This document shows, piece after piece, positions 1-63,189 of a DNA stretch of 63,189 nucleotides. This DNA comes from Pelistega sp. (lineage in GTDB: Bacteria > Pseudomonadota > Gammaproteobacteria > Burkholderiales > Burkholderiaceae_B). The notes below the pieces were generated by a model. It was not told where the DNA came from. It worked only from the letters and a program-made list of their open reading frames with translations, and did not search any database. Where the stretch lies: contig JAUNUI010000019.1 in the NCBI GenBank assembly GCA_030538255.1, positions 1 to 63,189 on the forward strand, written 5' to 3'. Position 1 is the stretch's first letter; each line of letters begins with the position of its first letter. Made by a program: the position numbers and the translations under genes.

Positions 1-2571
1 ACCAGCATTACCAGCATTAGCAGTTAAGGCCGTACTCTTGATTGAACCTGTCTTGCTCGTTGAACTACTCTTGTCGATCCCTTCCTGCCCAATCAAGTGC
101 TGATATAAGACTTGATAAGGTAGGGAAGCTTGAATCGCTTGCGCATCTTGCGCCATGAGTTCTGCATAATCACTGCCGAGTGCTTCAACCCATGCTTGGC
201 CTAGTTGCTGCATAACGGTTAGGGTTAAGAGATGTTGATCAGGGTCATGTCCTAGACTATGCAAACCTAAAGGAATCGAGCGTGCGGCTAAGGTGTGTAG
301 ATGATGATGCAGGAGGGTGAAGAAACCCTCAAAGTCCGTATCCATCATTGCCGCGTCCGTACCAAGCTCCTTATCAAGGTGCAGCTCTTGCACTTGGTCT
401 TTAATCGCCACCATCGCTTGCTCTTGCACAGGGCCTTTTTCCAATTGCTCATACGCATGCATATGTTCGTGCAAGGTTTTAAGCGCATCATGCAGACCCG
501 AGGGGGAAAATATTGGCGTGTGATGGCTAATCATGGTGGCACGACCGCGGCGCTTAGCTTGCATGGCCTCACCGACATTATCCTGAATATACGGATAGAA
601 GACGGGTAAATTTTGTAAGACTAGGTGCGGATAATCATAGACTGAAAGCCCACGGTCCTTGCCCGGCAGCCACTCTTGCGTGCCGTGCGTGCCGAAGTGA
701 ATCAAGGCGTCCACATGTGCTTGGCTCTGCAAGTAGAGATAGCTAGCCATATAATGATGCGAAGGCGCTGAGTGCTTGTCATGGTAATCATGCATGGAAC
801 CATTGCCACGCCTTGCGAGCGGCAGAATGTTTAAATTCTTTAATTGTAAACGAGGTATGATAAATACCGCTCGTCCATCAATCTGAAACACGGTCTCATC
901 CTGTTCAACAGGCCCTAACTCATGCACTATACTCGCTTGCAAGGACTGTGGTAATTGTTTAAACCAATACTGATAGTCGGCTACTGGATAGGTGTCCGCT
1001 AAACCTTGAGCCAAGAGTGCGGGCAGTAAGTTGGGTTGATGCTGCGCTTTCAGTAATTCTTGCAATGTTGAAATCAGCGCCACTTCGCTTATAGCCTCTA
1101 CTTGATAGTCCGCGGTCTTTAAGGCCTGCAACAAGAGTTCAAGACTCTTAGGCACATTCAAACCTGAAGCAGAGATACTCTTATTGTTGTCAGGATGATT
1201 CCAGAACATCAGCGCTAGCTTCTTCTGCGAATTAGGTGTGGTTTGCAAGGCAGTCAGGGCACGTAAACGCATTAATAAGCGGTCAATCTGGGCTTCTAGA
1301 GGGCGAATTTTATCGATGAGTTTTTCACTAATCACGGTCGGCTCAATCAGCCCCCACGTCTCAGGTAAAGCGAGGAAGGTCGAGGCTTGTTGCGGCGTAA
1401 TGCCTGAAGTTGCCTGCTCCCAAGTGTGCTGCTCAGTGGCCGTAAAGCTGAAGGTTTGCACCACAGGTATGCCTAGCGCCTCAAACAAGCTCGCCATATC
1501 TTGCCCTTGCAGATGCGTCATATTTACTAAGGCCTGCAATTCAAGACTCGCTAAGAACTGCGCCGTATCTGCGGGATCATGACGCTCCTTCCAGAAGACA
1601 ATCGCTTGAATACCCATCAGTTCAGCGGCGTGAATTATATAGTCGATGACTGAAGTTTGCATCGAAGCTAGCATGCCTTTATGAATAATAAAACCAATCC
1701 GCGTATTGCCCCAATGCTCTCGCTGCTCAAGATAAGTCAGGTAGGAGGCATAGTCACTGAATGGCTGCGCTGCCTCAGGGTGATAAAAGCCATGCCCCCC
1801 AAACACCACAGGGGCGGCAATTTCGGCGGTGCTGGTGTGATTAATTACAGCTTGAAGATAATGAAAAAGTCCAAGCCAATTCATCTTGGTGCCGTTCTCA
1901 TAATAAGCGCGGATGGTGTGCGCTTGCTCGGACGTGAGGCCCGACTCAGCAAGGCTTGATGGCTCAATAGCCTGCGTGCTGTTGGCTTGTCTCTGTGGGG
2001 CTTGATTGGATGAGGCGTGTTGTTGGATTGCTATTTCTGTTAATACTTGCTCTTGCGTTGCCAGTTGGGCTTGAGTGGGTTTCTGTCTTTCTTGATGGGA
2101 CGAGGTATGAGGCTGTCTTGCTTGAAGGCTTGAATCTTGTTTGGTGCCTGAACGAGTTTGGATATGTAGCCAAGGTGTGCTGTGCTGAGCGAGTAACGGC
2201 ACCACTTCTTCTTGCAAGAGTTCCCAGTCCGAGGGGCGAGGGCCGTCGAGGATAATAAGATCGGCCTGAGCCAGTTTATGCATCAGGTCTTGCTTCGTTG
2301 CTGAAGTCACTCCTTGACGGGCACTACTTTGACTAGCACTGCTTTGACTAGCACTCTTACCCTGGAGAGTGGGCGCTCGCACATAAGCAAAATCAAGACT
2401 AAGCCCTGTCTCTTGCGCAAGTGTTTGAAGCTTTACATATTGCTCTGCATGGTTAAATGGGGTGCTAATAATCAGCACCTTCACTTGCGCATACGCATAG
2501 CTTTGTAGGCTTAGCAAGAGTAGTAAAGCGTGAAAGAAGGCGCCTAAGGCTTTTTTTAATAAGCTCATCAT
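1..2571 (-). CDS. CobN-like chelatase subunit with signal peptide (3' end outside window)
   Basis: I translated 857 codons from ATG at 2571 to the window edge; the usual family length is about 1200-1350, so the C-terminus is missing. The diagnostic CobN/BchH-family motif HFGTHGTQEWLPGK lies near residues 623-636, with a DYHDKHSAPSHHY stretch nearby. Cytosolic CobN inserts cobalt into corrin, but this protein begins with a basic-hydrophobic leader ending LQSYAYA|Q, so it is probably exported. That recalls HmuS-type CobN homologues that act on tetrapyrroles at the cell envelope (knowledge); the substrate here is unknown. Ser/Gln-rich low-complexity stretches interrupt it at about residues 65-85 and 137-207. 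It starts 3 bp after the receptor gene stop with no clear ribosome site, so translation is probably coupled, and it should share the Zur-type control of that gene. Identity of family is firm, role is not. Confidence 0.85.
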   Translation of the reverse strand, partial: MMSLLKKALGAFFHALLLLLSLQSYAYAQVKVLIISTPFNHAEQYVKLQTLAQETGLSLDFAYVRAPTLQGKSASQSSASQSSARQGVTSATKQDLMHKLAQADLIILDGPRPSDWELLQEEVVPLLAQHSTPWLHIQTRSGTKQDSSLQARQPHTSSHQERQKPTQAQLATQEQVLTEIAIQQHASSNQAPQRQANSTQAIEPSSLAESGLTSEQAHTIRAYYENGTKMNWLGLFHYLQAVINHTSTAEIAAPVVFGGHGFYHPEAAQPFSDYASYLTYLEQREHWGNTRIGFIIHKGMLASMQTSVIDYIIHAAELMGIQAIVFWKERHDPADTAQFLASLELQALVNMTHLQGQDMASLFEALGIPVVQTFSFTATEQHTWEQATSGITPQQASTFLALPETWGLIEPTVISEKLIDKIRPLEAQIDRLLMRLRALTALQTTPNSQKKLALMFWNHPDNNKSISASGLNVPKSLELLLQALKTADYQVEAISEVALISTLQELLKAQHQPNLLPALLAQGLADTYPVADYQYWFKQLPQSLQASIVHELGPVEQDETVFQIDGRAVFIIPRLQLKNLNILPLARRGNGSMHDYHDKHSAPSHHYMASYLYLQSQAHVDALIHFGTHGTQEWLPGKDRGLSVYDYPHLVLQNLPVFYPYIQDNVGEAMQAKRRGRATMISHHTPIFSPSGLHDALKTLHEHMHAYEQLEKGPVQEQAMVAIKDQVQELHLDKELGTDAAMMDTDFEGFFTLLHHHLHTLAARSIPLGLHSLGHDPDQHLLTLTVMQQLGQAWVEALGSDYAELMAQDAQAIQASLPYQVLYQHLIGQEGIDKSSSTSKTGSIKSTALTANAGNAG

Positions 2572-2574
2572 AAA

Positions 2575-4575
2575 CTAGTACGATAAAGTGAGGCCAAGAT
2601 TCACGCGGCGTCCAGGCTCGGCATAGGTATTCACGGTATTTTCATCAATGAATTTCTCATTGGTGAGATTGTCCACGCTCGCTGAGACACGTAAGTGCTT
2701 ATTTAATTGATAAGCAGCTTGTAGTGCATAGACTTGAGAAGCGCGGTGCTTCGCCTTGCCAGTACTCGAAGCTAAGTATTGACTGCCGATATAGTGCATC
2801 TGTGCGCCTAGGCTCAATTGCTCATTCGCCTGCCAAGTTAGACCGAGAGTGCCTGTGTGGCGCGGAGTTTTGGTGATAATGTTGTGCTGATGATCGCGTG
2901 CATCCAAGTAGGTATAGCTAAGTTTCATCTTTAAACTATCGGTGAGTGCGTAGCTAGCACCTAACTCAGCACCACGGTATTTAGCGCGTTCAATATTCTG
3001 GTAAGTCCCTTGCTCAAGCCCACGTTGACCGCAGAAGTCTATGCAGTGATAAGCGATTTTATTCTTCAGCCGATTATGAAAGACCGTGCCCTCTAAATAT
3101 AAGCGCTCAGTTTCATATAAGAGCGATAACTCATAATTGGTACTGGTTTCTGGGCGTAAGTCAGGATTGCCGTGAATCGTGAAGAAGCCAGCCCGTCCCG
3201 CACTTTGGTAATTGGGTGAGAGCTGCTTAAGCGTAGGCGCTTTAAAGCCACGCCCAATACCGCCTTTTAAGGTTAAATTATCACTCAGATGAAATACCGA
3301 GTACAGACGAGGGCTATAGTGTGCGCCAAACTTCTCATGATGATCTAGGCGTGTGCCTGCCGTCAGAATCCAATTGGGCATCACGGTAAACTCGTCTTGA
3401 ATATATACCGCTTTATGTGTCAGTGAGGCTTTGCCAGCGCCACGAAATCCCTGGTCATACAAAGACTCATCGCGCCATTCACCACCCAGACTGATAAGGT
3501 GCTGTTCACCGATAGGAATGTGTGCACTCACGTCAGCGACAGTTTCCTGCAACTTTTGCCGTGTAATTTCATCAATATCGCTACGCTGATTTTTACGCTT
3601 TAAGTTTGAATGATAGAGTGAGGCTTGAGTCTGCCCCCAAGACCATTGCCCCTTATAGGAGAGAGAACTCTGCTCCCGATTAAACTCATCAACCGTGTTA
3701 TACAGCTCTTGATACTGAATAGGACGACGATTCGGTTGGCGCTTGACTTTGGTGGTGAGCACATGACGCCTAGACTCATCTTGACCACTGATATGCTGCA
3801 AACTGAGTTCATGCTCAGGCGTGATTAACCAGTCTATGCCTAGGTTGACTTGATGCGAGCGCTTACCCTCTAAATATGAAGGGCGCAGAGTCTGTACACC
3901 ATGCGGCATGCGCACCTCCCCCGAGTACTGCGTCTCCCCACTGAGATTGAGGTAGAGCTTATCTTTAATCAAGGGCCCCGCGAGCGAAGCACTAAACATC
4001 GTGCCATCCGCGGCTAAGTCATTCGTCGCATGCGTGAGGTATGTGCTCAACTCGCCCGACCACTCATCACGCTTGCCCTTGGTGATGATATTAATCGTGC
4101 CGCCTAAAGCCTCAGAGCCATAGAGCGAAGACATAGGCCCACGAATCACTTCAATCCGCTCAATCTGATCGGTGGGAATCCAGCCAAGATCCAGATTCGA
4201 GTGCGCAATAGCATTGATGGAAGGGTTGATACGACGACCATTGACTAAGACCAAGGTGTAATTCGAGTCCATACCTCGGATACTGACCCCTTTGCGATTA
4301 ATACCGATACCCTTCAGCGTGACACCAGGCACTCCTTGCAGAGCATCAGCCAGATTGCGCACAGGGCGGTCCCGAAGATCCTGCGCCGTAATGACCGAGA
4401 TGGCCGCGGGTGCATTGCGCAAATCTTGCTCAGAACCCGTCGCAGTGGCAACGATGGCATCCAATTGCTTAACCGGCGGCGTCGCAACAGCTTGCGCTAA
4501 AGCATTAAGAGGAAATAGGCAGGCACTGACGAGCACAGCGCCAGTAAGAGGGGATAAAGCAGTGAAGTGAGGCAT
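2575..4575 (-). CDS. TonB-dependent outer-membrane receptor, likely Zur-regulated
   Basis: A 666-residue TonB-dependent receptor. From ATG 4575 it has a signal peptide ending near ALAQ, a TonB-box-like LDAIVATA, a plug domain (RNAPAAISVITAQDLRDRP onward, VIRGPMSSLYGSEALGGTINIIT) and a 22-strand-type barrel ending in an aromatic residue (LGLTLSY). The reading frame runs open upstream to 4656, but the extra residues do not look like a leader and would overlap the operator region, so I chose the internal start. Overall it resembles siderophore or colicin-type receptors (FepA/BfrA-like), yet the Zur-type operator upstream and the coupled CobN-like gene downstream suggest zinc or a zinc-bearing ligand. 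Substrate is inferred from context only. Confidence 0.88.
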   Translation of the reverse strand: MPHFTALSPLTGAVLVSACLFPLNALAQAVATPPVKQLDAIVATATGSEQDLRNAPAAISVITAQDLRDRPVRNLADALQGVPGVTLKGIGINRKGVSIRGMDSNYTLVLVNGRRINPSINAIAHSNLDLGWIPTDQIERIEVIRGPMSSLYGSEALGGTINIITKGKRDEWSGELSTYLTHATNDLAADGTMFSASLAGPLIKDKLYLNLSGETQYSGEVRMPHGVQTLRPSYLEGKRSHQVNLGIDWLITPEHELSLQHISGQDESRRHVLTTKVKRQPNRRPIQYQELYNTVDEFNREQSSLSYKGQWSWGQTQASLYHSNLKRKNQRSDIDEITRQKLQETVADVSAHIPIGEQHLISLGGEWRDESLYDQGFRGAGKASLTHKAVYIQDEFTVMPNWILTAGTRLDHHEKFGAHYSPRLYSVFHLSDNLTLKGGIGRGFKAPTLKQLSPNYQSAGRAGFFTIHGNPDLRPETSTNYELSLLYETERLYLEGTVFHNRLKNKIAYHCIDFCGQRGLEQGTYQNIERAKYRGAELGASYALTDSLKMKLSYTYLDARDHQHNIITKTPRHTGTLGLTWQANEQLSLGAQMHYIGSQYLASSTGKAKHRASQVYALQAAYQLNKHLRVSASVDNLTNEKFIDENTVNTYAEPGRRVNLGLTLSY

Positions 4576-4638
4576 GAGAAGAATCGAATGAGAAGAAGTG
4601 AATGAGAAGAAGTGAGAATCATTATTGAAGTATTTTGT

Positions 4639-4657
4639 AATGTTATAACATAACATT
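4639..4657 (-). promoter_or_regulatory. Zur-type operator upstream of TonB receptor/CobN-like operon
   Basis: An inverted repeat AATGTTAT-N3-ATAACATT, flanked by GT and TTAC, lies 64-82 bp upstream of the receptor ATG. It matches the proteobacterial Zur consensus (AAATGTTATA-TATAACATTT type) far better than a Fur or Irr site. A -10-like TATAAC on the minus strand falls inside it, a position suited to repression by zinc-loaded Zur. Confidence 0.65.
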
Positions 4658-4878
4658 TACAAGCGCAACTTAAATAATGGAGATATGAAAAATTGTTGAT
4701 GTGGAAAATGCGAGTGTGCTTTAGTGGTGAGAGAACTAATGGGTGGAGAATAGGGGATAAGGGGGCGAGCACTGGGGATAAGGGGGAGATCTAGGGGCAT
4801 AAGAGAGTGCGTTTTTGTTTACAGAATGATGGCGATTAGATGCCAGTACAAGCGTCCTTAGGCGCTGCACGCTTACCA

Positions 4879-5172
4879 TTACGAACGCTCTAGCTGATCC
4901 TCAATAGCACCACTTAACTCCTGCAAAAAACCAGGCACATCGTCGATTTCCACTTCTGGGTTAAAGATTGCCACAAAGTCCGCATTGAGTTGCTCGTGAT
5001 GCTCAGCACTAAATTGTTGAATTTCTTGTAGCAGTGCTTGTAACGTTGGGTGGCTATGCTCAGCCATGATTTCACTCAACCATGTGTCATAGGGCATGTC
5101 CATGAGAAGATCCATGTCTTGATTAAAATAGGCGCCGATGAGGTGATGCAGATGAGGGTAAGCCATAGACAT
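4879..5172 (-). CDS. CdiI-type immunity protein for the adjacent RNase A-like toxin
   Basis: A 97-residue acidic cytosolic protein with the YPxLxxLIGAYFNQDMDL opening and the helical C-terminus expected of contact-dependent inhibition immunity proteins (CdiI_2-like). It starts 2 bp after the toxin stop codon on the same strand, with no strong ribosome site, consistent with translational coupling so that toxin and immunity are made together. Such immunity proteins bind and block one cognate toxin domain in the cytoplasm. ATG at 5172 or the second ATG at 5166 could both serve. Function is inferred from sequence pattern and position. Confidence 0.72.
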   Translation of the reverse strand: MSMAYPHLHHLIGAYFNQDMDLLMDMPYDTWLSEIMAEHSHPTLQALLQEIQQFSAEHHEQLNADFVAIFNPEVEIDDVPGFLQELSGAIEDQLERS

Positions 5173-5174
5173 AT

Positions 5175-6011
5175 TTAAATCGGAAAAGCGGTTAGGATGA
5201 AATAAGGTTTGCCATTATAGACTTCGCCTTTTAAAACTACTCTAACACGATTACTACTCACAGCGGTAGTGCTGCCACGCTTAATCACAATACCCACCGG
5301 CGCGTTCATGCTTCGTTCAAGCGTCAAGCGTAAGGTCGGCATTGACTTTAGCCATGCTTGGATCTGTGGCTGATTAGCACGGATGACCTCTGTGATGGCT
5401 TTTTCGGCAATATCGAGATTATGAAAAGAGCTAGCTGCAGACGGTCTATATTTCGCCTGCTTCTGGGTACTTGCTAAGCGTTGTAACAATTCCTGTTCAG
5501 TTTTACCAACATGGATGGCCAGTGTATGACCACCTGCTTTGGAGCCTGCAATCGCTTCATGCTCAATAAGTTTAATGCGACCTGAGCGAATGGCGCTGAT
5601 GCGTGAAGCACCATATAGGGCAGAGAACGCGATAGGCACCGCTAAGTCAATGCTTAACGCAATGTTTTGTGCGGTTTTCTGATGGGCACCAGCTTGTTGC
5701 GCCAGGGCTTGAGCTAGCTGATAGGTCGATGTATTTGTCTGCTGACCGCTGATAATTTGTAGAGTACCTGCGCTGATGGTATCGAGCCCATGGACACCCA
5801 TCACCACACAACCTACCTTAGATATAGCCGTCGGCTCTGGTGCTAAGCATAAAACCCCAGCACCGAATAATTCTAATACCCCACCAAGAAGTGATACACC
5901 ACCCCATAGACGGTTAGTCATGATTTCACCTTCACTGACCGAGGCGTTCGTTAAAATAGCCGCGAGTTGGATAGGCGATAGTGCGATTTGAATGCCGTTG
6001 TCAGTGGACAT
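5175..6011 (-). CDS. RNase A-like (CdiA-CT type) toxin, stand-alone
   Basis: A 278-residue protein from ATG 6011, preceded by GAGG at good spacing; the frame runs open to 6068 but that extension lacks a ribosome site. The C-terminal half (about residues 165-278) has the bacterial RNase A-like toxin signature: AGGHTLAIHVGKTEQELLQR with two histidines, an SSFHNLDIAEKAI segment, and the ending VVLKGEVYNGKPYFILTAFP. The N-terminal half carries glycine-rich hydrophobic helices (LWGGVSLLGGVLELFGAGVL, VVMGVHGLDTISAG) like the pre-toxin modules of CDI, Rhs or type VI effectors. No transporter, Rhs shell or CdiA filament is present in the window, so its delivery route is open. It presumably cleaves RNA in rival cells. 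Confidence 0.78.
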   Translation of the reverse strand: MSTDNGIQIALSPIQLAAILTNASVSEGEIMTNRLWGGVSLLGGVLELFGAGVLCLAPEPTAISKVGCVVMGVHGLDTISAGTLQIISGQQTNTSTYQLAQALAQQAGAHQKTAQNIALSIDLAVPIAFSALYGASRISAIRSGRIKLIEHEAIAGSKAGGHTLAIHVGKTEQELLQRLASTQKQAKYRPSAASSFHNLDIAEKAITEVIRANQPQIQAWLKSMPTLRLTLERSMNAPVGIVIKRGSTTAVSSNRVRVVLKGEVYNGKPYFILTAFPI

Positions 6012-6281
6012 AAAGGCCTCTATAAAAGGTGATTGAATAGGAAAAGAGATAAGATTAAGCAAAAGCAAACTTTACGTAATTCTAAAATTTTATTATTAAA
6101 GCTTTATGACTTTAGTTGTAAGGTATTGTGAACTTTGTTACTGTGCTAAGGAAGATCTTGCTTGCGTCCATCGTAATGTCCTCAAACTTGCTAATGAAAA
6201 TCATCCCTGTAAAATAGCATTATGCAGAAGACCAAATTCAGACTAAAATAAGTCTATATATGATTGGATTGGAAAAAGACT

Positions 6282-6551
6282 ATGAAATACTCCACGCGTG
6301 TGAAGCCAATTAGTTACCTTAAGAGCCATGCCGCCGAAATTGCATCAGAAATAAATCAGATTCGTGAACCGATGATGATTACTCAGAATGGCGAGGCTAA
6401 GATGGTGCTTATGGATGTTAAGAGTTATGAAGAACATGAGGCAACATTTGCCATGTTAAAACTCTTGGCCATGGGGAATGCTGAAATTGAGCAGGGTAAA
6501 TTTCGTGACGCAGAAGAAGTCTTTGCCGAGTTAGAGCAGGATGATGAATAA
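6282..6551 (+). CDS. Phd/YefM-family antitoxin
   Basis: An 89-residue antitoxin from ATG 6282. The N-terminus MKYSTRVKPISYLKSHAAEI followed by EPMMITQNGEAKMVLMDVKSYE is the typical Phd/YefM DNA-binding fold; the acidic C-terminus (EVFAELEQDDE) should wrap the toxin. Its stop codon overlaps the toxin start (TAATG), the usual coupled arrangement. It should repress its own promoter together with the toxin. An upstream TTG at 6264 is possible but unlikely. Confidence 0.88.
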   Translation: MKYSTRVKPISYLKSHAAEIASEINQIREPMMITQNGEAKMVLMDVKSYEEHEATFAMLKLLAMGNAEIEQGKFRDAEEVFAELEQDDE

Positions 6552-6889
6552 TGCGACATAAAGTCGTTTTTTTAGCATCCGCTGAGCAAGACCTTAAGCA
6601 GTTGAAAGCTTATTTGCGTACTAGCTTTTCGCCATCAAGCTGGTCAATGACCTATGCAGAAATTAAGCAAGCAACGCAGCGCTTAATGACATTCCCTCTA
6701 TCTGGCTCAATTCCTCAAGAACTTGAAACCTTAAATTTAGTGCAATACAGACAATTCATTGTTGGTATGAATCGGATAATCTATGAAATAAGACAAGAGA
6801 CAATCTATATTCACGCCATTGTTGATGTGCGCAGAGATGCACCATCATTACTGATGCGTAGATTATTGATGAACACAGGTAGTCGTTGA
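6551..6889 (+). CDS. ParE/RelE-family toxin
   Basis: A 112-residue toxin of the ParE/RelE superfamily, translationally coupled to the Phd-type antitoxin. Features: VVFLASAEQDLKQLKAYL at the N-terminus, a central FPLSGSIPQEL segment, YRQFIVGMNRIIYEIR and the C-terminal IYIHAIVDVRRD strand. Without the conserved RelE mRNA-cleavage residues being verifiable by eye, gyrase poisoning (ParE) or ribosome-dependent cleavage (RelE) are both possible; the RYEI-like pattern favours ParE. Confidence 0.86.
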   Translation: MRHKVVFLASAEQDLKQLKAYLRTSFSPSSWSMTYAEIKQATQRLMTFPLSGSIPQELETLNLVQYRQFIVGMNRIIYEIRQETIYIHAIVDVRRDAPSLLMRRLLMNTGSR

Positions 6890-7023
6890 GATCAATACAT
6901 AAAAACTAGAGAGAAAGGTGAATCTATGATAAGTCCCATACAACAATCCTTAGATTATATTCTTCAAGGTGGTTTGTAAAATTGAGACTTTTTAAAGAAC
7001 TTGGATTGTGTTTTTCATTTTAA
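6890..7023 (+). other. Gap after ParE with a 17-codon ORF
   Basis: No full gene. A 17-codon ORF (6927-6980, ATG to TAA) has a GAGAAAGG ribosome-site-like stretch upstream, but resembles nothing I know; it may be a gene remnant. Confidence 0.3.
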
Positions 7024-7053
7024 TTGACAAAACGGTTTAACAACTAGTATTAT
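7024..7053 (+). promoter_or_regulatory. Strong sigma70 promoter for the Abi-associated RNA
   Basis: A perfect -35 TTGACA (7024-7029), 18-bp spacer and -10 TATTAT (7048-7053). The predicted start near 7060 precedes a noncoding stretch that ends in a terminator immediately before the Abi_2 gene. Confidence 0.7.
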
Positions 7054-7059
7054 AGTAGA

Positions 7060-7143
7060 GACAAAACTCGCCGAGCCTCTAGCTTAATTGTGTCGAAAGA
7101 CCGTCCGTAAGGAGCAATGCTAAAATGTGCGGGTTACTTTTTT
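7060..7143 (+). ncRNA. Putative small RNA upstream of the Abi_2 gene (AbiF-type RNA antitoxin candidate)
   Basis: About 84 nt between a consensus promoter and a hairpin (GTAA...TTAC outer stem at 7107-7137, inner GCA/TGC) followed by six T. It contains a GTC-GAAA-GAC mini-hairpin near 7092-7101 and no open frame of any size. The layout promoter, short RNA, terminator, Abi gene is the arrangement of type III-like systems, and AbiF-family proteins are reported to be partnered by a conserved ncRNA (knowledge). I cannot check covariance, so class membership is inferred. Confidence 0.5.
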
Positions 7144-7227
7144 CTAGAATAATAATGTCAAAAAATCATCTTTTCTAAACCAGCTAAAAGTATTGATGAA
7201 CAGATAGCGTTACTCCAGTCTAGGGGG

Positions 7228-8064
7228 ATGGTTATTGATGACATCTCTTTCGCCAAAAAACTTTTATCACAGCATAACTACTATCGAATTTGTGGTTATT
7301 GGCTACCGTTTGAGAAAGATCACAATTTACATTTATTCAAAGACGGTACGACCTTTAAAGAGGTATCAGAAGTATATTTCTTTGATAGGGAGCTGCGATT
7401 AATAGTATTTTCAATTATTGAACAAATAGAGATCGCCTTTCGAACAAAGTGGGCATACATCGTTGCAATGAGGCACGGGTGTTTCGCATATACAGATTCA
7501 AAATTTGCAAAAAATATTCAGCTTTTTGATAAAAATAATGAAAAATTAAAGCGCGAAATAGAGCGTTCTAATGAAGATTTTATTAAGCATTATCTTAATA
7601 AATACAAAGAACCTTCAATTCCAATCTGGTCTATAGCTGAAATAATACCGCTAGGTTTGTTATCAAAACTGTACAAAAATTTATCAGAAGAGAAAACTAA
7701 AAAAAGTATTGCTAATGCTTTTGGGAGTGTTGATTCAACGCTGATTGAGTCCTGGTTAGAACATTTGACTGTCGTGAGAAATATATGTGCTCACCATAAC
7801 AGGCTGTGGAATAGAGAGTTCACGGTCACTCCAAAACACTACACAAAACCACAAGGCGCCTTAGCTGAACAGTTTGTTAGCACAAGAAAAATATATAATA
7901 CCTTAATAATTTTAATGTACTTTAATTCTATTTTAAACAATCATCAGAACTGGTCTAAGCAACTGTTTACCTTGTTGCTTGCACACGAGGATAAGCTGTC
8001 ATATATGGGCTTTCCGAGTGACTGGAAAGGCCGAAATATTTGGAAAGGGTTACTAAGTTTTTAA
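7228..8064 (+). CDS. Abi_2-family (AbiD/AbiF-like) abortive-infection protein, 5' frameshifted
   Basis: The 278-residue frame matches the Abi_2 family: YYRICGYWLPFE, YFFDRELRLIVFSIIEQIEIAFRTKW, IPIWSIAEIIPLGLLSKLY, and the HEPN ribonuclease motif RNICAHH (R-x4-H) near residue 190. The family normally begins about 25 residues earlier, and that segment (KPAKSIDEQIALLQSRG) is present in frame just upstream but has no start codon. ATG 7155 would read MSKNHLF-stop; removing one T from the TTTT run at 7171-7174 joins it to the downstream frame. So the gene carries a one-base expansion, is truncated to ATG 7228 (preceded by AGGGGG), or contains a sequencing error. Predicted role: RNA cleavage on phage infection, held in check by the upstream RNA. 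Confidence 0.8.
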   Translation: MVIDDISFAKKLLSQHNYYRICGYWLPFEKDHNLHLFKDGTTFKEVSEVYFFDRELRLIVFSIIEQIEIAFRTKWAYIVAMRHGCFAYTDSKFAKNIQLFDKNNEKLKREIERSNEDFIKHYLNKYKEPSIPIWSIAEIIPLGLLSKLYKNLSEEKTKKSIANAFGSVDSTLIESWLEHLTVVRNICAHHNRLWNREFTVTPKHYTKPQGALAEQFVSTRKIYNTLIILMYFNSILNNHQNWSKQLFTLLLAHEDKLSYMGFPSDWKGRNIWKGLLSF

Positions 8065-8107
8065 GACCTTGCTTATAAAGCTTAATTAGTTTAGTCGATC
8101 GTATAGC

Positions 8108-8141
8108 GCTCCATTGTGTGAAACATAATGGGGCATTTTTT
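8108..8141 (+). terminator. Rho-independent terminator after Abi gene
   Basis: Arms GCTCCATT (8108-8115) and AATGGGGC (8127-8134, one G-T pair), followed by ATTTTTTC. It sits 44 bp after the Abi_2 stop codon. Confidence 0.75.
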
Positions 8142-8437
8142 CTTCAATTACCTTTTTAGCGAGTGGGTAACTATATTGGCTGCCTATGACGCCTAGCTTG
8201 TAATGAAGAAGTATCGTCACACAAACCGCAAGCTTGCCAAATAAGATTTATTCGCCTCACTTGCGTAGACTACCCTTATTGATAGAACAGCAACGAGGGT
8301 CGAGCAAGAATTCATGACAGACGCATTCAATTAAACATATTGAGAGAGCAATAAGCACTAGTCGAGTGAATTTATCCGCTAATAAAGCCTGTAAAAAGCG
8401 ATTGGGTGCAAAAAGGCCACTGCGCCTGACGATAAAA

Positions 8438-8502
8438 CCTGCTTGAAAAAGCGACCTATATATGTACACAGTATCGACATGTAGTAATGAGTTTGCTGTA
8501 AT
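8438..8502 (+). promoter_or_regulatory. Repeated promoter cassette, copy 1 (LexA-like box plus sigma70 promoter)
   Basis: A conserved CCTGCTTGAAAAAGCGACC block leads into a 16-bp LexA-like box, CTAT-N8-ACAG (8456-8471; consensus CTGT-N8-ACAG), then -35 TCGACA (8474-8479), a 17-bp spacer and -10 TGTAAT (8497-8502). Homology with copy 3 extends about 60 bp further upstream. It precedes the small secreted-protein gene; the -10 to ATG distance is 73 bp, as in copy 3. Confidence 0.6.
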
Positions 8503-8574
8503 GAAGATAAGCAATGACTTATTAAGTTAAGTAAGTCATGACGTTCATCAGTACGCTTGAGTAAGGAGTCAGTG

Positions 8575-8799
8575 ATGCGAATACCATTCGTAAGAACCAG
8601 TGTGATCTGTCTAGGTCTATTACTCAGCATAGCGGGACCCGCACAAGCTAAGAAAGGCGATGCTGGCAAGGTCACCTATGTCGGTGGCGGCCGTTATCTG
8701 TGTACAGGCAATAGCGTGGATTGCACTCGTATTAAAGAAAACAACCGCCGCATCACCCGAGAAACCATCGAGCGTGGCAAGTCGCGTCATAAGCGCTAA
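8575..8799 (+). CDS. Small exported basic protein, unknown family
   Basis: A 74-residue protein from ATG 8575, preceded by AAGGAG at 6 nt (an upstream TTG at 8557 is less likely). It has a clear Sec signal peptide ending AGPAQA|KK, leaving about 50 residues with GGRYLCTGNSVDCTRIKENN, containing two cysteines that could form a disulfide, and a strongly basic C-terminus (ERGKSRHKR). I do not recognise the family. It is the first gene downstream of cassette copy 1, so it may be damage-inducible; a periplasmic role is inferred from the leader only. Confidence 0.65.
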   Translation: MRIPFVRTSVICLGLLLSIAGPAQAKKGDAGKVTYVGGGRYLCTGNSVDCTRIKENNRRITRETIERGKSRHKR

Positions 8800-8912
8800 G
8801 GCTTAAGGCATGAGATACGTGCTAAGTGCTAAGACTTGTCATTAAGGTAAGCGATAGAGCCAAAACAGCACAAGCCAAGCCAAGCTACAGTAAACCTATT
8901 AACAACAAACAT

Positions 8913-8976
8913 CTGCTTGATAAAGCGACCTATATATGTACACAGTATCGACATGTCGTTGATATATTGATTTAAT
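8913..8976 (+). promoter_or_regulatory. Repeated promoter cassette, copy 2
   Basis: Same layout as copy 1: CTGCTTGATAAAGCGACC, LexA-like CTAT-N8-ACAG at 8930-8945, -35 TCGACA at 8948-8953, 17-bp spacer, -10 TTTAAT at 8971-8976. It lies 153 bp upstream of the GIY-YIG gene, in a gap (8800-9128) that otherwise holds nothing recognisable. Confidence 0.55.
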
Positions 8977-9128
8977 AGTAAATAAGGCGTTTCAGTAGTT
9001 TTAGTCGTGCCAGAGATGGCAGTTTTAGTAGAGATTGAATTTCGCCTTTGCTGTGAAGGCCTTATGATCCCAGAAAGTAAGTAATTCTTAAACTAGATAA
9101 AAAATACGTGCAAATAAAGAGGATTTAA

Positions 9129-9713
9129 ATGAAACAAGATATCGATTATGTTTTTAGCATCTTTGAAGCGAGTACCCCAGTTCTACAAATTCATGAGTTA
9201 ACAGATACTTACTGGAAACGTAATACGGCTAATGGTCGTAAGGGCAATAAAGACTCAAGAATCGGACCGTGGAGAGAGGGTAAGTATAGTGTGCTTAATC
9301 AAGCAGCATGGGATGAAAGAGGCGCCTGTTTATATATGGTTCAGGAGGGTAGCAATATTCGCTATATTGGAAAATCAAAAACAAGGCTAAAAGACCGCTG
9401 GCGTTTGTCGCCGGCTCTTGACCCTAAGACCATGGAGCGCATGCCTGGAAGGCAGGTATTTCATAATCAATGCTGGCCTTATATTGAACAATCGGCAACT
9501 CAGAATCCAAATTTGGAGATTGAGGTGCGCTCAATCAGAGCCCATAAATTGAAGGATGTCCTCATCGCATTAGGAGAGCCCTTATCAGAGCTAACTGATT
9601 TTGCGGACGATGAAGGCAATTTTGTTGCCGCGGTTGAACGCTGGATTCTGGGTCGTAGCAGCAACGAGTTAGCAAACTGGAATACAGCTTTGACCAACAA
9701 GGAAGACTATTAG
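9129..9713 (+). CDS. GIY-YIG-type nuclease-fold protein
   Basis: A 194-residue protein with AAGAGGA before ATG. Residues about 66-92 hold the GIY-YIG core in a variant form: CLYMVQEGSNIRYIGKSK, then LKDRWR supplying the conserved arginine; RKG-rich N-terminal and C-terminal flanks (FVAAVERWILG with a candidate metal-binding glutamate) are unfamiliar. GIY-YIG proteins cut or nick DNA. Set between cassette copy 2 and a gene for a free-standing methyltransferase-type N-domain, it belongs to the same defense island and may be co-transcribed with the following gene (126 bp away). Confidence 0.65.
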   Translation: MKQDIDYVFSIFEASTPVLQIHELTDTYWKRNTANGRKGNKDSRIGPWREGKYSVLNQAAWDERGACLYMVQEGSNIRYIGKSKTRLKDRWRLSPALDPKTMERMPGRQVFHNQCWPYIEQSATQNPNLEIEVRSIRAHKLKDVLIALGEPLSELTDFADDEGNFVAAVERWILGRSSNELANWNTALTNKEDY

Positions 9714-9839
9714 TTGAGATAGATCAGCCTAGTGCAAGAACAGCATTTAACTTCACTAGGCTGGGTGACTCTAGTAAAAAGTGAACCTCACAGCGCAATG
9801 GCTAAGAAATTGACTAAGCAATAATAAGGAAGAATTGAC

Positions 9840-10337
9840 ATGACAAGTAAATACAAATCACAGAATAAACACACTATGCATTCTACTAATACACACCATA
9901 AGACAAGCGAACGCTCACAAGGCATCTCCGTGTTCGAGTTTCTAAGCTCACTTAGCTTCCTAGGCGGAGAGCCTGAATCTATTGAGCGCCCATTGGGCAA
10001 GGTATTCGATGAGGAGAATAAATCATCTCAACCAGAGACGGGAGAGGTGATCTTGCCAGGTCGCTTGTACTTTAAGCCTGTAGAGCCAGGGGTGAATTTG
10101 CAGCAGACCTTAGAAAATATGCTCGACGACCCCTTAATTAAACAGCACTATGCCCGCCAAGCCATCGTCACCGATTATCAACATATCGTCGGCTACGACA
10201 GACTACGTGATGAACATGTGAGTTATTCACTGGCCGAGATTGAAGCCATGAGCGAAGCCGAGCGCAATGAACCGATGAAGTTTTTCTGTACGCTGATGGG
10301 CTTGGAGCGAGAGATGTTTCCAAGTGCGATGGCGTAG
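9840..10337 (+). CDS. Stand-alone MmeI/YeeA-type N-terminal domain protein (paralogue A)
   Basis: A 165-residue protein with AAGGAAG before ATG. Residues 32-160 align by eye with residues 27-138 of the large methyltransferase encoded at 12026: both have the FL-xx-L start, NP/QPETGEV then a basic-aromatic strand (GRLYFKPVEPGVNL), VTDYQHIVGYDRLRD and FFCTLMGLE. It has no methyltransferase, helicase or nuclease motif. Its first 30 residues are polar and unrelated. A role as modulator, decoy or assembly partner of the neighbouring restriction-like complex is my inference. Function otherwise unknown. Confidence 0.62.
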   Translation: MTSKYKSQNKHTMHSTNTHHKTSERSQGISVFEFLSSLSFLGGEPESIERPLGKVFDEENKSSQPETGEVILPGRLYFKPVEPGVNLQQTLENMLDDPLIKQHYARQAIVTDYQHIVGYDRLRDEHVSYSLAEIEAMSEAERNEPMKFFCTLMGLEREMFPSAMA

Positions 10338-10426
10338 ATAAACTAGCACCACCTACATTATCGAATGACGGCGAGCCGAGAGTACTGGGAGTGCGGTTAA
10401 GATGACATGGCCCTTACTCGTGAGTT

Positions 10427-10960
10427 TTAGCGAGGGCCAAAGTCAGGCGCATTAAACTTTTTAACCTCAATTTCTTTGAAATTTTGCGGACTAGGCCAGT
10501 TAGGCGTCCTGAGAATATAGTAGTAATAAATAATACTACTTAAGCTAAGAAATCCTAATCGGCCATCCTCTTGCAGCATGAAAGATAAGAAGCCCAAAAA
10601 GATGATAGGCAATAGCATGAAGAGAGCCGCAATCATCCAGTGCACACAACGGCGTAGCAAATAGAAGCGAAGACTGAAAGCCGCCAGGAAGAACAACAGG
10701 AGCATCATGCCAGTTAGGCTGCCGATATCAGTAAATTCCTCATCGCTTGAAAACATAGGAAGCGAAAAGTGAATAATGACAGCCAGGATAAAGAGAATGG
10801 ATAAAGAAAGATTCTCAGAGAAGACCCTAAGTAGATTCCCTTTTTGAATTTTCATGTCTTGAGTATACATGAGATAGTTATCAATACATGAAGAACAGAC
10901 AGTATCGTTTAAGTTGAAATAACCGACCTTATTCTGACAATGGCTACATTGGTCGAACAT
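10427..10960 (-). CDS. Four-helix membrane protein with N-terminal CxxC pairs
   Basis: A 177-residue protein on the opposite strand to its neighbours. The N-terminus has CSHCQNK...CSSC, a possible zinc ribbon, followed by four hydrophobic segments (about residues 48-66, 80-98, 104-128 and 134-148) and a polar tail. I do not recognise the family. It interrupts the paralogue A/B region, so it may be cargo of a separate insertion or a membrane component of the defense island; nothing in the sequence decides this. Confidence 0.6.
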   Translation of the reverse strand: MFDQCSHCQNKVGYFNLNDTVCSSCIDNYLMYTQDMKIQKGNLLRVFSENLSLSILFILAVIIHFSLPMFSSDEEFTDIGSLTGMMLLLFFLAAFSLRFYLLRRCVHWMIAALFMLLPIIFLGFLSFMLQEDGRLGFLSLSSIIYYYYILRTPNWPSPQNFKEIEVKKFNAPDFGPR

Positions 10961-11148
10961 GTTATACCCGCTGAAAGTGATCGAAATCTTGAATTTAAAT
11001 TATATCTAAATTATGAGATGGTAGAGCGAATAGAGCAGGCGATAAAATCTGAAAAAGCGATTACCAGCCAAAAGAGCACCGTACCTAGCGAAAAATCAGC
11101 TTGAAAAAGAGATTGTGTGCCAAAAAATCACTGCTCCTTGCGTCAGAA

Positions 11149-11213
11149 CCTGCTTGAAAAAGCGAGCTATATATGCACACAGTATCGACATGTCGTTATG
11201 AGTTTGCTGTAAT
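11149..11213 (+). promoter_or_regulatory. Repeated promoter cassette, copy 3
   Basis: CCTGCTTGAAAAAGCGAGC, LexA-like CTAT-N8-ACAG at 11167-11182, -35 TCGACA at 11185-11190, 17-bp spacer, -10 TGTAAT at 11208-11213. Upstream, 11092-11148 resembles 8390-8437 of copy 1, and downstream the leaders also resemble each other, so about 190 bp have been duplicated as a unit. Confidence 0.6.
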
Positions 11214-11285
11214 AGAGATAAGAAAGAAACGTAGTAGTAAGTGAATAAACCGAATTTCATTTCATCAGTATCAGGAGAGATAGTC

Positions 11286-11798
11286 ATGAGCGAAATATAC
11301 GATAACAATGACGAACGTTATGAGAATCATGAGCGCCGCGAGCTTCAAGAACGCCGCGAGAACCTTATGCGCATGCGTGAAGAGCATCTGGATAAATTGA
11401 AAGAACAATCCATGGTTAAGTTTTTAAGTGACTTGATTGTGCTTGGCTCCAATCATCCGAAAGCACCGAGACCCTTAGACGAGGTTTACCATAAGGAGAA
11501 CCTGTCACCCAATCCCGAGACGGGCGAAGTGATTAAATCCGGGAAGCTGTTCTTCCGACGCGTCAAACAAGGCGTGGATCTCGATCAAACACTAGCAGAC
11601 ATCCTCGCTGACCCATTAGTAAAAATACACGCCACACGCATCATTGTCGTCACGGATTATCATCATATGGTGGCCTATGACCGATTACGCGATTATCACG
11701 TAAGTTATTCATTAGCCATGGATAGAGAGATGACAGAGCATGAAGGCAAAGAGTCAGCAAAGTTTTTCTTGGTCTTGGCAGGGATGGAATGGACGTGA
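11286..11798 (+). CDS. Stand-alone MmeI/YeeA-type N-terminal domain protein (paralogue B)
   Basis: A 170-residue protein from ATG 11286 with AGGAGA at 7 nt; an upstream GTG at 11241 is open but lacks a ribosome site. Residues 5-42 form a charged, probably coiled-coil helix (ERRELQERRENLMRMREEHL). Residues 45-168 match paralogue A and the methyltransferase N-domain: NPETGEV, GKLFFRRVKQGVDL, VVTDYHHMVAYDRLRD, FFLVLAGME. It sits directly under cassette copy 3 and 228 bp before the methyltransferase. Probable partner or competitor of that protein; this is inference from shared domain and position. Confidence 0.64.
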   Translation: MSEIYDNNDERYENHERRELQERRENLMRMREEHLDKLKEQSMVKFLSDLIVLGSNHPKAPRPLDEVYHKENLSPNPETGEVIKSGKLFFRRVKQGVDLDQTLADILADPLVKIHATRIIVVTDYHHMVAYDRLRDYHVSYSLAMDREMTEHEGKESAKFFLVLAGMEWT

Positions 11799-11837
11799 TG
11801 GGTGGGTGTTAGGGTTGTGCAGTTAACGGTAATTAAA

Positions 11838-11894
11838 AACGGCACTAAAAACGGCAATTGAAAATTGACCACCTGGGGATTTTAGAGTGCCGTT
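11838..11894. repeat. IS21-like terminal remnant / inverted repeat
   Basis: Arms AACGGCACT (11838-11846) and AGTGCCGTT (11886-11894) enclose CGGCAATTGAAAATTGACC, a sequence of the kind found at ends of IS21-family elements. The same core recurs at 34445 and 53884 without any transposase, so these look like scars. It may also terminate transcription of the upstream gene. Confidence 0.4.
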
Positions 11895-12025
11895 GATATC
11901 GTTAAGATGGCATAGCTGTGCGCTGTCTAGTCGAGCTTATCTCTATATAATAGTGAAACAATCAGTTACGAATACAAAGCTCTTCTTTTGTATCCATCAG
12001 ATCTTTATTTTTAAGTGTAGATATT

Positions 12026-14803
12026 ATGTCAGTCAATCAAACAGAACTTTATAATGGTTTAGAGAAAATCGCTAAAGAAGACGATCGCGCTAATTATATT
12101 TATGACTTCTTGAAGTTGTTTGGTGCGCCTGACTCAACCATTACACGCTTACGCAATACTAGCTCTGACTATAACGTTGCCTCAAATCCAGATGCAGGCG
12201 AAGTAGCGCAGAGAGAGCGTGTCTATTTTCTACCCGTGGCGAGTGGTCAAGACATCTTTGCCGCGATGGACACATTGCGCGAAGAATCAAAAATTAAGAC
12301 ACATAAAATCCGCTTTTTATTGGTGACGGACTTTAACGATATAGTCGCCTACGATATGCGCATGGATGACATCTTGGAATGCGCTTTCAGTGAGCAACAT
12401 AAGGAATTATCGTTCTTCTTACCTCTAGTGGGTTACGAGCGTTCACGCGATTGGACCGAGAATGAGGTTGATGTACGCGCTGCTGAGAAAATGGGACGCT
12501 TATTTGATTTAATCCGTACCAATAATGCAATAGAAACCACAGAGCAAGCGCACCACCTTAATGTATTTTTAACGCGTTTACTCTTCTGTTTCTTTGCTGA
12601 AGATACGGGGATTTTTGAAAAAGGCCAATTCACCAAAGCCATCACAGACAATACTTTGCGCGATGGTAGTGATATGGCTGCTTGCTTAGATACGCTGTTC
12701 GATATTTTAAATGAGCCTGATAACTCCGCTATGCGTAAGCGCGTGCCGAATTATTTGAGTGATTTTCCTTACGTTAATGGCGGATTATTTAAAGACAAGA
12801 TTACCATCCCGAAATTCACCGCACGAATTCGTCGTAATTTATTAGAGTCAGCACGCTTAAATTGGTCGGAAATTAATCCTGATATTTTCGGCTCGATGTT
12901 CCAGGCAGTGATAGATCCTGAACAACGTAGTAATCAAGGGCAACATTACACTTCAGTACCGAATATTATGAAGGTGATACAGCCCTTGTTCTTGCAGCCT
13001 CTTTATGATGAATTAAATAAAATTATCAACGTAAAGGATAGCGCTAAGAAGCTTAAAGCTTTGCATCAACTGTCAATTCGCTTAGGTGAGATTAAGGTCT
13101 TTGACCCCGCTTGTGGTTCAGGAAATTTCTTGATTATTGCCTATAAAGAATTGCGCTTACTTGAGATGGCGATCTTTAAAGCGATTCAAGCTATTGCAAG
13201 GGCAGACAATCTCTTATTGAGTACGATTAGCCTTGACCAGTTCTATGGGATTGAGATGGATGACTCCGCTCAAGAAATTGCCACCTTATCACTCTGGCTT
13301 GCTGAGCACCAGATGAATGTGAAGTTTAAAGAAGCTTTCGGTAGTGTGCAACCCACTTTACCACTAAAAGCCAGTGGTAATATTGTGCATGGTAATAGCT
13401 TGCGCTTAGATTGGAATAAGGTCTGTCCTAAGACTGAGCAGGATGAAGTCTATGTGGTGGGCAATCCGCCGTTTGGTGGATCGGGCAATAGAACAGAATC
13501 GCAAACAGAAGATATGGAAATTGTCTTCAATGGTTTTGCTAAATTCAAATTTCTAGATTATGTCTCTTGTTGGTTTTGGAAAGGTGCACAGTATATTCAG
13601 AATAGCCAGGCTAAATTAGCGCTCGTTTCAACAAACTCAATCTGCCAAGGTGAGCAAGTGGCTATGTTGTGGCCTTATGTGTTTGACCTAGGACTAGAAA
13701 TTAACTTTGCTTATCAGACTTTCCCATGGCGCAATAATGCGCGAGATAATGCAGCGGTGCATGTGGTCATTATTGGCCTTTCTATGCAGACGGCAGGGGA
13801 TAAAACAATTTATCGCTTATTGGATGATCAATGGCATAGTCAAGAGGTGCAAAATATTAGCCCTTATTTAATTGAGGGCGGTAATTTGGCTGTGGCTAGT
13901 CGAAGTGCTCCTTTCGCAAATGTTTCAGTAATGCTCTTTGGAAATAAGCCAGTAGATGGAGGTCACTTATTGATGACAACGGCAGAGAAGGATGCACTTA
14001 TTACCGCTGAGCCGAATGCAAAACAATGGATAAAAAAACTATTAGGAGCCGATGAGTTTATTAATGGCAAAGAGCGATGGTGTTTATGGTTGGTAGGCGT
14101 CACAGAAGAAGAACTTCAGTCTATGCCTAAAGTAATGGAACGAGTAAATGGGGTTAAAAGCATGCGAATGTCAAGTCGTAAAATAGCTACTCAACGACTG
14201 GCAGAAGTCCCTCATTTGTTTGGTGAAATTAGGCAGCCAGTTAACGGAGAGTATATTTTAGTTCCTTTAGTTACTTCCGATAAACGACAGTATGTTCCAA
14301 TAGGTTTTTATAACGCATCGGTTATTTCAACTAACCTAAACTCAATCATTCCCAATGCTTCGTTGTATGAGTTTGGGTTAATAAGCTCAACAATGCATAA
14401 TGATTGGATGCGCACTGTCGCAGGTCGTTTAGGGATTGGCTACCGCTATTCAGGCACGCTAGTCTATAACACCTTCCCCTGGCCTGAAGCCAGTGATAAG
14501 CAGAAACAAGAAATTGCGGACCTCGCTGAGGAAGTGATCTTAGTGCGTGAAGAGTTTCCTGCCATGACCTTAGCGCAGCTTTATAACCCTGAGTCTATGC
14601 CAGAGAAGCTGCTTGCTGCACATCAAGAATTGGATAGGGCAGTAGAGCAACTGTATCGTAAGAAACCATTTGCCGATGCTTTCGAGCGGGTAGAGTTTTT
14701 ATTTGGTCTATATGAACAATTAATTGAAGCTGAAAGAAAGCAACTGGCTAATAGACCAGCGACTCGTCGTGCCCGTAAAACTAGTGCTCACACAGACTTA
14801 TAA
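12026..14803 (+). CDS. MmeI/YeeA-like class I SAM-dependent DNA methyltransferase
   Basis: A 925-residue protein. Order: N-terminal domain (24-140) shared with the two small upstream proteins; a helical spacer (LNVFLTRLLFCFFAEDTGIF near 175); SAM-binding motif I FDPACGSGNFL near 358; adenine-methyltransferase motif IV NPPFGGSGN near 478; a target-recognition region; and a C-terminal MmeI-like helical domain (TLVYNTFPWPEAS onward). I see no PD-(D/E)xK nuclease motif at the N-terminus, unlike MmeI itself, so cutting is probably done by a partner. Expected role: N6-adenine methylation marking self DNA. It begins a three-gene set with a helicase and a T5orf172 protein, the order I recall for Bacillus subtilis yeeA-yeeB-yeeC. 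Confidence 0.85.
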   Translation: MSVNQTELYNGLEKIAKEDDRANYIYDFLKLFGAPDSTITRLRNTSSDYNVASNPDAGEVAQRERVYFLPVASGQDIFAAMDTLREESKIKTHKIRFLLVTDFNDIVAYDMRMDDILECAFSEQHKELSFFLPLVGYERSRDWTENEVDVRAAEKMGRLFDLIRTNNAIETTEQAHHLNVFLTRLLFCFFAEDTGIFEKGQFTKAITDNTLRDGSDMAACLDTLFDILNEPDNSAMRKRVPNYLSDFPYVNGGLFKDKITIPKFTARIRRNLLESARLNWSEINPDIFGSMFQAVIDPEQRSNQGQHYTSVPNIMKVIQPLFLQPLYDELNKIINVKDSAKKLKALHQLSIRLGEIKVFDPACGSGNFLIIAYKELRLLEMAIFKAIQAIARADNLLLSTISLDQFYGIEMDDSAQEIATLSLWLAEHQMNVKFKEAFGSVQPTLPLKASGNIVHGNSLRLDWNKVCPKTEQDEVYVVGNPPFGGSGNRTESQTEDMEIVFNGFAKFKFLDYVSCWFWKGAQYIQNSQAKLALVSTNSICQGEQVAMLWPYVFDLGLEINFAYQTFPWRNNARDNAAVHVVIIGLSMQTAGDKTIYRLLDDQWHSQEVQNISPYLIEGGNLAVASRSAPFANVSVMLFGNKPVDGGHLLMTTAEKDALITAEPNAKQWIKKLLGADEFINGKERWCLWLVGVTEEELQSMPKVMERVNGVKSMRMSSRKIATQRLAEVPHLFGEIRQPVNGEYILVPLVTSDKRQYVPIGFYNASVISTNLNSIIPNASLYEFGLISSTMHNDWMRTVAGRLGIGYRYSGTLVYNTFPWPEASDKQKQEIADLAEEVILVREEFPAMTLAQLYNPESMPEKLLAAHQELDRAVEQLYRKKPFADAFERVEFLFGLYEQLIEAERKQLANRPATRRARKTSAHTDL

Positions 14804-14860
14804 GCATTTTCCACCGTAATCCTTTAATTTCGTCACTTTAGTTAGTAAGGAAACAATCGA

Positions 14861-16981
14861 ATGGCTATCCAACTCTTAGAAGTTCAGTATGCACAAACCG
14901 GTAAGAGTACCCAAGGTAATGCGATGGGTATGCGTGAGATGCAGGCTAAGGCCTACGATAAGCGCAACGCGCAATACTTATTGCTTAAAGCACCTCCTGC
15001 ATCGGGTAAATCTCGTGCCTTGATGTTTCTGGCTTTAGATAAATTACATTATCAAGGTATTCGTAAAGCGATTGTTGCCGTGCCTGAGATGTCCATTGGT
15101 AGTTCATTTAGAAATACCAATCTCACCGAGCATGGTTTCTTTGCGGATTGGGAAGTTCTAGCACATAATAATTTATGCACAGATGAGAATGATGCTGGCA
15201 AGATTGAAATCTTTAAAGCTTTTATGGCAAATCCGCATGAGCAGACTTTAGTTTGTACGCATGCAACGCTACGCTTTGCCTGTGATCAGCTGGATGCTAA
15301 GGACTTTGATAATGTCTTGGTGGCGATTGATGAGTTTCATCATGTCTCTGCAGAACAGGATAATCGTTTGGGTGTATTAATTGATCGCTTAATGAATGAT
15401 TCCTCAGCACATATTATTGCCATGACGGGATCGTACTTCCGTGGTGATGGTGTGCCTATCCTCTTATCCGAGGATGAGGAGAAGTTTGAGAAAGTCACCT
15501 ATACCTATTATGAGCAATTGAATGGCTACACGCACCTAAAGTCACTTGGCCTAGGCTATCACTTTTATCAAGGACGTTATCTTGATGCATTAGGCGAGGT
15601 GATTGATCCGACGAAGAAGACAATTATCCATATCCCGAATGTGAATGCGGGTGAGGCCGTGGTTGATAAGTATTCGGCGGTTGGTCACATCATCGATACG
15701 ATTGGTGAGATTGAGAGCACAGATTCTGAGACTGGCATTATTACGGTTCGCACGCATGCAGGTAAGCTCATTAAAGTGGCTGACCTAGTGGATGATAGAC
15801 CGCATATCCGCCCACGTGTTCAAGCCTATCTACGCAATATTCAATCACGTGACGATATGGATATTATCGTGGCGCTTGGGATGGCGAAAGAAGGCTTTGA
15901 TTGGCCGTATTGCGAACATGTACTTACGCTGGGGTATCGTGGTTCCATGACTGAGGTAGTACAGATTATTGGTCGCTCAACACGTGACTGTGAAGGTAAA
16001 TCACATGCTCAATTTACCAATCTTATTGCCCAGCCCGATGCCGCTGATGAGGATGTGAAAGTATCCGTGAATAACCTACTTAAGGCGATTACCCTATCCT
16101 TAATGATGGAGCAGGTCTTAGCGCCGAATATTAAATTTAAGCGCCGTTCCGATATTAAAGCTGGTGAGAAAATAGAGCCTGGCACGATTATCGTTGATGA
16201 TTCAAGCAATAAACCATCCGATAAGGTTATGAAAATCCTCAATGGTGAGCGCGATGAAATTACTGCAGCATTGGCTGAAAGCAAAGAGGCAGAACGCTTA
16301 ATCACCGATACCATCGATCCTGAAGTGGTGAATAAAATTTTACTTCCGAAGATCATCGCTAAGCGTTACCCAGATCTCACGCAAATTGAGATAGAACAAG
16401 TACAGCAAGGCTATTTAACAGGGATTAAAATTGTTCAGGAAGGTGGTCTTGTTGATATTAAGGACATACCTAAGGATGCTGAGATTGAAGGTGAGCGTAC
16501 TTATGTGTATAAGGATGGTCGCTATGTGGATATCAAGACGCTTTCTGAAGAAGAGCAACAGGCGACTCCGCCAGCTAAACAAATTCGTGAGCGAGATTTG
16601 CCTTATGGTACAGGTGGTGAGAATGAAGGTGCTGGTTTAGATCGGAAATTTATCCTATTGGGCAAGAAATTTATTAATGTGTCCAATCTACCCATTGACT
16701 TAATTCAAGCGGTTAATCCATTTCAGCAAGCGTATGAGATTCTCTCGAAGAACGTCACCGCAGAAGTGCTGAAAACTATTCATGACGTGGCTTTAGCTAA
16801 TGAGATTCAAATGACTGAAACCGAAGCCGTTATGTTGTGGCCTAAGATTAATGCCTTTGTTAAAGCGCATAATCGCCCACCATCAATTGCCTCTACCGAT
16901 ACAGAAGAAAAGCGCATGGCTCAAGCGATTGTGTATGTACGTAATCAGAAGGCACAACGATTAGCCGCAGGAGAGGTCTAA
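14861..16981 (+). CDS. DEAD/DEAH-like superfamily 2 helicase (YeeB-like)
   Basis: A 706-residue helicase with AAGGA before ATG. Motif I is an atypical APPASGKS (about residue 45), motif II IDEFHH (about 156), motif III MTGSY (about 188), and motif VI QIIGRSTRD (about 369). The C-terminus ends in a helicase-associated-type module (INAFVKAHNRPPSIASTDTEEKRMA), a copy of which opens the next protein. As part of the methyltransferase-helicase-nuclease set it likely translocates along DNA and couples recognition to cleavage. The following gene starts 5 bp after its stop, showing one operon. Confidence 0.86.
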   Translation: MAIQLLEVQYAQTGKSTQGNAMGMREMQAKAYDKRNAQYLLLKAPPASGKSRALMFLALDKLHYQGIRKAIVAVPEMSIGSSFRNTNLTEHGFFADWEVLAHNNLCTDENDAGKIEIFKAFMANPHEQTLVCTHATLRFACDQLDAKDFDNVLVAIDEFHHVSAEQDNRLGVLIDRLMNDSSAHIIAMTGSYFRGDGVPILLSEDEEKFEKVTYTYYEQLNGYTHLKSLGLGYHFYQGRYLDALGEVIDPTKKTIIHIPNVNAGEAVVDKYSAVGHIIDTIGEIESTDSETGIITVRTHAGKLIKVADLVDDRPHIRPRVQAYLRNIQSRDDMDIIVALGMAKEGFDWPYCEHVLTLGYRGSMTEVVQIIGRSTRDCEGKSHAQFTNLIAQPDAADEDVKVSVNNLLKAITLSLMMEQVLAPNIKFKRRSDIKAGEKIEPGTIIVDDSSNKPSDKVMKILNGERDEITAALAESKEAERLITDTIDPEVVNKILLPKIIAKRYPDLTQIEIEQVQQGYLTGIKIVQEGGLVDIKDIPKDAEIEGERTYVYKDGRYVDIKTLSEEEQQATPPAKQIRERDLPYGTGGENEGAGLDRKFILLGKKFINVSNLPIDLIQAVNPFQQAYEILSKNVTAEVLKTIHDVALANEIQMTETEAVMLWPKINAFVKAHNRPPSIASTDTEEKRMAQAIVYVRNQKAQRLAAGEV

Positions 16982-16986
16982 ACATT

Positions 16987-18324
16987 ATGGAACTTAAGGG
17001 CTTAAGAGGGGGGCAAGAGCCACTTACCTTAGATGATATTTTGTCAGGTGATGATGCTTTCGGCTTGCTCGCTGGGGTAGTTGTTCCGCAGGTGGCGATT
17101 ACGGCAGATGAGCGCCTGATTCAAGGCTTTAATGAGATCAATGCCTTTTATCAACAGCATAATCGTTGGCCACTAGAGACAGGAAGTATGGAGGAGAGGC
17201 GCCTCGCAAGACGTCTTAAGAGCATCAAAGAAAATCAGGAACAGCATGAGGCCTTGCGGCCCTTTGATATGTATGGTGCCTTGGCGCAGGAGAGCGCATC
17301 GCCTTTTTTCAATCAAGCCCAGGTAGAAGGACTAAGTGAGCCTGAGTCTGGGGAAGCATTTAAATTAGAAGCGGAGTCCACGGGTTTCATAGAATCGGCT
17401 GAGCCCACGATAAGTCCAGAGGCAGTAACATCGCTGGATGATATTTTTAATAGCGATCCATTGGGCTTGTTGGACGTGGGAGATATAGGCGTCTTACGCT
17501 TGGATAATGTTCCTGAGCTAGGACAAGGACCTTATGCCGAAGAAGAGATGGGGACTCGATTTGAATGTAAGGATTTCTGGAAGTTTGAAGCCTACTTTAA
17601 AAAAACGCATGACGCCTTGAGAGCAGGTACTGCTGAAATGCGACGCTTGCAAACCGAACAAAACCTACATGTGGGCGATACCTTCCTATTGCATGGGGTG
17701 CTGTGCTATATCACCGATATGTTTAAAACAGAGGAACGTAAGAGTACCCGTAAAAATGCTCGCTTACGCTTAATCTTCGAGAATGGCATGGAGTCGAATA
17801 TGTTGATGCGCTCCTTAGCACGGGCCGTCTATAAAGACGAAAATGGACGGCAGATACTGTTTCTTGATGAAGAATCGATTGATGATGATTTAGTTAATAA
17901 ATTTAAAGCGACAAGCCCAGATCTGACAACGGGTCACCTTTATGTTTTAAAACTCTTGAAGCCCAATGAGCAACTGAGAGAGTTTACAGACTTACATAAA
18001 ATTGGCTTCACCACAAGCGACATCAATGCACGGATTCGCAATTGTGAGAATGATATCGCTTTCTTGGAAAGTAAAGTAATTCCTGTGCTTTCTTTCGAGT
18101 GCCAGAATATGAATCCACAAGTATTTGAAAACCTAATCCATACCTTCTTAAATGGGCAGCGCCTGAACCTAACATTGATATCTAAAGATGGGAACGCCTA
18201 TAAACCACAAGAGTGGTTTGATGTGAGTTTAGATGTTATTGAGCAAGTCGCTAATTTGATAATGAGCGGTGAGATTAGTCTCTATCGGATGAATAATACG
18301 ACTGGGGAGTTGGTGCGGAAGTAG
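16987..18324 (+). CDS. T5orf172 (GIY-YIG-superfamily) nuclease subunit (YeeC-like)
   Basis: A 445-residue protein. The C-terminal part (about 310-425) is a T5orf172 domain: GHLYVLKLLKPNEQ, then HKIGFTTSDINARIRNCEN and FENLIHTFLNGQRL, giving the Y/KIG core, an arginine and a candidate catalytic glutamate of the GIY-YIG fold. Residues about 40-80 repeat the helicase-associated module at the end of the preceding helicase (INAFYQQHNRWPLETGSMEE). Two short acidic repeats, LDDILSGDDAFGLL (about 16) and LDDIFNSDPLGLL (about 148), look like docking peptides. Probably the effector nuclease of the set. Weak ribosome site GGAGAGG 9-12 nt before ATG inside the helicase gene suggests coupling. Confidence 0.8.
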   Translation: MELKGLRGGQEPLTLDDILSGDDAFGLLAGVVVPQVAITADERLIQGFNEINAFYQQHNRWPLETGSMEERRLARRLKSIKENQEQHEALRPFDMYGALAQESASPFFNQAQVEGLSEPESGEAFKLEAESTGFIESAEPTISPEAVTSLDDIFNSDPLGLLDVGDIGVLRLDNVPELGQGPYAEEEMGTRFECKDFWKFEAYFKKTHDALRAGTAEMRRLQTEQNLHVGDTFLLHGVLCYITDMFKTEERKSTRKNARLRLIFENGMESNMLMRSLARAVYKDENGRQILFLDEESIDDDLVNKFKATSPDLTTGHLYVLKLLKPNEQLREFTDLHKIGFTTSDINARIRNCENDIAFLESKVIPVLSFECQNMNPQVFENLIHTFLNGQRLNLTLISKDGNAYKPQEWFDVSLDVIEQVANLIMSGEISLYRMNNTTGELVRK

Positions 18325-18373
18325 TTGTTTTGTGTGACGTGGCTATTCGTAGACAAGTTGAAAGGAGTGTGCA

Positions 18374-19339
18374 GTGGCGTGTAATGGGTATAATCATCAT
18401 CCTTCTTGTAATTGTGGGTGGGGTGGGGTGTGGTATGGTGGTTCATCGTCTAATGACGGGTGGCTTTTTAATAAACCATGGACAACTAGAACGTTGGGTA
18501 GACAACCTAGCACATTCGATCTTCTAGCCGCAAACTATACTAAGCCAAATGTATCATGTCCAGTGTGCGGGGAGACGGTATTTTATTTTCGGTCACGTTA
18601 TGGCGGTCGTGTATATTTTGATAGTTTAGGGCCACCTTGGCCGAAACATCCTTGCACTTCGAGTGATAGTATTCCCAGAAGAGTTAGTATAATACCGTGG
18701 CAGGAAGACGAGTGGAGGGCATTATCTAAGGTTCATATTGAACTAATAAGCGAAAGTAAGCGCACTTATTCGATCAGGGGAGAAAGTAATGGCCGCATAA
18801 ATGTGTTCTATTGTTGTTCTCCTGTGGTGATTACTGCCGATATTGTAAGAGTTAAGAGAGTTGGTTATGGTGTTTTTTCTGCTTCAATGCTGTACTTTGA
18901 ACCAGATGAACAGACTTGGTATGTTGCCGATATACCCGTTTTTACTTCTGAAAAAGATGCTATTGAGCATGGTCCAGGTGTGAGCATAGAAAGAGTTGCC
19001 TTGCAGCAAGAAGAATGCCCTTTTTATTTGAGCACGAGATATAAACAAAATTCGGAAAAAGAAAAGAAAAATAATGTTGTTTCCTTGGTGAACGAAGCGA
19101 AGGATGTGAGTATCGGTTTACATGCAAACTTAGTAGGAATAGATAGTGGATATTTTATTGTAAAATCCATTAAGTTTAAAATATATAATTATGACTTTTC
19201 CATAAGCAACTATGAAAATATTGGATTACTCTTTAGTCAGAGAGAACTTTTGCAATGTCCCTATTGTCGTGCAAAATTGAACAGAAAAAAAGTAAGAAGG
19301 CATATTAGAATACAGCATGGCTATCTTCTTCCGCTTTGA
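18374..19339 (+). CDS. Zinc-ribbon/zinc-finger protein following the yeeABC-like set
   Basis: A 321-residue protein from GTG 18374 with AAGGAG 6 nt upstream, 49 bp after the nuclease gene. Three cysteine modules: N-terminal CNGYNHHPSCNCGWGGVW, a CPVCGETVFYFRSRYGG...HPC ribbon (about 60-93), and a C-terminal CPYCRAKLNRKKVRRHIRIQH finger of C2H2 form. The centre is beta-rich and unassigned. I have seen the CNGYNH-CGWGG opening in uncharacterised proteins but know no function. Position suggests a fourth component of the defense operon; base composition falls toward the 3' end, hinting at separate origin. Confidence 0.6.
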   Translation: MACNGYNHHPSCNCGWGGVWYGGSSSNDGWLFNKPWTTRTLGRQPSTFDLLAANYTKPNVSCPVCGETVFYFRSRYGGRVYFDSLGPPWPKHPCTSSDSIPRRVSIIPWQEDEWRALSKVHIELISESKRTYSIRGESNGRINVFYCCSPVVITADIVRVKRVGYGVFSASMLYFEPDEQTWYVADIPVFTSEKDAIEHGPGVSIERVALQQEECPFYLSTRYKQNSEKEKKNNVVSLVNEAKDVSIGLHANLVGIDSGYFIVKSIKFKIYNYDFSISNYENIGLLFSQRELLQCPYCRAKLNRKKVRRHIRIQHGYLLPL

Positions 19340-19440
19340 TGTATTAATTTTGAAACAATCTATTGGATTAAAAAGGAGAATATAAAAGTAGAGTAATTTT
19401 CTAAGTTTATGGGGGCTACCAAGGGGGAAGTTACACATTA

Positions 19441-19602
19441 TTCATGAAGAGTCATGCAAAACAGTTATTGAATCTAGTGCTTATTGAATATCTTGGAGTA
19501 TATTACAACCGAATCCGACGTCATTCAGTAAATGTATGGATAAACCCAACTCAGTTTGACGAACATTATTGTGTTGCTTTAGAGGAACAGCCTATCTATT
19601 AA
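19441..19602 (+). pseudogene. IS3-family transposase C-terminal remnant
   Basis: 53 codons reading through YLGVYYNRIRRHSVNVWINP and PTQFDEHY to a stop, the conserved end of IS3-family OrfB integrases. No upstream catalytic D-D-E part survives. It marks an insertion scar between the defense island and the toxin-antitoxin region. Confidence 0.7.
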
Positions 19603-19837
19603 TTTGGCTAGGAACAGTAAATGAGGATACTAATTTTTTGGACATAACAGTTCCTTAAAAGGTAAAAACTTATCTTATCGTAGAACGGTTTGTGGTACTA
19701 GCGTTTAGGCAGTGACTTTTTTATAGCGTGTTTTTTTCATAGAAAACTCCTTTTGGATAGTGTATAGAATTTTCTACTTTTAAGCATTCGGATTTTTAGG
19801 GGGGAATACAATTAAATATAAGCGTTATCATTTTGGT
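19603..19837. other. AT-rich gap after IS3 remnant
   Basis: No gene, hairpin terminator or promoter that I can support; the sequence is AT-rich and probably degraded mobile-element DNA. Confidence 0.4.
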
Positions 19838-19969
19838 ATGGCAACAACCAGACCAGTTGCTTATCAACCGATTCTGGACCGAATTATTAAATTGACAGCT
19901 AAACCATTTCCAAGCCTACTTGAAAATTGGGTTACACGTGAACAACATAACCGAGGATATAACCAATGA
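19838..19969 (+). CDS. 43-residue hypothetical protein
   Basis: ATG 19838 to TGA, reading MATTRPVAYQPILDRIIKL and ending REQHNRGYNQ. Its stop overlaps the start of the following gene (ATGA), so the two are probably co-translated. It may be the tail of a larger truncated gene; the frame is open upstream only to a stop about 15 codons earlier. No family recognised. Confidence 0.4.
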   Translation: MATTRPVAYQPILDRIIKLTAKPFPSLLENWVTREQHNRGYNQ

Positions 19970-20292
19970 AAGAGATTAATGTAAAAGAGTTTTTTGATGG
20001 CTTTGTCATTGGCAAGACTACATTTTTGTTCGTAAGTATGTTTTTAGAGGGTAAAAAGCGAACCCCGATGAATTGCCTACTGAAGCCCCGACCCATTGTT
20101 CGCAGGGAGGAAAAGACTTATGGCTTGCAAACGGATTTCAACGATACACCTGAGTTCAAGTCACGAGTCAATAAGATTAATAAGGGGATTGGCGTAATAA
20201 CTGAAACCTACCCTAATTCCATCGTTCAAAATGAGGATGGAACGTACACTTTTACTTGGAGCAACAAGTTCATCACCTACATTATTGAATAA
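19966..20292 (+). CDS. 108-residue hypothetical protein
   Basis: Reads MKEINVKEFFDGFVIGKTTF, a basic middle (KKRTPMNCLLKPRPIVRREE) and TETYPNSIVQNEDGTYTFTW. Coupled to the 43-residue ORF by an ATGA overlap. No signal peptide or membrane segment and no family that I recognise; the placement between IS3 debris and a toxin-antitoxin pair suggests accessory cargo. Confidence 0.45.
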   Translation: MKEINVKEFFDGFVIGKTTFLFVSMFLEGKKRTPMNCLLKPRPIVRREEKTYGLQTDFNDTPEFKSRVNKINKGIGVITETYPNSIVQNEDGTYTFTWSNKFITYIIE

Positions 20293-20319
20293 CTCAAGCG
20301 AGGCCTCAATATCTAATCC

Positions 20320-20835
20320 CTACAATTGCCTAATGACATCCATATGTATAAATAGTCGCATGGGTTCATCAGAAAACTGCGTAAATATGCCTAGGTGTTG
20401 ATAAAACTTCATTGCATCGTCGTCCAGAACATCAATGACTACGCCAATAGCGGGTAAGCCATGTTGATTAATGGAATAGGAAGTTCGCAATGCATGAATT
20501 AAGGTTTTAACCCCTAGCTGTTTTTGTTGATGAGCAACAGAAACAGCTAATCTTGCCAATAGCACAATAGGTATGGGGTAGGCGGGTAACAATTTAGATT
20601 GCTTGGGCAAGGATTCTCGTCGTACAGAACTGCTTGCTAAGGTGAAATATGCAGCTATCTGAGCTTTGTTCTCATTGGATTGACAGGGTAAGACCCATGT
20701 TCTACTCAATCCTAGCGCATTGTTTTTAACTGCAAATCGACTTAAATATTCATTAAGGTTTTGCTTGCCACAATCAAAGTTTTTAAGGTCATGAGTCTTA
20801 GCGTCTGCAACTTCAAATGTTGTTCCTAATAACAA
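20320..20835 (-). CDS. GNAT-family toxin (TacT/AtaT-like)
   Basis: A 171-residue N-acetyltransferase-fold protein: FDCGKQNLNEYLSRFA, AAYFTLASSSVRRESLP, IPIVLLARLAVSVAHQQKQLGVKTLI (acetyl-CoA-binding loop in divergent form) and DDDAMKFYQHLGI near the C-terminus. These are hallmarks of toxins that acetylate aminoacyl-tRNA. It begins with TTG 2 bp after the antitoxin stop, using the AGAGGG in the antitoxin end. The pairing with a DUF1778 protein makes the toxin call secure. Confidence 0.88.
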   Translation of the reverse strand: MLLGTTFEVADAKTHDLKNFDCGKQNLNEYLSRFAVKNNALGLSRTWVLPCQSNENKAQIAAYFTLASSSVRRESLPKQSKLLPAYPIPIVLLARLAVSVAHQQKQLGVKTLIHALRTSYSINQHGLPAIGVVIDVLDDDAMKFYQHLGIFTQFSDEPMRLFIHMDVIRQL

Positions 20836-20837
20836 TT

Positions 20838-21113
20838 TTAAAAACCCTCTTTATCTAAGAGTTGAGCAGCTTGTTTTAAACGGTTCGGAACTGATTGTTG
20901 TGCATTACAGATTTCAATAAATCGGTCAAATTGAGTATTACTTAATTCAATATTCGCTTGCTCTTGTAAAATTTGTGGGGCTTGATCGCGAATTAAGCGA
21001 ACCAGGAACTCCGTAAGCGAGGAACAACCTGACGCAGCAGCAGCGCGTTCTGCTAATAATTTTGTTTCGACATCCACTCGCATCTCTATGCGCTCACGAG
21101 AAATAGTTGACAT
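20838..21113 (-). CDS. DUF1778 (TacA-like) ribbon-helix-helix antitoxin
   Basis: A 91-residue antitoxin: SRERIEMRVDVETKLLAERAAAASGCSSLTEFL is the DNA-binding ribbon-helix-helix, and the C-terminal helices (FDRFIEICNAQQSVPNRL) should occlude the GNAT toxin active site. A GAGGAG ribosome site precedes ATG. A palindromic operator lies 34-52 bp upstream. Confidence 0.9.
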   Translation of the reverse strand: MSTISRERIEMRVDVETKLLAERAAAASGCSSLTEFLVRLIRDQAPQILQEQANIELSNTQFDRFIEICNAQQSVPNRLKQAAQLLDKEGF

Positions 21114-21146
21114 ATCAGATCTCCTCTTGTTTTAAAATTATATCAT

Positions 21147-21165
21147 GTACGGCAGTTTTCCGTAC
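21147..21165 (-). promoter_or_regulatory. Palindromic operator of the DUF1778/GNAT pair
   Basis: GTACGG-N7-CCGTAC, a perfect 6-bp dyad just upstream of the antitoxin gene, suited to binding by the ribbon-helix-helix dimer for autoregulation. Confidence 0.6.
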
Positions 21166-21308
21166 GACTGTTTGATGGCTAAGTGTATCAAGTATTAATG
21201 TCAATGGAAAGTTGCCTTAGTTGCTGCTTGCTCCTTCTTATTAAAGCCGAAGGAAAATGGCAAAAGCTCAAAGAGTACAAGGATGACTTTCTTTAATGTT
21301 TGTCAATC

Positions 21309-21401
21309 AGTGGTTCATTAAGTGGTAATATAGGTGGTGATATAGGTGGTGTAATCTGGGTTATTGGTGGTATAATGAGTGGTGTAATTAATTCTACTTA
21401 A
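21309..21401 (+). pseudogene. Remnant of a second AlbA_2-type gene (Gly-rich linker)
   Basis: In one frame this reads SGSLSGNIGGDIGGVIWVI and further to a stop, closely resembling the linker SSLDGDVGGNVGGKKGGDKGG of the AlbA_2 gene downstream. The preceding stretch (about 21245-21295) also reads as a protein tail, KWQKLKEYKDDFL. I take the 21.2-21.4 kb gap as decayed coding DNA including a partial duplicate of the neighbour. Confidence 0.4.
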
Positions 21402-21566
21402 GCATGCTATTTGTAGTGCACGCATCTCTTAGTGAATGGCACCATTGGCCATGTATTGCCTAGGCTAAATCTAGCTACTGTGGCTTTTACTAAATTTCTT
21501 TTTGACAGATATACCGCTACTATTGAATAACGCTGTATTTTTAGTGAACTCACAGGAACTTAGTTT

Positions 21567-23045
21567 ATGAGTACGTCCCACCCCTTGCTTCTTGAAATTC
21601 ATAAGGGCGAAAGTAAAACTCTCGAATTCAAACAGCAACTACCAAAAGGGCAGCAGCTTGCTAAGACGCTCATTGCCTTTGCGAATAGTAGCGGCGGTAA
21701 GTTGATTATTGGTGTTTCTGATGATCGGCAGTTGCTGGGGATACGAGACGATATTTTTGAATTGCAAGATAGAATCACCTCAATGATTTATGAGTTGTGC
21801 ACGCCACAATTGGCGGCGCAAATTTATATTGAGAATATTGAGGGTGTAGAGTTATTGGTGGTAGAGGTGGCGAGGGGTAGCTTGTTTCTATACTACCTTA
21901 AATCAGCCGGGCGAGATCAAGGAACGTATATTCGCCTCGGCGCCAGTAATCGTGTTGCATCAGCTGACTATATACAGCAATTGGAACTGCAACGCCTGAA
22001 TGTCAGTTTCGATGCTTTGGCCAATTATCAATACCCCATAGAAAAACTTGATTTATCGGTATTGGAAACTGCTTTTAAAGCGGCTAATAAAGAGCTCGGC
22101 ATTGAGAAGTTGTTGAGCTTGAAACTCCTTATTGAGGAACAGGGGACGCTTTATGCGAGTCATGGGCTCTTAATTTTACTTGGTGAGTATGAACATGTGC
22201 TGACCCAGTGTGCCCGCTTTAAGGGTACGAATATGAGCGTATTTTTAGATCGTAAGGAATATACGGGTGATTTGTTTTCTCAACTTGAACAAACAGAAAT
22301 GTTTATCAAAAATCACTTGTCTTTGCGGGCCGAGATTCATGGTTTAAAGCGCTATGACTATTTAGAAATTCCAGAGAATGCCATCCGTGAGGCCTTGGTC
22401 AATGCCTATGTGCATCGTGACTACAGCAACTTTGGTCGTACGATTAAAGTGGCCGTGTATGATGATGTAGTCAATATCGTTTCTCCAGGTGGTTTGCCCA
22501 ATGGCTTAACTGAGGATGATTTACTTCATGGACGCTCAGAAATTCGTAATCGTGTACTCGCCCGTGTGTTCAGAGAGTTGGGTTATATTGAGCATTGGGG
22601 AAGTGGTCTACAGCGAATTAAGCTAATGTGTGAGGCTGAAGGCTTGGCAGAGCCTGAATTTGCTGAAACAGGCGATTCCTTCGACGTGAAACTGTATCGT
22701 CCTGATAGTGAGTCTCAGCGTCGTGTAGCAGGTAGTTCATTGGATGGTGATGTAGGTGGTAATGTGGGCGGTAAGAAAGGTGGTGATAAAGGTGGTTCAG
22801 TCGAGGATTCAGGTGCTGCGGTCGTAGGTGCAATTGAACAGTATGCCTTAACTGAACGTCAAGGACAAATTTTACGATTATTACAAAATCAACCCAGAAT
22901 ATCATATCGCCTGATGGCAGAGCAGCTCGGCATTAATACGTCGGCAATCCAAAAGCATCTTGAGAATTTAAAAGCCGCTGGCTGTCTTGAGCGTGTTGGT
23001 GGAACTCGTGGGTATTGGGCGGTTAAGCCAGGTTTTAAGCGCTAA
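21567..23045 (+). CDS. AlbA_2 (Schlafen-like) / HATPase_c_4 / winged-helix regulator
   Basis: A 492-residue protein often annotated as RecG-like. N-terminal AlbA_2 domain (ESKTLEFKQQLPKGQQLAKT, AFANSSGGKLIIGVSDDRQL), a central ATPase-like region (AIREALVNAYVHRDYS, IVSPGGLPNG), a Gly/Asp/Lys linker (about 392-412) and a C-terminal winged helix (RISYRLMAEQLGINTSAIQKHL). Such proteins act as transcription regulators or in phage defense; the exact role is not known. AGGAAC precedes ATG. Confidence 0.85.
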   Translation: MSTSHPLLLEIHKGESKTLEFKQQLPKGQQLAKTLIAFANSSGGKLIIGVSDDRQLLGIRDDIFELQDRITSMIYELCTPQLAAQIYIENIEGVELLVVEVARGSLFLYYLKSAGRDQGTYIRLGASNRVASADYIQQLELQRLNVSFDALANYQYPIEKLDLSVLETAFKAANKELGIEKLLSLKLLIEEQGTLYASHGLLILLGEYEHVLTQCARFKGTNMSVFLDRKEYTGDLFSQLEQTEMFIKNHLSLRAEIHGLKRYDYLEIPENAIREALVNAYVHRDYSNFGRTIKVAVYDDVVNIVSPGGLPNGLTEDDLLHGRSEIRNRVLARVFRELGYIEHWGSGLQRIKLMCEAEGLAEPEFAETGDSFDVKLYRPDSESQRRVAGSSLDGDVGGNVGGKKGGDKGGSVEDSGAAVVGAIEQYALTERQGQILRLLQNQPRISYRLMAEQLGINTSAIQKHLENLKAAGCLERVGGTRGYWAVKPGFKR

Positions 23046-23096
23046 TCATTTCACCTAAAAATACGATCACATAGTAAACTGATTGTAAATTCATGT

Positions 23097-23125
23097 AAAA
23101 CTCATGAACAAGGATCATGAGTTTT
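23097..23125 (+). terminator. Hairpin terminator after AlbA_2 gene
   Basis: Perfect 11-bp arms AAAACTCATGA / TCATGAGTTTT with a 7-nt loop, followed by AGTTTTG. It lies 52 bp after the stop codon. Confidence 0.7.
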
Positions 23126-23363
23126 AGTTTTGCAAAGGTCTCAAGTTAGGTCTTTTCATGAACAAGCGTTCGTTGAGCAAGCTAATCACTCTAATCACAC
23201 AACCCTCCGAACATTGTGGGCCGCTGCCCAATAAACACCTATCCACCAAACATGAATTTCATTCATGTTAATCTGAAAATCTATCATTTTACTCATATTG
23301 ATAGGCATGGTCTAATACGACATTCGTAATTTGGCTTTTTATAAAATCTAGGTGTCATATTCC

Positions 23364-24350
23364 ATGAGTACAGCTTTTCAATGTTCTATCAAGCGCATTC
23401 GCTTTGATGAGAACTATCAACCTGCAGACAGCACGCGTTTAACTACTAATTTTGCAAATTTAGCTCGTGGCGAAAGCCGCGCGGACAATCTTCGTCGTGC
23501 TTTGGCGATGATTAATAATCGCTTTAATAACTTAGCCAATGTGGATAATCCTAAGGGCGATCGTTATTCGCTTGAGATTGATATTATTTCCGCTGAAATT
23601 GATATTGAAGGCAATGGTAAAGCTTTCCCCTTTATCGAGATGCTAAAAAGCACGATTATTGATCATCAAACCAACGAGCGTATCGAGGGCATGATTGGGA
23701 ATAGTTTCTCTTCTTACGTGCGTGACTATGACTTTAGTGTGGTCTTACCTGCACTGGGTTGCAAGACGAATGAGAAGCCTGAGGAGTTTGGTGATTTACA
23801 CGGGAAGCTTTATCAGTATCTTGTCAATTCTGACGTCTTTAAGGCGGAATTTACTAAGCAACCGGTGATCTGTTTGAGTGTCTCAACCTCCAAGACCTAT
23901 TACCGCACGGCCAATGTGCATCCTATCTTAGGGGTGGAGTATAAGAACGATGAGTACTCGCGTACCGATGATTACTTCGCCAAGATGGGTCTCACTGTGC
24001 GCTATTTTCAACCGGCCAATGGGACGGCTCCGCTGGCCTTCTACTTCTCGGGTGATTTATTACGTGACTACACGGATTTTGAATTAATCAGTGCGATTAG
24101 TACGATGGAAAGTTTCCAGAAGATTTATCGCCCTGAAATCTATAATACGAACTCACCTGCAGGCGTGGTCTATCAGCCAAGCTTGAGCTATCAGGATTAT
24201 TCCTTGACGCAAATTGTGTATGACCGTGTGGAGCGTGGGCAGTTGGCGGTAAAGCAAGGGAAATGGACTGAAGAGCACTTCATTAAGCCGTATCAGGCGG
24301 TTCTGGAACAATGGGCGGCGAATTATCCCAGTGTGAGTCACGCTGCGTAA
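23364..24350 (+). CDS. mesX: MesX (DUF1852), oxygen-dependent partner of MesD
   Basis: A 328-residue DUF1852 protein (MSTAFQCSIKRIRFDENYQP...; VSTSKTYYRTANVHPILGVEY). DUF1852/MesX is reported to be needed with MesD for folate-independent methionine synthesis that depends on oxygen (knowledge). It is followed 43 bp later by mesD. I prefer ATG 23364 over GTG 23352 because AGGTG lies at a usable distance. No S-box or B12 riboswitch is visible upstream. Confidence 0.85.
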   Translation: MSTAFQCSIKRIRFDENYQPADSTRLTTNFANLARGESRADNLRRALAMINNRFNNLANVDNPKGDRYSLEIDIISAEIDIEGNGKAFPFIEMLKSTIIDHQTNERIEGMIGNSFSSYVRDYDFSVVLPALGCKTNEKPEEFGDLHGKLYQYLVNSDVFKAEFTKQPVICLSVSTSKTYYRTANVHPILGVEYKNDEYSRTDDYFAKMGLTVRYFQPANGTAPLAFYFSGDLLRDYTDFELISAISTMESFQKIYRPEIYNTNSPAGVVYQPSLSYQDYSLTQIVYDRVERGQLAVKQGKWTEEHFIKPYQAVLEQWAANYPSVSHAA

Positions 24351-24393
24351 TTGAATACAACAAGATTAAACTATTTAAAGAGAAACGATTGAT

Positions 24394-25419
24394 ATGACAA
24401 TTTTACTTCCAACATCCACGGCGGGTAGTCTGCCTAAACCTTCTTGGCTGGCTGAACCTGAGAAACTCTGGTCACCGTGGAAGCTTGAAGGCGAGGCCTT
24501 ACTTGATGCCAAGCGTGATGCCCTAAGTTTATCCTTGCATGAGCAACAGCTTGCGGGGATTGATATTGTGAGTGATGGCGAGCAGACGCGTCAGCACTTT
24601 GTGACGACGTTTATCGAGCATCTGGAAGGGGTGGATTTCGAGAAGCGCGAGACCATGCGTATTCGTAATCGTTATGATGCAAGTGTGCCATCGGTGGTTG
24701 GTGATGTTGCGCGTAAACAAGCGGTGTTTGTTGAGGATGCGAAGTTCTTACGCAGCCAAACCAAGCAGCCGATTAAGTGGGCATTACCGGGTCCCATGAC
24801 CATGATTGATACACTTTACGATGGTCACTATAAGAGTCGTGAGAAATTGGCTTGGGAATTCGCCAAAATCTTGAACCAAGAAGCGCTTGAGTTGGAAGCG
24901 GCGGGTGTGGATATTATTCAATTTGATGAGCCGGCATTTAACGTATTTTTTGATGAGGTCAATGACTGGGGTGTGGCGACTTTAGAGCGTGCGCTTGAAG
25001 GCTTGAAATGCGAAACCGCGGTTCATATTTGCTACGGTTACGGGATTAAGGCTAATACCGATTGGAAGAAAACTTTAGGCAGTGAATGGCGTCAATACGA
25101 GGTGGCTTTTCCAAAACTTCAGCAATCTAAAGTCGACATCATCTCGTTAGAGTGTCATAACTCACATGTGCCCATGGAATTGATCGAATTGATTCGTGGG
25201 AAAAAGGTCATGGTGGGTGCGATTGACGTTGCCACTAACATTATCGAGACGCCTGAAGAGGTTGCTGATACCTTACGTAAAGCGTTGCAGTTCGTCGATG
25301 CAGATAATCTCTACCCATGTACCAACTGTGGTATGGCCCCTTTGGCTCGTGATGTCGCACGTGCTAAGCTGCATGCCTTAAGCGCAGGTGCGGCGATTAT
25401 TCGGCAAGAATTGGTTTAA
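24394..25419 (+). CDS. mesD: MesD, core MetE-like folate-independent methionine synthase
   Basis: A 341-residue protein equal to the C-terminal catalytic half of MetE only. Zinc-ligand motifs HICYGYG (about 212) and CTNCGMAPL (about 310) and the substrate loop DEPAFNVFF are present. It lacks the N-terminal MetE domain that helps bind methyl-tetrahydrofolate; the family takes its methyl group from another donor using MesX and oxygen (knowledge, family of folate-independent methionine synthases). Confidence 0.87.
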   Translation: MTILLPTSTAGSLPKPSWLAEPEKLWSPWKLEGEALLDAKRDALSLSLHEQQLAGIDIVSDGEQTRQHFVTTFIEHLEGVDFEKRETMRIRNRYDASVPSVVGDVARKQAVFVEDAKFLRSQTKQPIKWALPGPMTMIDTLYDGHYKSREKLAWEFAKILNQEALELEAAGVDIIQFDEPAFNVFFDEVNDWGVATLERALEGLKCETAVHICYGYGIKANTDWKKTLGSEWRQYEVAFPKLQQSKVDIISLECHNSHVPMELIELIRGKKVMVGAIDVATNIIETPEEVADTLRKALQFVDADNLYPCTNCGMAPLARDVARAKLHALSAGAAIIRQELV

Positions 25420-25636
25420 GCTTTGATATGATTCTGTAGTTCGTGGTTTTAGACGCTAACTTTTTAGCGGCTAATGTTTGCGCGTTTATTTTTTCGCTTA
25501 TTTATGGTCGCCTATTTTAAGCCTCATATTAAGCTCAATTATTTTTGCTTGAGCATGACTATATTTAAGCCACATTATTTTTAGTCGAGCACTTTTAGTC
25601 AGTTTTTTAGTAGAACATTATTAGTAGGGAAGGGTA
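25420..25636. other. AT-rich intergenic stretch with imperfect repeats
   Basis: Several degenerate repeats of the form TTTTTAG(C/T)... and GAGCA(T/C) are seen between 25440 and 25625. No ORF, terminator or clear promoter. Confidence 0.3.
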
Positions 25637-26128
25637 ATGCCTGAAGCAGTTGAGTATCGCAATGCTATGTCTTTGCTCACGAGTGCCGTGAATATTGTCA
25701 CGACAGCGGGTGAGGCCGGTCGCTATGGTTTTACGGCTTCGGCGGTCTGTAGCGTGACGGATTCGCCACCCACCTTATTGGTGTGCATGAATCAGTCAGT
25801 GAGTTCATACGCGCACTTTATGGAGAATAGGATCTTAGCGGTGAATGTTCTTGCGGCGCATCAGCAAGAAATTGCTCAGGCTTTTTCCTCTAAATTATCG
25901 CCAGAACAACGCTTTGCTCATGGCAAGTGGTCTATGCTGGAGACCGGCGCTCCGGTTTTAAGGGATGCCTTGGCTAATTTTGATTGTGAGATTCAAGAGG
26001 TTCAAGATGTTGGCACGCACACCATCTTGCTCTGCCGTGTCGTGGCTGTCAGGTACGCAGAGCAAGAGCAAAGTCTGGTGTATTTTAATCGTGCCTATCA
26101 GCAAGTGGGTGAGTTGGCGTTTGCGTAA
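25637..26128 (+). CDS. Flavin reductase (FMN-binding split-barrel)
   Basis: A 163-residue flavin reductase: GRYGFTASAVCSVTDSPPTLLVCMN, SYAHFMENRILAVNVLAAHQQEIAQAFS and the ending RVVAVRYAEQEQSLVYFNRAYQQ. It would use NAD(P)H to supply reduced FMN. Its place 217 bp after mesD, same strand, suggests that it feeds reduced flavin to MesX, though it could be an independent gene. AAGGG precedes ATG. Confidence 0.85.
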   Translation: MPEAVEYRNAMSLLTSAVNIVTTAGEAGRYGFTASAVCSVTDSPPTLLVCMNQSVSSYAHFMENRILAVNVLAAHQQEIAQAFSSKLSPEQRFAHGKWSMLETGAPVLRDALANFDCEIQEVQDVGTHTILLCRVVAVRYAEQEQSLVYFNRAYQQVGELAFA

Positions 26129-26143
26129 GGACGCTAAACGCAC

Positions 26144-27955
26144 TTAATATCCCAAGGTCGCCCCATCAGGATTTCTAGGGTCCGAATAGCCATACATCGT
26201 GTCATCAATCACTTGAATAGTCTGGGTGCGGCCCATGCTTGGCTTAATGCTGACTTTATAGCCTGCATTCTCCAACATCTGAATCGTGTCTGGGCTAAAA
26301 CCGAGTTCTAAGCGCAGTTCATCGGGTAGCCATTGGTGATGAAAGCGCGGGGTGTTGGTGGCGGCGGCGGCGTTCATACCGAAATCAATGGTATTAATAA
26401 TCTGCTGTAGCACGGTGGTGATAATCCGTGCGCCACCTGGGCTACCGGTGACGAGCCAAGGTTTGCCGTCTTTCAATACCATGGTAGGTGACATGGAGGA
26501 GAGGGGGCGCTTATTTGGTTCAATCGCATTGGCTGAACCACCAATAAGCCCGAAGGCATTCGGTGTGCCGGGTTTTGATGAAAAGTCATCCATCTCATTA
26601 TTTAATAAGATGCCGGTATTGCCTGCCACGATACCGCTGCCAAAGTTTAAGTTTAAGGTATAGGTGACAGCCACGGCATTACCCTCTTTATCAACTACGG
26701 AGTAATGGGTGGTTTGGTCACTTTCGTAGGGTGTAAGTTTGGCAGGTTTTATGGTTTGGGCGGGTGTGATGTCGCCCTTGAGGACTTCGTCCGCGATGGC
26801 TTTGGCGTACTTTTTACTCATCAGCTCTTTCATCGGTACCTTCACAAAGTCACTATCGCCAAGGTATTCGGAGCGATCGGCATAGGCGCGCTTCATGGTC
26901 TCGGCCATCAAGCTAATGGTTTTAGCGCTATTCACGCCTGACTCTTTGATGGGGAGGTGCTCAAGGGTATTGAGCATCTGGATAATATGAATGCCGCCTG
27001 AGCTGGGTGGCGGCATAGACACAATTTCATAACCCTTGTAAGTACCGCGCACGACTTCGCGCTCAACGGCTTGGTAATTAGCCAGGTCTTCCTTCGTAAT
27101 TAAACCATCGTGGGCCGTTTGGTCACGGACGATTTCATCAGCAATCGCGCCTTTGTAAAAGGCATCAGGGCCTTGTTCAGCGATCAGCTTCAAACTGGCG
27201 GCTAAGTCCTTTTGCACAAGCTTATCTCCTGTCTGCAAGGGGGCGCCATCTTTAAAGAAAATCGCTTTGGTGCTAGGCCATTGGCCGAGATTATCTTTTT
27301 CAACTTGAAGGAGTTTGCCAAGGGTCGGGCTGACCTCATAGCCTTGCTCGGCTAAATCAATCGCGGGTTGTAGAACCTGCGCCAAAGGCAGGCTACCCCA
27401 TTGGCTTTGCGCATGTGCTAGGCCAGCGACGGTGCCTGGTACACCAACCGCTTGATGGGTGTACCAGGATTTGCGCGGAATAATATTACCGATCTCGTCT
27501 TGGTACATGGTGGCTTTCGCAGCGGCAGGGGCTTTTTCACGAAAATCTAAGGCGATGGTCTTATTCTCAGCGGCATTATGCACAATCATAAAACCACCAC
27601 CACCAATATTGCCAGCGTTCGGCAGGCTAACGGCCAGAGAGAAGCCAATCGCGACCGCCGCATCGACGGCATTGCCGCCTTTCTTGAGAATTTCTAGGCC
27701 GATTTGACTGGCGAGATGTTGCTCGGTGGCGACCATGCCGTTCTTCGCTTCCACAGGGCGAAAGACATTCATCTCGTAGTCATAGTTATGCGTCGCCGCT
27801 TGTGCACTTGGCGCAGTGATGGGGATAGGGGATTGGCGTGCCCAGGTGGTGGGGCTTGTTGTGAGGCTTAGGCTGAGGGTTAAGGATAACCCTAGGACAA
27901 GACGAGAGCTTAGGAATAGCGAATTGTTTTTTGTAATATAACTCATTGATTTCAT
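26144..27955 (-). CDS. ggt: Gamma-glutamyltransferase precursor
   Basis: A 603-residue periplasmic enzyme that splits glutathione and transfers the gamma-glutamyl group. A signal peptide (about 1-40, ending TTWA) is followed by the large subunit and the autoprocessing site with nucleophile threonine in QTTHYSVVDKEGNAVAVTYT (about 412), plus the conserved KRPLSSMSPTMVLKDGKPWL and GSPGGARII. GAGGAG lies 5 nt before ATG. Length and motifs are standard. Convergent with the flavin reductase gene, 15 bp apart. Confidence 0.95.
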   Translation of the reverse strand: MKSMSYITKNNSLFLSSRLVLGLSLTLSLSLTTSPTTWARQSPIPITAPSAQAATHNYDYEMNVFRPVEAKNGMVATEQHLASQIGLEILKKGGNAVDAAVAIGFSLAVSLPNAGNIGGGGFMIVHNAAENKTIALDFREKAPAAAKATMYQDEIGNIIPRKSWYTHQAVGVPGTVAGLAHAQSQWGSLPLAQVLQPAIDLAEQGYEVSPTLGKLLQVEKDNLGQWPSTKAIFFKDGAPLQTGDKLVQKDLAASLKLIAEQGPDAFYKGAIADEIVRDQTAHDGLITKEDLANYQAVEREVVRGTYKGYEIVSMPPPSSGGIHIIQMLNTLEHLPIKESGVNSAKTISLMAETMKRAYADRSEYLGDSDFVKVPMKELMSKKYAKAIADEVLKGDITPAQTIKPAKLTPYESDQTTHYSVVDKEGNAVAVTYTLNLNFGSGIVAGNTGILLNNEMDDFSSKPGTPNAFGLIGGSANAIEPNKRPLSSMSPTMVLKDGKPWLVTGSPGGARIITTVLQQIINTIDFGMNAAAATNTPRFHHQWLPDELRLELGFSPDTIQMLENAGYKVSIKPSMGRTQTIQVIDDTMYGYSDPRNPDGATLGY

Positions 27956-27991
27956 GACAACTCCTCAACGAATGACAGGATGGTCTGACTT

Positions 27992-28831
27992 ATGATGAAC
28001 GACGCCCAGCATAAAACCAGCAAGTTTCTTTTTAGCATAGCCATAGCACTTATGCTAGCCTTAATTGCCACAGGTGCTTTCGCCAAGCCCTCTGCGCAGC
28101 TCTTCGCCAAGGCCGAACAAGGTGATGCACAGGCGCAATACGAGCTGGGTGAGATGTACTATTTTGGTGAAAAAGCGACTGAAGTTAATGGTACACAGGC
28201 TGCCCACTGGTATCTGAAAGCAGCTGAGCAAGGGCATGCTCAGGCGCAATATAGTCTTGCTGTCTTGTATAACGACGGTGAGTTAGTTCACGCCGATATG
28301 AAAAAAGCGCTTTACTGGTATGGGCAAGCTGCGCAACAGGGGCACTCTGGTGCGATGACGAATATAGGCTCGATTTTTAAAATAGGTCAGCTGGCGGGTG
28401 TGGTTGAAGATGTGCATCGAGCAGCGTACTGGTATGAAAAAGCTCACGCCTTAAATAATCCCTATGCGACGTATTACTTGGCTGCTTTAAAGTGGTCAGA
28501 TAGACTTGGTGCATCTGATAAAGAAACGGCGTGGACGCTCTACGAACACGCAGCGGCCCAGGGACTTGAAGAAGCGCATTACGCCTTGTTTATTATCACC
28601 TATGAGTTATTTTACGCAGATGGGAAGAAAACAGCTGAAGATTTATTCTATTGGGCACAAGTGAATCGCCATAAAAATGAAGACTTCATTAATCTTTTCT
28701 CTGAGCAACTGGACACACTGCCACTCAATGCTGAGCAAAGACAAGAAATTACCGCTAAGGCCAATGCGTATTACGCGCAGGCCGATCAGCGCTGGCAAGC
28801 CTTGTTGAAAGAGACCGTGCCGAACAAGTAA
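27992..28831 (+). CDS. Exported Sel1-repeat protein (copy 1)
   Basis: A 279-residue protein with a signal peptide (ending TGAFA|K) and four to five Sel1/TPR-like repeats, such as AEQGDAQAQYELGEMYYFGE and AEQGHAQAQYSLAVLYNDGE. It is divergent from ggt and closely related to the gene at 45855, including the region HADMKKALYWY versus HKDMKKTLQWY. Probably a periplasmic protein-interaction scaffold; the partner is unknown. Confidence 0.82.
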   Translation: MMNDAQHKTSKFLFSIAIALMLALIATGAFAKPSAQLFAKAEQGDAQAQYELGEMYYFGEKATEVNGTQAAHWYLKAAEQGHAQAQYSLAVLYNDGELVHADMKKALYWYGQAAQQGHSGAMTNIGSIFKIGQLAGVVEDVHRAAYWYEKAHALNNPYATYYLAALKWSDRLGASDKETAWTLYEHAAAQGLEEAHYALFIITYELFYADGKKTAEDLFYWAQVNRHKNEDFINLFSEQLDTLPLNAEQRQEITAKANAYYAQADQRWQALLKETVPNK

Positions 28832-28873
28832 TATATGAATGTATAAATTGATATTGAATAATGTGGAGTATAT

Positions 28874-29479
28874 ATGAAAATTTTTTATTCAGCGCTATCA
28901 CCCTTTGCCAGAAAATGCATGTTAGTTGCCGAGGAATTAAACTTGAGCGATAAGATTGAAAAGCTAGCATCAGCGGCAAATCCTGTTAATCGCGACCAAA
29001 ACATTCTTAAGCACAATCCATTGGCGCAAGTGCCAACCTTTTTTACCGATGACGGCGAGGTTTTATTTGATAGTAAAGTCATCTGTGAGTATTTGAATGA
29101 GCAGGGTGGTGGTAATTTATTTGGTAGTGGTCCTCAGCGTTGGAAAATTCTGACCGAACATGCCGCAGCTGATGGTGTTATGGCAGCGGCAATCTTAGTC
29201 CGATATGAGAAGCTTATGCGTCCAGCAGAGCTCCAGTGGTCTGAGTGGACAGCAGGGCAGATGGATAAAATCAACACGGGCCTACAGTATTTTGAAGATA
29301 GAGTGGATACTTTAGCAGAGCGAGTAGATATTGCCACGCTGACCTTGGGTGCGGCTCTAGGCTATATTGATGTAAGGATTGCTGATTATGATTGGCGTTC
29401 GAATTTTCCAGGTTTAAGGGACTGGTTTGCTTTGTTCAGTGAAAGGGATTCCATGAAGAAGACCGTGCCTAAATTGTAG
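28874..29479 (+). CDS. Glutathione S-transferase family protein
   Basis: A 201-residue GST: thioredoxin-like N-domain (MKIFYSALSPFARKCMLVAEE, with serine at the active-site position; NPLAQVPTFFTDDGEVLFDSKVICEYL binds glutathione) and an all-helical C-domain (IDVRIADYDWRSNFPGLRDWF). It resembles YibF-like bacterial GSTs. GGAG precedes ATG. Separate from the Sel1 gene by 42 bp. Confidence 0.9.
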   Translation: MKIFYSALSPFARKCMLVAEELNLSDKIEKLASAANPVNRDQNILKHNPLAQVPTFFTDDGEVLFDSKVICEYLNEQGGGNLFGSGPQRWKILTEHAAADGVMAAAILVRYEKLMRPAELQWSEWTAGQMDKINTGLQYFEDRVDTLAERVDIATLTLGAALGYIDVRIADYDWRSNFPGLRDWFALFSERDSMKKTVPKL

Positions 29480-29549
29480 GTATGGAGTGGTATTAAAACA
29501 AATGTGAATCTAATTCACTGCGGTGGAGCAACTTAATAAAGAGCCATAT

Positions 29550-29577
29550 CCGCCCCGTAGTTTTAGCTGTGGGGCGG
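29550..29577 (+). terminator. GC-rich hairpin after GST gene
   Basis: CCGCCCC / GGGGCGG arms with a 14-nt loop, 70 bp past the GST stop. There is no T tract, so it may be a weak or Rho-assisted terminator. Confidence 0.4.
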
Positions 29578-29819
29578 TCAAGTCGAGTGAGTGTAAAGAA
29601 CGAGCTACTCGCCCACTGTTATTCACCAGACAGATACAAACCTAGTTTCTATCCGTAAATTCTGATGGTGGTGGGAATGGATGAGTAAGAGAGTAGGCGG
29701 AGTGCCTAGTGTGGATGAGGTTTACTATGGATGAGGGAAACGGCGGCGAAAAGTTTTTCTTTGCTTTGTGGCCGATAAATGGATTAAAATGTCGTAGTGC
29801 ATAAATTGATTTTTTGATA

Positions 29820-29973
29820 ATGTTGATTTATCACAAGCGATGAGAGTAAATGTGATTTTGTCACAAACATGACATAAACTAGCTGTTTTTTGGGACCTTT
29901 TTTTTCAATGAGCGAAAAACCCGCCAAACCCCCTTGCAAGCTATTGATTTTAAAGACGAAAAAACAGACTGGT
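29820..29973 (+). promoter_or_regulatory. CRISPR leader
   Basis: AT-rich, non-coding, ending in CGAAAAAACAGACTGGT directly before the first repeat. The truncated last repeat lies at the opposite end, which supports this being the leader side. The last 20-25 bp recur at 53.83 kb before a stray repeat. Confidence 0.6.
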
Positions 29974-31827
29974 CTCTGAGACCTAGCCCTGATTGAGAAG
30001 GGATTAAGACAGCGCGAAAGACTTCGCTTTTATTTAAGTCAAGCTCTGAGACCTAGCCCTGATTGAGAAGGGATTAAGACGCGGTTCATGATTTTAGAGC
30101 CGTCTTTATTGTCCTCTGAGACCTAGCCCTGATTGAGAAGGGATTAAGACCCATCCTCCAAGTCCCAAGTCTCATAAGCCTTCCTCTGAGACCTAGCCCT
30201 GATTGAGAAGGGATTAAGACAGATCACGACCTGTTTGTGGGCAGGCCATGATCACTCTGAGACCTAGCCCTGATTGAGAAGGGATTAAGACTTCTGTTTT
30301 ACTCTTAAGTGGTTGTGCTAGTTTCTCTGAGACCTAGCCCTGATTGAGAAGGGATTAAGACAAGGGTCTTATGTGCTAGGTCGGCTATGGCTTGCTCTGA
30401 GACCTAGCCCTGATTGAGAAGGGATTAAGACTTATATATGAATTCATATCTATAAAGCTTGATGTGCTCTGAGACCTAGCCCTGATTGAGAAGGGATTAA
30501 GACACCAATACTTCAGATGTGATCTCTGCTGAGTAAGCTCTGAGACCTAGCCCTGATTGAGAAGGGATTAAGACCTGATTGTTGGACACGACTATCAAAT
30601 AGCTTGGGCTCTGAGACCTAGCCCTGATTGAGAAGGGATTAAGACCTCCTCTGGCGGTAAGGCTGATAGCTCTTTGATGCTCTGAGACCTAGCCCTGATT
30701 GAGAAGGGATTAAGACTCAAAAGAGCGAATCAAACCTAGAACCTGCTGTTCTCTGAGACCTAGCCCTGATTGAGAAGGGATTAAGACATTAAGTCTTAAA
30801 TCGTTGCAGTCACCGTATGACTCTGAGACCTAGCCCTGATTGAGAAGGGATTAAGACTTAGAGTGCTCCCAAGACTGGAGGTTGATCATATCTCTGAGAC
30901 CTAGCCCTGATTGAGAAGGGATTAAGACTAATGTCAGTAGGAATAATGGTAATAGCCCCATCTCTGAGACCTAGCCCTGATTGAGAAGGGATTAAGACCT
31001 TTCCGTTTATCGGCAAGCTCTTTTTCCATCTCTCTGAGACCTAGCCCTGATTGAGAAGGGATTAAGACTTGGCCAAGTAAGATCTGTCGTGTACCTCCAA
31101 TCTCTGAGACCTAGCCCTGATTGAGAAGGGATTAAGACATACATTGTTTCGTTTGATTTGCATCGACTAATCCTCTGAGACCTAGCCCTGATTGAGAAGG
31201 GATTAAGACCCATTAACCACAATGTAAGCAAAGTTCATTGCCTCTGAGACCTAGCCCTGATTGAGAAGGGATTAAGACCATTATTAATCCATTTTTAATT
31301 TATTTACTTTCTCTGAGACCTAGCCCTGATTGAGAAGGGATTAAGACACCCATTTTTTTAATTGGTTTTTAATGTTTGATTCTCTGAGACCTAGCCCTGA
31401 TTGAGAAGGGATTAAGACCAAATTGCCCTTGTCAAGTGTCGCTGTTTTATGTGCTCTGAGACCTAGCCCTGATTGAGAAGGGATTAAGACTAGGGCAAGG
31501 TTTGGGACTGCAAGGTTACAGTACTCTCTGAGACCTAGCCCTGATTGAGAAGGGATTAAGACATCAAATCTTTGATCGTCTGGGCAGAGATGAGAACTCT
31601 GAGACCTAGCCCTGATTGAGAAGGGATTAAGACTTCGATCTCCTGAGTTAGTTTACAAAAGCCAAGGGCTCTGAGACCTAGCCCTGATTGAGAAGGGATT
31701 AAGACGTCCACACTACTAACTCTTGTTTGAACTTGTTCCTCTGAGACCTAGCCCTGATTGAGAAGGGATTAAGACAGTGCCTCACGAAGACGCTCTACAG
31801 CCTGTGGATCTCTGAGACCTAGCCCTG
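29974..31827 (+). CRISPR. CRISPR array, 26 full 37-nt repeats plus a truncated 27th
   Basis: Repeats start CTCTGAGACCTAGCCCTGAT and end TGAGAAGGGATTAAGAC, identical throughout; starts fall every 69-72 nt (29974, 30044, 30114 ... 31739), giving 26 spacers of 32-35 nt, all different. The final copy (31810) stops after 18 nt. A CCCT/AGGG stem ends exactly 8 nt before the repeat end, leaving an ATTAAGAC tag, as Cas6-processed class 1 systems (type I or III) do; this implies plus-strand transcription. No cas gene lies in the window, so the array is orphan here and subtype cannot be fixed. Confidence 0.97.
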
Positions 31828-31840
31828 TCAACGGCAATGT

Positions 31841-31876
31841 AAAAACGCCACATCGTAAATTGATGTGGCGTTTTTT
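31841..31876. terminator. Bidirectional terminator between array and MFS gene
   Basis: AAAACGCCACATC and GATGTGGCGTTTTTT form a near-perfect hairpin with A and T tracts on both sides, able to stop transcripts from the array and from the minus-strand transporter gene. Confidence 0.88.
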
Positions 31877-31897
31877 GTTGCCCTTTTTGTATAACGC

Positions 31898-33232
31898 TTA
31901 GGCTGTTACTAATTTAGCTTCTGATGTTTTAGCTTGTGGCTTAATAATGAGTAAGGCGGCTGTAGCGATCGCTAGAGGGAGCGCTAAGGACATAAAGAAA
32001 CCACTCACGCCAGCTTGCTCTAACACCCAACCACCGCTTGCAGAGCCAATAATGGCACCAATACGACCCACTGCGATGGCCCAGCCAGTTGCGGTGGCGC
32101 GTAGGGTTGTTGGATATGCTTGCGCAACCATGTAGTTTAAGACGATTTGTTGTCCACCAATACCCATACCTGCAGCACCTGCTAGGATGAATACCCATGT
32201 CCAGTTTGTGCCGCTATTGGCTAAACCGAAGCTTAATAAAATACCGAATGTAAACATCACAAGCAGTAGTAGGCGGGTGTTAACTTTAGGTAGAAGCATA
32301 GACAACGGAATGGCGCAGAGTACAAAGACCGCATTAATGGTAACTGTACCTAGTGGCGCCTGATCGGCAGGTAGACCAGCTGCTTTCAGTACGGTAGGTA
32401 ACCATGAAAGCAACATAAACCAAGCGATCCAGTTAAACATATAAATTGCCCATACTGCCGTTGTGTTGCGTGCTAAACCGTTAGCAAATAGTGAAGACAA
32501 GCGAGTTTTCATTGCTTGACCAGGCACGGTAAATTCGGCATTGTCTTCAATGGGTGTCTTCACAATTTTACGAAGGATAGGATAAATTTTTGCTGTGTTA
32601 TTTTTAATTTTGTTGCTTGCCAAATGCTGAAGTGACTCTGGTAAAGCGAAGATTAAGATCACTAAGAGTGCTAATGGAACAATACCACCAACAATATAGA
32701 TGCCTTGCCAACCAATGACAGGAAGCATTTTAGCGGCTAATAAACCACCCAAAATAGCGCCTGCAGGTAAGCCAAGTAGTACAGTGGTCATAATTGTTCC
32801 ACGCATACGTGAGGGGCCATATTCTGCAGCAAGTGACAAGATGATTGGTGTTGCGCCACCCATACCGAGTCCAGCAATAAAGCGCAAGACAATCATTTGC
32901 TCGGTTGATGTTGCAAAAGCGGTCGCTAAAGTGGCGCCACCAAATAAAGCAACAGCACCGATCACGGCAGGGCGGCGACCAGTTTTATCACCTAATAAGC
33001 CCAGAATCATGGCACCAACCACCATCCCAGCGGTGCCCGCAGCCATGACGGGGCCTAGAGCACCTGGTCCTAAATTAAATGCTTGGATCAGAGCAGGGCC
33101 CGTAAATGCTACTGCTTGCGTATCAAAACCATCGAAGATGGCAATTAAAAAACAAAGAATGAATACGCGCCACTGAAAAGGGGTTAAAGGCGCATTGTCA
33201 ATCAATTCGGGTATGGAATACTTGTTAGACAT
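31898..33232 (-). CDS. AAHS-family MFS aromatic acid:H+ symporter
   Basis: A 444-residue, 12-helix transporter. Signature sequences: FLIAIFDGFDTQAVAFTGPAL in helix 1 (the DGxD aromatic-acid motif), GLLGDKTGRRP (loop 2-3 motif A), and AAGMGIGGQQIVLNYMVAQAYP. These place it with PcaK/BenK-type carriers of benzoate, protocatechuate or similar. GGAG precedes ATG 33232; a TTG at 33262 is also open. No catabolic gene is adjacent, so the substrate is not fixed. Confidence 0.87.
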   Translation of the reverse strand: MSNKYSIPELIDNAPLTPFQWRVFILCFLIAIFDGFDTQAVAFTGPALIQAFNLGPGALGPVMAAGTAGMVVGAMILGLLGDKTGRRPAVIGAVALFGGATLATAFATSTEQMIVLRFIAGLGMGGATPIILSLAAEYGPSRMRGTIMTTVLLGLPAGAILGGLLAAKMLPVIGWQGIYIVGGIVPLALLVILIFALPESLQHLASNKIKNNTAKIYPILRKIVKTPIEDNAEFTVPGQAMKTRLSSLFANGLARNTTAVWAIYMFNWIAWFMLLSWLPTVLKAAGLPADQAPLGTVTINAVFVLCAIPLSMLLPKVNTRLLLLVMFTFGILLSFGLANSGTNWTWVFILAGAAGMGIGGQQIVLNYMVAQAYPTTLRATATGWAIAVGRIGAIIGSASGGWVLEQAGVSGFFMSLALPLAIATAALLIIKPQAKTSEAKLVTA

Positions 33233-33640
33233 GTCTACTCCTGTAGAACCTAAATGGTTCAAATATTATTAAATCGTTTTGTATTACTTCAAGCAAAACG
33301 CTTTCAGCGATAAGGAGCGATTGTATTTGTCAGCGAGGAGTTATGTCTAATATCTTTTGAGTTCGATTTCTATACCTAATAAGTATCTTGGTTTGGGACG
33401 AAGTTGGTTTCATCTCCACCCATAAGGTTTGCATTGCAGTACTGACTGCTTTTGATTAAGTGAATGATGCCCTTTTGGGTGGTGTTTGAGTATTTATGAT
33501 TGATTCGACTTCAGTAATCCATTTAATATAATTTGATAGAACTGCTGAAAAGCATCACTAACGGTCCTGTTTGATGTATTTTCAAAAATTTTTCAAGCTG
33601 ACAACACTGGCCAATCAGCTTGAGACTGTCAAATTTAAAA
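33233..33640. other. Intergenic region upstream of AAHS gene
   Basis: On the minus strand TTGAAG, a 16-bp spacer and AATAAT near 33265-33292 could be the transporter promoter. A 7-bp hairpin (AAGCTGA/TCAGCTT, about 33594-33620) lies just beyond the lipoprotein stop and may terminate it. Nothing else seen. Confidence 0.3.
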
Positions 33641-34231
33641 CTAACTCTTCGAAGCAGTTGTATCCACTTCACTATCCATCTTAGGCGTAATACGAATAGG
33701 CTCAGTTGCTTGTTGCACCTGCTGTTCTGCCTCTTGAGCTGGCTGTTGAGTTATTTCTTGTTTCTCGGCTTTACCTTCGGTGTTGCCCTCTACGCCCACT
33801 TGTAAGGTATTGTCTTTGAAGTGATGACGATCAAAGGTGAGGCTTTTGCCAAACACCAACTGCACCCATTCTGGGTAGTTGAAGGCTACGCCTGAGGCGG
33901 TGTCGAGTACGCCACCAATCACACCACCGAAAATAATATTGCCGAAAACTGCCGCTCCAGTTCGTGAGACAAGTTTGCCTTCTGCGCTTGGATGGTTAGG
34001 TGACTGACAGGTGATGATGAGGTCTCCAGCTGATTTACGTACTAAAACAGTTTTCGGTGTTTCAGTATGAAATTCACCACGGTCATTTTTCAGCAGGCAT
34101 TTGGCGTCTTCGACTTTATCGCCTGATGCTGTAATGGTTTCAACTTTAACGGGTTGATTTTTATCTTGTGTAATTGAGGCGCAAGCGGTGAGTGTGGCAC
34201 AAAGGGTAAGCGGTACAATAAGTTTAATCAT
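33641..34231 (-). CDS. Outer-membrane-type lipoprotein with glycine zipper
   Basis: A 196-residue lipoprotein: lipobox LTAC|AS after a short leader, a beta-rich middle, a glycine-zipper hydrophobic segment (AAVFGNIIFGGVIGGVLDTASG) and the YPEWVQLVFG motif seen in many small proteobacterial lipoproteins of unknown role. The C-terminal 45 residues are Gln/Glu-rich and likely disordered. Function unknown. Confidence 0.75.
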   Translation of the reverse strand: MIKLIVPLTLCATLTACASITQDKNQPVKVETITASGDKVEDAKCLLKNDRGEFHTETPKTVLVRKSAGDLIITCQSPNHPSAEGKLVSRTGAAVFGNIIFGGVIGGVLDTASGVAFNYPEWVQLVFGKSLTFDRHHFKDNTLQVGVEGNTEGKAEKQEITQQPAQEAEQQVQQATEPIRITPKMDSEVDTTASKS

Positions 34232-34440
34232 ATGAGTTTATAAGTCCAAATAATGAATATAAGAGATAGCATCATTCGTATTGATGAATGGTGCGCTATA
34301 GACTCATGTTGAGATGAGTCATGTTGGTAAGCTTATAAGATGAATCGGGTAAAGGCTGTTATGGCAAGCTTGCCGCCAATTAGGAATGAATTAGTGGTGA
34401 TGGACTGATTTCATCCTTATGCGGCAAACTGCTCACGCTG

Positions 34441-34471
34441 TTAACGGCAGTTGAGAATTGACCCTTTGGGG
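34441..34471. repeat. IS21-like end remnant
   Basis: TTAACGGCAGTTGAGAATTGACC followed by CTTTGGGGAT is a degraded version of the core at 11852 and 53884. No transposase nearby. The rest of 34232-34549 shows nothing else clear. Confidence 0.35.
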
Positions 34472-34549
34472 ATGAGGGCTGAAATACTGAGGACTTTTCC
34501 TTTAGTCCCACTCCATTGAATTAATTCTTTGTAATTAATGCTTGCATTT

Positions 34550-34568
34550 GAGAATAAGAACTATTATC
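34550..34568 (+). promoter_or_regulatory. Fur box for the heme uptake operon
   Basis: GAGAATAAGAACTATTATC matches the 19-bp Fur consensus at 14 positions by eye and lies 218 bp upstream of the receptor ATG. Iron-loaded Fur would repress the operon. Confidence 0.6.
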
Positions 34569-34785
34569 ATCTAGACGACATTGATTTATTGATATGAATC
34601 AAGTTTTTTATATTATTTTCTTGTGATAAGTATGGACGTATTCAACATCAGTGCTCTACATCGCTCCTCTGAATCAGATTTTAGAGGTGGTTTTCCTGCG
34701 TCTATCTATCACGGCATACTCATCTATCAAGTTCACCACATCTCCTGTATACGGTTTTGTTTATCAATTGTTTTGAGGTGTGTGA

Positions 34786-36972
34786 ATGTCTTTTCGTCTC
34801 TACGAAAAATCAATTTTATTCAGTGCGATTCTAGCAGCAGTTTCTGGGGCTGCACATGCGCAAGAGGCGCTTGAGGATTTAGGTCAAGTTAATGTGGTTT
34901 CCACCGCGGATAGTGCTTCAGTGGCAGCGAATAATGCGCAGAATACCGCAATAACACTTATCGGAGTGGAGGCGATCGATAAGGGTACGGCGCAGAGTGC
35001 GAAGGATTTATTTCGCTATATTCCAGGTGTGCATTTTGAACGGAGTGCAACAGCAGGTGTCTCAGACATCATGATTCGAGGCATGGGTGGTGCGGGTAGT
35101 GATGATGGTACTGGTCAGAACCGTGTTGCCATCAATATCGATGGTATCCCCTTAAATGATGCGTTCACCCACGGTCATATCACGCGTAACACGCGCGCCA
35201 CGTTTGATACGAGCGATCTCAAGCAAGTTGAGGTCATCAAGGGGCCTGGTGTTATCGGCGCTGGCAGGAGTGGCTTGGCGGGTACGGTTAACTACACCAC
35301 GAAAGATCCTGAGGATTACTATAGGGATGATCATCGTTATGGGGGTAATATCCGTTCGGGTTATGACTCGCAAGATCGCAGTAAGTTTATTGGTGGTACG
35401 GTAGCTGGGGATTTAAGTGATAGCCTATCGGCGATGTTCTCATTCACCCATCGCTCTATGCATGAGTTAAAGAATAAGGATGGGCTTGATGTAGTAGGTG
35501 CAGAGCGTACGCGCACTAACCCGGCTAAAGCGAACTCACAAAACTACTTAGGTAAATTTGTCTATCGTGCTAATGATAATAATAAGTTTACGCTTAAACT
35601 TGAGCGCTTTAATCTACGTAATCGAATCGATGTGCTTGATACGAAGTATGCTAAGACAGGTGATTATGAGGATTACAATAAAAATAAGCGTAGTGCCTTT
35701 AGCTTGCGACATGATTTCGTGGCGGACTCCATCTTATTCGATAGCGGGCACTGGCTTGTCTACACTCAGAAGACTGAGCAAATTCGTGAGCAGGATCTCG
35801 CCTATGGTATTCCCAGTTATGGTATTACGGGTTTCAAGGTGCGTAATTCGGGCGCACAATTGGCTTTTAATAAACAGCTAAACACGAGTTCCGTTCAACA
35901 TAATCTGCAATATGGTCTTAATTATGAGCGTACTTCAACGGATGTGAGTTGGTTATGGGATGCTAGTGTCTTCGGTATGGGTGTCTCCAATATTCAATTC
36001 CAACCCAAGACGGTGGTGAATAATTATGACTTTTTTATCAGTGATGATATTGCGCTCTTAGATGGTCGCTGGTTTATCACGCCAGGGGTGCGTTTCGGTC
36101 ATTATAAGATCAGTCCTAAAGCCACCGAGGGTTATAAGGCAACAGCGCCATTTGAGCAAAGTAGTCGTAGTTATACAGACGTAGAGCTGGGCACGCGCTT
36201 TAATTTAAATGATAACCATCAGCTATTCTTCTCTTATCGTCAGGGCTTGCGCGCGCAGTCGTTTGCCGAGATGAATTCCGCGGGCTTTCATAGCAAAAGT
36301 ATACCGAATCCAAATTTAAGACCTGAAAAAAGTCGTGGCTTTGAGCTGGGCTTGCGCAGTCACGGGCGCTTAGGATCACAAACCATCACCGCGTTTCATA
36401 CGAGCTATAAGGATATGATAGCTAAGGCCTTTATCGGTCGCTATCCGAATAACTCCAGCACGATGTATAACAAATCAGGCAAGGTGGTGATTTACGGTTT
36501 GGAGTACCAAGGCACATTGAACTTGGCTCAGGCTTTCGGTACGCCTGATGGTTGGAAGCTAACAGCGGGTCTGGCCTATGCCAAAGGGCGAGACCGTGAG
36601 CTTGACCAACCATGGGCCTCAGTAGATCCGCTCACTGGATATCTGCAGCTTAGCTATGACGACCCGAGCGATACATGGGGTGTGTCAACGATATTAAATT
36701 TTGCTAAAGCGAAGAAGGCGAAAGATATTGATGAGGCGAATCTGAAAGCAGGGAATGGTTATCGTCCGATTGGCGGCTATGGCACGGTGGATTTGACAGG
36801 CTATTGGCAAGCCACAAAACACTTACATATTAATGCGGGCATTTATAACCTAGGTGATCGTAAGTATGTGACATGGAACGATGCGCAATCGGCCGCCTTA
36901 ATGGGTAATCAGTATAGTCGCATGACACGTCCTGGTCGCACGTTCGCATTGAATGTGCGTTATGAGTTTTAG
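34786..36972 (+). CDS. TonB-dependent hemoglobin/heme receptor
   Basis: A 728-residue outer-membrane receptor: signal peptide (ending AAHA|Q), TonB-box-like LGQVNVVSTA, a plug with IPGVHFERSATAGVSDIMIRG and VEVIKGPGVIGAGRSGLAG, and a barrel ending NVRYEF. It follows the HemR/BhuR (hemoglobin/transferrin/lactoferrin receptor) pattern, including an NPNLRPEKSRGFELGLR motif close to the family FRAP/NPNL box. GAGGTG precedes ATG. First gene of an eight-gene Fur-type operon. Confidence 0.9.
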   Translation: MSFRLYEKSILFSAILAAVSGAAHAQEALEDLGQVNVVSTADSASVAANNAQNTAITLIGVEAIDKGTAQSAKDLFRYIPGVHFERSATAGVSDIMIRGMGGAGSDDGTGQNRVAINIDGIPLNDAFTHGHITRNTRATFDTSDLKQVEVIKGPGVIGAGRSGLAGTVNYTTKDPEDYYRDDHRYGGNIRSGYDSQDRSKFIGGTVAGDLSDSLSAMFSFTHRSMHELKNKDGLDVVGAERTRTNPAKANSQNYLGKFVYRANDNNKFTLKLERFNLRNRIDVLDTKYAKTGDYEDYNKNKRSAFSLRHDFVADSILFDSGHWLVYTQKTEQIREQDLAYGIPSYGITGFKVRNSGAQLAFNKQLNTSSVQHNLQYGLNYERTSTDVSWLWDASVFGMGVSNIQFQPKTVVNNYDFFISDDIALLDGRWFITPGVRFGHYKISPKATEGYKATAPFEQSSRSYTDVELGTRFNLNDNHQLFFSYRQGLRAQSFAEMNSAGFHSKSIPNPNLRPEKSRGFELGLRSHGRLGSQTITAFHTSYKDMIAKAFIGRYPNNSSTMYNKSGKVVIYGLEYQGTLNLAQAFGTPDGWKLTAGLAYAKGRDRELDQPWASVDPLTGYLQLSYDDPSDTWGVSTILNFAKAKKAKDIDEANLKAGNGYRPIGGYGTVDLTGYWQATKHLHINAGIYNLGDRKYVTWNDAQSAALMGNQYSRMTRPGRTFALNVRYEF

Positions 36973-36993
36973 TGTAGAGCGGGGGCTTATTCT

Positions 36994-37854
36994 ATGTCTT
37001 TAAACATAAAGAAATTTATTTGCGCCTTAAGTCTACTTACGCTCAGTACTGCTGTTCAGGCGTATGAACGGGTGGTCTCAACCACGGGGAATGCCTCTGA
37101 GGTGATTGCTTATCTGGGGCTGAGTAAGGTGTTAGTGGGTGTTGACACAACCAGTACGGAGCCTGCAGATGTGATGGAGGCTATTCCTAAGGTAGGTTAT
37201 CGACGCAGTTTATCAGCGGAAGGTATTTTATCGCTGAATCCTGACTTGCTGATTCTTGCGCCTGATGCGGGTCCGCCGAATGTCTTAGCGCAAATCAGTG
37301 TCACCAAGGTGCCTGTTATCACCTTGAAGGATGATAAGAGTATTGATGGTGTGGTGCATGATATTGAGCTGATTGCCAATGCACTGAATGCGCAAGAGCC
37401 GGCGAAAGTGTTGCTCGCTAAGATTCGCCGTGAGGAGCTGGCGATTAAGCAACAGCAGCAAGCGTATAAGCGTAAGCCCAAGATTGCTGTCTTAATGGAT
37501 GGCTCAACAGGGCGCTTCACAGGTTTGGGTAAGGATACTGCAGGGGATGGCTTAGTTGCCTTGGTCGGTGGGGACAATGTCTTTGCCGCACAATTCCAAG
37601 GGATTAAGGCGATCTCTGGCGAGTCATTGATTGCAGAACCTGCCGATATGATTATCTTCAGTACCTTCTCTAAAGACAAGAAGGTGACTGAGTTAAGTCC
37701 CGCTAAGGACTACTATCCTGCGATTGCGCTGAGTCAAGCAGGTAAGCAAGACTGCATCTTTCGGATTGATGCGAGTAAGGCCCTAGGCTTTGGGCCACAA
37801 GTCGCTCAATCAGCTTGGCAAATTGCGAAAGCCGTTAATCGCTGTCTACCTTAG
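36994..37854 (+). CDS. hmuT: Periplasmic heme-binding protein
   Basis: A 286-residue solute-binding protein of the HmuT/BhuT family with a signal peptide ending AVQA|Y. Typical segments: RVVSTTGNASEVIAYLGLS (with a conserved heme-proximal tyrosine just before), VGVDTTSTEPADV, KVGYRRSLSAEGILSLNPDL and TGRFTGLGKDTAGDG. It hands heme to the HmuUV transporter. 21 bp after the receptor. Confidence 0.92.
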   Translation: MSLNIKKFICALSLLTLSTAVQAYERVVSTTGNASEVIAYLGLSKVLVGVDTTSTEPADVMEAIPKVGYRRSLSAEGILSLNPDLLILAPDAGPPNVLAQISVTKVPVITLKDDKSIDGVVHDIELIANALNAQEPAKVLLAKIRREELAIKQQQQAYKRKPKIAVLMDGSTGRFTGLGKDTAGDGLVALVGGDNVFAAQFQGIKAISGESLIAEPADMIIFSTFSKDKKVTELSPAKDYYPAIALSQAGKQDCIFRIDASKALGFGPQVAQSAWQIAKAVNRCLP

Positions 37855-37866
37855 GCGGAGTCGCGA

Positions 37867-38343
37867 ATGCAGTTAATGGAATTTCTGAAAGCCTATACCG
37901 ATTATGCGATTTTTGGTGTCTTAGCGCTTATGAGTTTTATGATGGTCTATGCCGCTATTGAACGCGCTATATTTTATTTAAGTTTAAAAGTAGCTAACTA
38001 TAACACGGTGTATGAGCTAGAAATTGAGATGCGCAAAAATCTCAGCATTATTTATAGCACTGGGGCTGTAGCGCCCTATGTCGGTTTGCTCGGTACGGTG
38101 ATTGGTATTTTAATTACCTTCTTCGATATGGGGCAGGCAGGAGCCAGCATGGAGGCGACGCAAATCATGCTAGGGCTTGCTCTGGCACTTAAGGCAACCG
38201 CTGCAGGTATTCTGGTGGCCATCCCGGCGGTCATGATTTACAACCACTACCAAAGCCGGGTCGATACGGGCAAACTGGCTTGGCAAGCTTTGCAGGAGAA
38301 GAGTTTACTAAGCTGTCAGAGAGGGCTCGATGCAAAAGTTTGA
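37867..38343 (+). CDS. exbB: ExbB/TolQ-family proton channel subunit
   Basis: A 158-residue MotA/TolQ/ExbB protein with three membrane segments (residues about 13-34, 74-96 and 110-132) and the conserved VAPYVGLLGTVIGILITF and ALKATAAGILVAIPAVMIYN. With ExbD it powers TonB. Shorter than classical ExbB, as in the heme-operon type. Overlaps exbD by 14 bp. Confidence 0.9.
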   Translation: MQLMEFLKAYTDYAIFGVLALMSFMMVYAAIERAIFYLSLKVANYNTVYELEIEMRKNLSIIYSTGAVAPYVGLLGTVIGILITFFDMGQAGASMEATQIMLGLALALKATAAGILVAIPAVMIYNHYQSRVDTGKLAWQALQEKSLLSCQRGLDAKV

Positions 38344-38722
38344 TGGGATTAATGTGGTCCCCTTTATCGATATTATGTTGGTCTTATTGGCCATTGTATT
38401 GGCGACGGCAAGTTTCATCACCCAGGGTAAAATCCAGGTGAATTTACCTAAAGCACAGAGTAGTGCGGTGGTGAGTGCAGAAGATCTACGCACCGTCGTG
38501 CTGGTGGATCAGTATGGGCGCTATTTTATTGAAGATGAGCTGGTCAGCTTGGACGTGCTTGAGCAGACGATAGCCAAGCTTGAGCAAGAGGATCAGATCA
38601 CGGTCAAGGTCGATGCTGCAACGCCTTTTCAAAGTTTTTTAAGTGTCACGGATATTTTAAATAAGTATGCACTGAGCAAAGTATCGGTGATCACGGAAAA
38701 AGCCAATCGGGGGACACCATAA
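38330..38722 (+). CDS. exbD: ExbD-family energy transducer
   Basis: A 130-residue ExbD: MQKFDGINVVPFIDIMLVLL holds the N-terminal membrane helix with the essential aspartate (FIDIMLVLL), followed by a periplasmic domain (KVDAATPFQSFLSVTDIL). Overlaps exbB at its 5' end and tonB (TAATG) at its 3' end. Confidence 0.92.
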   Translation: MQKFDGINVVPFIDIMLVLLAIVLATASFITQGKIQVNLPKAQSSAVVSAEDLRTVVLVDQYGRYFIEDELVSLDVLEQTIAKLEQEDQITVKVDAATPFQSFLSVTDILNKYALSKVSVITEKANRGTP

Positions 38723-39729
38723 TGCGTCAATTATATGCGGCGGTAAGTTCAAGCTTTATCCATCTCTTATGTGCCTTCTTAATTTATAGCCTCTGGTATA
38801 GCGTACATGATATACCTCCCGCACAGGCCGCAGAGGTTCGGATTTTAGATATTGGCATGTTACAGGGGGAAGTGCTGAGTCAGCAGCAGCAATCCGCAAG
38901 TTCAGAGGCATCACAAGCCCTGGCATCGCTTGATGCACAAGCTAGTGATGGGGAAAAAGAGGCCGCCGATCCTGTGGAGGATTCCCTAACTAAGGAAGCG
39001 CCTGTTGTAGAACCCATTGCCGAAACTAAGCCTGAGCCAAAGCCTGAGCCTACGAAGGTAGAAGCAGCCACTCCTGCCGATGCGCCTATCGTAGAGTCAG
39101 AGCCAGAGCATGAACCTGAACCTGAACCGAAAGTGGCGGAGACTCCTAAACCTGTTACCAAGCCAGTTGCCAAGATTGAGGATAAACCAATCAAGAAGGC
39201 CGTGGCTAAATCTGTTACCAAGCCTATTATCAAGTCTGAAGCGAAGCCCTCCGTAAAACCTGTCACGAAATCATCTACAGAATCAGCTAAGTCTGCTGAT
39301 AAGACTGTTGTTCAGCAGGCAGCAAAACAGGCGCAGAGTCAGGCCATGGTAGGCAGTGGTTTAGCACAACGAAATCAGATTAGACAAGAAGGCGCCGCCG
39401 CACAATCACTTGGGGGACAAGGGCAAGCACAGGGACGAGCGCAGGGAGCCAGCTATTTAGCGAGCTTGTTGCATACGATTTCACAGCGTGCTGCACGTAG
39501 TTATCCGACGCAGGCAAGGCAAATGCGTCATGAAGGCCGTGCCAGAGTGGCTTTTAAGATTCTTGATGATGGTCGCTTTAGCGATATTCGTCTGCTTCAT
39601 TCGAGTGGTCATCATAGTCTTGATCAGGCTGCTCTAGGTACGGTACAGCGCTTGGGCAAGTATACAGCCCCACCTGCAGGCGTCAATCGTCAGGTCAGCA
39701 CAACGATCGTCTTCTCGTTGAAGCGTTAA
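38722..39729 (+). CDS. tonB: TonB energy transducer with Pro/Glu/Lys-rich spacer
   Basis: A 335-residue TonB: N-terminal membrane anchor (SSFIHLLCAFLIYSLWYS), a long periplasmic spacer first acidic (EPEPEPKV repeats) and then Lys/Pro-rich (residues about 100-200), and the C-terminal TonB domain (ARQMRHEGRARVAFKILDDG, LDQAALGTVQRLGKYTAPP). Operon-encoded, so probably dedicated to the heme receptor, though it could also serve the receptor at 2575. Confidence 0.9.
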   Translation: MRQLYAAVSSSFIHLLCAFLIYSLWYSVHDIPPAQAAEVRILDIGMLQGEVLSQQQQSASSEASQALASLDAQASDGEKEAADPVEDSLTKEAPVVEPIAETKPEPKPEPTKVEAATPADAPIVESEPEHEPEPEPKVAETPKPVTKPVAKIEDKPIKKAVAKSVTKPIIKSEAKPSVKPVTKSSTESAKSADKTVVQQAAKQAQSQAMVGSGLAQRNQIRQEGAAAQSLGGQGQAQGRAQGASYLASLLHTISQRAARSYPTQARQMRHEGRARVAFKILDDGRFSDIRLLHSSGHHSLDQAALGTVQRLGKYTAPPAGVNRQVSTTIVFSLKR

Positions 39730-39761
39730 GTAAATTCTCTCTATTATTTTAAGGATTAATT

Positions 39762-40565
39762 ATGTTACATACAGCCACAACACCGGCGCCAAGTACAACA
39801 ACAGAGTTCATTAATGATGGCAATCTCTCACGGTTTGATAGCTATACCACCGAACAAGGTTTGGCGGATGCCTTATCCATTTATCAAAGTTCCTTTGCCG
39901 GTGATCTGGCGACGATTGTTCGCCCTGGCCGTGAATTGGAAGGCTATCCTATGGGCTCGGTTGTGCCATTTATGCTAGACCATACGGGCAGTCCAGTGAT
40001 TCTGACGGCGAATATTGCCGAGCATACAAAGAATGCCAAGAAGAATAGTCGCGCTTCTCTCTTGGTGCGTGATGTTGCGCGCAACTATGCGATTGAAACC
40101 AGTTGGCGCTTAACCATTATGGGCGACCTAGAGTTGGTGCCTGATGAGGATTATGAGCGAGTTTCGCTGAGATACAATCGCTTTTACCCCCATGCTAATG
40201 GTTATAAAAAAGTGCATGATTTTATATTTATGCGTCTTGCCCCTAAGAAGCTGCGCTTAATTAAGACCTTCGGTCAGATTAAGTGGCTAGATGTGGAGAC
40301 GATTGCTGTGCCTACGCCTTTTACCCAAGAACAAGAAGAGCAGATTATTACGCATATGAATGAAGATCATCAGTCTGCCATTGCACACTATCTGCAAGCA
40401 CTCGGTATGACGATTGAGCATGAACGCTCAATGATGATGGTTGGCGTGAATCAATTCGGTGCAACTTTACGTCATGGCCTGCGACTGGTGCACTTGCCGT
40501 TTACGCAAGTGGTCACGTCCGTGAATGATGTACGCATGCAATTGATTGCCTTGGCGAAGCGATAG
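39762..40565 (+). CDS. HugZ/HutZ-family heme utilization protein
   Basis: A 267-residue protein with an N-terminal pyridoxamine-oxidase-like split barrel (LATIVRPGRELEGYPMGSVVPF, SRASLLVRDVARNYAIE) and a C-terminal DUF2470 domain (EQIITHMNEDHQSAIAHYLQ). HugZ/HutZ proteins degrade or store heme in the cytosol. Position between tonB and hmuU fits that role. Confidence 0.87.
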   Translation: MLHTATTPAPSTTTEFINDGNLSRFDSYTTEQGLADALSIYQSSFAGDLATIVRPGRELEGYPMGSVVPFMLDHTGSPVILTANIAEHTKNAKKNSRASLLVRDVARNYAIETSWRLTIMGDLELVPDEDYERVSLRYNRFYPHANGYKKVHDFIFMRLAPKKLRLIKTFGQIKWLDVETIAVPTPFTQEQEEQIITHMNEDHQSAIAHYLQALGMTIEHERSMMMVGVNQFGATLRHGLRLVHLPFTQVVTSVNDVRMQLIALAKR

Positions 40566-40593
40566 TCATAGGGTAATGAAGGCAGAGTAGTTT

Positions 40594-41646
40594 ATGTTTT
40601 TAGCAATCCAAGCTAGGCCACAGCGGACCTATATTTTTATTATCTTAGCCAGTCTCTTCTTAGTCACGATTCTGGTCGGTATCAGTACGGGTGCCGTAAG
40701 TTTGAATGCTCAGGCATTTCTCCAACTCTTGGGTTGGTCTCAATCCTCTGAGGGAAATGACTATAGCAGTCAGATTTTGCTGCATATCCGCTTGCCGCGG
40801 GTTTTTGCTGCGCTCTTAGTCGGGGGAACCTTGGCGATTTGCGGTGCTGTTATGCAAGGTCTGTTTCGCAATCCTCTGGTCGATCCAGGGATAGTCGGCG
40901 TCATGTCGGGGGCTTCTTTAGCGGCTAGTTTCAGTATTGTCTTGGGCGGCACCTTCATGCCCGTGTTGTTTGCCCGCTTAGGTGATTATGCATTGCCGCT
41001 TGTGGCTTTCTTGGGGGCTTGGGGAATGACCTTAATTCTCTATCGCTTTTCTAGACGAGGCGGTAGTTTGAATATTGCAGCCATGCTATTAATTGGGATT
41101 GCACTAGGCGCCTTGGCGGGGGCCTTAACGGGTTTATTGACGTACGCGGCAGATGATTTCCAACTACGTTCCTTGACGTTCTGGAGTATGGGGAGCTTGG
41201 CGATTTTCGACTGGCATAAGTTAGCCATATTAACCTTTGTGACACTTTTTGCTCTGCCGCTTTTGGCAAGAGAGGTCAGACTCTTGGATGCCTTAATGCT
41301 CGGCGAGAAAGTGGCAGGGCATCTGGGGTTTAATATTGAACGAGCGAAACAACGCCTAATCTTTTTAGTGGCTTTACTGGTCGGCACTGCGGTGTCTTTT
41401 GCTGGGGGGATTGCTTTTATTGGACTCGTTGTGCCGCATATCGTTCGTGGCTTAGTCGGCAGCAACCATCGCTATGTGTTCCCGGCCTCCTTCTTATTTG
41501 GGGCGACTTTACTGTGCTTAGCGGATGTAATGGCACGCACCGTCGTGGCGCCTGCCGAGTTGCCGATTGGCATTATTACAGCCTTGATTGGAGCGCCATT
41601 CCTAGGCTATCTGGTTTGGCGCCAGATGGGAGGTCTACGTACATGA
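40594..41646 (+). CDS. hmuU: Heme ABC transporter permease (FecCD family)
   Basis: A 350-residue FecCD permease with about ten membrane segments; LLHIRLPRVFAALLVGGTLAICGAVMQGLFRNPLVDPGIVGV and IGLVVPHIVRGLVGSNHRYVFPASFLFGA are hallmark regions. Its stop TGA overlaps the ATG of the first mini-ORF (ATGA). Confidence 0.92.
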   Translation: MFLAIQARPQRTYIFIILASLFLVTILVGISTGAVSLNAQAFLQLLGWSQSSEGNDYSSQILLHIRLPRVFAALLVGGTLAICGAVMQGLFRNPLVDPGIVGVMSGASLAASFSIVLGGTFMPVLFARLGDYALPLVAFLGAWGMTLILYRFSRRGGSLNIAAMLLIGIALGALAGALTGLLTYAADDFQLRSLTFWSMGSLAIFDWHKLAILTFVTLFALPLLAREVRLLDALMLGEKVAGHLGFNIERAKQRLIFLVALLVGTAVSFAGGIAFIGLVVPHIVRGLVGSNHRYVFPASFLFGATLLCLADVMARTVVAPAELPIGIITALIGAPFLGYLVWRQMGGLRT

Positions 41647-41702
41647 TACCGCTTAATCGAACTGATCATAATAGGGGCAAGTTGAGGGGGATACGCACAT
41701 GA
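41643..41702 (+). CDS. Mini-ORF 1 at the hmuU/hmuV junction (19 codons)
   Basis: Reads MIPLNRTDHNRGKLRGIRT, starting in the hmuU stop (ATGA) and stopping in the start of mini-ORF 2. It has GAGGGGG ahead of the next start. It begins exactly 56 bp before mini-ORF 2. Probably a decayed copy of the hmuV start region rather than a functional peptide. Confidence 0.45.
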   Translation: MIPLNRTDHNRGKLRGIRT

Positions 41703-41758
41703 TAGCGATAATCCAAGCCGAGCAACTTAGCGTGCAAAATGAGGAGGCGCGTACATGA
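41699..41758 (+). CDS. Mini-ORF 2 at the hmuU/hmuV junction (19 codons)
   Basis: Reads MIAIIQAEQLSVQNEEART; the first 12 residues match the hmuV N-terminus (MISIIQAEQLSV). GAGGAGG near its end is the ribosome site for hmuV, and its TGA overlaps the hmuV ATG, so ribosomes could pass from one to the next. Confidence 0.5.
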   Translation: MIAIIQAEQLSVQNEEART

Positions 41759-42591
41759 TATCGATTATTCAAGCCGAGCAACTTAGTGTGCACGTCGGTA
41801 GCAAAGCCGTGCGTTATCTTCTTGATGACGTCTCGATTGCGATTCAGCAAGGGCAGTTTACGGCAATTATGGGGTCCAATGGGGCGGGCAAAACAACGCT
41901 ATTAAATATATTAAATGGCGATAATGTGCCGCAGGCGGGACAGGTTTTCTTTAAGCAAAAGGCACTGCATTCCATAGACCGACTTGAACTCGCTCGTCAG
42001 CGTGCCGTATTGCCGCAACTTGATCATGTACCATTTGCCATCACGGCCAGTCAGATTATTGAGATGGGGCGTGAGCCCTATCGTGATACGGCGGCCATGC
42101 GTGATAATCAGCTGATTGTGCAGAAGATTATTCAATGGATGGAGTTAGAGAGTCTGAGTGAACGTAACTATGGCTTATTGTCTGGAGGAGAGCAACATCG
42201 TGTGCAGATTGCGCGAACCCTTGCACAGGTATGTCAAGATGCACGCTTAGACCTTAGTGGGCAAGTCTTGTTCTTGGACGAGCCGACGAATCACTTGGAT
42301 ATACGCCATCAATACGCCTTAATGCAGCTATTAAAAAGCTTGCAAGCACTGGGCCTGACAATTGTTGTGGTCATTCATGATATTAATTTAAGCTTGCAGT
42401 TTGCCGACGAGATTGTTTTGTTGAAAGATGGATTATTGATGGGTCAATATACGGCTCAGAACTTAGTGCAGTGCGGTGATTTATCGTGTGCTTATGATAT
42501 TGATATTCAGGTGTCTTGGCATCAAGCTTATCAGCGTTATTTGATTGCCCCTCAGTTAAGAGGGGTGTCTGTGATGGGTGAGGCCGCTTAG
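41755..42591 (+). CDS. hmuV: Heme ABC transporter ATPase
   Basis: A 278-residue ATPase: Walker A GSNGAGKTT, signature LSGGEQHRVQIART, Walker B VLFLDEPTNHLD and switch histidine VIHDINL. It energises HmuU heme import. Last gene of the operon; its 3' end overlaps the convergent gene by 4 bp. Confidence 0.93.
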   Translation: MISIIQAEQLSVHVGSKAVRYLLDDVSIAIQQGQFTAIMGSNGAGKTTLLNILNGDNVPQAGQVFFKQKALHSIDRLELARQRAVLPQLDHVPFAITASQIIEMGREPYRDTAAMRDNQLIVQKIIQWMELESLSERNYGLLSGGEQHRVQIARTLAQVCQDARLDLSGQVLFLDEPTNHLDIRHQYALMQLLKSLQALGLTIVVVIHDINLSLQFADEIVLLKDGLLMGQYTAQNLVQCGDLSCAYDIDIQVSWHQAYQRYLIAPQLRGVSVMGEAA

Positions 42592-42905
42592 GGTTCAGCC
42601 ATCAACGAGGTTGGTCTTATCTCAACGCGCAAAGTCTGCTGATGGTGGTTCTTCTTGGTGCGGTGGCCCGTGGTGATTACCAGATCGCCTTCCACAATCG
42701 CATAGATATCCAAGTCAGCCGCTTTAGCTTTGAGTAGGCCACCCGTATAGGCTTCAACTTTCTTACGACCTTGTTTGTCGAAATAGAGTTTCTCAGTGCC
42801 ACCACCTGCGGGAAGGCTAGAGCCAAATTGATACAGTAAATCGACCATAAAAGGTACGATACCGCGTTGTTGACAGCGAATTTTGGCGTGTTGACTTAAT
42901 TGCAT
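42588..42905 (-). CDS. DUF4258-like small protein
   Basis: A 105-residue protein beginning MQLSQHAKIRCQQRGIVPF, a pattern shared with DUF4258 and some toxin-like RNase folds, followed by YAIVEGDLVITTGHR. GGAGAA precedes ATG. No antitoxin partner is next to it. Function unknown. The 270-bp gap beyond it (42906-43175) shows nothing. Confidence 0.6.
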   Translation of the reverse strand: MQLSQHAKIRCQQRGIVPFMVDLLYQFGSSLPAGGGTEKLYFDKQGRKKVEAYTGGLLKAKAADLDIYAIVEGDLVITTGHRTKKNHHQQTLRVEIRPTSLMAEP

Positions 42906-43175
42906 AATGTTCTCCTTTAATGTTTAAATTTACTTGTCCTGCTAATCATTGCTTAGCTAAGACTAGATGATTTCATTATGGAGAACCGTATGGTTTTTGG
43001 CATAGATGGCAAGCTTGCAAGTGGTGCCTTGCACACGTTGCAGGTTTTGTCTGAGTCTTAAGTATGCTGTCGTCTTATTATTTGCTTTATGCTAATGCCA
43101 GCGCACCTTGCTTATGTCATCACTACGTACATAGGAACAACGTAAATGAGCAATCGTAGACTCACCGATCTACTT

Positions 43176-45677
43176 CTATATGGCCAAGCACGCAGGCACA
43201 ATCCCTCTTAAAGCATTGACCACCACAATCTGATCGGCCTTAAGCACTTGCTCGCGAGAGATATGACATTCTTGAACTAGCACATTATGATTATATGTGG
43301 GCTCAGTTACCAGCGTCTCGTTTGCTGCTAGGTATCCAGGAGTATAAGGTCCTAGCCACTGCTCAGGATTATGCAATACCTCCGCCCGCATTACGCTCTG
43401 CAGAATATCCAGGTCTAAACTTGGCGTTAGCCATTGTCCTTGGGAATAGATAAAAACACTGCTACGGGAGCCTTCTAATAAGATATCGTCTTCATTAAAG
43501 CATAGGCTATCAAAAGCACCATATGCTATCGCCTTATGCATCTGCACATCATAGTTGTGTCGATGCGTGGTTTTATAGCGGCGGAAAAAGTCTTGCTTAG
43601 CGAATGGGGTATCAGCTAGTAGCAGAGTGCTGACTTGTTGTGCGCAGTTCGTACTAGCTTGCGTTTCGCTACATGTCTCTCCTTGTCGCTCTCGGCATGT
43701 GCTCTCGCTTGACTTGTTTAATGGTTCAAGTAAAGCGTGTTGGATACTCAGCGAGCCATCACCTTGAAGAATGGCTTTGACGCGATAGCTTAACTCGCAT
43801 GCTGGGCGCGTATCGCTTGCACTCTCTGCTTGTAGCTCATGACTTTGTTCTACAAGCTGAGTGAAATAATTCTGTAGGGTAGTACGCACATACGCTGCAT
43901 CAAACTTAAAACCTAAATCATTGGCGGAGCGTTGTAAGCGCTGCATATGTTGCTCTAGTAAGTGACACTGCGCAAGGCCGCCCTCTATATCCACGCGCAT
44001 GGTTTCGAATAAGCTAAAGTCCACGGGTAGGTGACGCAAGAAACGCGCCTTCCAATGGCACTCTTCATATTCCAGTGCAGGGTCGCTATCATACACAATG
44101 CCCGAGCCGACACCCATTGCACCTGTAAATTGGCGAGGAGAGGGTGTGTAAAGTGAACTCTCGTCTAAGCGTTCATGCTCTGCTGCCTTAATGCGTTCAT
44201 ATTGTTTCGCGCTGCCTCGCTCATGTTCTGTACTTGCAGGCACGTGCTGTTCTTCACTCACACACTCACGCATCTGCAGGGTGCGAATTACCACATTTAA
44301 CTTGCCATAGAAGCCCAGCCCACTATTACATGGTTCAAGAAATCCAATGCTTCCTGTATAGAGGCCACGTGGTCGGGCTTCATACTGATCAATCAGTTGC
44401 ATGCTACGCTTCTTCGGTGCGCCAGTAATTGAGCCACAAGGAAAAAGGGCGTGTAAGATATCTTCCACTTGCGTCTCAGGTTTAGCCAGCGCTTGTATCG
44501 GCGTGGTCATCTGTAGTACTGAGCCGAAGTTGCTGACCTTAAAGAGTTCAGGGACGCGTACCCCATTCGGCACGGCAATCTTGCTTAAGTCGTTGCGCAG
44601 CAAATCCACAATCATCACATTCTCGGCGCGATTCTTAGGGTCGGCACGCAAGGCGGCGGCACGCTCTTCATTGCGGCCATCATCCGCAGTGGGTACTGTG
44701 CCCTTCATCGGCTCGGTATGAATGGTGCCATCCTGACGAATATCGAGAAAGAGTTCAGGTGAGAAGCTTAGCGTCCAGTGTGAGCTGCTGTGGGTGGTTG
44801 ATTGTACTGCTAATGCTACTGCGCTTGCTAATTCAGCTGTGTCGCTACAGTTGTTGTGCTGCTCAGTGAAGTTCTGTGTGATTAATGAGTCTCTCTCCGG
44901 CCTTATGTTAGACAGTGGCTTCTCTATCCGAAGTTCATTGTTTCTCAAATTATTAGGAAGATGCGCCAGCGCCCCATAGGGTACTCGTTGCTTGTCGCGG
45001 ATTTTCTGATAAAGCTTGAAAGGTGAGCCATAAGCTTGAAAGCTAAATTCTGTGGTGTAATTGATTTGGTACATCTCACCGGCGGCAATATCTTCACGAA
45101 TCTGCTCGATGCTGTGCATATAGCTTTGTTTATCTTGCGCAAGCTGAATGTATGCCAATCCAGCGGGTGCATCGTTGCCTGTCTGCTGTGTTAACCAGGC
45201 CTGAATCGCCGCCTCACTAGGTAATTCGGTTTTCTGTGCAAACCAATATATCCGTAACGAGTTTTCAAGCACCGAAGAGGGGTTTTGTGGCGTGTGTTCT
45301 AAACACTGAGTCCGGTCATTGTTCGGCACATGTTCTGTCGTCAGCTCGGTGCCTTTTTGAGCCGTATTCGCTACCTTAATCGTGGTGCCTTTTTGAGCGG
45401 TATTCGCTACCTCAATCACGGTGTCTTTTGACGCAGCCGCCCTTAACTCATCAGCACGGCCTTTTTCCTCAGAATTCCCTAAGCCCATCAGCTCGCGGCC
45501 CCAGTCATAAGGCGCCCAGATCACCGCATGCCATTGCTTGGCCCACTTTTCTTGGAGCTTAAGTTGCAAACCCTCCAGCTCATTCACCTGGTACGTGTCA
45601 ATCTGCACCAAGTGCTCATACAGTTGAGCCTTGCGTTGGGTTGCATCATCAAGGAGAACGAAGTAAGGGCTTGGCAT
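43176..45677 (-). CDS. pabB: PabB-PabC fusion: aminodeoxychorismate synthase I / lyase
   Basis: An 833-residue bifunctional folate enzyme. N-terminal chorismate-binding domain (IREDIAAGEMYQINYTTEF, SFSPELFLDI, EPMKGTVPTADDGRNEERAA, NVMIVDLLRNDLSKIA, FPCGSITGAPKKRSMQLID), then a C-terminal class IV aminotransferase/lyase (FSLFETMRVDIEGGLAQCHL, HNYDVQMHKAIAYGAFDSL). At about residues 85-135, 240-280, 475-510 and 660-685 it carries Ser/Thr/Glu/Asn-rich insertions not expected in the family, including a tandem VANTAQKGT. Core motifs are intact, so it is probably active. Confidence 0.9.
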   Translation of the reverse strand: MPSPYFVLLDDATQRKAQLYEHLVQIDTYQVNELEGLQLKLQEKWAKQWHAVIWAPYDWGRELMGLGNSEEKGRADELRAAASKDTVIEVANTAQKGTTIKVANTAQKGTELTTEHVPNNDRTQCLEHTPQNPSSVLENSLRIYWFAQKTELPSEAAIQAWLTQQTGNDAPAGLAYIQLAQDKQSYMHSIEQIREDIAAGEMYQINYTTEFSFQAYGSPFKLYQKIRDKQRVPYGALAHLPNNLRNNELRIEKPLSNIRPERDSLITQNFTEQHNNCSDTAELASAVALAVQSTTHSSSHWTLSFSPELFLDIRQDGTIHTEPMKGTVPTADDGRNEERAAALRADPKNRAENVMIVDLLRNDLSKIAVPNGVRVPELFKVSNFGSVLQMTTPIQALAKPETQVEDILHALFPCGSITGAPKKRSMQLIDQYEARPRGLYTGSIGFLEPCNSGLGFYGKLNVVIRTLQMRECVSEEQHVPASTEHERGSAKQYERIKAAEHERLDESSLYTPSPRQFTGAMGVGSGIVYDSDPALEYEECHWKARFLRHLPVDFSLFETMRVDIEGGLAQCHLLEQHMQRLQRSANDLGFKFDAAYVRTTLQNYFTQLVEQSHELQAESASDTRPACELSYRVKAILQGDGSLSIQHALLEPLNKSSESTCRERQGETCSETQASTNCAQQVSTLLLADTPFAKQDFFRRYKTTHRHNYDVQMHKAIAYGAFDSLCFNEDDILLEGSRSSVFIYSQGQWLTPSLDLDILQSVMRAEVLHNPEQWLGPYTPGYLAANETLVTEPTYNHNVLVQECHISREQVLKADQIVVVNALRGIVPACLAI

Positions 45678-45854
45678 ACGAATATTACGCAGTTGAAAAG
45701 GGCATTATATCCTGTCTCAGCGCTGACTTAGTGGGCTTTTTATGTGCTACTCTTGCATTCAATGGCTAAGCTGAATTACTATGGGTATTAAGTTTCATAC
45801 GCCGTTCTAGGCTATTGGCTTTTTTATTAATCCGACTTTCTTTGCGAGACTTTT

Positions 45855-46661
45855 ATGTTAAAACCAATCGCCTCATTAAGCTTAGCGCTTTCTCTGTGTT
45901 TTGTTGGTGCTATGGCTCAAGCCAGTAACTTTGAAGAGATTCAACGGCAAGCCATTCAAGGGGATAAGGATGCGCAATATCAGCTCTCTGAACTGTATTT
46001 TGACGGGAAGGGTGTGGATGCGGATATTGAGCAGGCGATTAACTGGGCAAGGAAGGCTGCGGAACAAGGTCAGCTTGATGCGCAACTGAGTTTGGCTATG
46101 CTTTATCATATGAGTGACCTAGTCCATAAGGACATGAAAAAGACTTTGCAATGGTATGCCCGTGCTATGGCTCAAGGCAGCACCGATGCCATGATCAATG
46201 TGGGTGCTATCTTCAATTGGGGCGAGACCATGGGAGTGAAGCAAAGTTTTTCAAAAGCCGCTTATTTTTATAAAAAGGCCGCGGACTTAGGCGATCCGTA
46301 TGGGATGTATTATTTAGCTACGCTGTATGATACTTACAGAGCGGATCCTTCCATTAGGAACCTGGAGAAATCGCGGGAGTATCTACAGAAGGCCGCTGAT
46401 TTAGGCTTAGAGGATGCTCAGCATGATTTGTTTTTTCTCGTCTATGACCTGACGGCCGATAACTTGGCCACTGATGAGGATGCCTATTTCTGGTTTGAGG
46501 TTATGCGTCACCATAAGGACTATGATGCCGAGACGTATCAAGTCTTCGAGAAAGAGCTCAAAGTGAGCCCCGAGCAAAAGCAAGAAATTGCGCTAAATGC
46601 CAAAACTTATTATGAGCAAGCGGCTGAGCGTTGGAAGGCGTATGAGGCGAGTCGGGAATAA
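45855..46661 (+). CDS. Exported Sel1-repeat protein (copy 2)
   Basis: A 268-residue paralogue of the gene at 27992: signal peptide ending AMAQA|S, repeats such as AIQGDKDAQYQLSELYFDGK and AEQGQLDAQLSLAMLYHMSD, and the same C-terminal layout (DAYFWFEVMRHHKDYDAETYQVFEKEL versus DLFYWAQVNRHKNEDFINLFSEQL). Periplasmic scaffold of unknown partner. Confidence 0.82.
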   Translation: MLKPIASLSLALSLCFVGAMAQASNFEEIQRQAIQGDKDAQYQLSELYFDGKGVDADIEQAINWARKAAEQGQLDAQLSLAMLYHMSDLVHKDMKKTLQWYARAMAQGSTDAMINVGAIFNWGETMGVKQSFSKAAYFYKKAADLGDPYGMYYLATLYDTYRADPSIRNLEKSREYLQKAADLGLEDAQHDLFFLVYDLTADNLATDEDAYFWFEVMRHHKDYDAETYQVFEKELKVSPEQKQEIALNAKTYYEQAAERWKAYEASRE

Positions 46662-46701
46662 ATAAATTGCTGTTTGTCTCGTAGCAGTGTATTTTTCTGT
46701 T

Positions 46702-46732
46702 GCTACCCTACTTAATAAAAAAGTAGGGTAGC
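46702..46732. terminator. Bidirectional terminator
   Basis: GCTACCCTACTT / AAGTAGGGTAGC with a 7-nt loop, A-rich on the left side of the loop and T-rich beyond, between the convergent Sel1 and Dabb genes. Confidence 0.85.
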
Positions 46733-46737
46733 TTGCT

Positions 46738-47034
46738 TTATTTTTTTATCTGGCCATCATAAACAATCACAGATTCTATATATCCAGCCATGAATGATTT
46801 CATCTCAATATGAATAGGATGCGATTGATATGTATCATGTTCGGCACTGCTAGTAAATATTGAGCTTGTAGCATGTGTATAGCCCTCGGATCTGCATGAG
46901 CTGTTTTCTCCGAAGCTATACACAATAATGCCTGAACACGCTTGCTTAATCCGCTCAGCAAATAAGTTAACTTGCTTAAAAAATTGCTCATCTGCTTTAT
47001 GGTTGAATTTAAGCAAAACAATATGTAAAAACAT
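46738..47034 (-). CDS. Dabb (stress-response A/B barrel) family protein
   Basis: A 98-residue Dabb-like protein: MFLHIVLLKFNHKADEQFFK and SSAEHDTYQSHPIHIEMKSF form the dimeric ferredoxin-like fold. GAGGAT precedes ATG 47034. It ends the catabolic cluster, 26 bp after dctM, and may be a small isomerase or accessory to the FAH/cupin enzymes; role inferred from position. Confidence 0.78.
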   Translation of the reverse strand: MFLHIVLLKFNHKADEQFFKQVNLFAERIKQACSGIIVYSFGENSSCRSEGYTHATSSIFTSSAEHDTYQSHPIHIEMKSFMAGYIESVIVYDGQIKK

Positions 47035-47060
47035 TATGCCAATCCTCACTGATTAAGTTT

Positions 47061-48347
47061 CTAATTTGCACCCACAAGCCATTTGTAGGGTGCTAATACT
47101 AATTCTGGAAATATAACTAGTAGCAACAAGGTTATAGTTTGTGCGAGTAAGAAGGGCCATACTCCGATAATAATATCAATCATCTTGATCCTCGAAACGC
47201 CTGCGACGACGTTAAGGACTGCGCCTACAGGGGGAGTAATTAAACCAATAGAACAAGCAATCATAAAGATGATGCCAAAATATACTGGATCAATCCCAGC
47301 TGAAATTACGGCTGGCAGAAGAACAGGCAGAAGAATCAAGATAATCGGGACCATGTCCATGGCTGTACCAATGACAATAATTAAGCCCACGATCGCTAGC
47401 ATCAGCAATGTCGGAGAGTCTTTGATAGGCTCCACAAGCTCAGTAATTTGTTGAGGTAGACCTGCAATTGTAATCATCCATCCAGAAACTAGGGCTGCAG
47501 CAACAAGGAACATAACCATAGCCGTCATTTTTGCAGACTCTAAAAACACAAGGTATAGGTGGTGTAACTTGATCTCTTTATAGACTAGTACTGAGACAAG
47601 TAGGGCATATACAGCTGCCATTACGCCAGCTTCGGTAGGTGTGAATATTCCAAATCTTAGACCAACGATAATAATTACAGGTAAAAAAAGTGCCCATATA
47701 CCTTCACGGAATGCTTTTAAAATCTCTGACATTTTTGCACGAGGTAAACGCTCAGAGTCATCTTTTCTGGCAACAATAAACCAAGCAAAGCAGAGTGATA
47801 AACCTAAGTAAAGTCCAGGCACAATTCCAGCAATGAATAAATTGGTAATTGAGATGCCACCTGTTACGCCAATTAATACTAAACCAATTGATGGAGGAAT
47901 TACTAAAGCGATAATTCCAGAGGATGCTACAAGTCCGCCGGCTTTGGCTTTGCTATGGCCTGCTTTCATCATCATCGGAACCAGTAGGGCTGACAAGGCA
48001 GCAGCATCAGCAGCCGCAGAGCCAGAAAGACTAGCAAGCACACAAGCGGCTAAAATTGTGACGTATCCTAAGCCGCCTTTAATATGTCCGACTAGTAGTA
48101 AAGCTAAGTGGACGATTCGCTGTGATAAACCACCTGCGTTCATAATAGCGCCAGCTAGCATAAAGAATGGAACCGCCATTAAGGGGAAGCTATCTGCACC
48201 GTTAAGGAGATTTTGGGCGATCACTTGAGTCTGAAAGAAGTCCAAGTGATACATCAAGGCAACGGCCGTTAAAATTAAGGCGTATGCCACTGGCATGCCA
48301 ATTGCTAGGCTAATAAGGAGTACGGAAATAAATAATATTAGAGTCAT
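47061..48347 (-). CDS. dctM: TRAP transporter large permease
   Basis: A 428-residue DctM protein with about 12 membrane segments: FPLMAVPFFMLAGAIMNAGG, ASSGIIALVIPPSIGLVLIG, and ITPPVGAVLNVVAGVSRIKM. It forms the sodium-driven import channel with DctQ. It follows dctQ without a gap. Confidence 0.93.
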   Translation of the reverse strand: MTLILFISVLLISLAIGMPVAYALILTAVALMYHLDFFQTQVIAQNLLNGADSFPLMAVPFFMLAGAIMNAGGLSQRIVHLALLLVGHIKGGLGYVTILAACVLASLSGSAAADAAALSALLVPMMMKAGHSKAKAGGLVASSGIIALVIPPSIGLVLIGVTGGISITNLFIAGIVPGLYLGLSLCFAWFIVARKDDSERLPRAKMSEILKAFREGIWALFLPVIIIVGLRFGIFTPTEAGVMAAVYALLVSVLVYKEIKLHHLYLVFLESAKMTAMVMFLVAAALVSGWMITIAGLPQQITELVEPIKDSPTLLMLAIVGLIIVIGTAMDMVPIILILLPVLLPAVISAGIDPVYFGIIFMIACSIGLITPPVGAVLNVVAGVSRIKMIDIIIGVWPFLLAQTITLLLLVIFPELVLAPYKWLVGAN

Positions 48348-48860
48348 TTATTCTACTCCTAGGCTCGGCTTAGCCATCAATGAATCAATATCATCACTAG
48401 GGGTTTTAATTAAGCGATAGAGTTGATACATAAGAATAAATAAGGTTGAAATGGCAAAAACTACGCCAATCCCAAATAGCCACGCTTGAGATAAGCCAGT
48501 AGCAGGAGCTGATGCATCAATATTGAGTGTAGTTTGTTCAATACTGCCATCTAAAATCAACAAGGTAAGCACTAGCATGATGAATGTTGAAAGGATGAGT
48601 AGTATTTTGCGTATTGGTTTGGAGACTTTTTGTAGAATAATATCTACACCAAGATGAGCATTTTCATGCAAAACTAGGATGGCTCCTAAGAAAATCAACC
48701 AAACGAATGCCCATCTCGACAACTCTTCAGAGACAGCGAGCCCTGAATTGAAAGCGTATCTCATGACTACGTTGGCAAATACCATTATTACCATTGCGGC
48801 TAGGCACGTAACAATCGATATTTTTAGTAATTTAAAATAGAGATTGATGATTTTTTGCAT
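48348..48860 (-). CDS. dctQ: TRAP transporter small permease
   Basis: A 170-residue DctQ protein with four membrane segments and the conserved AVSEELSRWAFVWLIFLGAI and ENAHLGVDII. Partner of DctM. Confidence 0.9.
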   Translation of the reverse strand: MQKIINLYFKLLKISIVTCLAAMVIMVFANVVMRYAFNSGLAVSEELSRWAFVWLIFLGAILVLHENAHLGVDIILQKVSKPIRKILLILSTFIMLVLTLLILDGSIEQTTLNIDASAPATGLSQAWLFGIGVVFAISTLFILMYQLYRLIKTPSDDIDSLMAKPSLGVE

Positions 48861-48921
48861 ATAAAACTCTAATATGGTTTAAGTCTACTTTTTATTTCTG
48901 AGAACATTTTGCCAATGCTTT

Positions 48922-48972
48922 AGAGACCACTTAGTTGGCTTATTATTTATAAACAAACTACAAGCGGTCTCT
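48922..48972 (-). terminator. Hairpin between dctP and dctQ
   Basis: AGAGACC-A-CTTAGTT and AACTACAAG-C-GGTCTCT pair across about 20 nt. Such hairpins often protect the abundant binding-protein mRNA or reduce readthrough to the permease genes. Confidence 0.5.
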
Positions 48973-48985
48973 GTGCATCAGGCTT

Positions 48986-49996
48986 TTATTTCTTACGAAT
49001 GTTCTCAAGTTCAGCAAAAGCTTTTTCAACAAGCTCTTTACCTAACTCTTCTTTGTATTTCTCGGTCACGTTATTAGTGGCTTGGACTAAGCGAGCTTTT
49101 TCTGTTTCATCAAACTTGTCAAGTTCCAAACCAGCAGCAACTAACTCTTTTTCGACTTCTTTAGACATATCACGGCTAATTTGTCGATGATAAGCTTGGG
49201 CTTCAATGCATGAGTCATTGAAAACTTGCTTTTCATCATCTGCGAGTCGGTCCCAGAATCGCTTGCTGACCATTACGACTGCAGGAAGGAATACATGATT
49301 TGTTTCTGTGACATATTTCTGTGCCTCGTGGAAACCACTGCTTTTCGTTACAACATAAGCACTTTCTTGACCGTCAATAGCTTTGCTTTCTAGCGCAGTA
49401 AAGGTTTCTGGATATGGTAGCGGTAATGGGTTTGCGCCTAGAGCTTTAAAAGTATCAATATAAATACGATTTTGTAATGTGCGAATTTTTAGACCTTGAA
49501 AGTCTTCTAATTTCTTAATAGGGTGTTTACTGTTAGTTACTTGTCTGAAACCGTAGTCCCAGTAGCATAAGCCTACTAAGTTCTTGCCTTCTAACTTCTG
49601 TAATAGTTCTTTACCAACTGGCCCATCAACAAGTGCATCGGCTTCTTCGACTGAGTTAAACAAGAAAGGCAGATCAAAGATACCAAATTCTTTTACATTA
49701 CCACCAGCGCCAGCAGTAGAAACTACTGTCATTTCAATTACACCACCTTGTGCGGATGATATTGATTGAATTTCATTGCCTAACTGAGCGTCTGAATAGC
49801 CTTTGATCTTAAATTTACCTTGTGTTTTTTGATCAACGATTTCAATCAGTTTGTTTGCAGCCATACCAATAGGGTCAGATTGGCTAACTGGATAACTGAG
49901 CTTTAAATTGCGCTCTTGGATTTCAGCCTGAGCGGCGCCGTGAGCTAAGAATAAGCCTGTTGCCACACAAGCGAAGATTTTATTCATTTTTAACAT
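48986..49996 (-). CDS. dctP: TRAP transporter substrate-binding protein
   Basis: A 336-residue DctP from ATG 49996 (GGAG at 6 nt; an ATG at 50008 is also open). Signal peptide ends GAAQA|E. Family motifs: AANKLIEIVDQKTQGKFKIK, YSDAQLGNEIQSISSAQGG and LKIRTLQNRIYIDTFKALGA with the arginine that grips carboxylates. The ligand is likely an organic or aromatic acid. Confidence 0.92.
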   Translation of the reverse strand: MLKMNKIFACVATGLFLAHGAAQAEIQERNLKLSYPVSQSDPIGMAANKLIEIVDQKTQGKFKIKGYSDAQLGNEIQSISSAQGGVIEMTVVSTAGAGGNVKEFGIFDLPFLFNSVEEADALVDGPVGKELLQKLEGKNLVGLCYWDYGFRQVTNSKHPIKKLEDFQGLKIRTLQNRIYIDTFKALGANPLPLPYPETFTALESKAIDGQESAYVVTKSSGFHEAQKYVTETNHVFLPAVVMVSKRFWDRLADDEKQVFNDSCIEAQAYHRQISRDMSKEVEKELVAAGLELDKFDETEKARLVQATNNVTEKYKEELGKELVEKAFAELENIRKK

Positions 49997-50035
49997 AGGT
50001 GTCTCCATTGTCTTTTAAATATATATAGGTGTTCT

Positions 50036-50437
50036 TTATTTAAGTTCTTGTCCAGCTAAGTCGCCATCAAGAAATTTATTGGGTTTTAAGAAAAAGCAAA
50101 TAACTAATGCGCCATTTGGTGAATGAGCGATATGTCTATTTCCTTGTGGACGCCATACGAAATTACCTTCCAGTGCTTCACCTTCCGCATCAACAATACT
50201 GCCGCTTAACACGTATGTTTGTTCAATTTCTACATGCTCATGCAGTGGAAGGGTTGTACCAGGTTGCCAGCGAAATAAGGCTGTTAGTAAACCAGTTTCT
50301 GGTTGTTCTAACAGGATTTTCATATCAATGCCTTTGGTAGGGGTTGGTTTCCACGGTAATGCCTCGACGTCAATATAGCGTGATAGCTTGTCACTTACAT
50401 TCGAAGCATTGATTTTGTCTGTTTGGTCGATCATCAT
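50036..50437 (-). CDS. Cupin-domain protein (possible ring- or acetophenone-type dioxygenase)
   Basis: A 133-residue single-cupin protein: ALFRWQPGTTLPLHEHVEIEQTYVLSG has the metal-binding H-x-H-x(n)-E pattern, and RPQGNRHIAHSPNGAL the second histidine. It resembles ChrR-like and 2,4'-dihydroxyacetophenone dioxygenase cupins. AAGGAG precedes the start. Substrate is presumably in the same pathway as the FAH enzyme. Confidence 0.75.
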   Translation of the reverse strand: MMIDQTDKINASNVSDKLSRYIDVEALPWKPTPTKGIDMKILLEQPETGLLTALFRWQPGTTLPLHEHVEIEQTYVLSGSIVDAEGEALEGNFVWRPQGNRHIAHSPNGALVICFFLKPNKFLDGDLAGQELK

Positions 50438-50470
50438 TGTTCTCCTTAGATGTGAATCAAATGATTTGAG

Positions 50471-51382
50471 TTAATTTACGATGGTGTTTTTAAGGGTGCC
50501 GATATCTTGAATAGTTGCTTCAATGACATCGCCAACCTCAAGGCATGCAGCAGGTTTCATTGCAAACCCAACACCTTTAGGTGTGCCTGTGGCGATAATA
50601 TCGCCTGGTTCAAGGGTCATTCCAAGAGATAATTGCTCAATAATTGTTTGAACATTAAAAATCATAGAGGTGGTATTATCCTCTTGTCTTAATTGATCAT
50701 TGACCTTAAGCGAGATAGCAAGATTGTTAGCGTCTTCAATTCCGCTTTTATGGACTACGAATGGTCCAATAGGGCAGGTTGAGTCAAGTCCTTTGCCTTT
50801 AAACCACTGACCATGCTTTTGTTGTAAATTTCGGGCGGTAATATCATTGACAATGGTGTAGCCATAGACATAATCGAGAGCGTCTGCTACTGAGATGTTT
50901 TTACCTTTTTTGCCAATGATAATAGCTAATTCAACTTCGTAATCTAAAGAATTGGTAATAGATTCGTAGCGTGGAATAGCGGCATTATGGCTAGTAACCG
51001 TTGTTGTTGGTTTAGTAAAAAACTCAATGGCCTGAGGGAAAGTTTCAGCAGGAACGCCTCTGGCAATATTGCCTTCAATAATGTGATCGCGATAATTTCT
51101 TCCTACACAGAAAATATTTTTCTTTGGACTAAGGGGAGCTAATATTTCCAGGTTTTGTGGATTTAGTAGATACTTTTCATCAATTTCTTGCGCTAATTTC
51201 TGTTGAATAAATTCTATAGCAATGTCCCCTAGCTCAATGAGTTGACTCACATTATGCGGTGTTGGATTGAAACCATGGTTAGAATCTTCATCAAATAAAG
51301 CACTTAAATTCACAACTTGATTTGTGTCGTTTAATAGACCAAGCTGTTGCTTGTCATTAAACATAAAACTAAGAAATTTCAT
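50471..51382 (-). CDS. Fumarylacetoacetate hydrolase family enzyme
   Basis: A 303-residue FAH-family protein: FCVGRNYRDHI, FFTKPTTTVTSHNAAIPRY, LDYEVELAIIIGKKGKNIS with metal-binding acidic residues, YTIVNDITARNLQQKHGQWF and GDIIATGTPKGVGFAMKP. Such enzymes cleave C-C bonds or hydrate and decarboxylate keto-acids at the end of aromatic breakdown. Between the cupin and the regulator genes. Confidence 0.9.
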   Translation of the reverse strand: MKFLSFMFNDKQQLGLLNDTNQVVNLSALFDEDSNHGFNPTPHNVSQLIELGDIAIEFIQQKLAQEIDEKYLLNPQNLEILAPLSPKKNIFCVGRNYRDHIIEGNIARGVPAETFPQAIEFFTKPTTTVTSHNAAIPRYESITNSLDYEVELAIIIGKKGKNISVADALDYVYGYTIVNDITARNLQQKHGQWFKGKGLDSTCPIGPFVVHKSGIEDANNLAISLKVNDQLRQEDNTTSMIFNVQTIIEQLSLGMTLEPGDIIATGTPKGVGFAMKPAACLEVGDVIEATIQDIGTLKNTIVN

Positions 51383-51420
51383 AACAGTCCTAAGAAAGTA
51401 TTGGTCAGATATTGTTTTAA

Positions 51421-52080
51421 TTAATTTTTACTATTGATCAGAGCTACATGAATTTTACGAACGTGCTCACGGGCAAGTTTTTCTGCAAGAGATGCATCTC
51501 TACTTGCTATAGCATCAATCATCTGTAGATGCTCTTTCAATGAGTCTTCTCTGCGATGAAGCCGTTGAATGGTTTTTCTGCGATGAGAAATTGTTCTGTG
51601 TCCAAAAGCGCTCCAGACTTTCTCTAGGAGATTGTTCTTAGCTAGCGCAATGATTTCTTTATGGAAGTTTACGTTTGCTTGCGCATACGCCACATCGTCG
51701 AGCTTTTGGTTCGTATCAGGATTTACAAAAGGATGGAAGATACTTTGCAGTCTTTCAACATCACGCTGTGATGCATTTAAAGTTGCTTCGTGAGCTGCAA
51801 ATCCTTCTAGTACTTCCCGCAGCTGGAGCCATTCAATATAGTCTTCATCTGTTATTGGCAAGAGGAGAGCTCCTTTACCAGGTCGTAAGCTAATCATGCC
51901 AGTACTTTCTAGGCGTATTAACGCTTCACGGACAGGTGTACGACTAACGCCAAGTCTTTCGGCAAGCTCTTCCTCTCTTACACGTACAGGCTCAGTGATT
52001 TCTTGTCTCATGTTGGACAAGAGTTCATTGACGTTGTCAAAAACAATTTGATTTGGGGTTTTTTTCTCTAGGTTTTTCAT
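51421..52080 (-). CDS. GntR-family (FCD/FadR subgroup) regulator of the TRAP/FAH cluster
   Basis: A 219-residue regulator from ATG 52080: winged helix (VREEELAERLGVSRTPVREALIRLESTGMISLRPGKGALL) and a helical FCD effector domain (REVLEGFAAHEATL, NVNFHKEIIALAKNN, EHLQMIDAIASRDASLAEKLAREH). It heads the cluster on the same strand and probably controls it in response to the imported acid. There is no Shine-Dalgarno before the chosen ATG; the frame is open to 52185. Confidence 0.87.
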   Translation of the reverse strand: MKNLEKKTPNQIVFDNVNELLSNMRQEITEPVRVREEELAERLGVSRTPVREALIRLESTGMISLRPGKGALLLPITDEDYIEWLQLREVLEGFAAHEATLNASQRDVERLQSIFHPFVNPDTNQKLDDVAYAQANVNFHKEIIALAKNNLLEKVWSAFGHRTISHRRKTIQRLHRREDSLKEHLQMIDAIASRDASLAEKLAREHVRKIHVALINSKN

Positions 52081-52092
52081 TTTGTATACAAA
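52081..52092 (-). promoter_or_regulatory. GntR/FCD operator
   Basis: TTTGTATACAAA, a perfect palindrome of the FCD-regulator type, directly abuts the regulator start codon; TTGTATAA at about 52132 may be a second half. Autorepression is likely. Confidence 0.5.
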
Positions 52093-52378
52093 ATAGAAAT
52101 AATGTATTGTGAATACTATATTTGTATAATGATAATTTGTACTAGGGAAACTACTAGAATTAGTAAGTTGATTTTTGAGTGGCACACTAAATGCACTTAT
52201 GCTAAGAAAACTTCATAAATTTTTGGATGCGTATATTGTGAAAAAACGGATGAAAGTGTTGTAAAACAGTTGTGACTATCTAAATTCAGCCATCAATAAA
52301 TCGGGTATCTCCTCTTGAATCTCTTGCTTAAAGCGCCTATGATTAAAGTTCAACTCTCACCAATAGGAGGAACTGGTT

Positions 52379-52582
52379 ATGGGTCATACATATAAGCAAC
52401 TTGAAATTGTCGGTTCATCAACAACCAGCATGGAAGATGCGATTAGCTCGGCGATTGCTAAGGCGCACGAGACGATTCGTAATATTCAATGGTTTGAAGT
52501 TATTGAGACGCGTGGTCATGTGGTTGATGGTAAGGTCGCCTATTGGCAAGTCACGATTAAATTGGGCTTTACCTTAGACTAA
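52379..52582 (+). CDS. Dodecin
   Basis: A 67-residue dodecin: YKQLEIVGSSTTSMEDAISSAIAKAHETIRNIQWFEV with the flavin-stacking tryptophan, and YWQVTIKLGFTLD. It assembles as a 12-mer that stores flavin. GGAGGAAC precedes ATG. Confidence 0.93.
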   Translation: MGHTYKQLEIVGSSTTSMEDAISSAIAKAHETIRNIQWFEVIETRGHVVDGKVAYWQVTIKLGFTLD

Positions 52583-52636
52583 ATAGTTGCATTAGCAAGG
52601 TTGTTAAAGAAACTGCTTTAACGGTTCCTGCTTCAG

Positions 52637-52686
52637 GGGCTCCTACTTTAACGCGATAGTTCAACATTCGAGTTAAGTAGGAGCCC
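52637..52686 (+). repeat. Long inverted repeat before the dienelactone hydrolase gene
   Basis: GGGCTCCTACTTTAAC (52637-52652) and GTTAAGTAGGAGCCC (52672-52686) form a 15-bp stem with one bulge. No T tract follows, so a simple terminator is doubtful; it could be a terminator for dodecin, an mRNA-stabilising hairpin or a small repeat element. Confidence 0.5.
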
Positions 52687-52726
52687 TTAACACAACACAC
52701 TAACGACATCAGATGAGGGTTTTAAG

Positions 52727-53377
52727 GTGGTAACACTGTCTACGCAAGATGGTAAGCAGATTTCTGCTTATCGCCAAGGTGAGGAACAGGCCATTGGCTT
52801 AGTCGTTCTGCAAGAGATTTTTGGGGTTAATAGTCATATTCGCAGCGTGGTTGAGCGCTTTGCTGCCGCAGGTTTCGATACCATTGCACCAGCGCTTTTT
52901 GACCGCGTAGAACCTGGGGTGGAGCTAGGCTATACGCCTGAAGATATCCAGCGTGGCCTTGAATTGCGTGCTGGTGTTAGCACCGAACAGACCTTACTGG
53001 ATATCCAGAGCGCGATCGAGGCGCTGGGTGATAAGCCTATATGTATTGTGGGTTATTGCTGGGGCGGCACACTCGCATGGTTGAGCGCACATCATTTCCC
53101 TCAGCTGAAAGCGGCCTCCTGTTGGTATGGTGGTGGCATTGCGCAGCATAAGGATTTGCAGGCGAAGATACCGGTTCAGATGCATTTTGCCGAGCTTGAT
53201 AAATCAATTCCCCTAAGCGATGTCAAGGCTATTCGCGAGGCTCAGCCTAAGGCCGAGATGTATCTTTACTCCGGTGTAGATCATGGCTTTGGTTGCGAGC
53301 AGCGAGGGTCTTTTAATGAAAAAGCTAATGCTCTTGCTTATGAACGTACGCTGCAGTTTTTTGCGCGGTATCGTTAG
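52727..53377 (+). CDS. Dienelactone hydrolase family protein
   Basis: A 216-residue alpha/beta hydrolase with the dienelactone hydrolase triad: nucleophile cysteine in VGYCWGGTLAW, an aspartate near AELDKSIPL and the histidine in GVDHGFGCEQRGSF. It opens lactones from chlorocatechol or protoanemonin-like compounds. Start is GTG. Confidence 0.9.
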   Translation: MVTLSTQDGKQISAYRQGEEQAIGLVVLQEIFGVNSHIRSVVERFAAAGFDTIAPALFDRVEPGVELGYTPEDIQRGLELRAGVSTEQTLLDIQSAIEALGDKPICIVGYCWGGTLAWLSAHHFPQLKAASCWYGGGIAQHKDLQAKIPVQMHFAELDKSIPLSDVKAIREAQPKAEMYLYSGVDHGFGCEQRGSFNEKANALAYERTLQFFARYR

Positions 53378-53509
53378 GTGTTCGAGTATTTTGCGTCTTG
53401 TGTGGTACAAATCACAGAAATCTGTGCTGTTTTACGCTGTTTACTGTAAGTAATGGTGCTTTGTGAAAGAAGTCAGCGTATCGAGTTTAAGTGGGGAGGA
53501 GGCAACAAC

Positions 53510-53740
53510 TCAAGGTCTAGCTAACATAATGAATAACTCAAGGATTACTAATAAGGCAATAAGCATAAGCGCCATAAGTATCCAGGCGTTTCGGGTATGG
53601 CGACGGGCTTGTTCTGCCTCCCTAAGTTCTTCTAGAAGATCTTCTATCTGATCTTCGCTCATATCTTCAATTTTGCTGGGGCGAAGAGCACGTTTGATGG
53701 CTCGGCTGAGTTCTGAAGTTGTGTAATATCGATTCCCCAT
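53510..53740 (-). CDS. Small single-span membrane protein
   Basis: A 76-residue protein from ATG 53740 (GGAGG upstream). Soluble acidic helical N-part (DMSEDQIEDLLEELREAEQA) and one C-terminal membrane helix (AWILMALMLIALLVILELFI), so a tail-anchored topology. Family unknown. Confidence 0.6.
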   Translation of the reverse strand: MGNRYYTTSELSRAIKRALRPSKIEDMSEDQIEDLLEELREAEQARRHTRNAWILMALMLIALLVILELFIMLARP

Positions 53741-53821
53741 AAGCTCCTCCATTAAAAAGCCTTATTGTGTTTATATAGTAACTCAAAAGATCTTAAATTT
53801 TTTATGCAATTTTAGTTTGTA

Positions 53822-53876
53822 TTTTATACGCGAAAAAACAGACTGCTCTCTGAGACCTAGCCCTGATTGAAAAGGG
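53822..53876 (+). repeat. Stray CRISPR leader end plus partial repeat
   Basis: A leader-like CGAAAAAACAGACTGCT is followed by 29 nt of the 37-nt repeat (53848-53876) with one substitution, then the sequence departs. This copies the leader-repeat junction of the array 22 kb away. It has no spacer. Confidence 0.85.
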
Positions 53877-53883
53877 GGAGGTC

Positions 53884-53904
53884 CGGCAATTGAAAATTGA
53901 CCAC
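53884..53904. repeat. IS21-like end remnant
   Basis: CGGCAATTGAAAATTGACC, identical to the core at 11852, sits directly after the stray CRISPR repeat and before the truncated toxin gene. Confidence 0.5.
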
Positions 53905-53942
53905 ATGAAAATCGATATTTACATTGTGATTACCCATATGCC

Positions 53943-54044
53943 ATGAGGTTTAAATCAGGCTATACTGTTATGGCTATTTCTGGATCTAATCGCCGACTCA
54001 TATTGGCAATGGCAATTGAACATTATGAAAACTATAAAAAATAA
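53943..54044 (+). pseudogene. Truncated toxin-like ORF overlapping the CopG antitoxin
   Basis: 33 codons, MRFKSGYTVMAISGSNRRLI and on to ENYKK, running 20 bp into the antitoxin gene. The position and overlap are those of a BrnT-type toxin, but the sequence is too short to prove it. The 5' part was probably lost with the IS21-like insertion. Confidence 0.4.
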
Positions 54045-54291
54045 ACCGATTCCTTCATTCAAGAGTAATCAAGAGGCTGAAGAGTTTGTGGCTAAGGCTG
54101 ACTTGTCGGAGTACGATTTGTCAGCATTTCAACCAATGCATTTTGAGTTTGTTGAGAAGGATGCGTCTATCAATATGCGAATTCCTAGCTCTTTGCTGGC
54201 AGCACTTAAGATTAAGGCGAAAGCAAAAGGGATCCCTTATACGCGTTATATTCGTCTCTTAATTGAAAAAGATATTCACTTTAAAACCTAA
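54025..54291 (+). CDS. CopG/BrnA-type antitoxin
   Basis: An 88-residue protein: SNQEAEEFVAKADLSEYDLS and NMRIPSSLLAALKIKAKAKGIPYTRYIRLLIEKD, the ribbon-helix-helix CopG_antitoxin form usually paired with BrnT toxins. Its partner upstream is broken, so it may now be an orphan antitoxin. Confidence 0.8.
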   Translation: MKTIKNKPIPSFKSNQEAEEFVAKADLSEYDLSAFQPMHFEFVEKDASINMRIPSSLLAALKIKAKAKGIPYTRYIRLLIEKDIHFKT

Positions 54292-54378
54292 ACGCAGCAA
54301 AACAATGTTTCATACATGAAACTTGCGTCTCTCGCATTTTACGATTATTTTAATGACGTAAATCGGGAGGGTTATTTG

Positions 54379-55359
54379 ATGACGAGTATGCAGACGAATG
54401 GTAGGGCGCCTATAGATATTGAATCTCAATATGACGCTCAAGCCTTAATGGACCAGCAAGCACGAGATCTTGGCACAGGGCAAGACGTGAATCCACAGGT
54501 ATATCAGCAAGAAATTAAGGTTCGTACAGAGCAGGGTACTGAGCTTGCGGCAACGCTTTTTTCCCCGCAACATGGGCGTATTAAGGGGGCGGTGATGATT
54601 GCCCCAGCCACAGGTGTGAAGCGACGCTTCTATACGGCCTTCGCGCAACACTTGGTGGGGCATGGCTTTGCGGTAATGACGTTTGACAATTCTGGCATCG
54701 GTGATTCTTTATCGGTTCCTTTGAAACAGTCCACGACGCGTCTACAAGACTGGGGGCAAGTGGATATGCCGGCGATCTTGAATGAGCTGATGCAACGCTT
54801 CCCCGATGCCCTTTATCATCTGATCGGGCACAGTGCGGGTGGGCAGTTGATTGGCTTAATGCCCAATGCGCATCACTTAAGTTCTGTCTTCAACTATGCC
54901 AGCTCCTCAGGATCTTTGCGTAATATGCGGGGTTGGTTTCGCTTGCAGGCACACTTTTTTATGCGTTGCTATATCCCTTTGAATAATGCTGTATTTGGTC
55001 TTACGCGTGCCGATTGGGTCGGCATGGGAGAGCCCTTGCCACGGGATGTTGCGCAACAATGGGCGACATGGTGTAAGGGGCGTGGTTATGCGGAGACTGG
55101 TTTTGGGCGCACAATCCAGACGCATCATTATGATAGCTTGGCCTGCCCAGGCTTGTGGATCAGCGCGATTGATGATGATATCGCATGCTCTGCGAATGTG
55201 GATGATATGATTCGGGTCTATAAGCGGATGCCCTCACAACGCATTGATTTAATTCCTTCTGAATATGGGTTTAAAGAAATAGGGCATATGAACTTCTTTC
55301 GCCGCCAATATGCCGTACTCTGGCCGCTTGCCGTGGATTGGTTGCAGAGACATAGTTGA
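54379..55359 (+). CDS. Alpha/beta hydrolase
   Basis: A 326-residue serine hydrolase from ATG 54379 (GGGAGGG upstream; the frame is open to 54316). Nucleophile motif LIGHSAGGQLIG, oxyanion region APATGVKRRFY, catalytic histidine near GHMNFFRRQ. It resembles proteobacterial hydrolases annotated as YheT/lysophospholipase-like. Substrate unknown. It converges with the WYL regulator, 9 bp apart. Confidence 0.82.
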   Translation: MTSMQTNGRAPIDIESQYDAQALMDQQARDLGTGQDVNPQVYQQEIKVRTEQGTELAATLFSPQHGRIKGAVMIAPATGVKRRFYTAFAQHLVGHGFAVMTFDNSGIGDSLSVPLKQSTTRLQDWGQVDMPAILNELMQRFPDALYHLIGHSAGGQLIGLMPNAHHLSSVFNYASSSGSLRNMRGWFRLQAHFFMRCYIPLNNAVFGLTRADWVGMGEPLPRDVAQQWATWCKGRGYAETGFGRTIQTHHYDSLACPGLWISAIDDDIACSANVDDMIRVYKRMPSQRIDLIPSEYGFKEIGHMNFFRRQYAVLWPLAVDWLQRHS

Positions 55360-55368
55360 GAATATACT

Positions 55369-56235
55369 TTAAAACAAATACGGATCCAGTTCATTGCGAT
55401 TCCGCACGATGATTTGTTGCGCCTCAGCCTTAACATCATACTTATGCGGGTCGATATTGAAGGCTTGTAAGGTGTAATTAACCAGAGCTGCACGCGTTGG
55501 TATGCGTAATTCACCATCGCGCATGCCATAATCCATTTCAATAATTTCACGTTGCTCAGGACTCAAGCGAGGGTCTGGGCTGATGATGATATCAATTCGC
55601 TTTTGCCAGAGTTCATCATGCTCTTGCGTGAATTCGGATTCATTTAATAGCTCGGCGTCCTCACGAAAACGGCTTAACACGAAGTCACGAAAGTCCTTTT
55701 GCTTCTCACAATAGGCCCGGATATGCCAACGCATGGGTGTGCAGACCAAGGTGTGTGGTGCAATCACACGTGTTTCTGCTACAGGTGAGGATAGGGATAT
55801 GTAGCTTATTTCAACACGTTTGCGCTGACGTGCCGCTTGAATTAAGGGACGCAGAATAGCGGGTTGGATATTTCTCACTGGCACAGCCACCACTTCCGTA
55901 TGGGCAAAACCCAAGTGTAAATTCTCGAAGGCGTAGGCGATGTCTTTATCACGGCTGAGTAAGTGTAAGTACTCATCGGCCGTGCCCGTGGTGTAGATCG
56001 GCTTGAAAGTTGGACTCGGCTTGTAACCCTTGAGGTGCTTGTCATAGACTAAATTGCCTTGACCTTCACCTGCTAGATAGTTATTAATGTCTTTTGAGGC
56101 CTGTTGGCGCCCAATACCTAAACTTGAGCATAGGTGGTTGGTGGTGAGGCGCCCCTCCCACTGGGCTACGATTTCGATAATACGGTAGCGAAATAGTAGG
56201 TCCCAACGCATTGGCCAGAGAACTTGAGTTGTCAT
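55369..56235 (-). CDS. WYL-domain transcriptional regulator
   Basis: A 288-residue regulator: winged-helix N-terminus (GRLTTNHLCSSLGIGRQQASKDI), WYL domain (VEISYISLSSPVAETRVIAPHTLVCTPMRWHIRAYC, DFRDFVLSRF) and a C-terminal WCX-like extension. WYL proteins sense nucleic-acid ligands and often regulate defense or DNA-damage genes. Confidence 0.87.
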   Translation of the reverse strand: MTTQVLWPMRWDLLFRYRIIEIVAQWEGRLTTNHLCSSLGIGRQQASKDINNYLAGEGQGNLVYDKHLKGYKPSPTFKPIYTTGTADEYLHLLSRDKDIAYAFENLHLGFAHTEVVAVPVRNIQPAILRPLIQAARQRKRVEISYISLSSPVAETRVIAPHTLVCTPMRWHIRAYCEKQKDFRDFVLSRFREDAELLNESEFTQEHDELWQKRIDIIISPDPRLSPEQREIIEMDYGMRDGELRIPTRAALVNYTLQAFNIDPHKYDVKAEAQQIIVRNRNELDPYLF

Positions 56236-56381
56236 AAGAGAATCCTAGTGGAAAAGGTGAAGTGGTTCAATATCGATAGTGATTTAATGTCTATATAGAT
56301 ATGAGGCGGCAAAAAAGTCGCTAATTACGGATGAATACATAAACTCTATATAGAAGCAAGACAGCGAAAAAACCAAAAATA

Positions 56382-56447
56382 CCTGCTTGAAAAAGCGACC
56401 TATATATGTATACAGCATCGACATGTCGTTATTGGCGATTATAGAAT
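56382..56447 (+). promoter_or_regulatory. Repeated promoter cassette, copy 4
   Basis: CCTGCTTGAAAAAGCGACC, LexA-like CTAT-N8-ACAG at 56400-56415, -35 TCGACA at 56418-56423, 18-bp spacer, -10 TAGAAT at 56442-56447. It lies 45 kb from the other copies and precedes a lipoprotein gene. Confidence 0.6.
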
Positions 56448-56493
56448 AATTATACGTAATAACAACTTAATCACCAGGAAGAAGGAAAATATA

Positions 56494-57078
56494 ATGAAAA
56501 TTAAAGCGCTAGTAGGCATCTGTGCCTTAAGTTCTATGGTCGGTTGTGCATCGTATAATGCCAATCCGTATACCGCCTTAGCGGATAATCAGCATGCGAT
56601 TCAAGAAGCGGCAAAAAAAGCCAATGGCGGTAAAGTGGGCTTAGAGACAATAACGTTAAAAGACACTGTTTCGCCTAGCCTGACCTGTCGTGCTGCAGGG
56701 CCCGTGAATCCCGCACCTGGTAAGACAGTACAACAATATATTGAAGAAGCCTTGAAGATGGAGCTGTATATGGGTGGGGTCTATGTTCCTGAGGCAAGGA
56801 ATCGCATCCGTGCGCAATTAACTTCGTTGGGCTTTAGCTCAGTCGGTGATGCACATTGGGCCTTGGGTTTACATCTGGCTTCAGACTCTTTGCCACAAGG
56901 CTATAACGCCGATGTGAAATATCCATTTAGCGCTAGCTTCTTTGCAGACTATGCCTGTCGCGATGTGGCTGAGGCATTCGCACCAGCAGTACAACAGTTG
57001 GTCCGGAAAGCGGTTACTGCCCCTGAGTTTCAGCAGTTGATCGCACCCCTTGCTGAGAGTGGATTGATACAGAAGTAG
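56494..57078 (+). CDS. Lipoprotein, unknown family
   Basis: A 194-residue lipoprotein with lipobox MVGC|AS and a mature domain containing TCRAAGPVNPAPGKTVQQYI, VYVPEARNRIRAQLTSLGFS and SASFFADYACRDVAEAFAPA (a possible disulfide). Downstream of cassette copy 4 with ribosome site GGAAGAAGG. Function unknown; may be damage-induced if the cassette is LexA-controlled. Confidence 0.7.
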   Translation: MKIKALVGICALSSMVGCASYNANPYTALADNQHAIQEAAKKANGGKVGLETITLKDTVSPSLTCRAAGPVNPAPGKTVQQYIEEALKMELYMGGVYVPEARNRIRAQLTSLGFSSVGDAHWALGLHLASDSLPQGYNADVKYPFSASFFADYACRDVAEAFAPAVQQLVRKAVTAPEFQQLIAPLAESGLIQK

Positions 57079-57191
57079 TTGAGTAATGGCTTGCTTGAAT
57101 TGAGAAAATCGCCGACTTTATAAAGCGTGATCATCATTCATGTGTTAAGAGTTAATAAACCAAGCAAAACAAAATATATTTTGAGCATAAT

Positions 57192-57231
57192 AACAAGCCG
57201 ACTATCTGAGAGTAAATAGTCGGCTTGTTTT
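57192..57231. terminator. Bidirectional terminator
   Basis: AACAAGCCGACTAT / ATAGTCGGCTTGTTTT, 14-bp perfect stem with T tract, between the lipoprotein and the convergent Bug gene. Confidence 0.9.
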
Positions 57232-57321
57232 ATGTCGCGCGTCTATCAGCTTGACTGAACAGAATCGCTCTAAGAACTTTATGTTCAATTGCTATAGATT
57301 AATTAATGAAGAGGATGCTCA

Positions 57322-58326
57322 TTAATTGGTTTGGCGTAAATTATTTTCTTTAATTACACTCGACCAAATTGCTGAGTCATGTGCAATAGTTTCTTGCATG
57401 GTTTTAGGGTCGCTATAGTTCGGATAGGCACCGACGGCTTTTAGACGAGATTTAACGTCTTCATTTTCTAAGACAACTTTTAGGGCATTCGATAGTACTT
57501 GAATCGTGCTATCAGGCGTGTCTTTCGGTGCAACTAAGCCGCCCCATGATGAAGCTTTAGCTGCTTGGATATTTTCCTCTTTGAGGGTTGGGGTATCAGG
57601 CAGTTCCTCAATACGCTGGTCGGTATTAACGGCGATTGGGCGTAAGTTACCCGCTTTAATCTGGGTCAAGACAGCTACCAAATCAGAGTACATGAAAGCG
57701 ACCTCGCCACCAAGTAGAGCGGTTACGCCAGGCGCGCTGCCTCTGAATGGGATATGTGTCATGTCAATATTTAATTCTTTGCGAATCATCTCTACCGCAA
57801 GATGTGCGGTACTGCCGACACCTGAGGTTGTGTAGTTAAGGCCCTCTTTGTTTTGTTTCGCTGCTTCAATAAGGGATTTCATATCCTTAATCTCAGGATG
57901 CGTTTTAGGATTGACCACAATCACTAATGGCGTGATATACGCGAGACCAATAGGCTTAATATCGGTTTTTAAATCATAAGGTGCTTGGGCGAGAATGAAA
58001 GGGGCAGTTAAGCTTGGTGCCGCTAAGCTAGCGATGGTATAACCGTCACCCTTGCTGCGAATTAATTGATTCATGCCGATAGAGCCTGAAGCCCCCGATT
58101 TGTTCTCCACGACCACAGTCTGCTTGAGTTCTTTACCCAGGGCTTCGGCCATCACACGTCCAGCCACATCAGTTGGACCACCAGGAGGGAAAGGGATAAT
58201 GTAGTTGACTGATTTATTCGGAAAATCATCAGCTTGTGCAATGGCAACATGAGCAGTGAATGCTTGGCTCAAAGCGATAGCTGAAAGAAGGGATAGTTTG
58301 TTGAATAATTTCAAGGAAGTCTCCAA
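57322..58326 (-). CDS. Bug/TctC-family tricarboxylate-type binding protein (1)
   Basis: A 334-residue Bug receptor: signal peptide ending VAIA|Q, FPNKSVNYIIPFPPGGPTDVAGR, VVENKSGASGSIGMNQL, LNYTTSGVGSTAHLAVEMI and VAFMYSDLVAVL. It binds an organic acid or similar small ligand in the periplasm; no TctAB permease is next to it, which is common for this family in Alcaligenaceae. Confidence 0.92.
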   Translation of the reverse strand: METSLKLFNKLSLLSAIALSQAFTAHVAIAQADDFPNKSVNYIIPFPPGGPTDVAGRVMAEALGKELKQTVVVENKSGASGSIGMNQLIRSKGDGYTIASLAAPSLTAPFILAQAPYDLKTDIKPIGLAYITPLVIVVNPKTHPEIKDMKSLIEAAKQNKEGLNYTTSGVGSTAHLAVEMIRKELNIDMTHIPFRGSAPGVTALLGGEVAFMYSDLVAVLTQIKAGNLRPIAVNTDQRIEELPDTPTLKEENIQAAKASSWGGLVAPKDTPDSTIQVLSNALKVVLENEDVKSRLKAVGAYPNYSDPKTMQETIAHDSAIWSSVIKENNLRQTN

Positions 58327-58522
58327 GTTTTTTGTATTAAATAAGTAAGCATAAGTCGAAACTGGGGTTAACCACAGTTAGTGAAAATCCTAATGTGATA
58401 CATGCGCATGGATAAATGCAGCCAGATGGTATCGAATTATTTATGCAAGGGTGTTTTAATGCGGGTTATGGCTTGTTGATTTCTGTCGTGTTATAGACTA
58501 CACTATTTAATATATTTCTATC

Positions 58523-58802
58523 ATGATTATTTCTTTCTATCATAAAGGTCTTGAAAGGTTTTACCTTACTGGTGATAAGTCTGGGATTCAGGCTTCTCAT
58601 GCGGAAAAAATAGCCAAAATATTATCTAGGCTAGACAGTTCTTTTCAGATAGGTGATATGAGTATTCCTGGTTGGAACTTACACCAATTACAAGGAACTT
58701 TAAAAAATCACTGGAGTGTGAAGGTGAGCGCGAGTTGGCGAATTACTTTTTAAGCTAGAGGATGGTGACGCTTCAATTGTCGACTATCAGAACTATCACT
58801 AA
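58523..58802 (+). pseudogene. higB: HigB/RelE-type toxin, frameshifted at a T run
   Basis: Reads MIISFYHKGLERFYLTGDKS, a HigB opening, through HQLQGTLKNHWSVKVSASWRITF and then stops at codon 77. With one T fewer in the TTTTT run at 58748-58752 the frame would continue as [16 protein letters not shown] to the stop at 58802, the normal HigB end. So the toxin lost its last 16 residues, either by mutation, slippage or sequencing error. Confidence 0.75.
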
Positions 58803-58804
58803 GG

Positions 58805-59146
58805 ATGACAACAATCATGAGAATGCATAACCCACCGTATCCTGCTTTGACGATCAAAGAAGATATTTTGCCAGAGTTTGGCTTATCCGTAACTGAGGCG
58901 GCTAAGCAATTAGGCGTTAATCGCGTGACCTTATCAAACTTATTGAATGGTAATTCAGCGATTAGCGCTGAGATGGCTTTACGCCTGCATGCTTGGTTAG
59001 GCAAGGATAGTCCAAGTCCAGAGAGTTGGTTGCATCAACAGGCTAGCTATGATTTGTGGCAAGTTGAGCAGAGGGTCGACTTTAAAGTGACGCCTGTTAA
59101 GGAAGCAATGAAGGCACAGAAAAAAACTAAAGTTGATAATCCCTAG
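58805..59146 (+). CDS. higA: HigA-family antitoxin
   Basis: A 113-residue Hig[21 protein letters not shown] and [38 protein letters not shown], the XRE-type helix-turn-helix. It follows the higB stop by 2 bp. It overlaps the 3' end of the convergent aspartoacylase-family gene by 20 bp. Confidence 0.9.
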
Positions 59147-60065
59147 CCAACCTCACTACGGTTACGCCAGGTAATAACTGTCGTAATGAGGGCATAATCA
59201 AGGTGCAATTATCATAGGGTGTGACGACGGCTTGTCCATCAGCCCAGGCAATGACTTCACCGGCTTGGGCTAAGCGCTCTAAGCCTTGCCACTCTTGGGA
59301 GAACTTAACATCCATCGAGGGCGCTACCACGGCTTGGGTGACTTCAAGAATACGTTGCTGCTCAGGCAAGGGCAGAAACCATTCACTTGGGATATCATCT
59401 TTATCAACAATATCGGCGGCAAGCATCATGCGTGCTACCTGATCTAAGGCCACATCTAATGATGCAGGGTCTCCATGGAAACCACATTCAATCAGCAAGG
59501 AACGGGCATCAGTATCATCGGCATCACCATAGCGACCATAATCACGCATGCGTACGCCGTCTTTATGTCCTGCATCCACAATCACATGCTCAGGCGTGCC
59601 AAGTGTTTGCGCGAGTTGAATATTCCTAGGTAAGAGTCCTGTTAGTAATAGTGGGGCACTAGGCTCATGCATGGAGTGGATATCTAAGAGCCAATCGCTG
59701 CGCTCAAGCCAGGGGAGGATTTCTTGAGCTCGCTGGCTTTCTTGGCTTGTACCTTGGAGTCGAGTAGCGGACCAGATACGATTCATGTCCTCATTAACAA
59801 AGCGGGATTTATCATGTGCTTCAGGATTAAAGGAATCAAAAGCGGCCAAATTACAAAACACAAGAGTCAGTTGACCTCGGCGTGGCTTTATACCCGCCTC
59901 CAGTACTTTTTTCAGTGCCCAAGCACCGCATAATTCATTGCCATGGATAAGCGCAGAAATCATTAAGTTTCTGCCAGGCATGCCAGAGTCAAAAAACCAT
60001 ATGCCTGGAGAGCCAGTGTTGCCAATGCGTTCTTGTGATATGTCTGGAGTCGGTAGTAAAAACAT
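59127..60065 (-). CDS. Succinylglutamate desuccinylase/aspartoacylase family hydrolase
   Basis: A 312-residue zinc amidohydrolase: [15 protein letters not shown] (HxxE zinc ligands), [25 protein letters not shown] (third ligand) and [10 protein letters not shown]. It releases an acyl group from an N-acyl amino acid. Its position 115 bp after a Bug receptor on the same strand suggests that the receptor brings in its substrate. Confidence 0.87.
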
Positions 60066-60180
60066 AATATACCTGTTGTAGGTGATGGGTTCTCAGAATG
60101 TTCCGTTGTCTGCGCTAGCGTTGGATATATAGGCGTGGTTGATTGATGATCGGCGAACGCGTATATATCCATAGATCAGT

Positions 60181-61170
60181 TTAGTTTGGCTTTAAACCAA
60201 CGAGATCGACTAGGCGGCCATATTTCTGTGTTTCGTCTTGTTGAAACTTAACAGGATCGATGCCTGGTTCGTAGACGGTCGCACCACTTTCAGCCATCTT
60301 CTGGCGGAACGTATCCGATTTTAAGCTAGTATCTAAAGCGCTACGAAGCGTGGTCAAAATAGGCTCTGGTAAGTTTGCTGGCGTATATAAACCAAACCAG
60401 ACGTTAATATCCACATTCTCAAAGCCTGGAGTCTCAGCAAGCGCTGGAATATCTGGTGCCACAGGAGAGCGCTTACTTTCAGTAACGCCAAGCGGGATGA
60501 TGGTATCAGCTTTAACTTGTGGTAGACCTGAAGATAAGACTAAGACACCAAGGTTTAATTGACCGCTTACGAGATCAGTAACCAGTGGGGCAACGCCACG
60601 ATAAGGGACGTGTTCAACCTTGGTTTTGGCGGAGTCGTTAATCATTTCACCCGCCAAGTGCAGGGTGGTACCAACACCTGAAGAACCAAAGTTATAGTGC
60701 CCAGGTGCGGCGGCTTTTACCTTATCCAAATACTCTTGTGCATTCTTCACTCCCATGGACTTAGAGGCAGCTAACAGCATGGGCTGCGAAGCAATCATGC
60801 CGACAGGGGTGAAGTCCTTGGCGCCATCGTAGGTGACGGCTTTATTGATCATCTTAGCAATGACCATTTCATTGGTTGAACCTACAAGCAAGGTGTAGCC
60901 ATCGGCTTTGGCATTGGCTACGCGCTGTGCACCAATGGTGCCACCAGCGCCGCCTAGGTTTTCGACGACAATGTTTTGTTTAAGATGCTTGCCCAGTTCT
61001 TCAGCAAGCAGGCGAGCGGTTAAGTCCACGCTACCGCCTGCAGGATAACCCACCACAATAGAGATGGCACGGCTTGGATAGTCTTGGGCCTGTGCGACTA
61101 AGGGGGTGAAAAGGGCGCAGCTAAGTGCTAATGGGCTTAATGTATGACGAAAGAATGTTGATAGTTTCAC
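60181..61170 (-). CDS. Bug/TctC-family binding protein (2)
   Basis: A 329-residue Bug receptor: signal peptide ending VAQA|Q, YPSRAISIVVGYPAGGSVDLTAR, VVENLGGAGGTIGAQRV, HYNFGSSGVGTTLHLAGEMI. Same strand as the aspartoacylase-family gene downstream and the LysR gene upstream; together they may form a small uptake and hydrolysis unit. Confidence 0.92.
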   Translation of the reverse strand: MKLSTFFRHTLSPLALSCALFTPLVAQAQDYPSRAISIVVGYPAGGSVDLTARLLAEELGKHLKQNIVVENLGGAGGTIGAQRVANAKADGYTLLVGSTNEMVIAKMINKAVTYDGAKDFTPVGMIASQPMLLAASKSMGVKNAQEYLDKVKAAAPGHYNFGSSGVGTTLHLAGEMINDSAKTKVEHVPYRGVAPLVTDLVSGQLNLGVLVLSSGLPQVKADTIIPLGVTESKRSPVAPDIPALAETPGFENVDINVWFGLYTPANLPEPILTTLRSALDTSLKSDTFRQKMAESGATVYEPGIDPVKFQQDETQKYGRLVDLVGLKPN

Positions 61171-61330
61171 GGCATGACTTCCTTAATATATGTTTATAGG
61201 GGGTGAGTCGCTTGTCTCCATTACTCACCGTGAATTTAATACTTGCAATTTATTGTGGCACTGTGAACGTATACGATAGTGCTTTATTAGCACATTGTGG
61301 TGCTTTTATGGCATTACAGATACTGGAATT

Positions 61331-62239
61331 TTAAGTGTTCAGTGTTTTTTGCCAAACTGCTTCAGCAAGCGTGGATAGTTGTCCTTTGGCTCGGTATAGG
61401 CGCACTTCGAAGGCAATCTGTTCATTGCGGCTACCAAGTAGAATCAGTTGTTCTTGACGGCAGTCGCCCATCACCATTGACCAAGGGAGCCAAGCAATGC
61501 CTAAACCATTGCGTACAGCGCCGAGTGCAGCATCTAAGGAGTCACAGCGTATAAAGGGATTGAGTGAGTAGGGTAAGTTTTGAATGCGGTCATTAACAAT
61601 ATGCGCCATAGAAAGACCGCTTGAATAGCTAATTAGTGGCAATGTCTTAGCCGTATTATCCAAGTCAAATAAGGCGGTTCCTTGGCGATTGGTTTTACTA
61701 ACGGGTACTAATTTGTCAGTCGCTAAGGTAATGTGTTGAAAACCTGATAGGCGTAAACCACTTGAGAGCGCAGGGTGTTCATAACAGCATAGAAAGTCTG
61801 TTTTTCCTTGCTCAAGTAAGCTGGCCATTTCAGCCATCATGCCTGTTACGATATCAATTTTAGCCTCTTGCTTTAACAAAGAGGGCTTACTTTTGTTCAA
61901 GCTGACAATCCAGTCGGCGACTAAGGTATGTGCTAAACTGCGGCCAGTAGCAATGCGAATTTTGGACTGATTACCTAAGACTTCTTGTTGAATATTAATA
62001 CGAGTGCGCTCAAGTTGTTCAGTGACCTGAGAAGCAGTTTGTAATAGACGCTCACCTTGAGGAGTGAGGCTAATAGGTATTGTGTTGCGATTAATCAGTG
62101 GAACGCCAGCCCACCTTTCCAGAGCTTGAATACGGCGACCAAATGCAGGATGGGTTACATGACGTAGTTCAGCAGCACGCACAAAACTACCAGCCTTGGC
62201 TAAGGCCATGAGGTCAGCAAGGAGTTTGAGTTGTGGCAT
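61331..62239 (-). CDS. LysR-family transcriptional regulator
   Basis: A 302-residue LysR protein: N-terminal helix-turn-helix (LLADLMALAKAGSFVRAAELRHVTHPAFGRRIQALERWAGVPL) and a periplasmic-binding-like effector domain (RIATGRSLAHTLVADWI, GLGIAWLPWSMV). Upstream of the second Bug gene in the same direction, so a likely regulator of that unit. Confidence 0.9.
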   Translation of the reverse strand: MPQLKLLADLMALAKAGSFVRAAELRHVTHPAFGRRIQALERWAGVPLINRNTIPISLTPQGERLLQTASQVTEQLERTRINIQQEVLGNQSKIRIATGRSLAHTLVADWIVSLNKSKPSLLKQEAKIDIVTGMMAEMASLLEQGKTDFLCCYEHPALSSGLRLSGFQHITLATDKLVPVSKTNRQGTALFDLDNTAKTLPLISYSSGLSMAHIVNDRIQNLPYSLNPFIRCDSLDAALGAVRNGLGIAWLPWSMVMGDCRQEQLILLGSRNEQIAFEVRLYRAKGQLSTLAEAVWQKTLNT

Positions 62240-62282
62240 ATTTATTGTCCTGTTTGTCAGATTATTGGCGTTTCATGCTTTT

Positions 62283-62302
62283 TGTAATACACTTGTATTA
62301 CA
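62283..62302 (+). promoter_or_regulatory. Palindromic operator of the RelB-type antitoxin
   Basis: TGTAATAC-N4-GTATTACA, a perfect 8-bp dyad 18 bp upstream of the antitoxin ATG; expected autoregulatory site. Confidence 0.6.
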
Positions 62303-62319
62303 GATTAAAGGGGTGTTAT

Positions 62320-62607
62320 ATGTCTACAATTAGTTTAAGAGCAACTGATGCAGAGCGCAAACTTATTGGTGATGTCGCCCAATTACATGGGAAAACCATT
62401 TCTCAATACATTAAGGACGTTGTATTAGAGCGCATTGAAGATGAGTACGATCTTAAGGTATATGACGAAGCCTTGAAAGAATACCAAGATAATCCTATAA
62501 GCTATTCTCTTGAGGAAATAAAAGAGCGCCATGGTTTATCGGGTCGCGCCGTAAAACTTCGCCGTTCACGGCGGAGATATAAGGCGCGGACTGCGAAGCA
62601 GTCCTAA
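62320..62607 (+). CDS. RelB-type antitoxin, C-terminus replaced by IS605-type end
   Basis: Reads STISLRATDAERKLIGDVAQLHGKTISQYIKDVVLERIED, a ribbon-helix-helix RelB-family antitoxin, through YSLEEIKERHGL where such proteins normally end. It then runs into SGRAVKLRRSRRRYKARTAK, encoded by the end of the mobile element. The toxin gene expected next is absent. Confidence 0.75.
   Translation: MSTISLRATDAERKLIGDVAQLHGKTISQYIKDVVLERIEDEYDLKVYDEALKEYQDNPISYSLEEIKERHGLSGRAVKLRRSRRRYKARTAKQS
62557..62604. mobile_element. IS200/IS605-type element end (two hairpins)
   Basis: CTTCGCCG-TTCA-CGGCGGAG (62557-62576) and GGACTGC-GAA-GCAGTCC (62588-62604) are the subterminal hairpins expected for single-strand transposition by a Y1 transposase, just beyond the tnpA 3' end. 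Confidence 0.6.
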
Positions 62608-62619
62608 AACCATTGATAT

Positions 62620-63036
62620 TTAGTCAGGCGTATTTTGCTGCTCAATATACTGCCGAATAATCGTAATAGGAGCACCACCACAACTGCCAGCAAAATAAGA
62701 CGGAGACCACAATGCACAGCCCCAAAGTTTTTCACGAATATTAGGGTAATTTTTTCGCCTAATCATACGGCTGGATACACCTTTCAAACTATTCACGAGT
62801 TTGGAAACAGATACTTTGAGTGGATAATTCACCAGCAGATGAACGTGGTCATGCTCTCCGTCAAACTCCACGAGCTGCGCTTCAAAATCGGAGCAGATGC
62901 TTTCAAAAATACCTCGCATATCCTCCAAAACTTCTTTTGTGAACACTTTTCGGCGATATTTTTCCACAAAGACTAAGTGAACATGAAGGTTAAAAATAAC
63001 GTGTCTTTCACGTCTTAAATCAGTTTCTTTTTTCAT
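62620..63036 (-). CDS. tnpA: IS200/IS605 Y1 (HUH) transposase TnpA
   Basis: A 138-residue TnpA from ATG 63036. It has the HUH motif in GEHDHVHLLVNYP, the catalytic tyrosine region IRQYIEQQ and the family segments VFVEKYRRKVFT and LWSPSYFAGSCGG. It makes single-strand cuts at the element hairpins. Divergent from tnpB. Confidence 0.93.
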   Translation of the reverse strand: MKKETDLRRERHVIFNLHVHLVFVEKYRRKVFTKEVLEDMRGIFESICSDFEAQLVEFDGEHDHVHLLVNYPLKVSVSKLVNSLKGVSSRMIRRKNYPNIREKLWGCALWSPSYFAGSCGGAPITIIRQYIEQQNTPD

Positions 63037-63087
63037 TGACCAAGTGTAGAATGTAGAAATGCCAAAAATCCTATTATTCATGAAAGC

Positions 63088-63189
63088 ATGTTAATACGCA
63101 AAGCATTTAAATTTGAATTGATGCCAAACGGTGCACAAATCCGCAAGATGAAACAATCTTGCGGTTGTTCGCGTTTTGTGTTTAATCGT
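63088..63189 (+). CDS. tnpB: TnpB (OrfB) N-terminus, cut by window end
   Basis: 34 codons from ATG 63088: IRKAFKFELMPNGAQIRKMK and SCGCSRFVFNR, the conserved opening of IS605-family TnpB, an RNA-guided nuclease ancestor of Cas12. The rest and its omega RNA lie beyond the window. Confidence 0.85.
   Translation, partial: MLIRKAFKFELMPNGAQIRKMKQSCGCSRFVFNR

Follow-up and report, generated by a model that had tools for sequence, protein, structure and literature searches.

Free-standing relatives of a methyltransferase N-domain beside a DnmA-YeeB-YeeC-type operon in Pelistega, with a probable WYL regulator

A Pelistega sp. contig carries two small genes whose products are related to the N-terminal domain of a neighboring MmeI-like methyltransferase, the first protein of a DnmA-YeeB-YeeC-type operon. 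We propose, with a probability of roughly 40%, that this operon has acquired a switch in which the small proteins, made under the control of a WYL regulator, would license or strengthen restriction in trans. The window analyzed here is the whole stretch of 63,189 nt (GCA_030538255.1, contig JAUNUI010000019.1, positions 1 to 63,189, forward strand; GTDB lineage Bacteria; Pseudomonadota; Gammaproteobacteria; Burkholderiales; Burkholderiaceae_B). What an earlier note had observed in this DNA is confirmed, and its interpretation, a modulator expressed next to its parent complex under a LexA-like cassette, is partly supported.

Table 1. Features of the window discussed in the text
Feature	Position	Strand	Remarks
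Cassette copy 1	8434-8502	+	5' of 74-aa protein gene (8575-8799)
74-aa protein	8575-8799		signal-peptide-like start, judged by eye
Cassette copy 2	8908-8976	+	5' of GIY-YIG-like gene and small gene 1
GIY-YIG-like protein, 194 aa	9129-9713	+	assigned by eye
Small protein 1, 165 aa	9840-10337	+	free-standing MmeI_N-like domain
Cassette copy 3	11145-11213	+	ends 72 bp 5' of small gene 2
Small protein 2, 170 aa	11286-11798	+	free-standing MmeI_N-like domain, long predicted N-terminal helix (4-54)
TATAAT, promoter-like -10	11946-11951	+	5' of methyltransferase gene, conserved in G168, without cassette
MmeI-like methyltransferase, 925 aa	12026-14803	+	five MmeI Pfam domains, nuclease motif lost, DnmA/YeeA type
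Helicase-like protein, 706 aa	14861-16981	+	YeeB type
T5orf172/MUG113 protein, 445 aa	16987-18324	+	YeeC type
BrxR/CapW-type WYL regulator, 288 aa	55369-56235	-	probable reader of the cassette
Cassette copy 4	56378-56432	+	between WYL gene and lipoprotein-like gene (56494-57078)

Results

The parent operon

The methyltransferase matches five Pfam MmeI domains above cut-off and MmeI itself (5hr4) at an E value of 4e-206. The MmeI stretch LLIEMKSRGKDL, whose E and K we take to be the catalytic residues, aligns with VYFLPVASGQDI of the methyltransferase, in which the E-x-K motif is lost. The helicase and T5orf172/GIY-YIG genes lie directly 3'. The helicase-like protein matches Pfam DEAD, Helicase_C, and ResIII, all just below the cut-offs, and its relatives in the same position (54 to 58%) either carry a DEAD/DEAH helicase annotation or are part of the same gene row; the 445-aa protein matches T5orf172 and MUG113 above cut-off. 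Judged by sequence, this is a restriction-modification operon of the DnmA-YeeB-YeeC type. Such methyltransferases are common, with a match in 22 of 268 family genomes (E ≤ 1e-30), and most of those examined adjoin helicase and GIY-YIG genes.

The methyltransferase gene appears to have its own promoter-like -10, conserved and with no cassette; the TATAAT sites of the window and of a genome from a second genus (G168) differ in position by 4 bp. Together with the cassettes at the small genes, this suggests that the small genes and the methyltransferase are under separate control, in line with the earlier note.

Small proteins related to the methyltransferase N-domain

In a four-sequence BLASTP database, small protein 1 matches methyltransferase residues 25 to 139 (E = 3e-15), small protein 2 matches residues 50 to 144 (E = 4e-11), and the two match each other with 53% over 127 residues (7e-44); identity to the methyltransferase N-domain is about 30%. 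Two of the shared motifs named in the earlier note, P-E/D-x-GEV (PETGEV/PDAGEV) and VTD-x6-YD, hold as written, whereas FF-x-L-x-G has the true form FF-x2-L-x-G. VTD..YD and GEV are among 23 columns that are invariant across the small proteins and the methyltransferase N-domains, and by alignment none of the three window sequences keeps the E-x-K nuclease motif. MmeI_N (PF20464) is the sole Pfam family matched by small proteins 1 and 2, at 15.3 and 20.3 bits against a cut-off of 27, and of the G168 orthologues, at 14.6 and 28.0 bits, one exceeds it. BLAST and the predicted fold mark the window proteins as relatives of MmeI_N, but the curated score does not make them members.

The predicted model of small protein 2 resembles the N-domain fold, as the earlier note had anticipated, with the same core strand/helix order as the methyltransferase N-domain. 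Its best structural match is the DrdV N-terminal domain, at a modest Z score. Foldseek returned no match to this model at E ≤ 0.001, and for neither model did the 50 VIA-align matches listed include MmeI itself (5hr4).

In a 48-row tree, the four small proteins group as one clade (100/100), separate from the methyltransferase N-domains; the tree took methyltransferase frames of at least 800 aa with a match start within the first 25 residues (shorter frames were dropped). This separation argues against a recent domain duplication as the origin of the small genes, with the qualification that the tree program flagged a meeting of long branches. Sequence comparison indicates that the small proteins are old paralogues of the N-domain and not recent copies of it. 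The small genes are orthologous pair by pair between the window genome and G168, with silent sites near saturation. Small gene 1 changes faster (dN = 0.378) than small gene 2, whose dN is low and whose constraint equals that of the helicase; purifying selection on the small genes is supported by these computations.

Where the small genes recur

The small genes are known from two genomes, the second being G168, and in both they adjoin a DnmA-YeeB-YeeC-type operon, which supports the adjacency described earlier. The small genes and core genes of G168 lie in one row and one direction, the small genes being the first two after the operator.

A search of 268 family genomes with small protein 2 matched four, with short frames in the window genome and G168 and matches within 464- and 914-aa frames in the other two. 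Alignment A1 matched 2 of 369 class genomes and 3 of 150 order genomes, with short frames only in the window genome each time. One match in the order-genome search, G769, falls in a methyltransferase frame with an apparent frameshift. Pattern-based scans, which need near relatives, gave 183 stretches in genome_contigs with one relative, on the same G168 contig, and 334 stretches in viral contigs with none. As 50,697 phage records also held no relative of the small proteins, a phage origin is disfavored.

All three records of a first plasmid search are annotated as methyltransferases. Among the 20 of 36 records listed for a second, 18 carry methyltransferase or MmeI annotations, one lacks any annotated feature, and the remaining one, a 287-aa hypothetical protein, is in our reading a truncated methyltransferase. 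A Pfam MmeI_N search, at a limit that misses the window's own small genes and that divergent ones could escape, matched 53 of 398 phylum genomes. It gave four frames of less than 300 aa, of which three (G650, G750, and G821) are by eye truncated or internally deleted; the methyltransferase-helicase-GIY-YIG row was not seen in the listed parts around these three, the fourth (G850) being left out.

No small genes were found beside the 54 other methyltransferase loci in a scan of 58 rows, or 56 after L030 and L046 (repeats of L059 and L057) were dropped. These rows are partly non-independent, as L057 and L058 cover different parts of a methyltransferase gene in one genome and L136 looks like L121. 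The scan included 20 of the 22 family genomes with a methyltransferase match, the window genome among them (G200 and G037 were left out). Among loci L024 to L053, which include one each of G200 and G037, L024 (window) and L025 (G168) alone have short frames; additional methyltransferase matches in G123 and G213, which have no locus, fall outside these counts.

The repeated cassette and its probable reader

The 28-bp cassette core has four matches in the 2.95-Mb genome, all on the window contig (reversed control, 0). Its placement ahead of the small genes is as described earlier, with copy 2 ending 152 bp 5' of gene 9129, which precedes small gene 1. The earlier assignment of 9129 as a GIY-YIG gene stands as a likeness by eye but not as a family match: its product has no Pfam match, and one of its two relatives matches PF01541 at an E value of 0.21. 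Full-length relatives of this product occur on two betaproteobacterial plasmids, one of them near Zorya genes. A promoter scan found nothing convincing at the cassettes, with fewer promoter-like sites than in shuffles. The cassette can be read by eye as containing a -35 and a -10, to which we give no weight as evidence.

The LexA consensus is CTGT-N8-ACAG, and the cassette core resembles it in retaining the ACAG arm, but the left arm is CTA rather than CTG in all five cassette copies. The box at this genome's lexA is ACTGTATATTTATACAGT, and a genome scan for lexA-type boxes with up to 3 mismatches listed lexA, three other sites differing at 1 or 2 positions, and four differing at 3 (reversed control, 2 and 4 matches), the cassette not being among them. 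The core also lies directly 5' of BrxR/CapW-type WYL regulator genes in three genomes from three genera. We therefore reject LexA control; the LexA-like character is a resemblance only, and it is very improbable that the cassette is a divergent LexA box placing the small genes in the SOS regulon.

The WYL regulator of the window matches BrxR (7t8k) over residues 9 to 258 (1.9e-56) and CapW (7tb6) over residues 9 to 285 (6.8e-39), and we consider it the probable reader of the cassette. It has GRQQ aligned with SRQQ, described as the DNA-reading motif of BrxR/CapW-type regulators (PMC9122589), the first residue being different. A dyad script of low power, which recovered the published NEB394 site (9/10, gap 5), found an 8/10 dyad at the cassette 28-mer in only one (G168) of three genomes, and dyads of equal quality upstream of genes elsewhere, in G126, G170, and G173. 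Because the cassette is found at WYL genes and is unlike the LexA box, and the methyltransferase lacks it, the small genes look separately switched via the WYL regulator and not by SOS. Some WYL regulators (PafBC and DriD) are reported to answer to DNA damage, so the link to damage stays only indirect.

Discussion

Computation supports the homology of the small proteins, the predicted fold (modeled for small protein 2), the loss of E-x-K, the conservation of the operator site, the presence of the small genes in a second genus, and purifying selection. In the mechanism that we propose, the nuclease-dead N-domain of the methyltransferase would be a docking module through which the helicase and GIY-YIG nuclease are linked to recognition of the site. 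Its two free-standing paralogues would be made from promoters with a common operator that the BrxR/CapW-type WYL regulator most likely recognizes, and the core operon would be driven by its own promoter without this operator. When phage infection or damaged DNA gives the signal, the regulator would leave the operators and the small proteins would increase; they would then attach in trans to the complex at its N-domain interface, so that restriction is licensed or strengthened. What we infer is that the regulator binds the operator, that the small genes are inducible, that their products bind the complex, and, most of all, that the effect is positive. CapW-related regulators are described as repressing defense genes and releasing them upon infection. 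We think that the small proteins act in trans on the restriction complex, and we favor a promoting over a restraining role. Tentatively, the WYL regulator may control separately switched nuclease-dead N-domain subunits and not the enzyme genes, with an already present complex being licensed (or held back).

A restraining role would make the small proteins a built-in antagonist, occupying the N-domain surface that recruits the helicase and nuclease, for example during methylation of the host chromosome by a newly induced system or, as restriction alleviation, after DNA damage. Nuclease-dead domain copies are natural dominant negatives, the operator lies on the small genes with a separate promoter-like site for the core, and the small genes of G168, by their place after the operator, would be made first. 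We nevertheless consider this unlikely, because a rise of the inhibitor alongside the attack is harder to explain where related regulators such as CapW are described as letting defense genes rise on infection, and precedents for trans N-domains are positive. The pI of the small proteins (5.1 to 5.9) further disfavors a strongly acidic DNA-mimic inhibitor. The small proteins could also be constitutive structural subunits, with all genes driven jointly by the cassette and none modulated separately; cassette read-through into the core is possible in the single row of G168. This is improbable, as the conserved promoter-like -10 belongs to the core itself and the small genes are absent from the other 54 methyltransferase rows.

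The invariant columns and the faster change of small protein 1, which would suit an arms race, could fit decoys that imitate the N-domain and soak up phage anti-restriction proteins aimed at it. We find this quite improbable: the constraint on small protein 2 matches that on the helicase, and we know of no anti-restriction protein against systems of the DnmA-YeeB-YeeC kind. It is hardly credible that the small genes are functionless relics of a second, deleted methyltransferase. Truncated N-domain frames do show apparent decay elsewhere (G650, G750, G821, and Moraxella pSKB0120-4), but both frames here are intact and pairwise orthologous across two genera, with conserved operators ahead, near-saturated silent sites, and a low dN for small gene 2.

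The locus hints at a new means by which restriction may be tuned; no described system of this layout was found in openly licensed papers, as the earlier note had supposed. To our knowledge, there is no account of how such operons are switched. A lineage with free-standing docking-domain copies under a probable defense regulator offers a handle both on the role of the dead N-domain and on how restriction systems receive the cue to act, and the cassette, earlier taken for an SOS box, becomes a probable WYL operator whose regulon is short.

DnmA-YeeB-YeeC (B. subtilis yeeABC) and its relatives in V. crassostreae are described with the same three genes in the same order as the window operon: an MmeI-like methyltransferase without endonuclease motif, a helicase, and a T5orf172/GIY-YIG protein. 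The available portions of that literature, which report that restriction by B. subtilis yeeABC was not observed and that the operon appeared inactive, describe neither free-standing N-domain proteins nor a BrxR-type operator, whereas the window has both, the operator being predicted. With BrxR/CapW regulators (BREX, CBASS, and defense islands) the window regulator shares a near-full-length match, the WYL domain, the RQQ DNA-reading residues, and a conserved putative site at the start of its gene. In contrast to their layout, it lies far from the operon, and its putative site is repeated before free-standing N-domain genes beside a YeeABC-type operon. The small proteins can be likened to HVO_A0006 of Haloferax volcanii, a free-standing type IIG N-terminal endonuclease region whose deletion is reported to change methylation and which its authors view as an acquired fragment; unlike the window proteins, it is described as single, with PD-(D/E)XK kept and transposition genes flanking it (PMC4389544). 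Among type IIG/IIL enzymes (DrdV/MmeI), the fold of the DrdV N-domain is the best, if modest, match to our prediction and DrdV N-domains act in trans, but in those enzymes the N-domain is joined to the rest of the chain and works as a nuclease, whereas in the window it lacks the motif and, in the small proteins, stands free.

Core operon and surroundings

The window spans all of contig C11 in a 2.95-Mb genome and carries the methyltransferase, helicase-like, and T5orf172/MUG113 genes in line (see the table). The methyltransferase matches MmeI (5hr4) with an E value of 4e-206, and in this alignment the MmeI stretch LLIEMKSRGKDL, whose E and K are the catalytic residues, is replaced by VYFLPVASGQDI. 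The region around the operon looks like a defense island because it includes an Abi_2/AbiD protein.

Coordinates of features in the window and in related loci
Feature	Position	Size	Remarks
Phd/YefM antitoxin, ParE-type toxin	6264-6889		Pair at island edge
Abi_2/AbiD protein	7228-8064		Abortive infection
Cassette copies	8434-8502, 8908-8976, 11145-11213, 56378-56432
Gene right behind cassette	8575-8799	74 aa	Signal-peptide-like start (by eye)
GIY-YIG-like gene	9129-9713
Small 1	9840-10337		Free-standing N-domain paralogue
Opposite-strand gene	10427-10960
Small 2	11286-11798		Free-standing N-domain paralogue
Core operon	12026-18324		Three genes in line
MmeI-like methyltransferase	12026-14803	925 aa	All five MmeI Pfam domains
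Helicase-like protein	14861-16981	706 aa	DEAD, Helicase_C, ResIII Pfam matches, each slightly below cut-off
T5orf172/MUG113 protein	16987-18324	445 aa	Pfam
TacA-like antitoxin, GNAT-like protein	20320-21113		GNAT match below cut-off
Schlafen AlbA_2 protein	21567-23045		Winged-helix end
WYL regulator	55369-56235 (-)
Gene right behind cassette	56494-57078		Lipoprotein-like (by eye)
L106 (genome G821)	1307-1870	187 aa	MmeI-type N-domain fused to C-terminal remnant (by eye); different setting
L167 (genome G126)	8047-9588, 9677-10609		Same cassette site (putative operator) between BrxR-like WYL gene and divergent rmuC
L172 (P. veronii plasmid)	11974-17794		WYL regulator (54% identity with that of the window) before TOTE conflict-system domain proteins
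L184 (Nitrosospira plasmid)	11980-12558		45% relative of the 9129 GIY-YIG-like protein; Zorya genes and a DUF262 protein nearby
L186 (Moraxella osloensis plasmid pSKB0120-4)	7839-13505	287 aa (remnant)	N-terminal remnant of YeeA-type methyltransferase, followed by a toxin-antitoxin pair and the retained helicase and GIY-YIG genes

Recurrence of the small genes

The neighborhood search for small MmeI_N-like ORFs near yeeABC-like operons suggested in the earlier note yielded a second case, G168, a family-mate of another genus, in which the small genes again adjoin the operon. Of the 56 methyltransferase loci covered by a profile scan (58 scanned rows minus L030 and L046, repeats of L059 and L057), two have them, the window and G168; the profile could miss divergent small proteins, and the other 54 loci, of which 47 extend 1 kb or more upstream, are partly non-independent. 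In G168 everything lies in a single stretch: a divergent WYL gene comes first, followed by the cassette, small 1, small 2, the methyltransferase, the helicase, and a GIY-YIG gene. The same scan, which covered window positions 5001-24000 and so stops short of the WYL gene at 55369, found a BrxR-like WYL gene in G168 only, plus a 28.6% match in L058. Compared with G168, the row is broken up in the window: an opposite-strand gene separates small 1 from small 2, and, as noted earlier, one cassette precedes small 2 and another the GIY-YIG-small 1 pair, as if co-control were kept through rearrangement.

The cassette and the WYL regulator

Within the window genome, the 69-bp cassette has four copies, all of them on C11 and on the + strand, and each copy points to a gene starting 54 to 152 bp on (8557 or 8575, 9129, 11286, 56494). 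A 28-bp pattern, allowing up to 3 mismatches, matched four times in the window genome, once each in G168 and G126, and never in the reversed control. Because it was written to fit six copies already known in three genomes, this count shows that the site is rare and that no further copy exists in them; it does not amount to discovering the site independently. The genes at 8575 and 56494 are possible further members of a cassette regulon; their products had no Pfam, NCBIfam, PADLOC, or PHROG match at E <= 0.1.

The earlier reading of the cassette as LexA-like is rejected. The genome's lexA (C23:115310; LexA DNA-binding Pfam domain) has ACTGTATATTTATACAGT just upstream. A genome-wide scan for lexA-type boxes, allowing up to 3 mismatches, gave 7 matches in forward and 6 in reverse orientation, against 2 and 4 with the reversed control; the places matched are lexA itself, three other places with 1 or 2 mismatches, and four with 3. 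No cassette was among them, and all five cassette copies read CTA where the lexA box has CTG.

Instead, in each of the window genome, G168, and G126, one cassette copy immediately precedes a BrxR/CapW-type WYL gene, with the G126 start taken at MSKKKSPW (the longest possible frame there would extend across the cassette site). In G126, which had no methyltransferase match in the family-genome search, the cassette points to rmuC. The WYL protein of the window aligns with CapW (6.8e-39) and with Acinetobacter BrxR (1.9e-56), and it retains the RQQ of the SRQQ motif (PMC9122589). By eye, weaker site versions precede WYL genes of P. veronii (54% identity) and P. luteola (51%), and none precedes three less similar genes in G179, G170, and G173 (40-46%). 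Against a link between the cassette and the WYL regulator, none of the window copies shows a strong inverted repeat. A dyad script recovered from Acinetobacter NEB394 a site that fits the published description (9 of 10, gap 5), a test of little power because it also returned equally good dyads at other places ahead of the G126, G170, and G173 genes.

A predicted second transcription start

The spacer between small 2 and the methyltransferase is 227 bp in the window and 318 bp in G168. Its best-conserved 24 bp (20/24 identical) open with TATAAT, leaving 74 and 70 bp, respectively, to the methyltransferase ATG; the -35 hexamers match poorly (3 and 4 of 6). By chance, a pair of TATAAT sites whose distances agreed to within 4 bp turned up in 31 of 20,000 mononucleotide shuffles and in 13 of 20,000 samples from a dinucleotide Markov model. 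The core operon therefore has a predicted promoter without a cassette, which would allow it to be set independently of the small genes, with read-through possible. Of the separate control proposed earlier, this part is retained and the LexA link is not.

Possible function

In the YeeA type, the N-domain is dead and cutting is presumably done by the GIY-YIG protein, for which reason we take the N-domain as a putative docking module. The free-standing copies, one of which is extended by a long predicted helix, may enter the same interface. We favor the reading that they license restriction over the opposite sign, a possible alternative in which they would inhibit it. CapW, a relative of the regulator, is reported to repress defense genes and to let their expression increase upon infection, which argues for licensing; the same source weakens the argument, since it reports that this rise was not needed for defense. 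Trans N-domains are positive elsewhere: each cut by DrdV takes two N-terminal EN domains acting in trans (PMC10201449), and HVO_A0006 is a further case (PMC4389544). The good conservation of small 2 also points to licensing.

Searches of openly licensed papers turned up no account of free-standing N-domain proteins next to a YeeABC-type operon, or of BrxR control of one, in agreement with the earlier note, which knew of no such system. The layout is clear, recurrent, and testable, and is known from two genomes, from sequence alone. Its core was rightly called yeeABC-like: its genes follow the published dnmA-yeeB-yeeC order (PMC9973331, PMC7261158), and B. subtilis DnmA, like the window methyltransferase, is reported to be without the endonuclease motif (PMC7261158).
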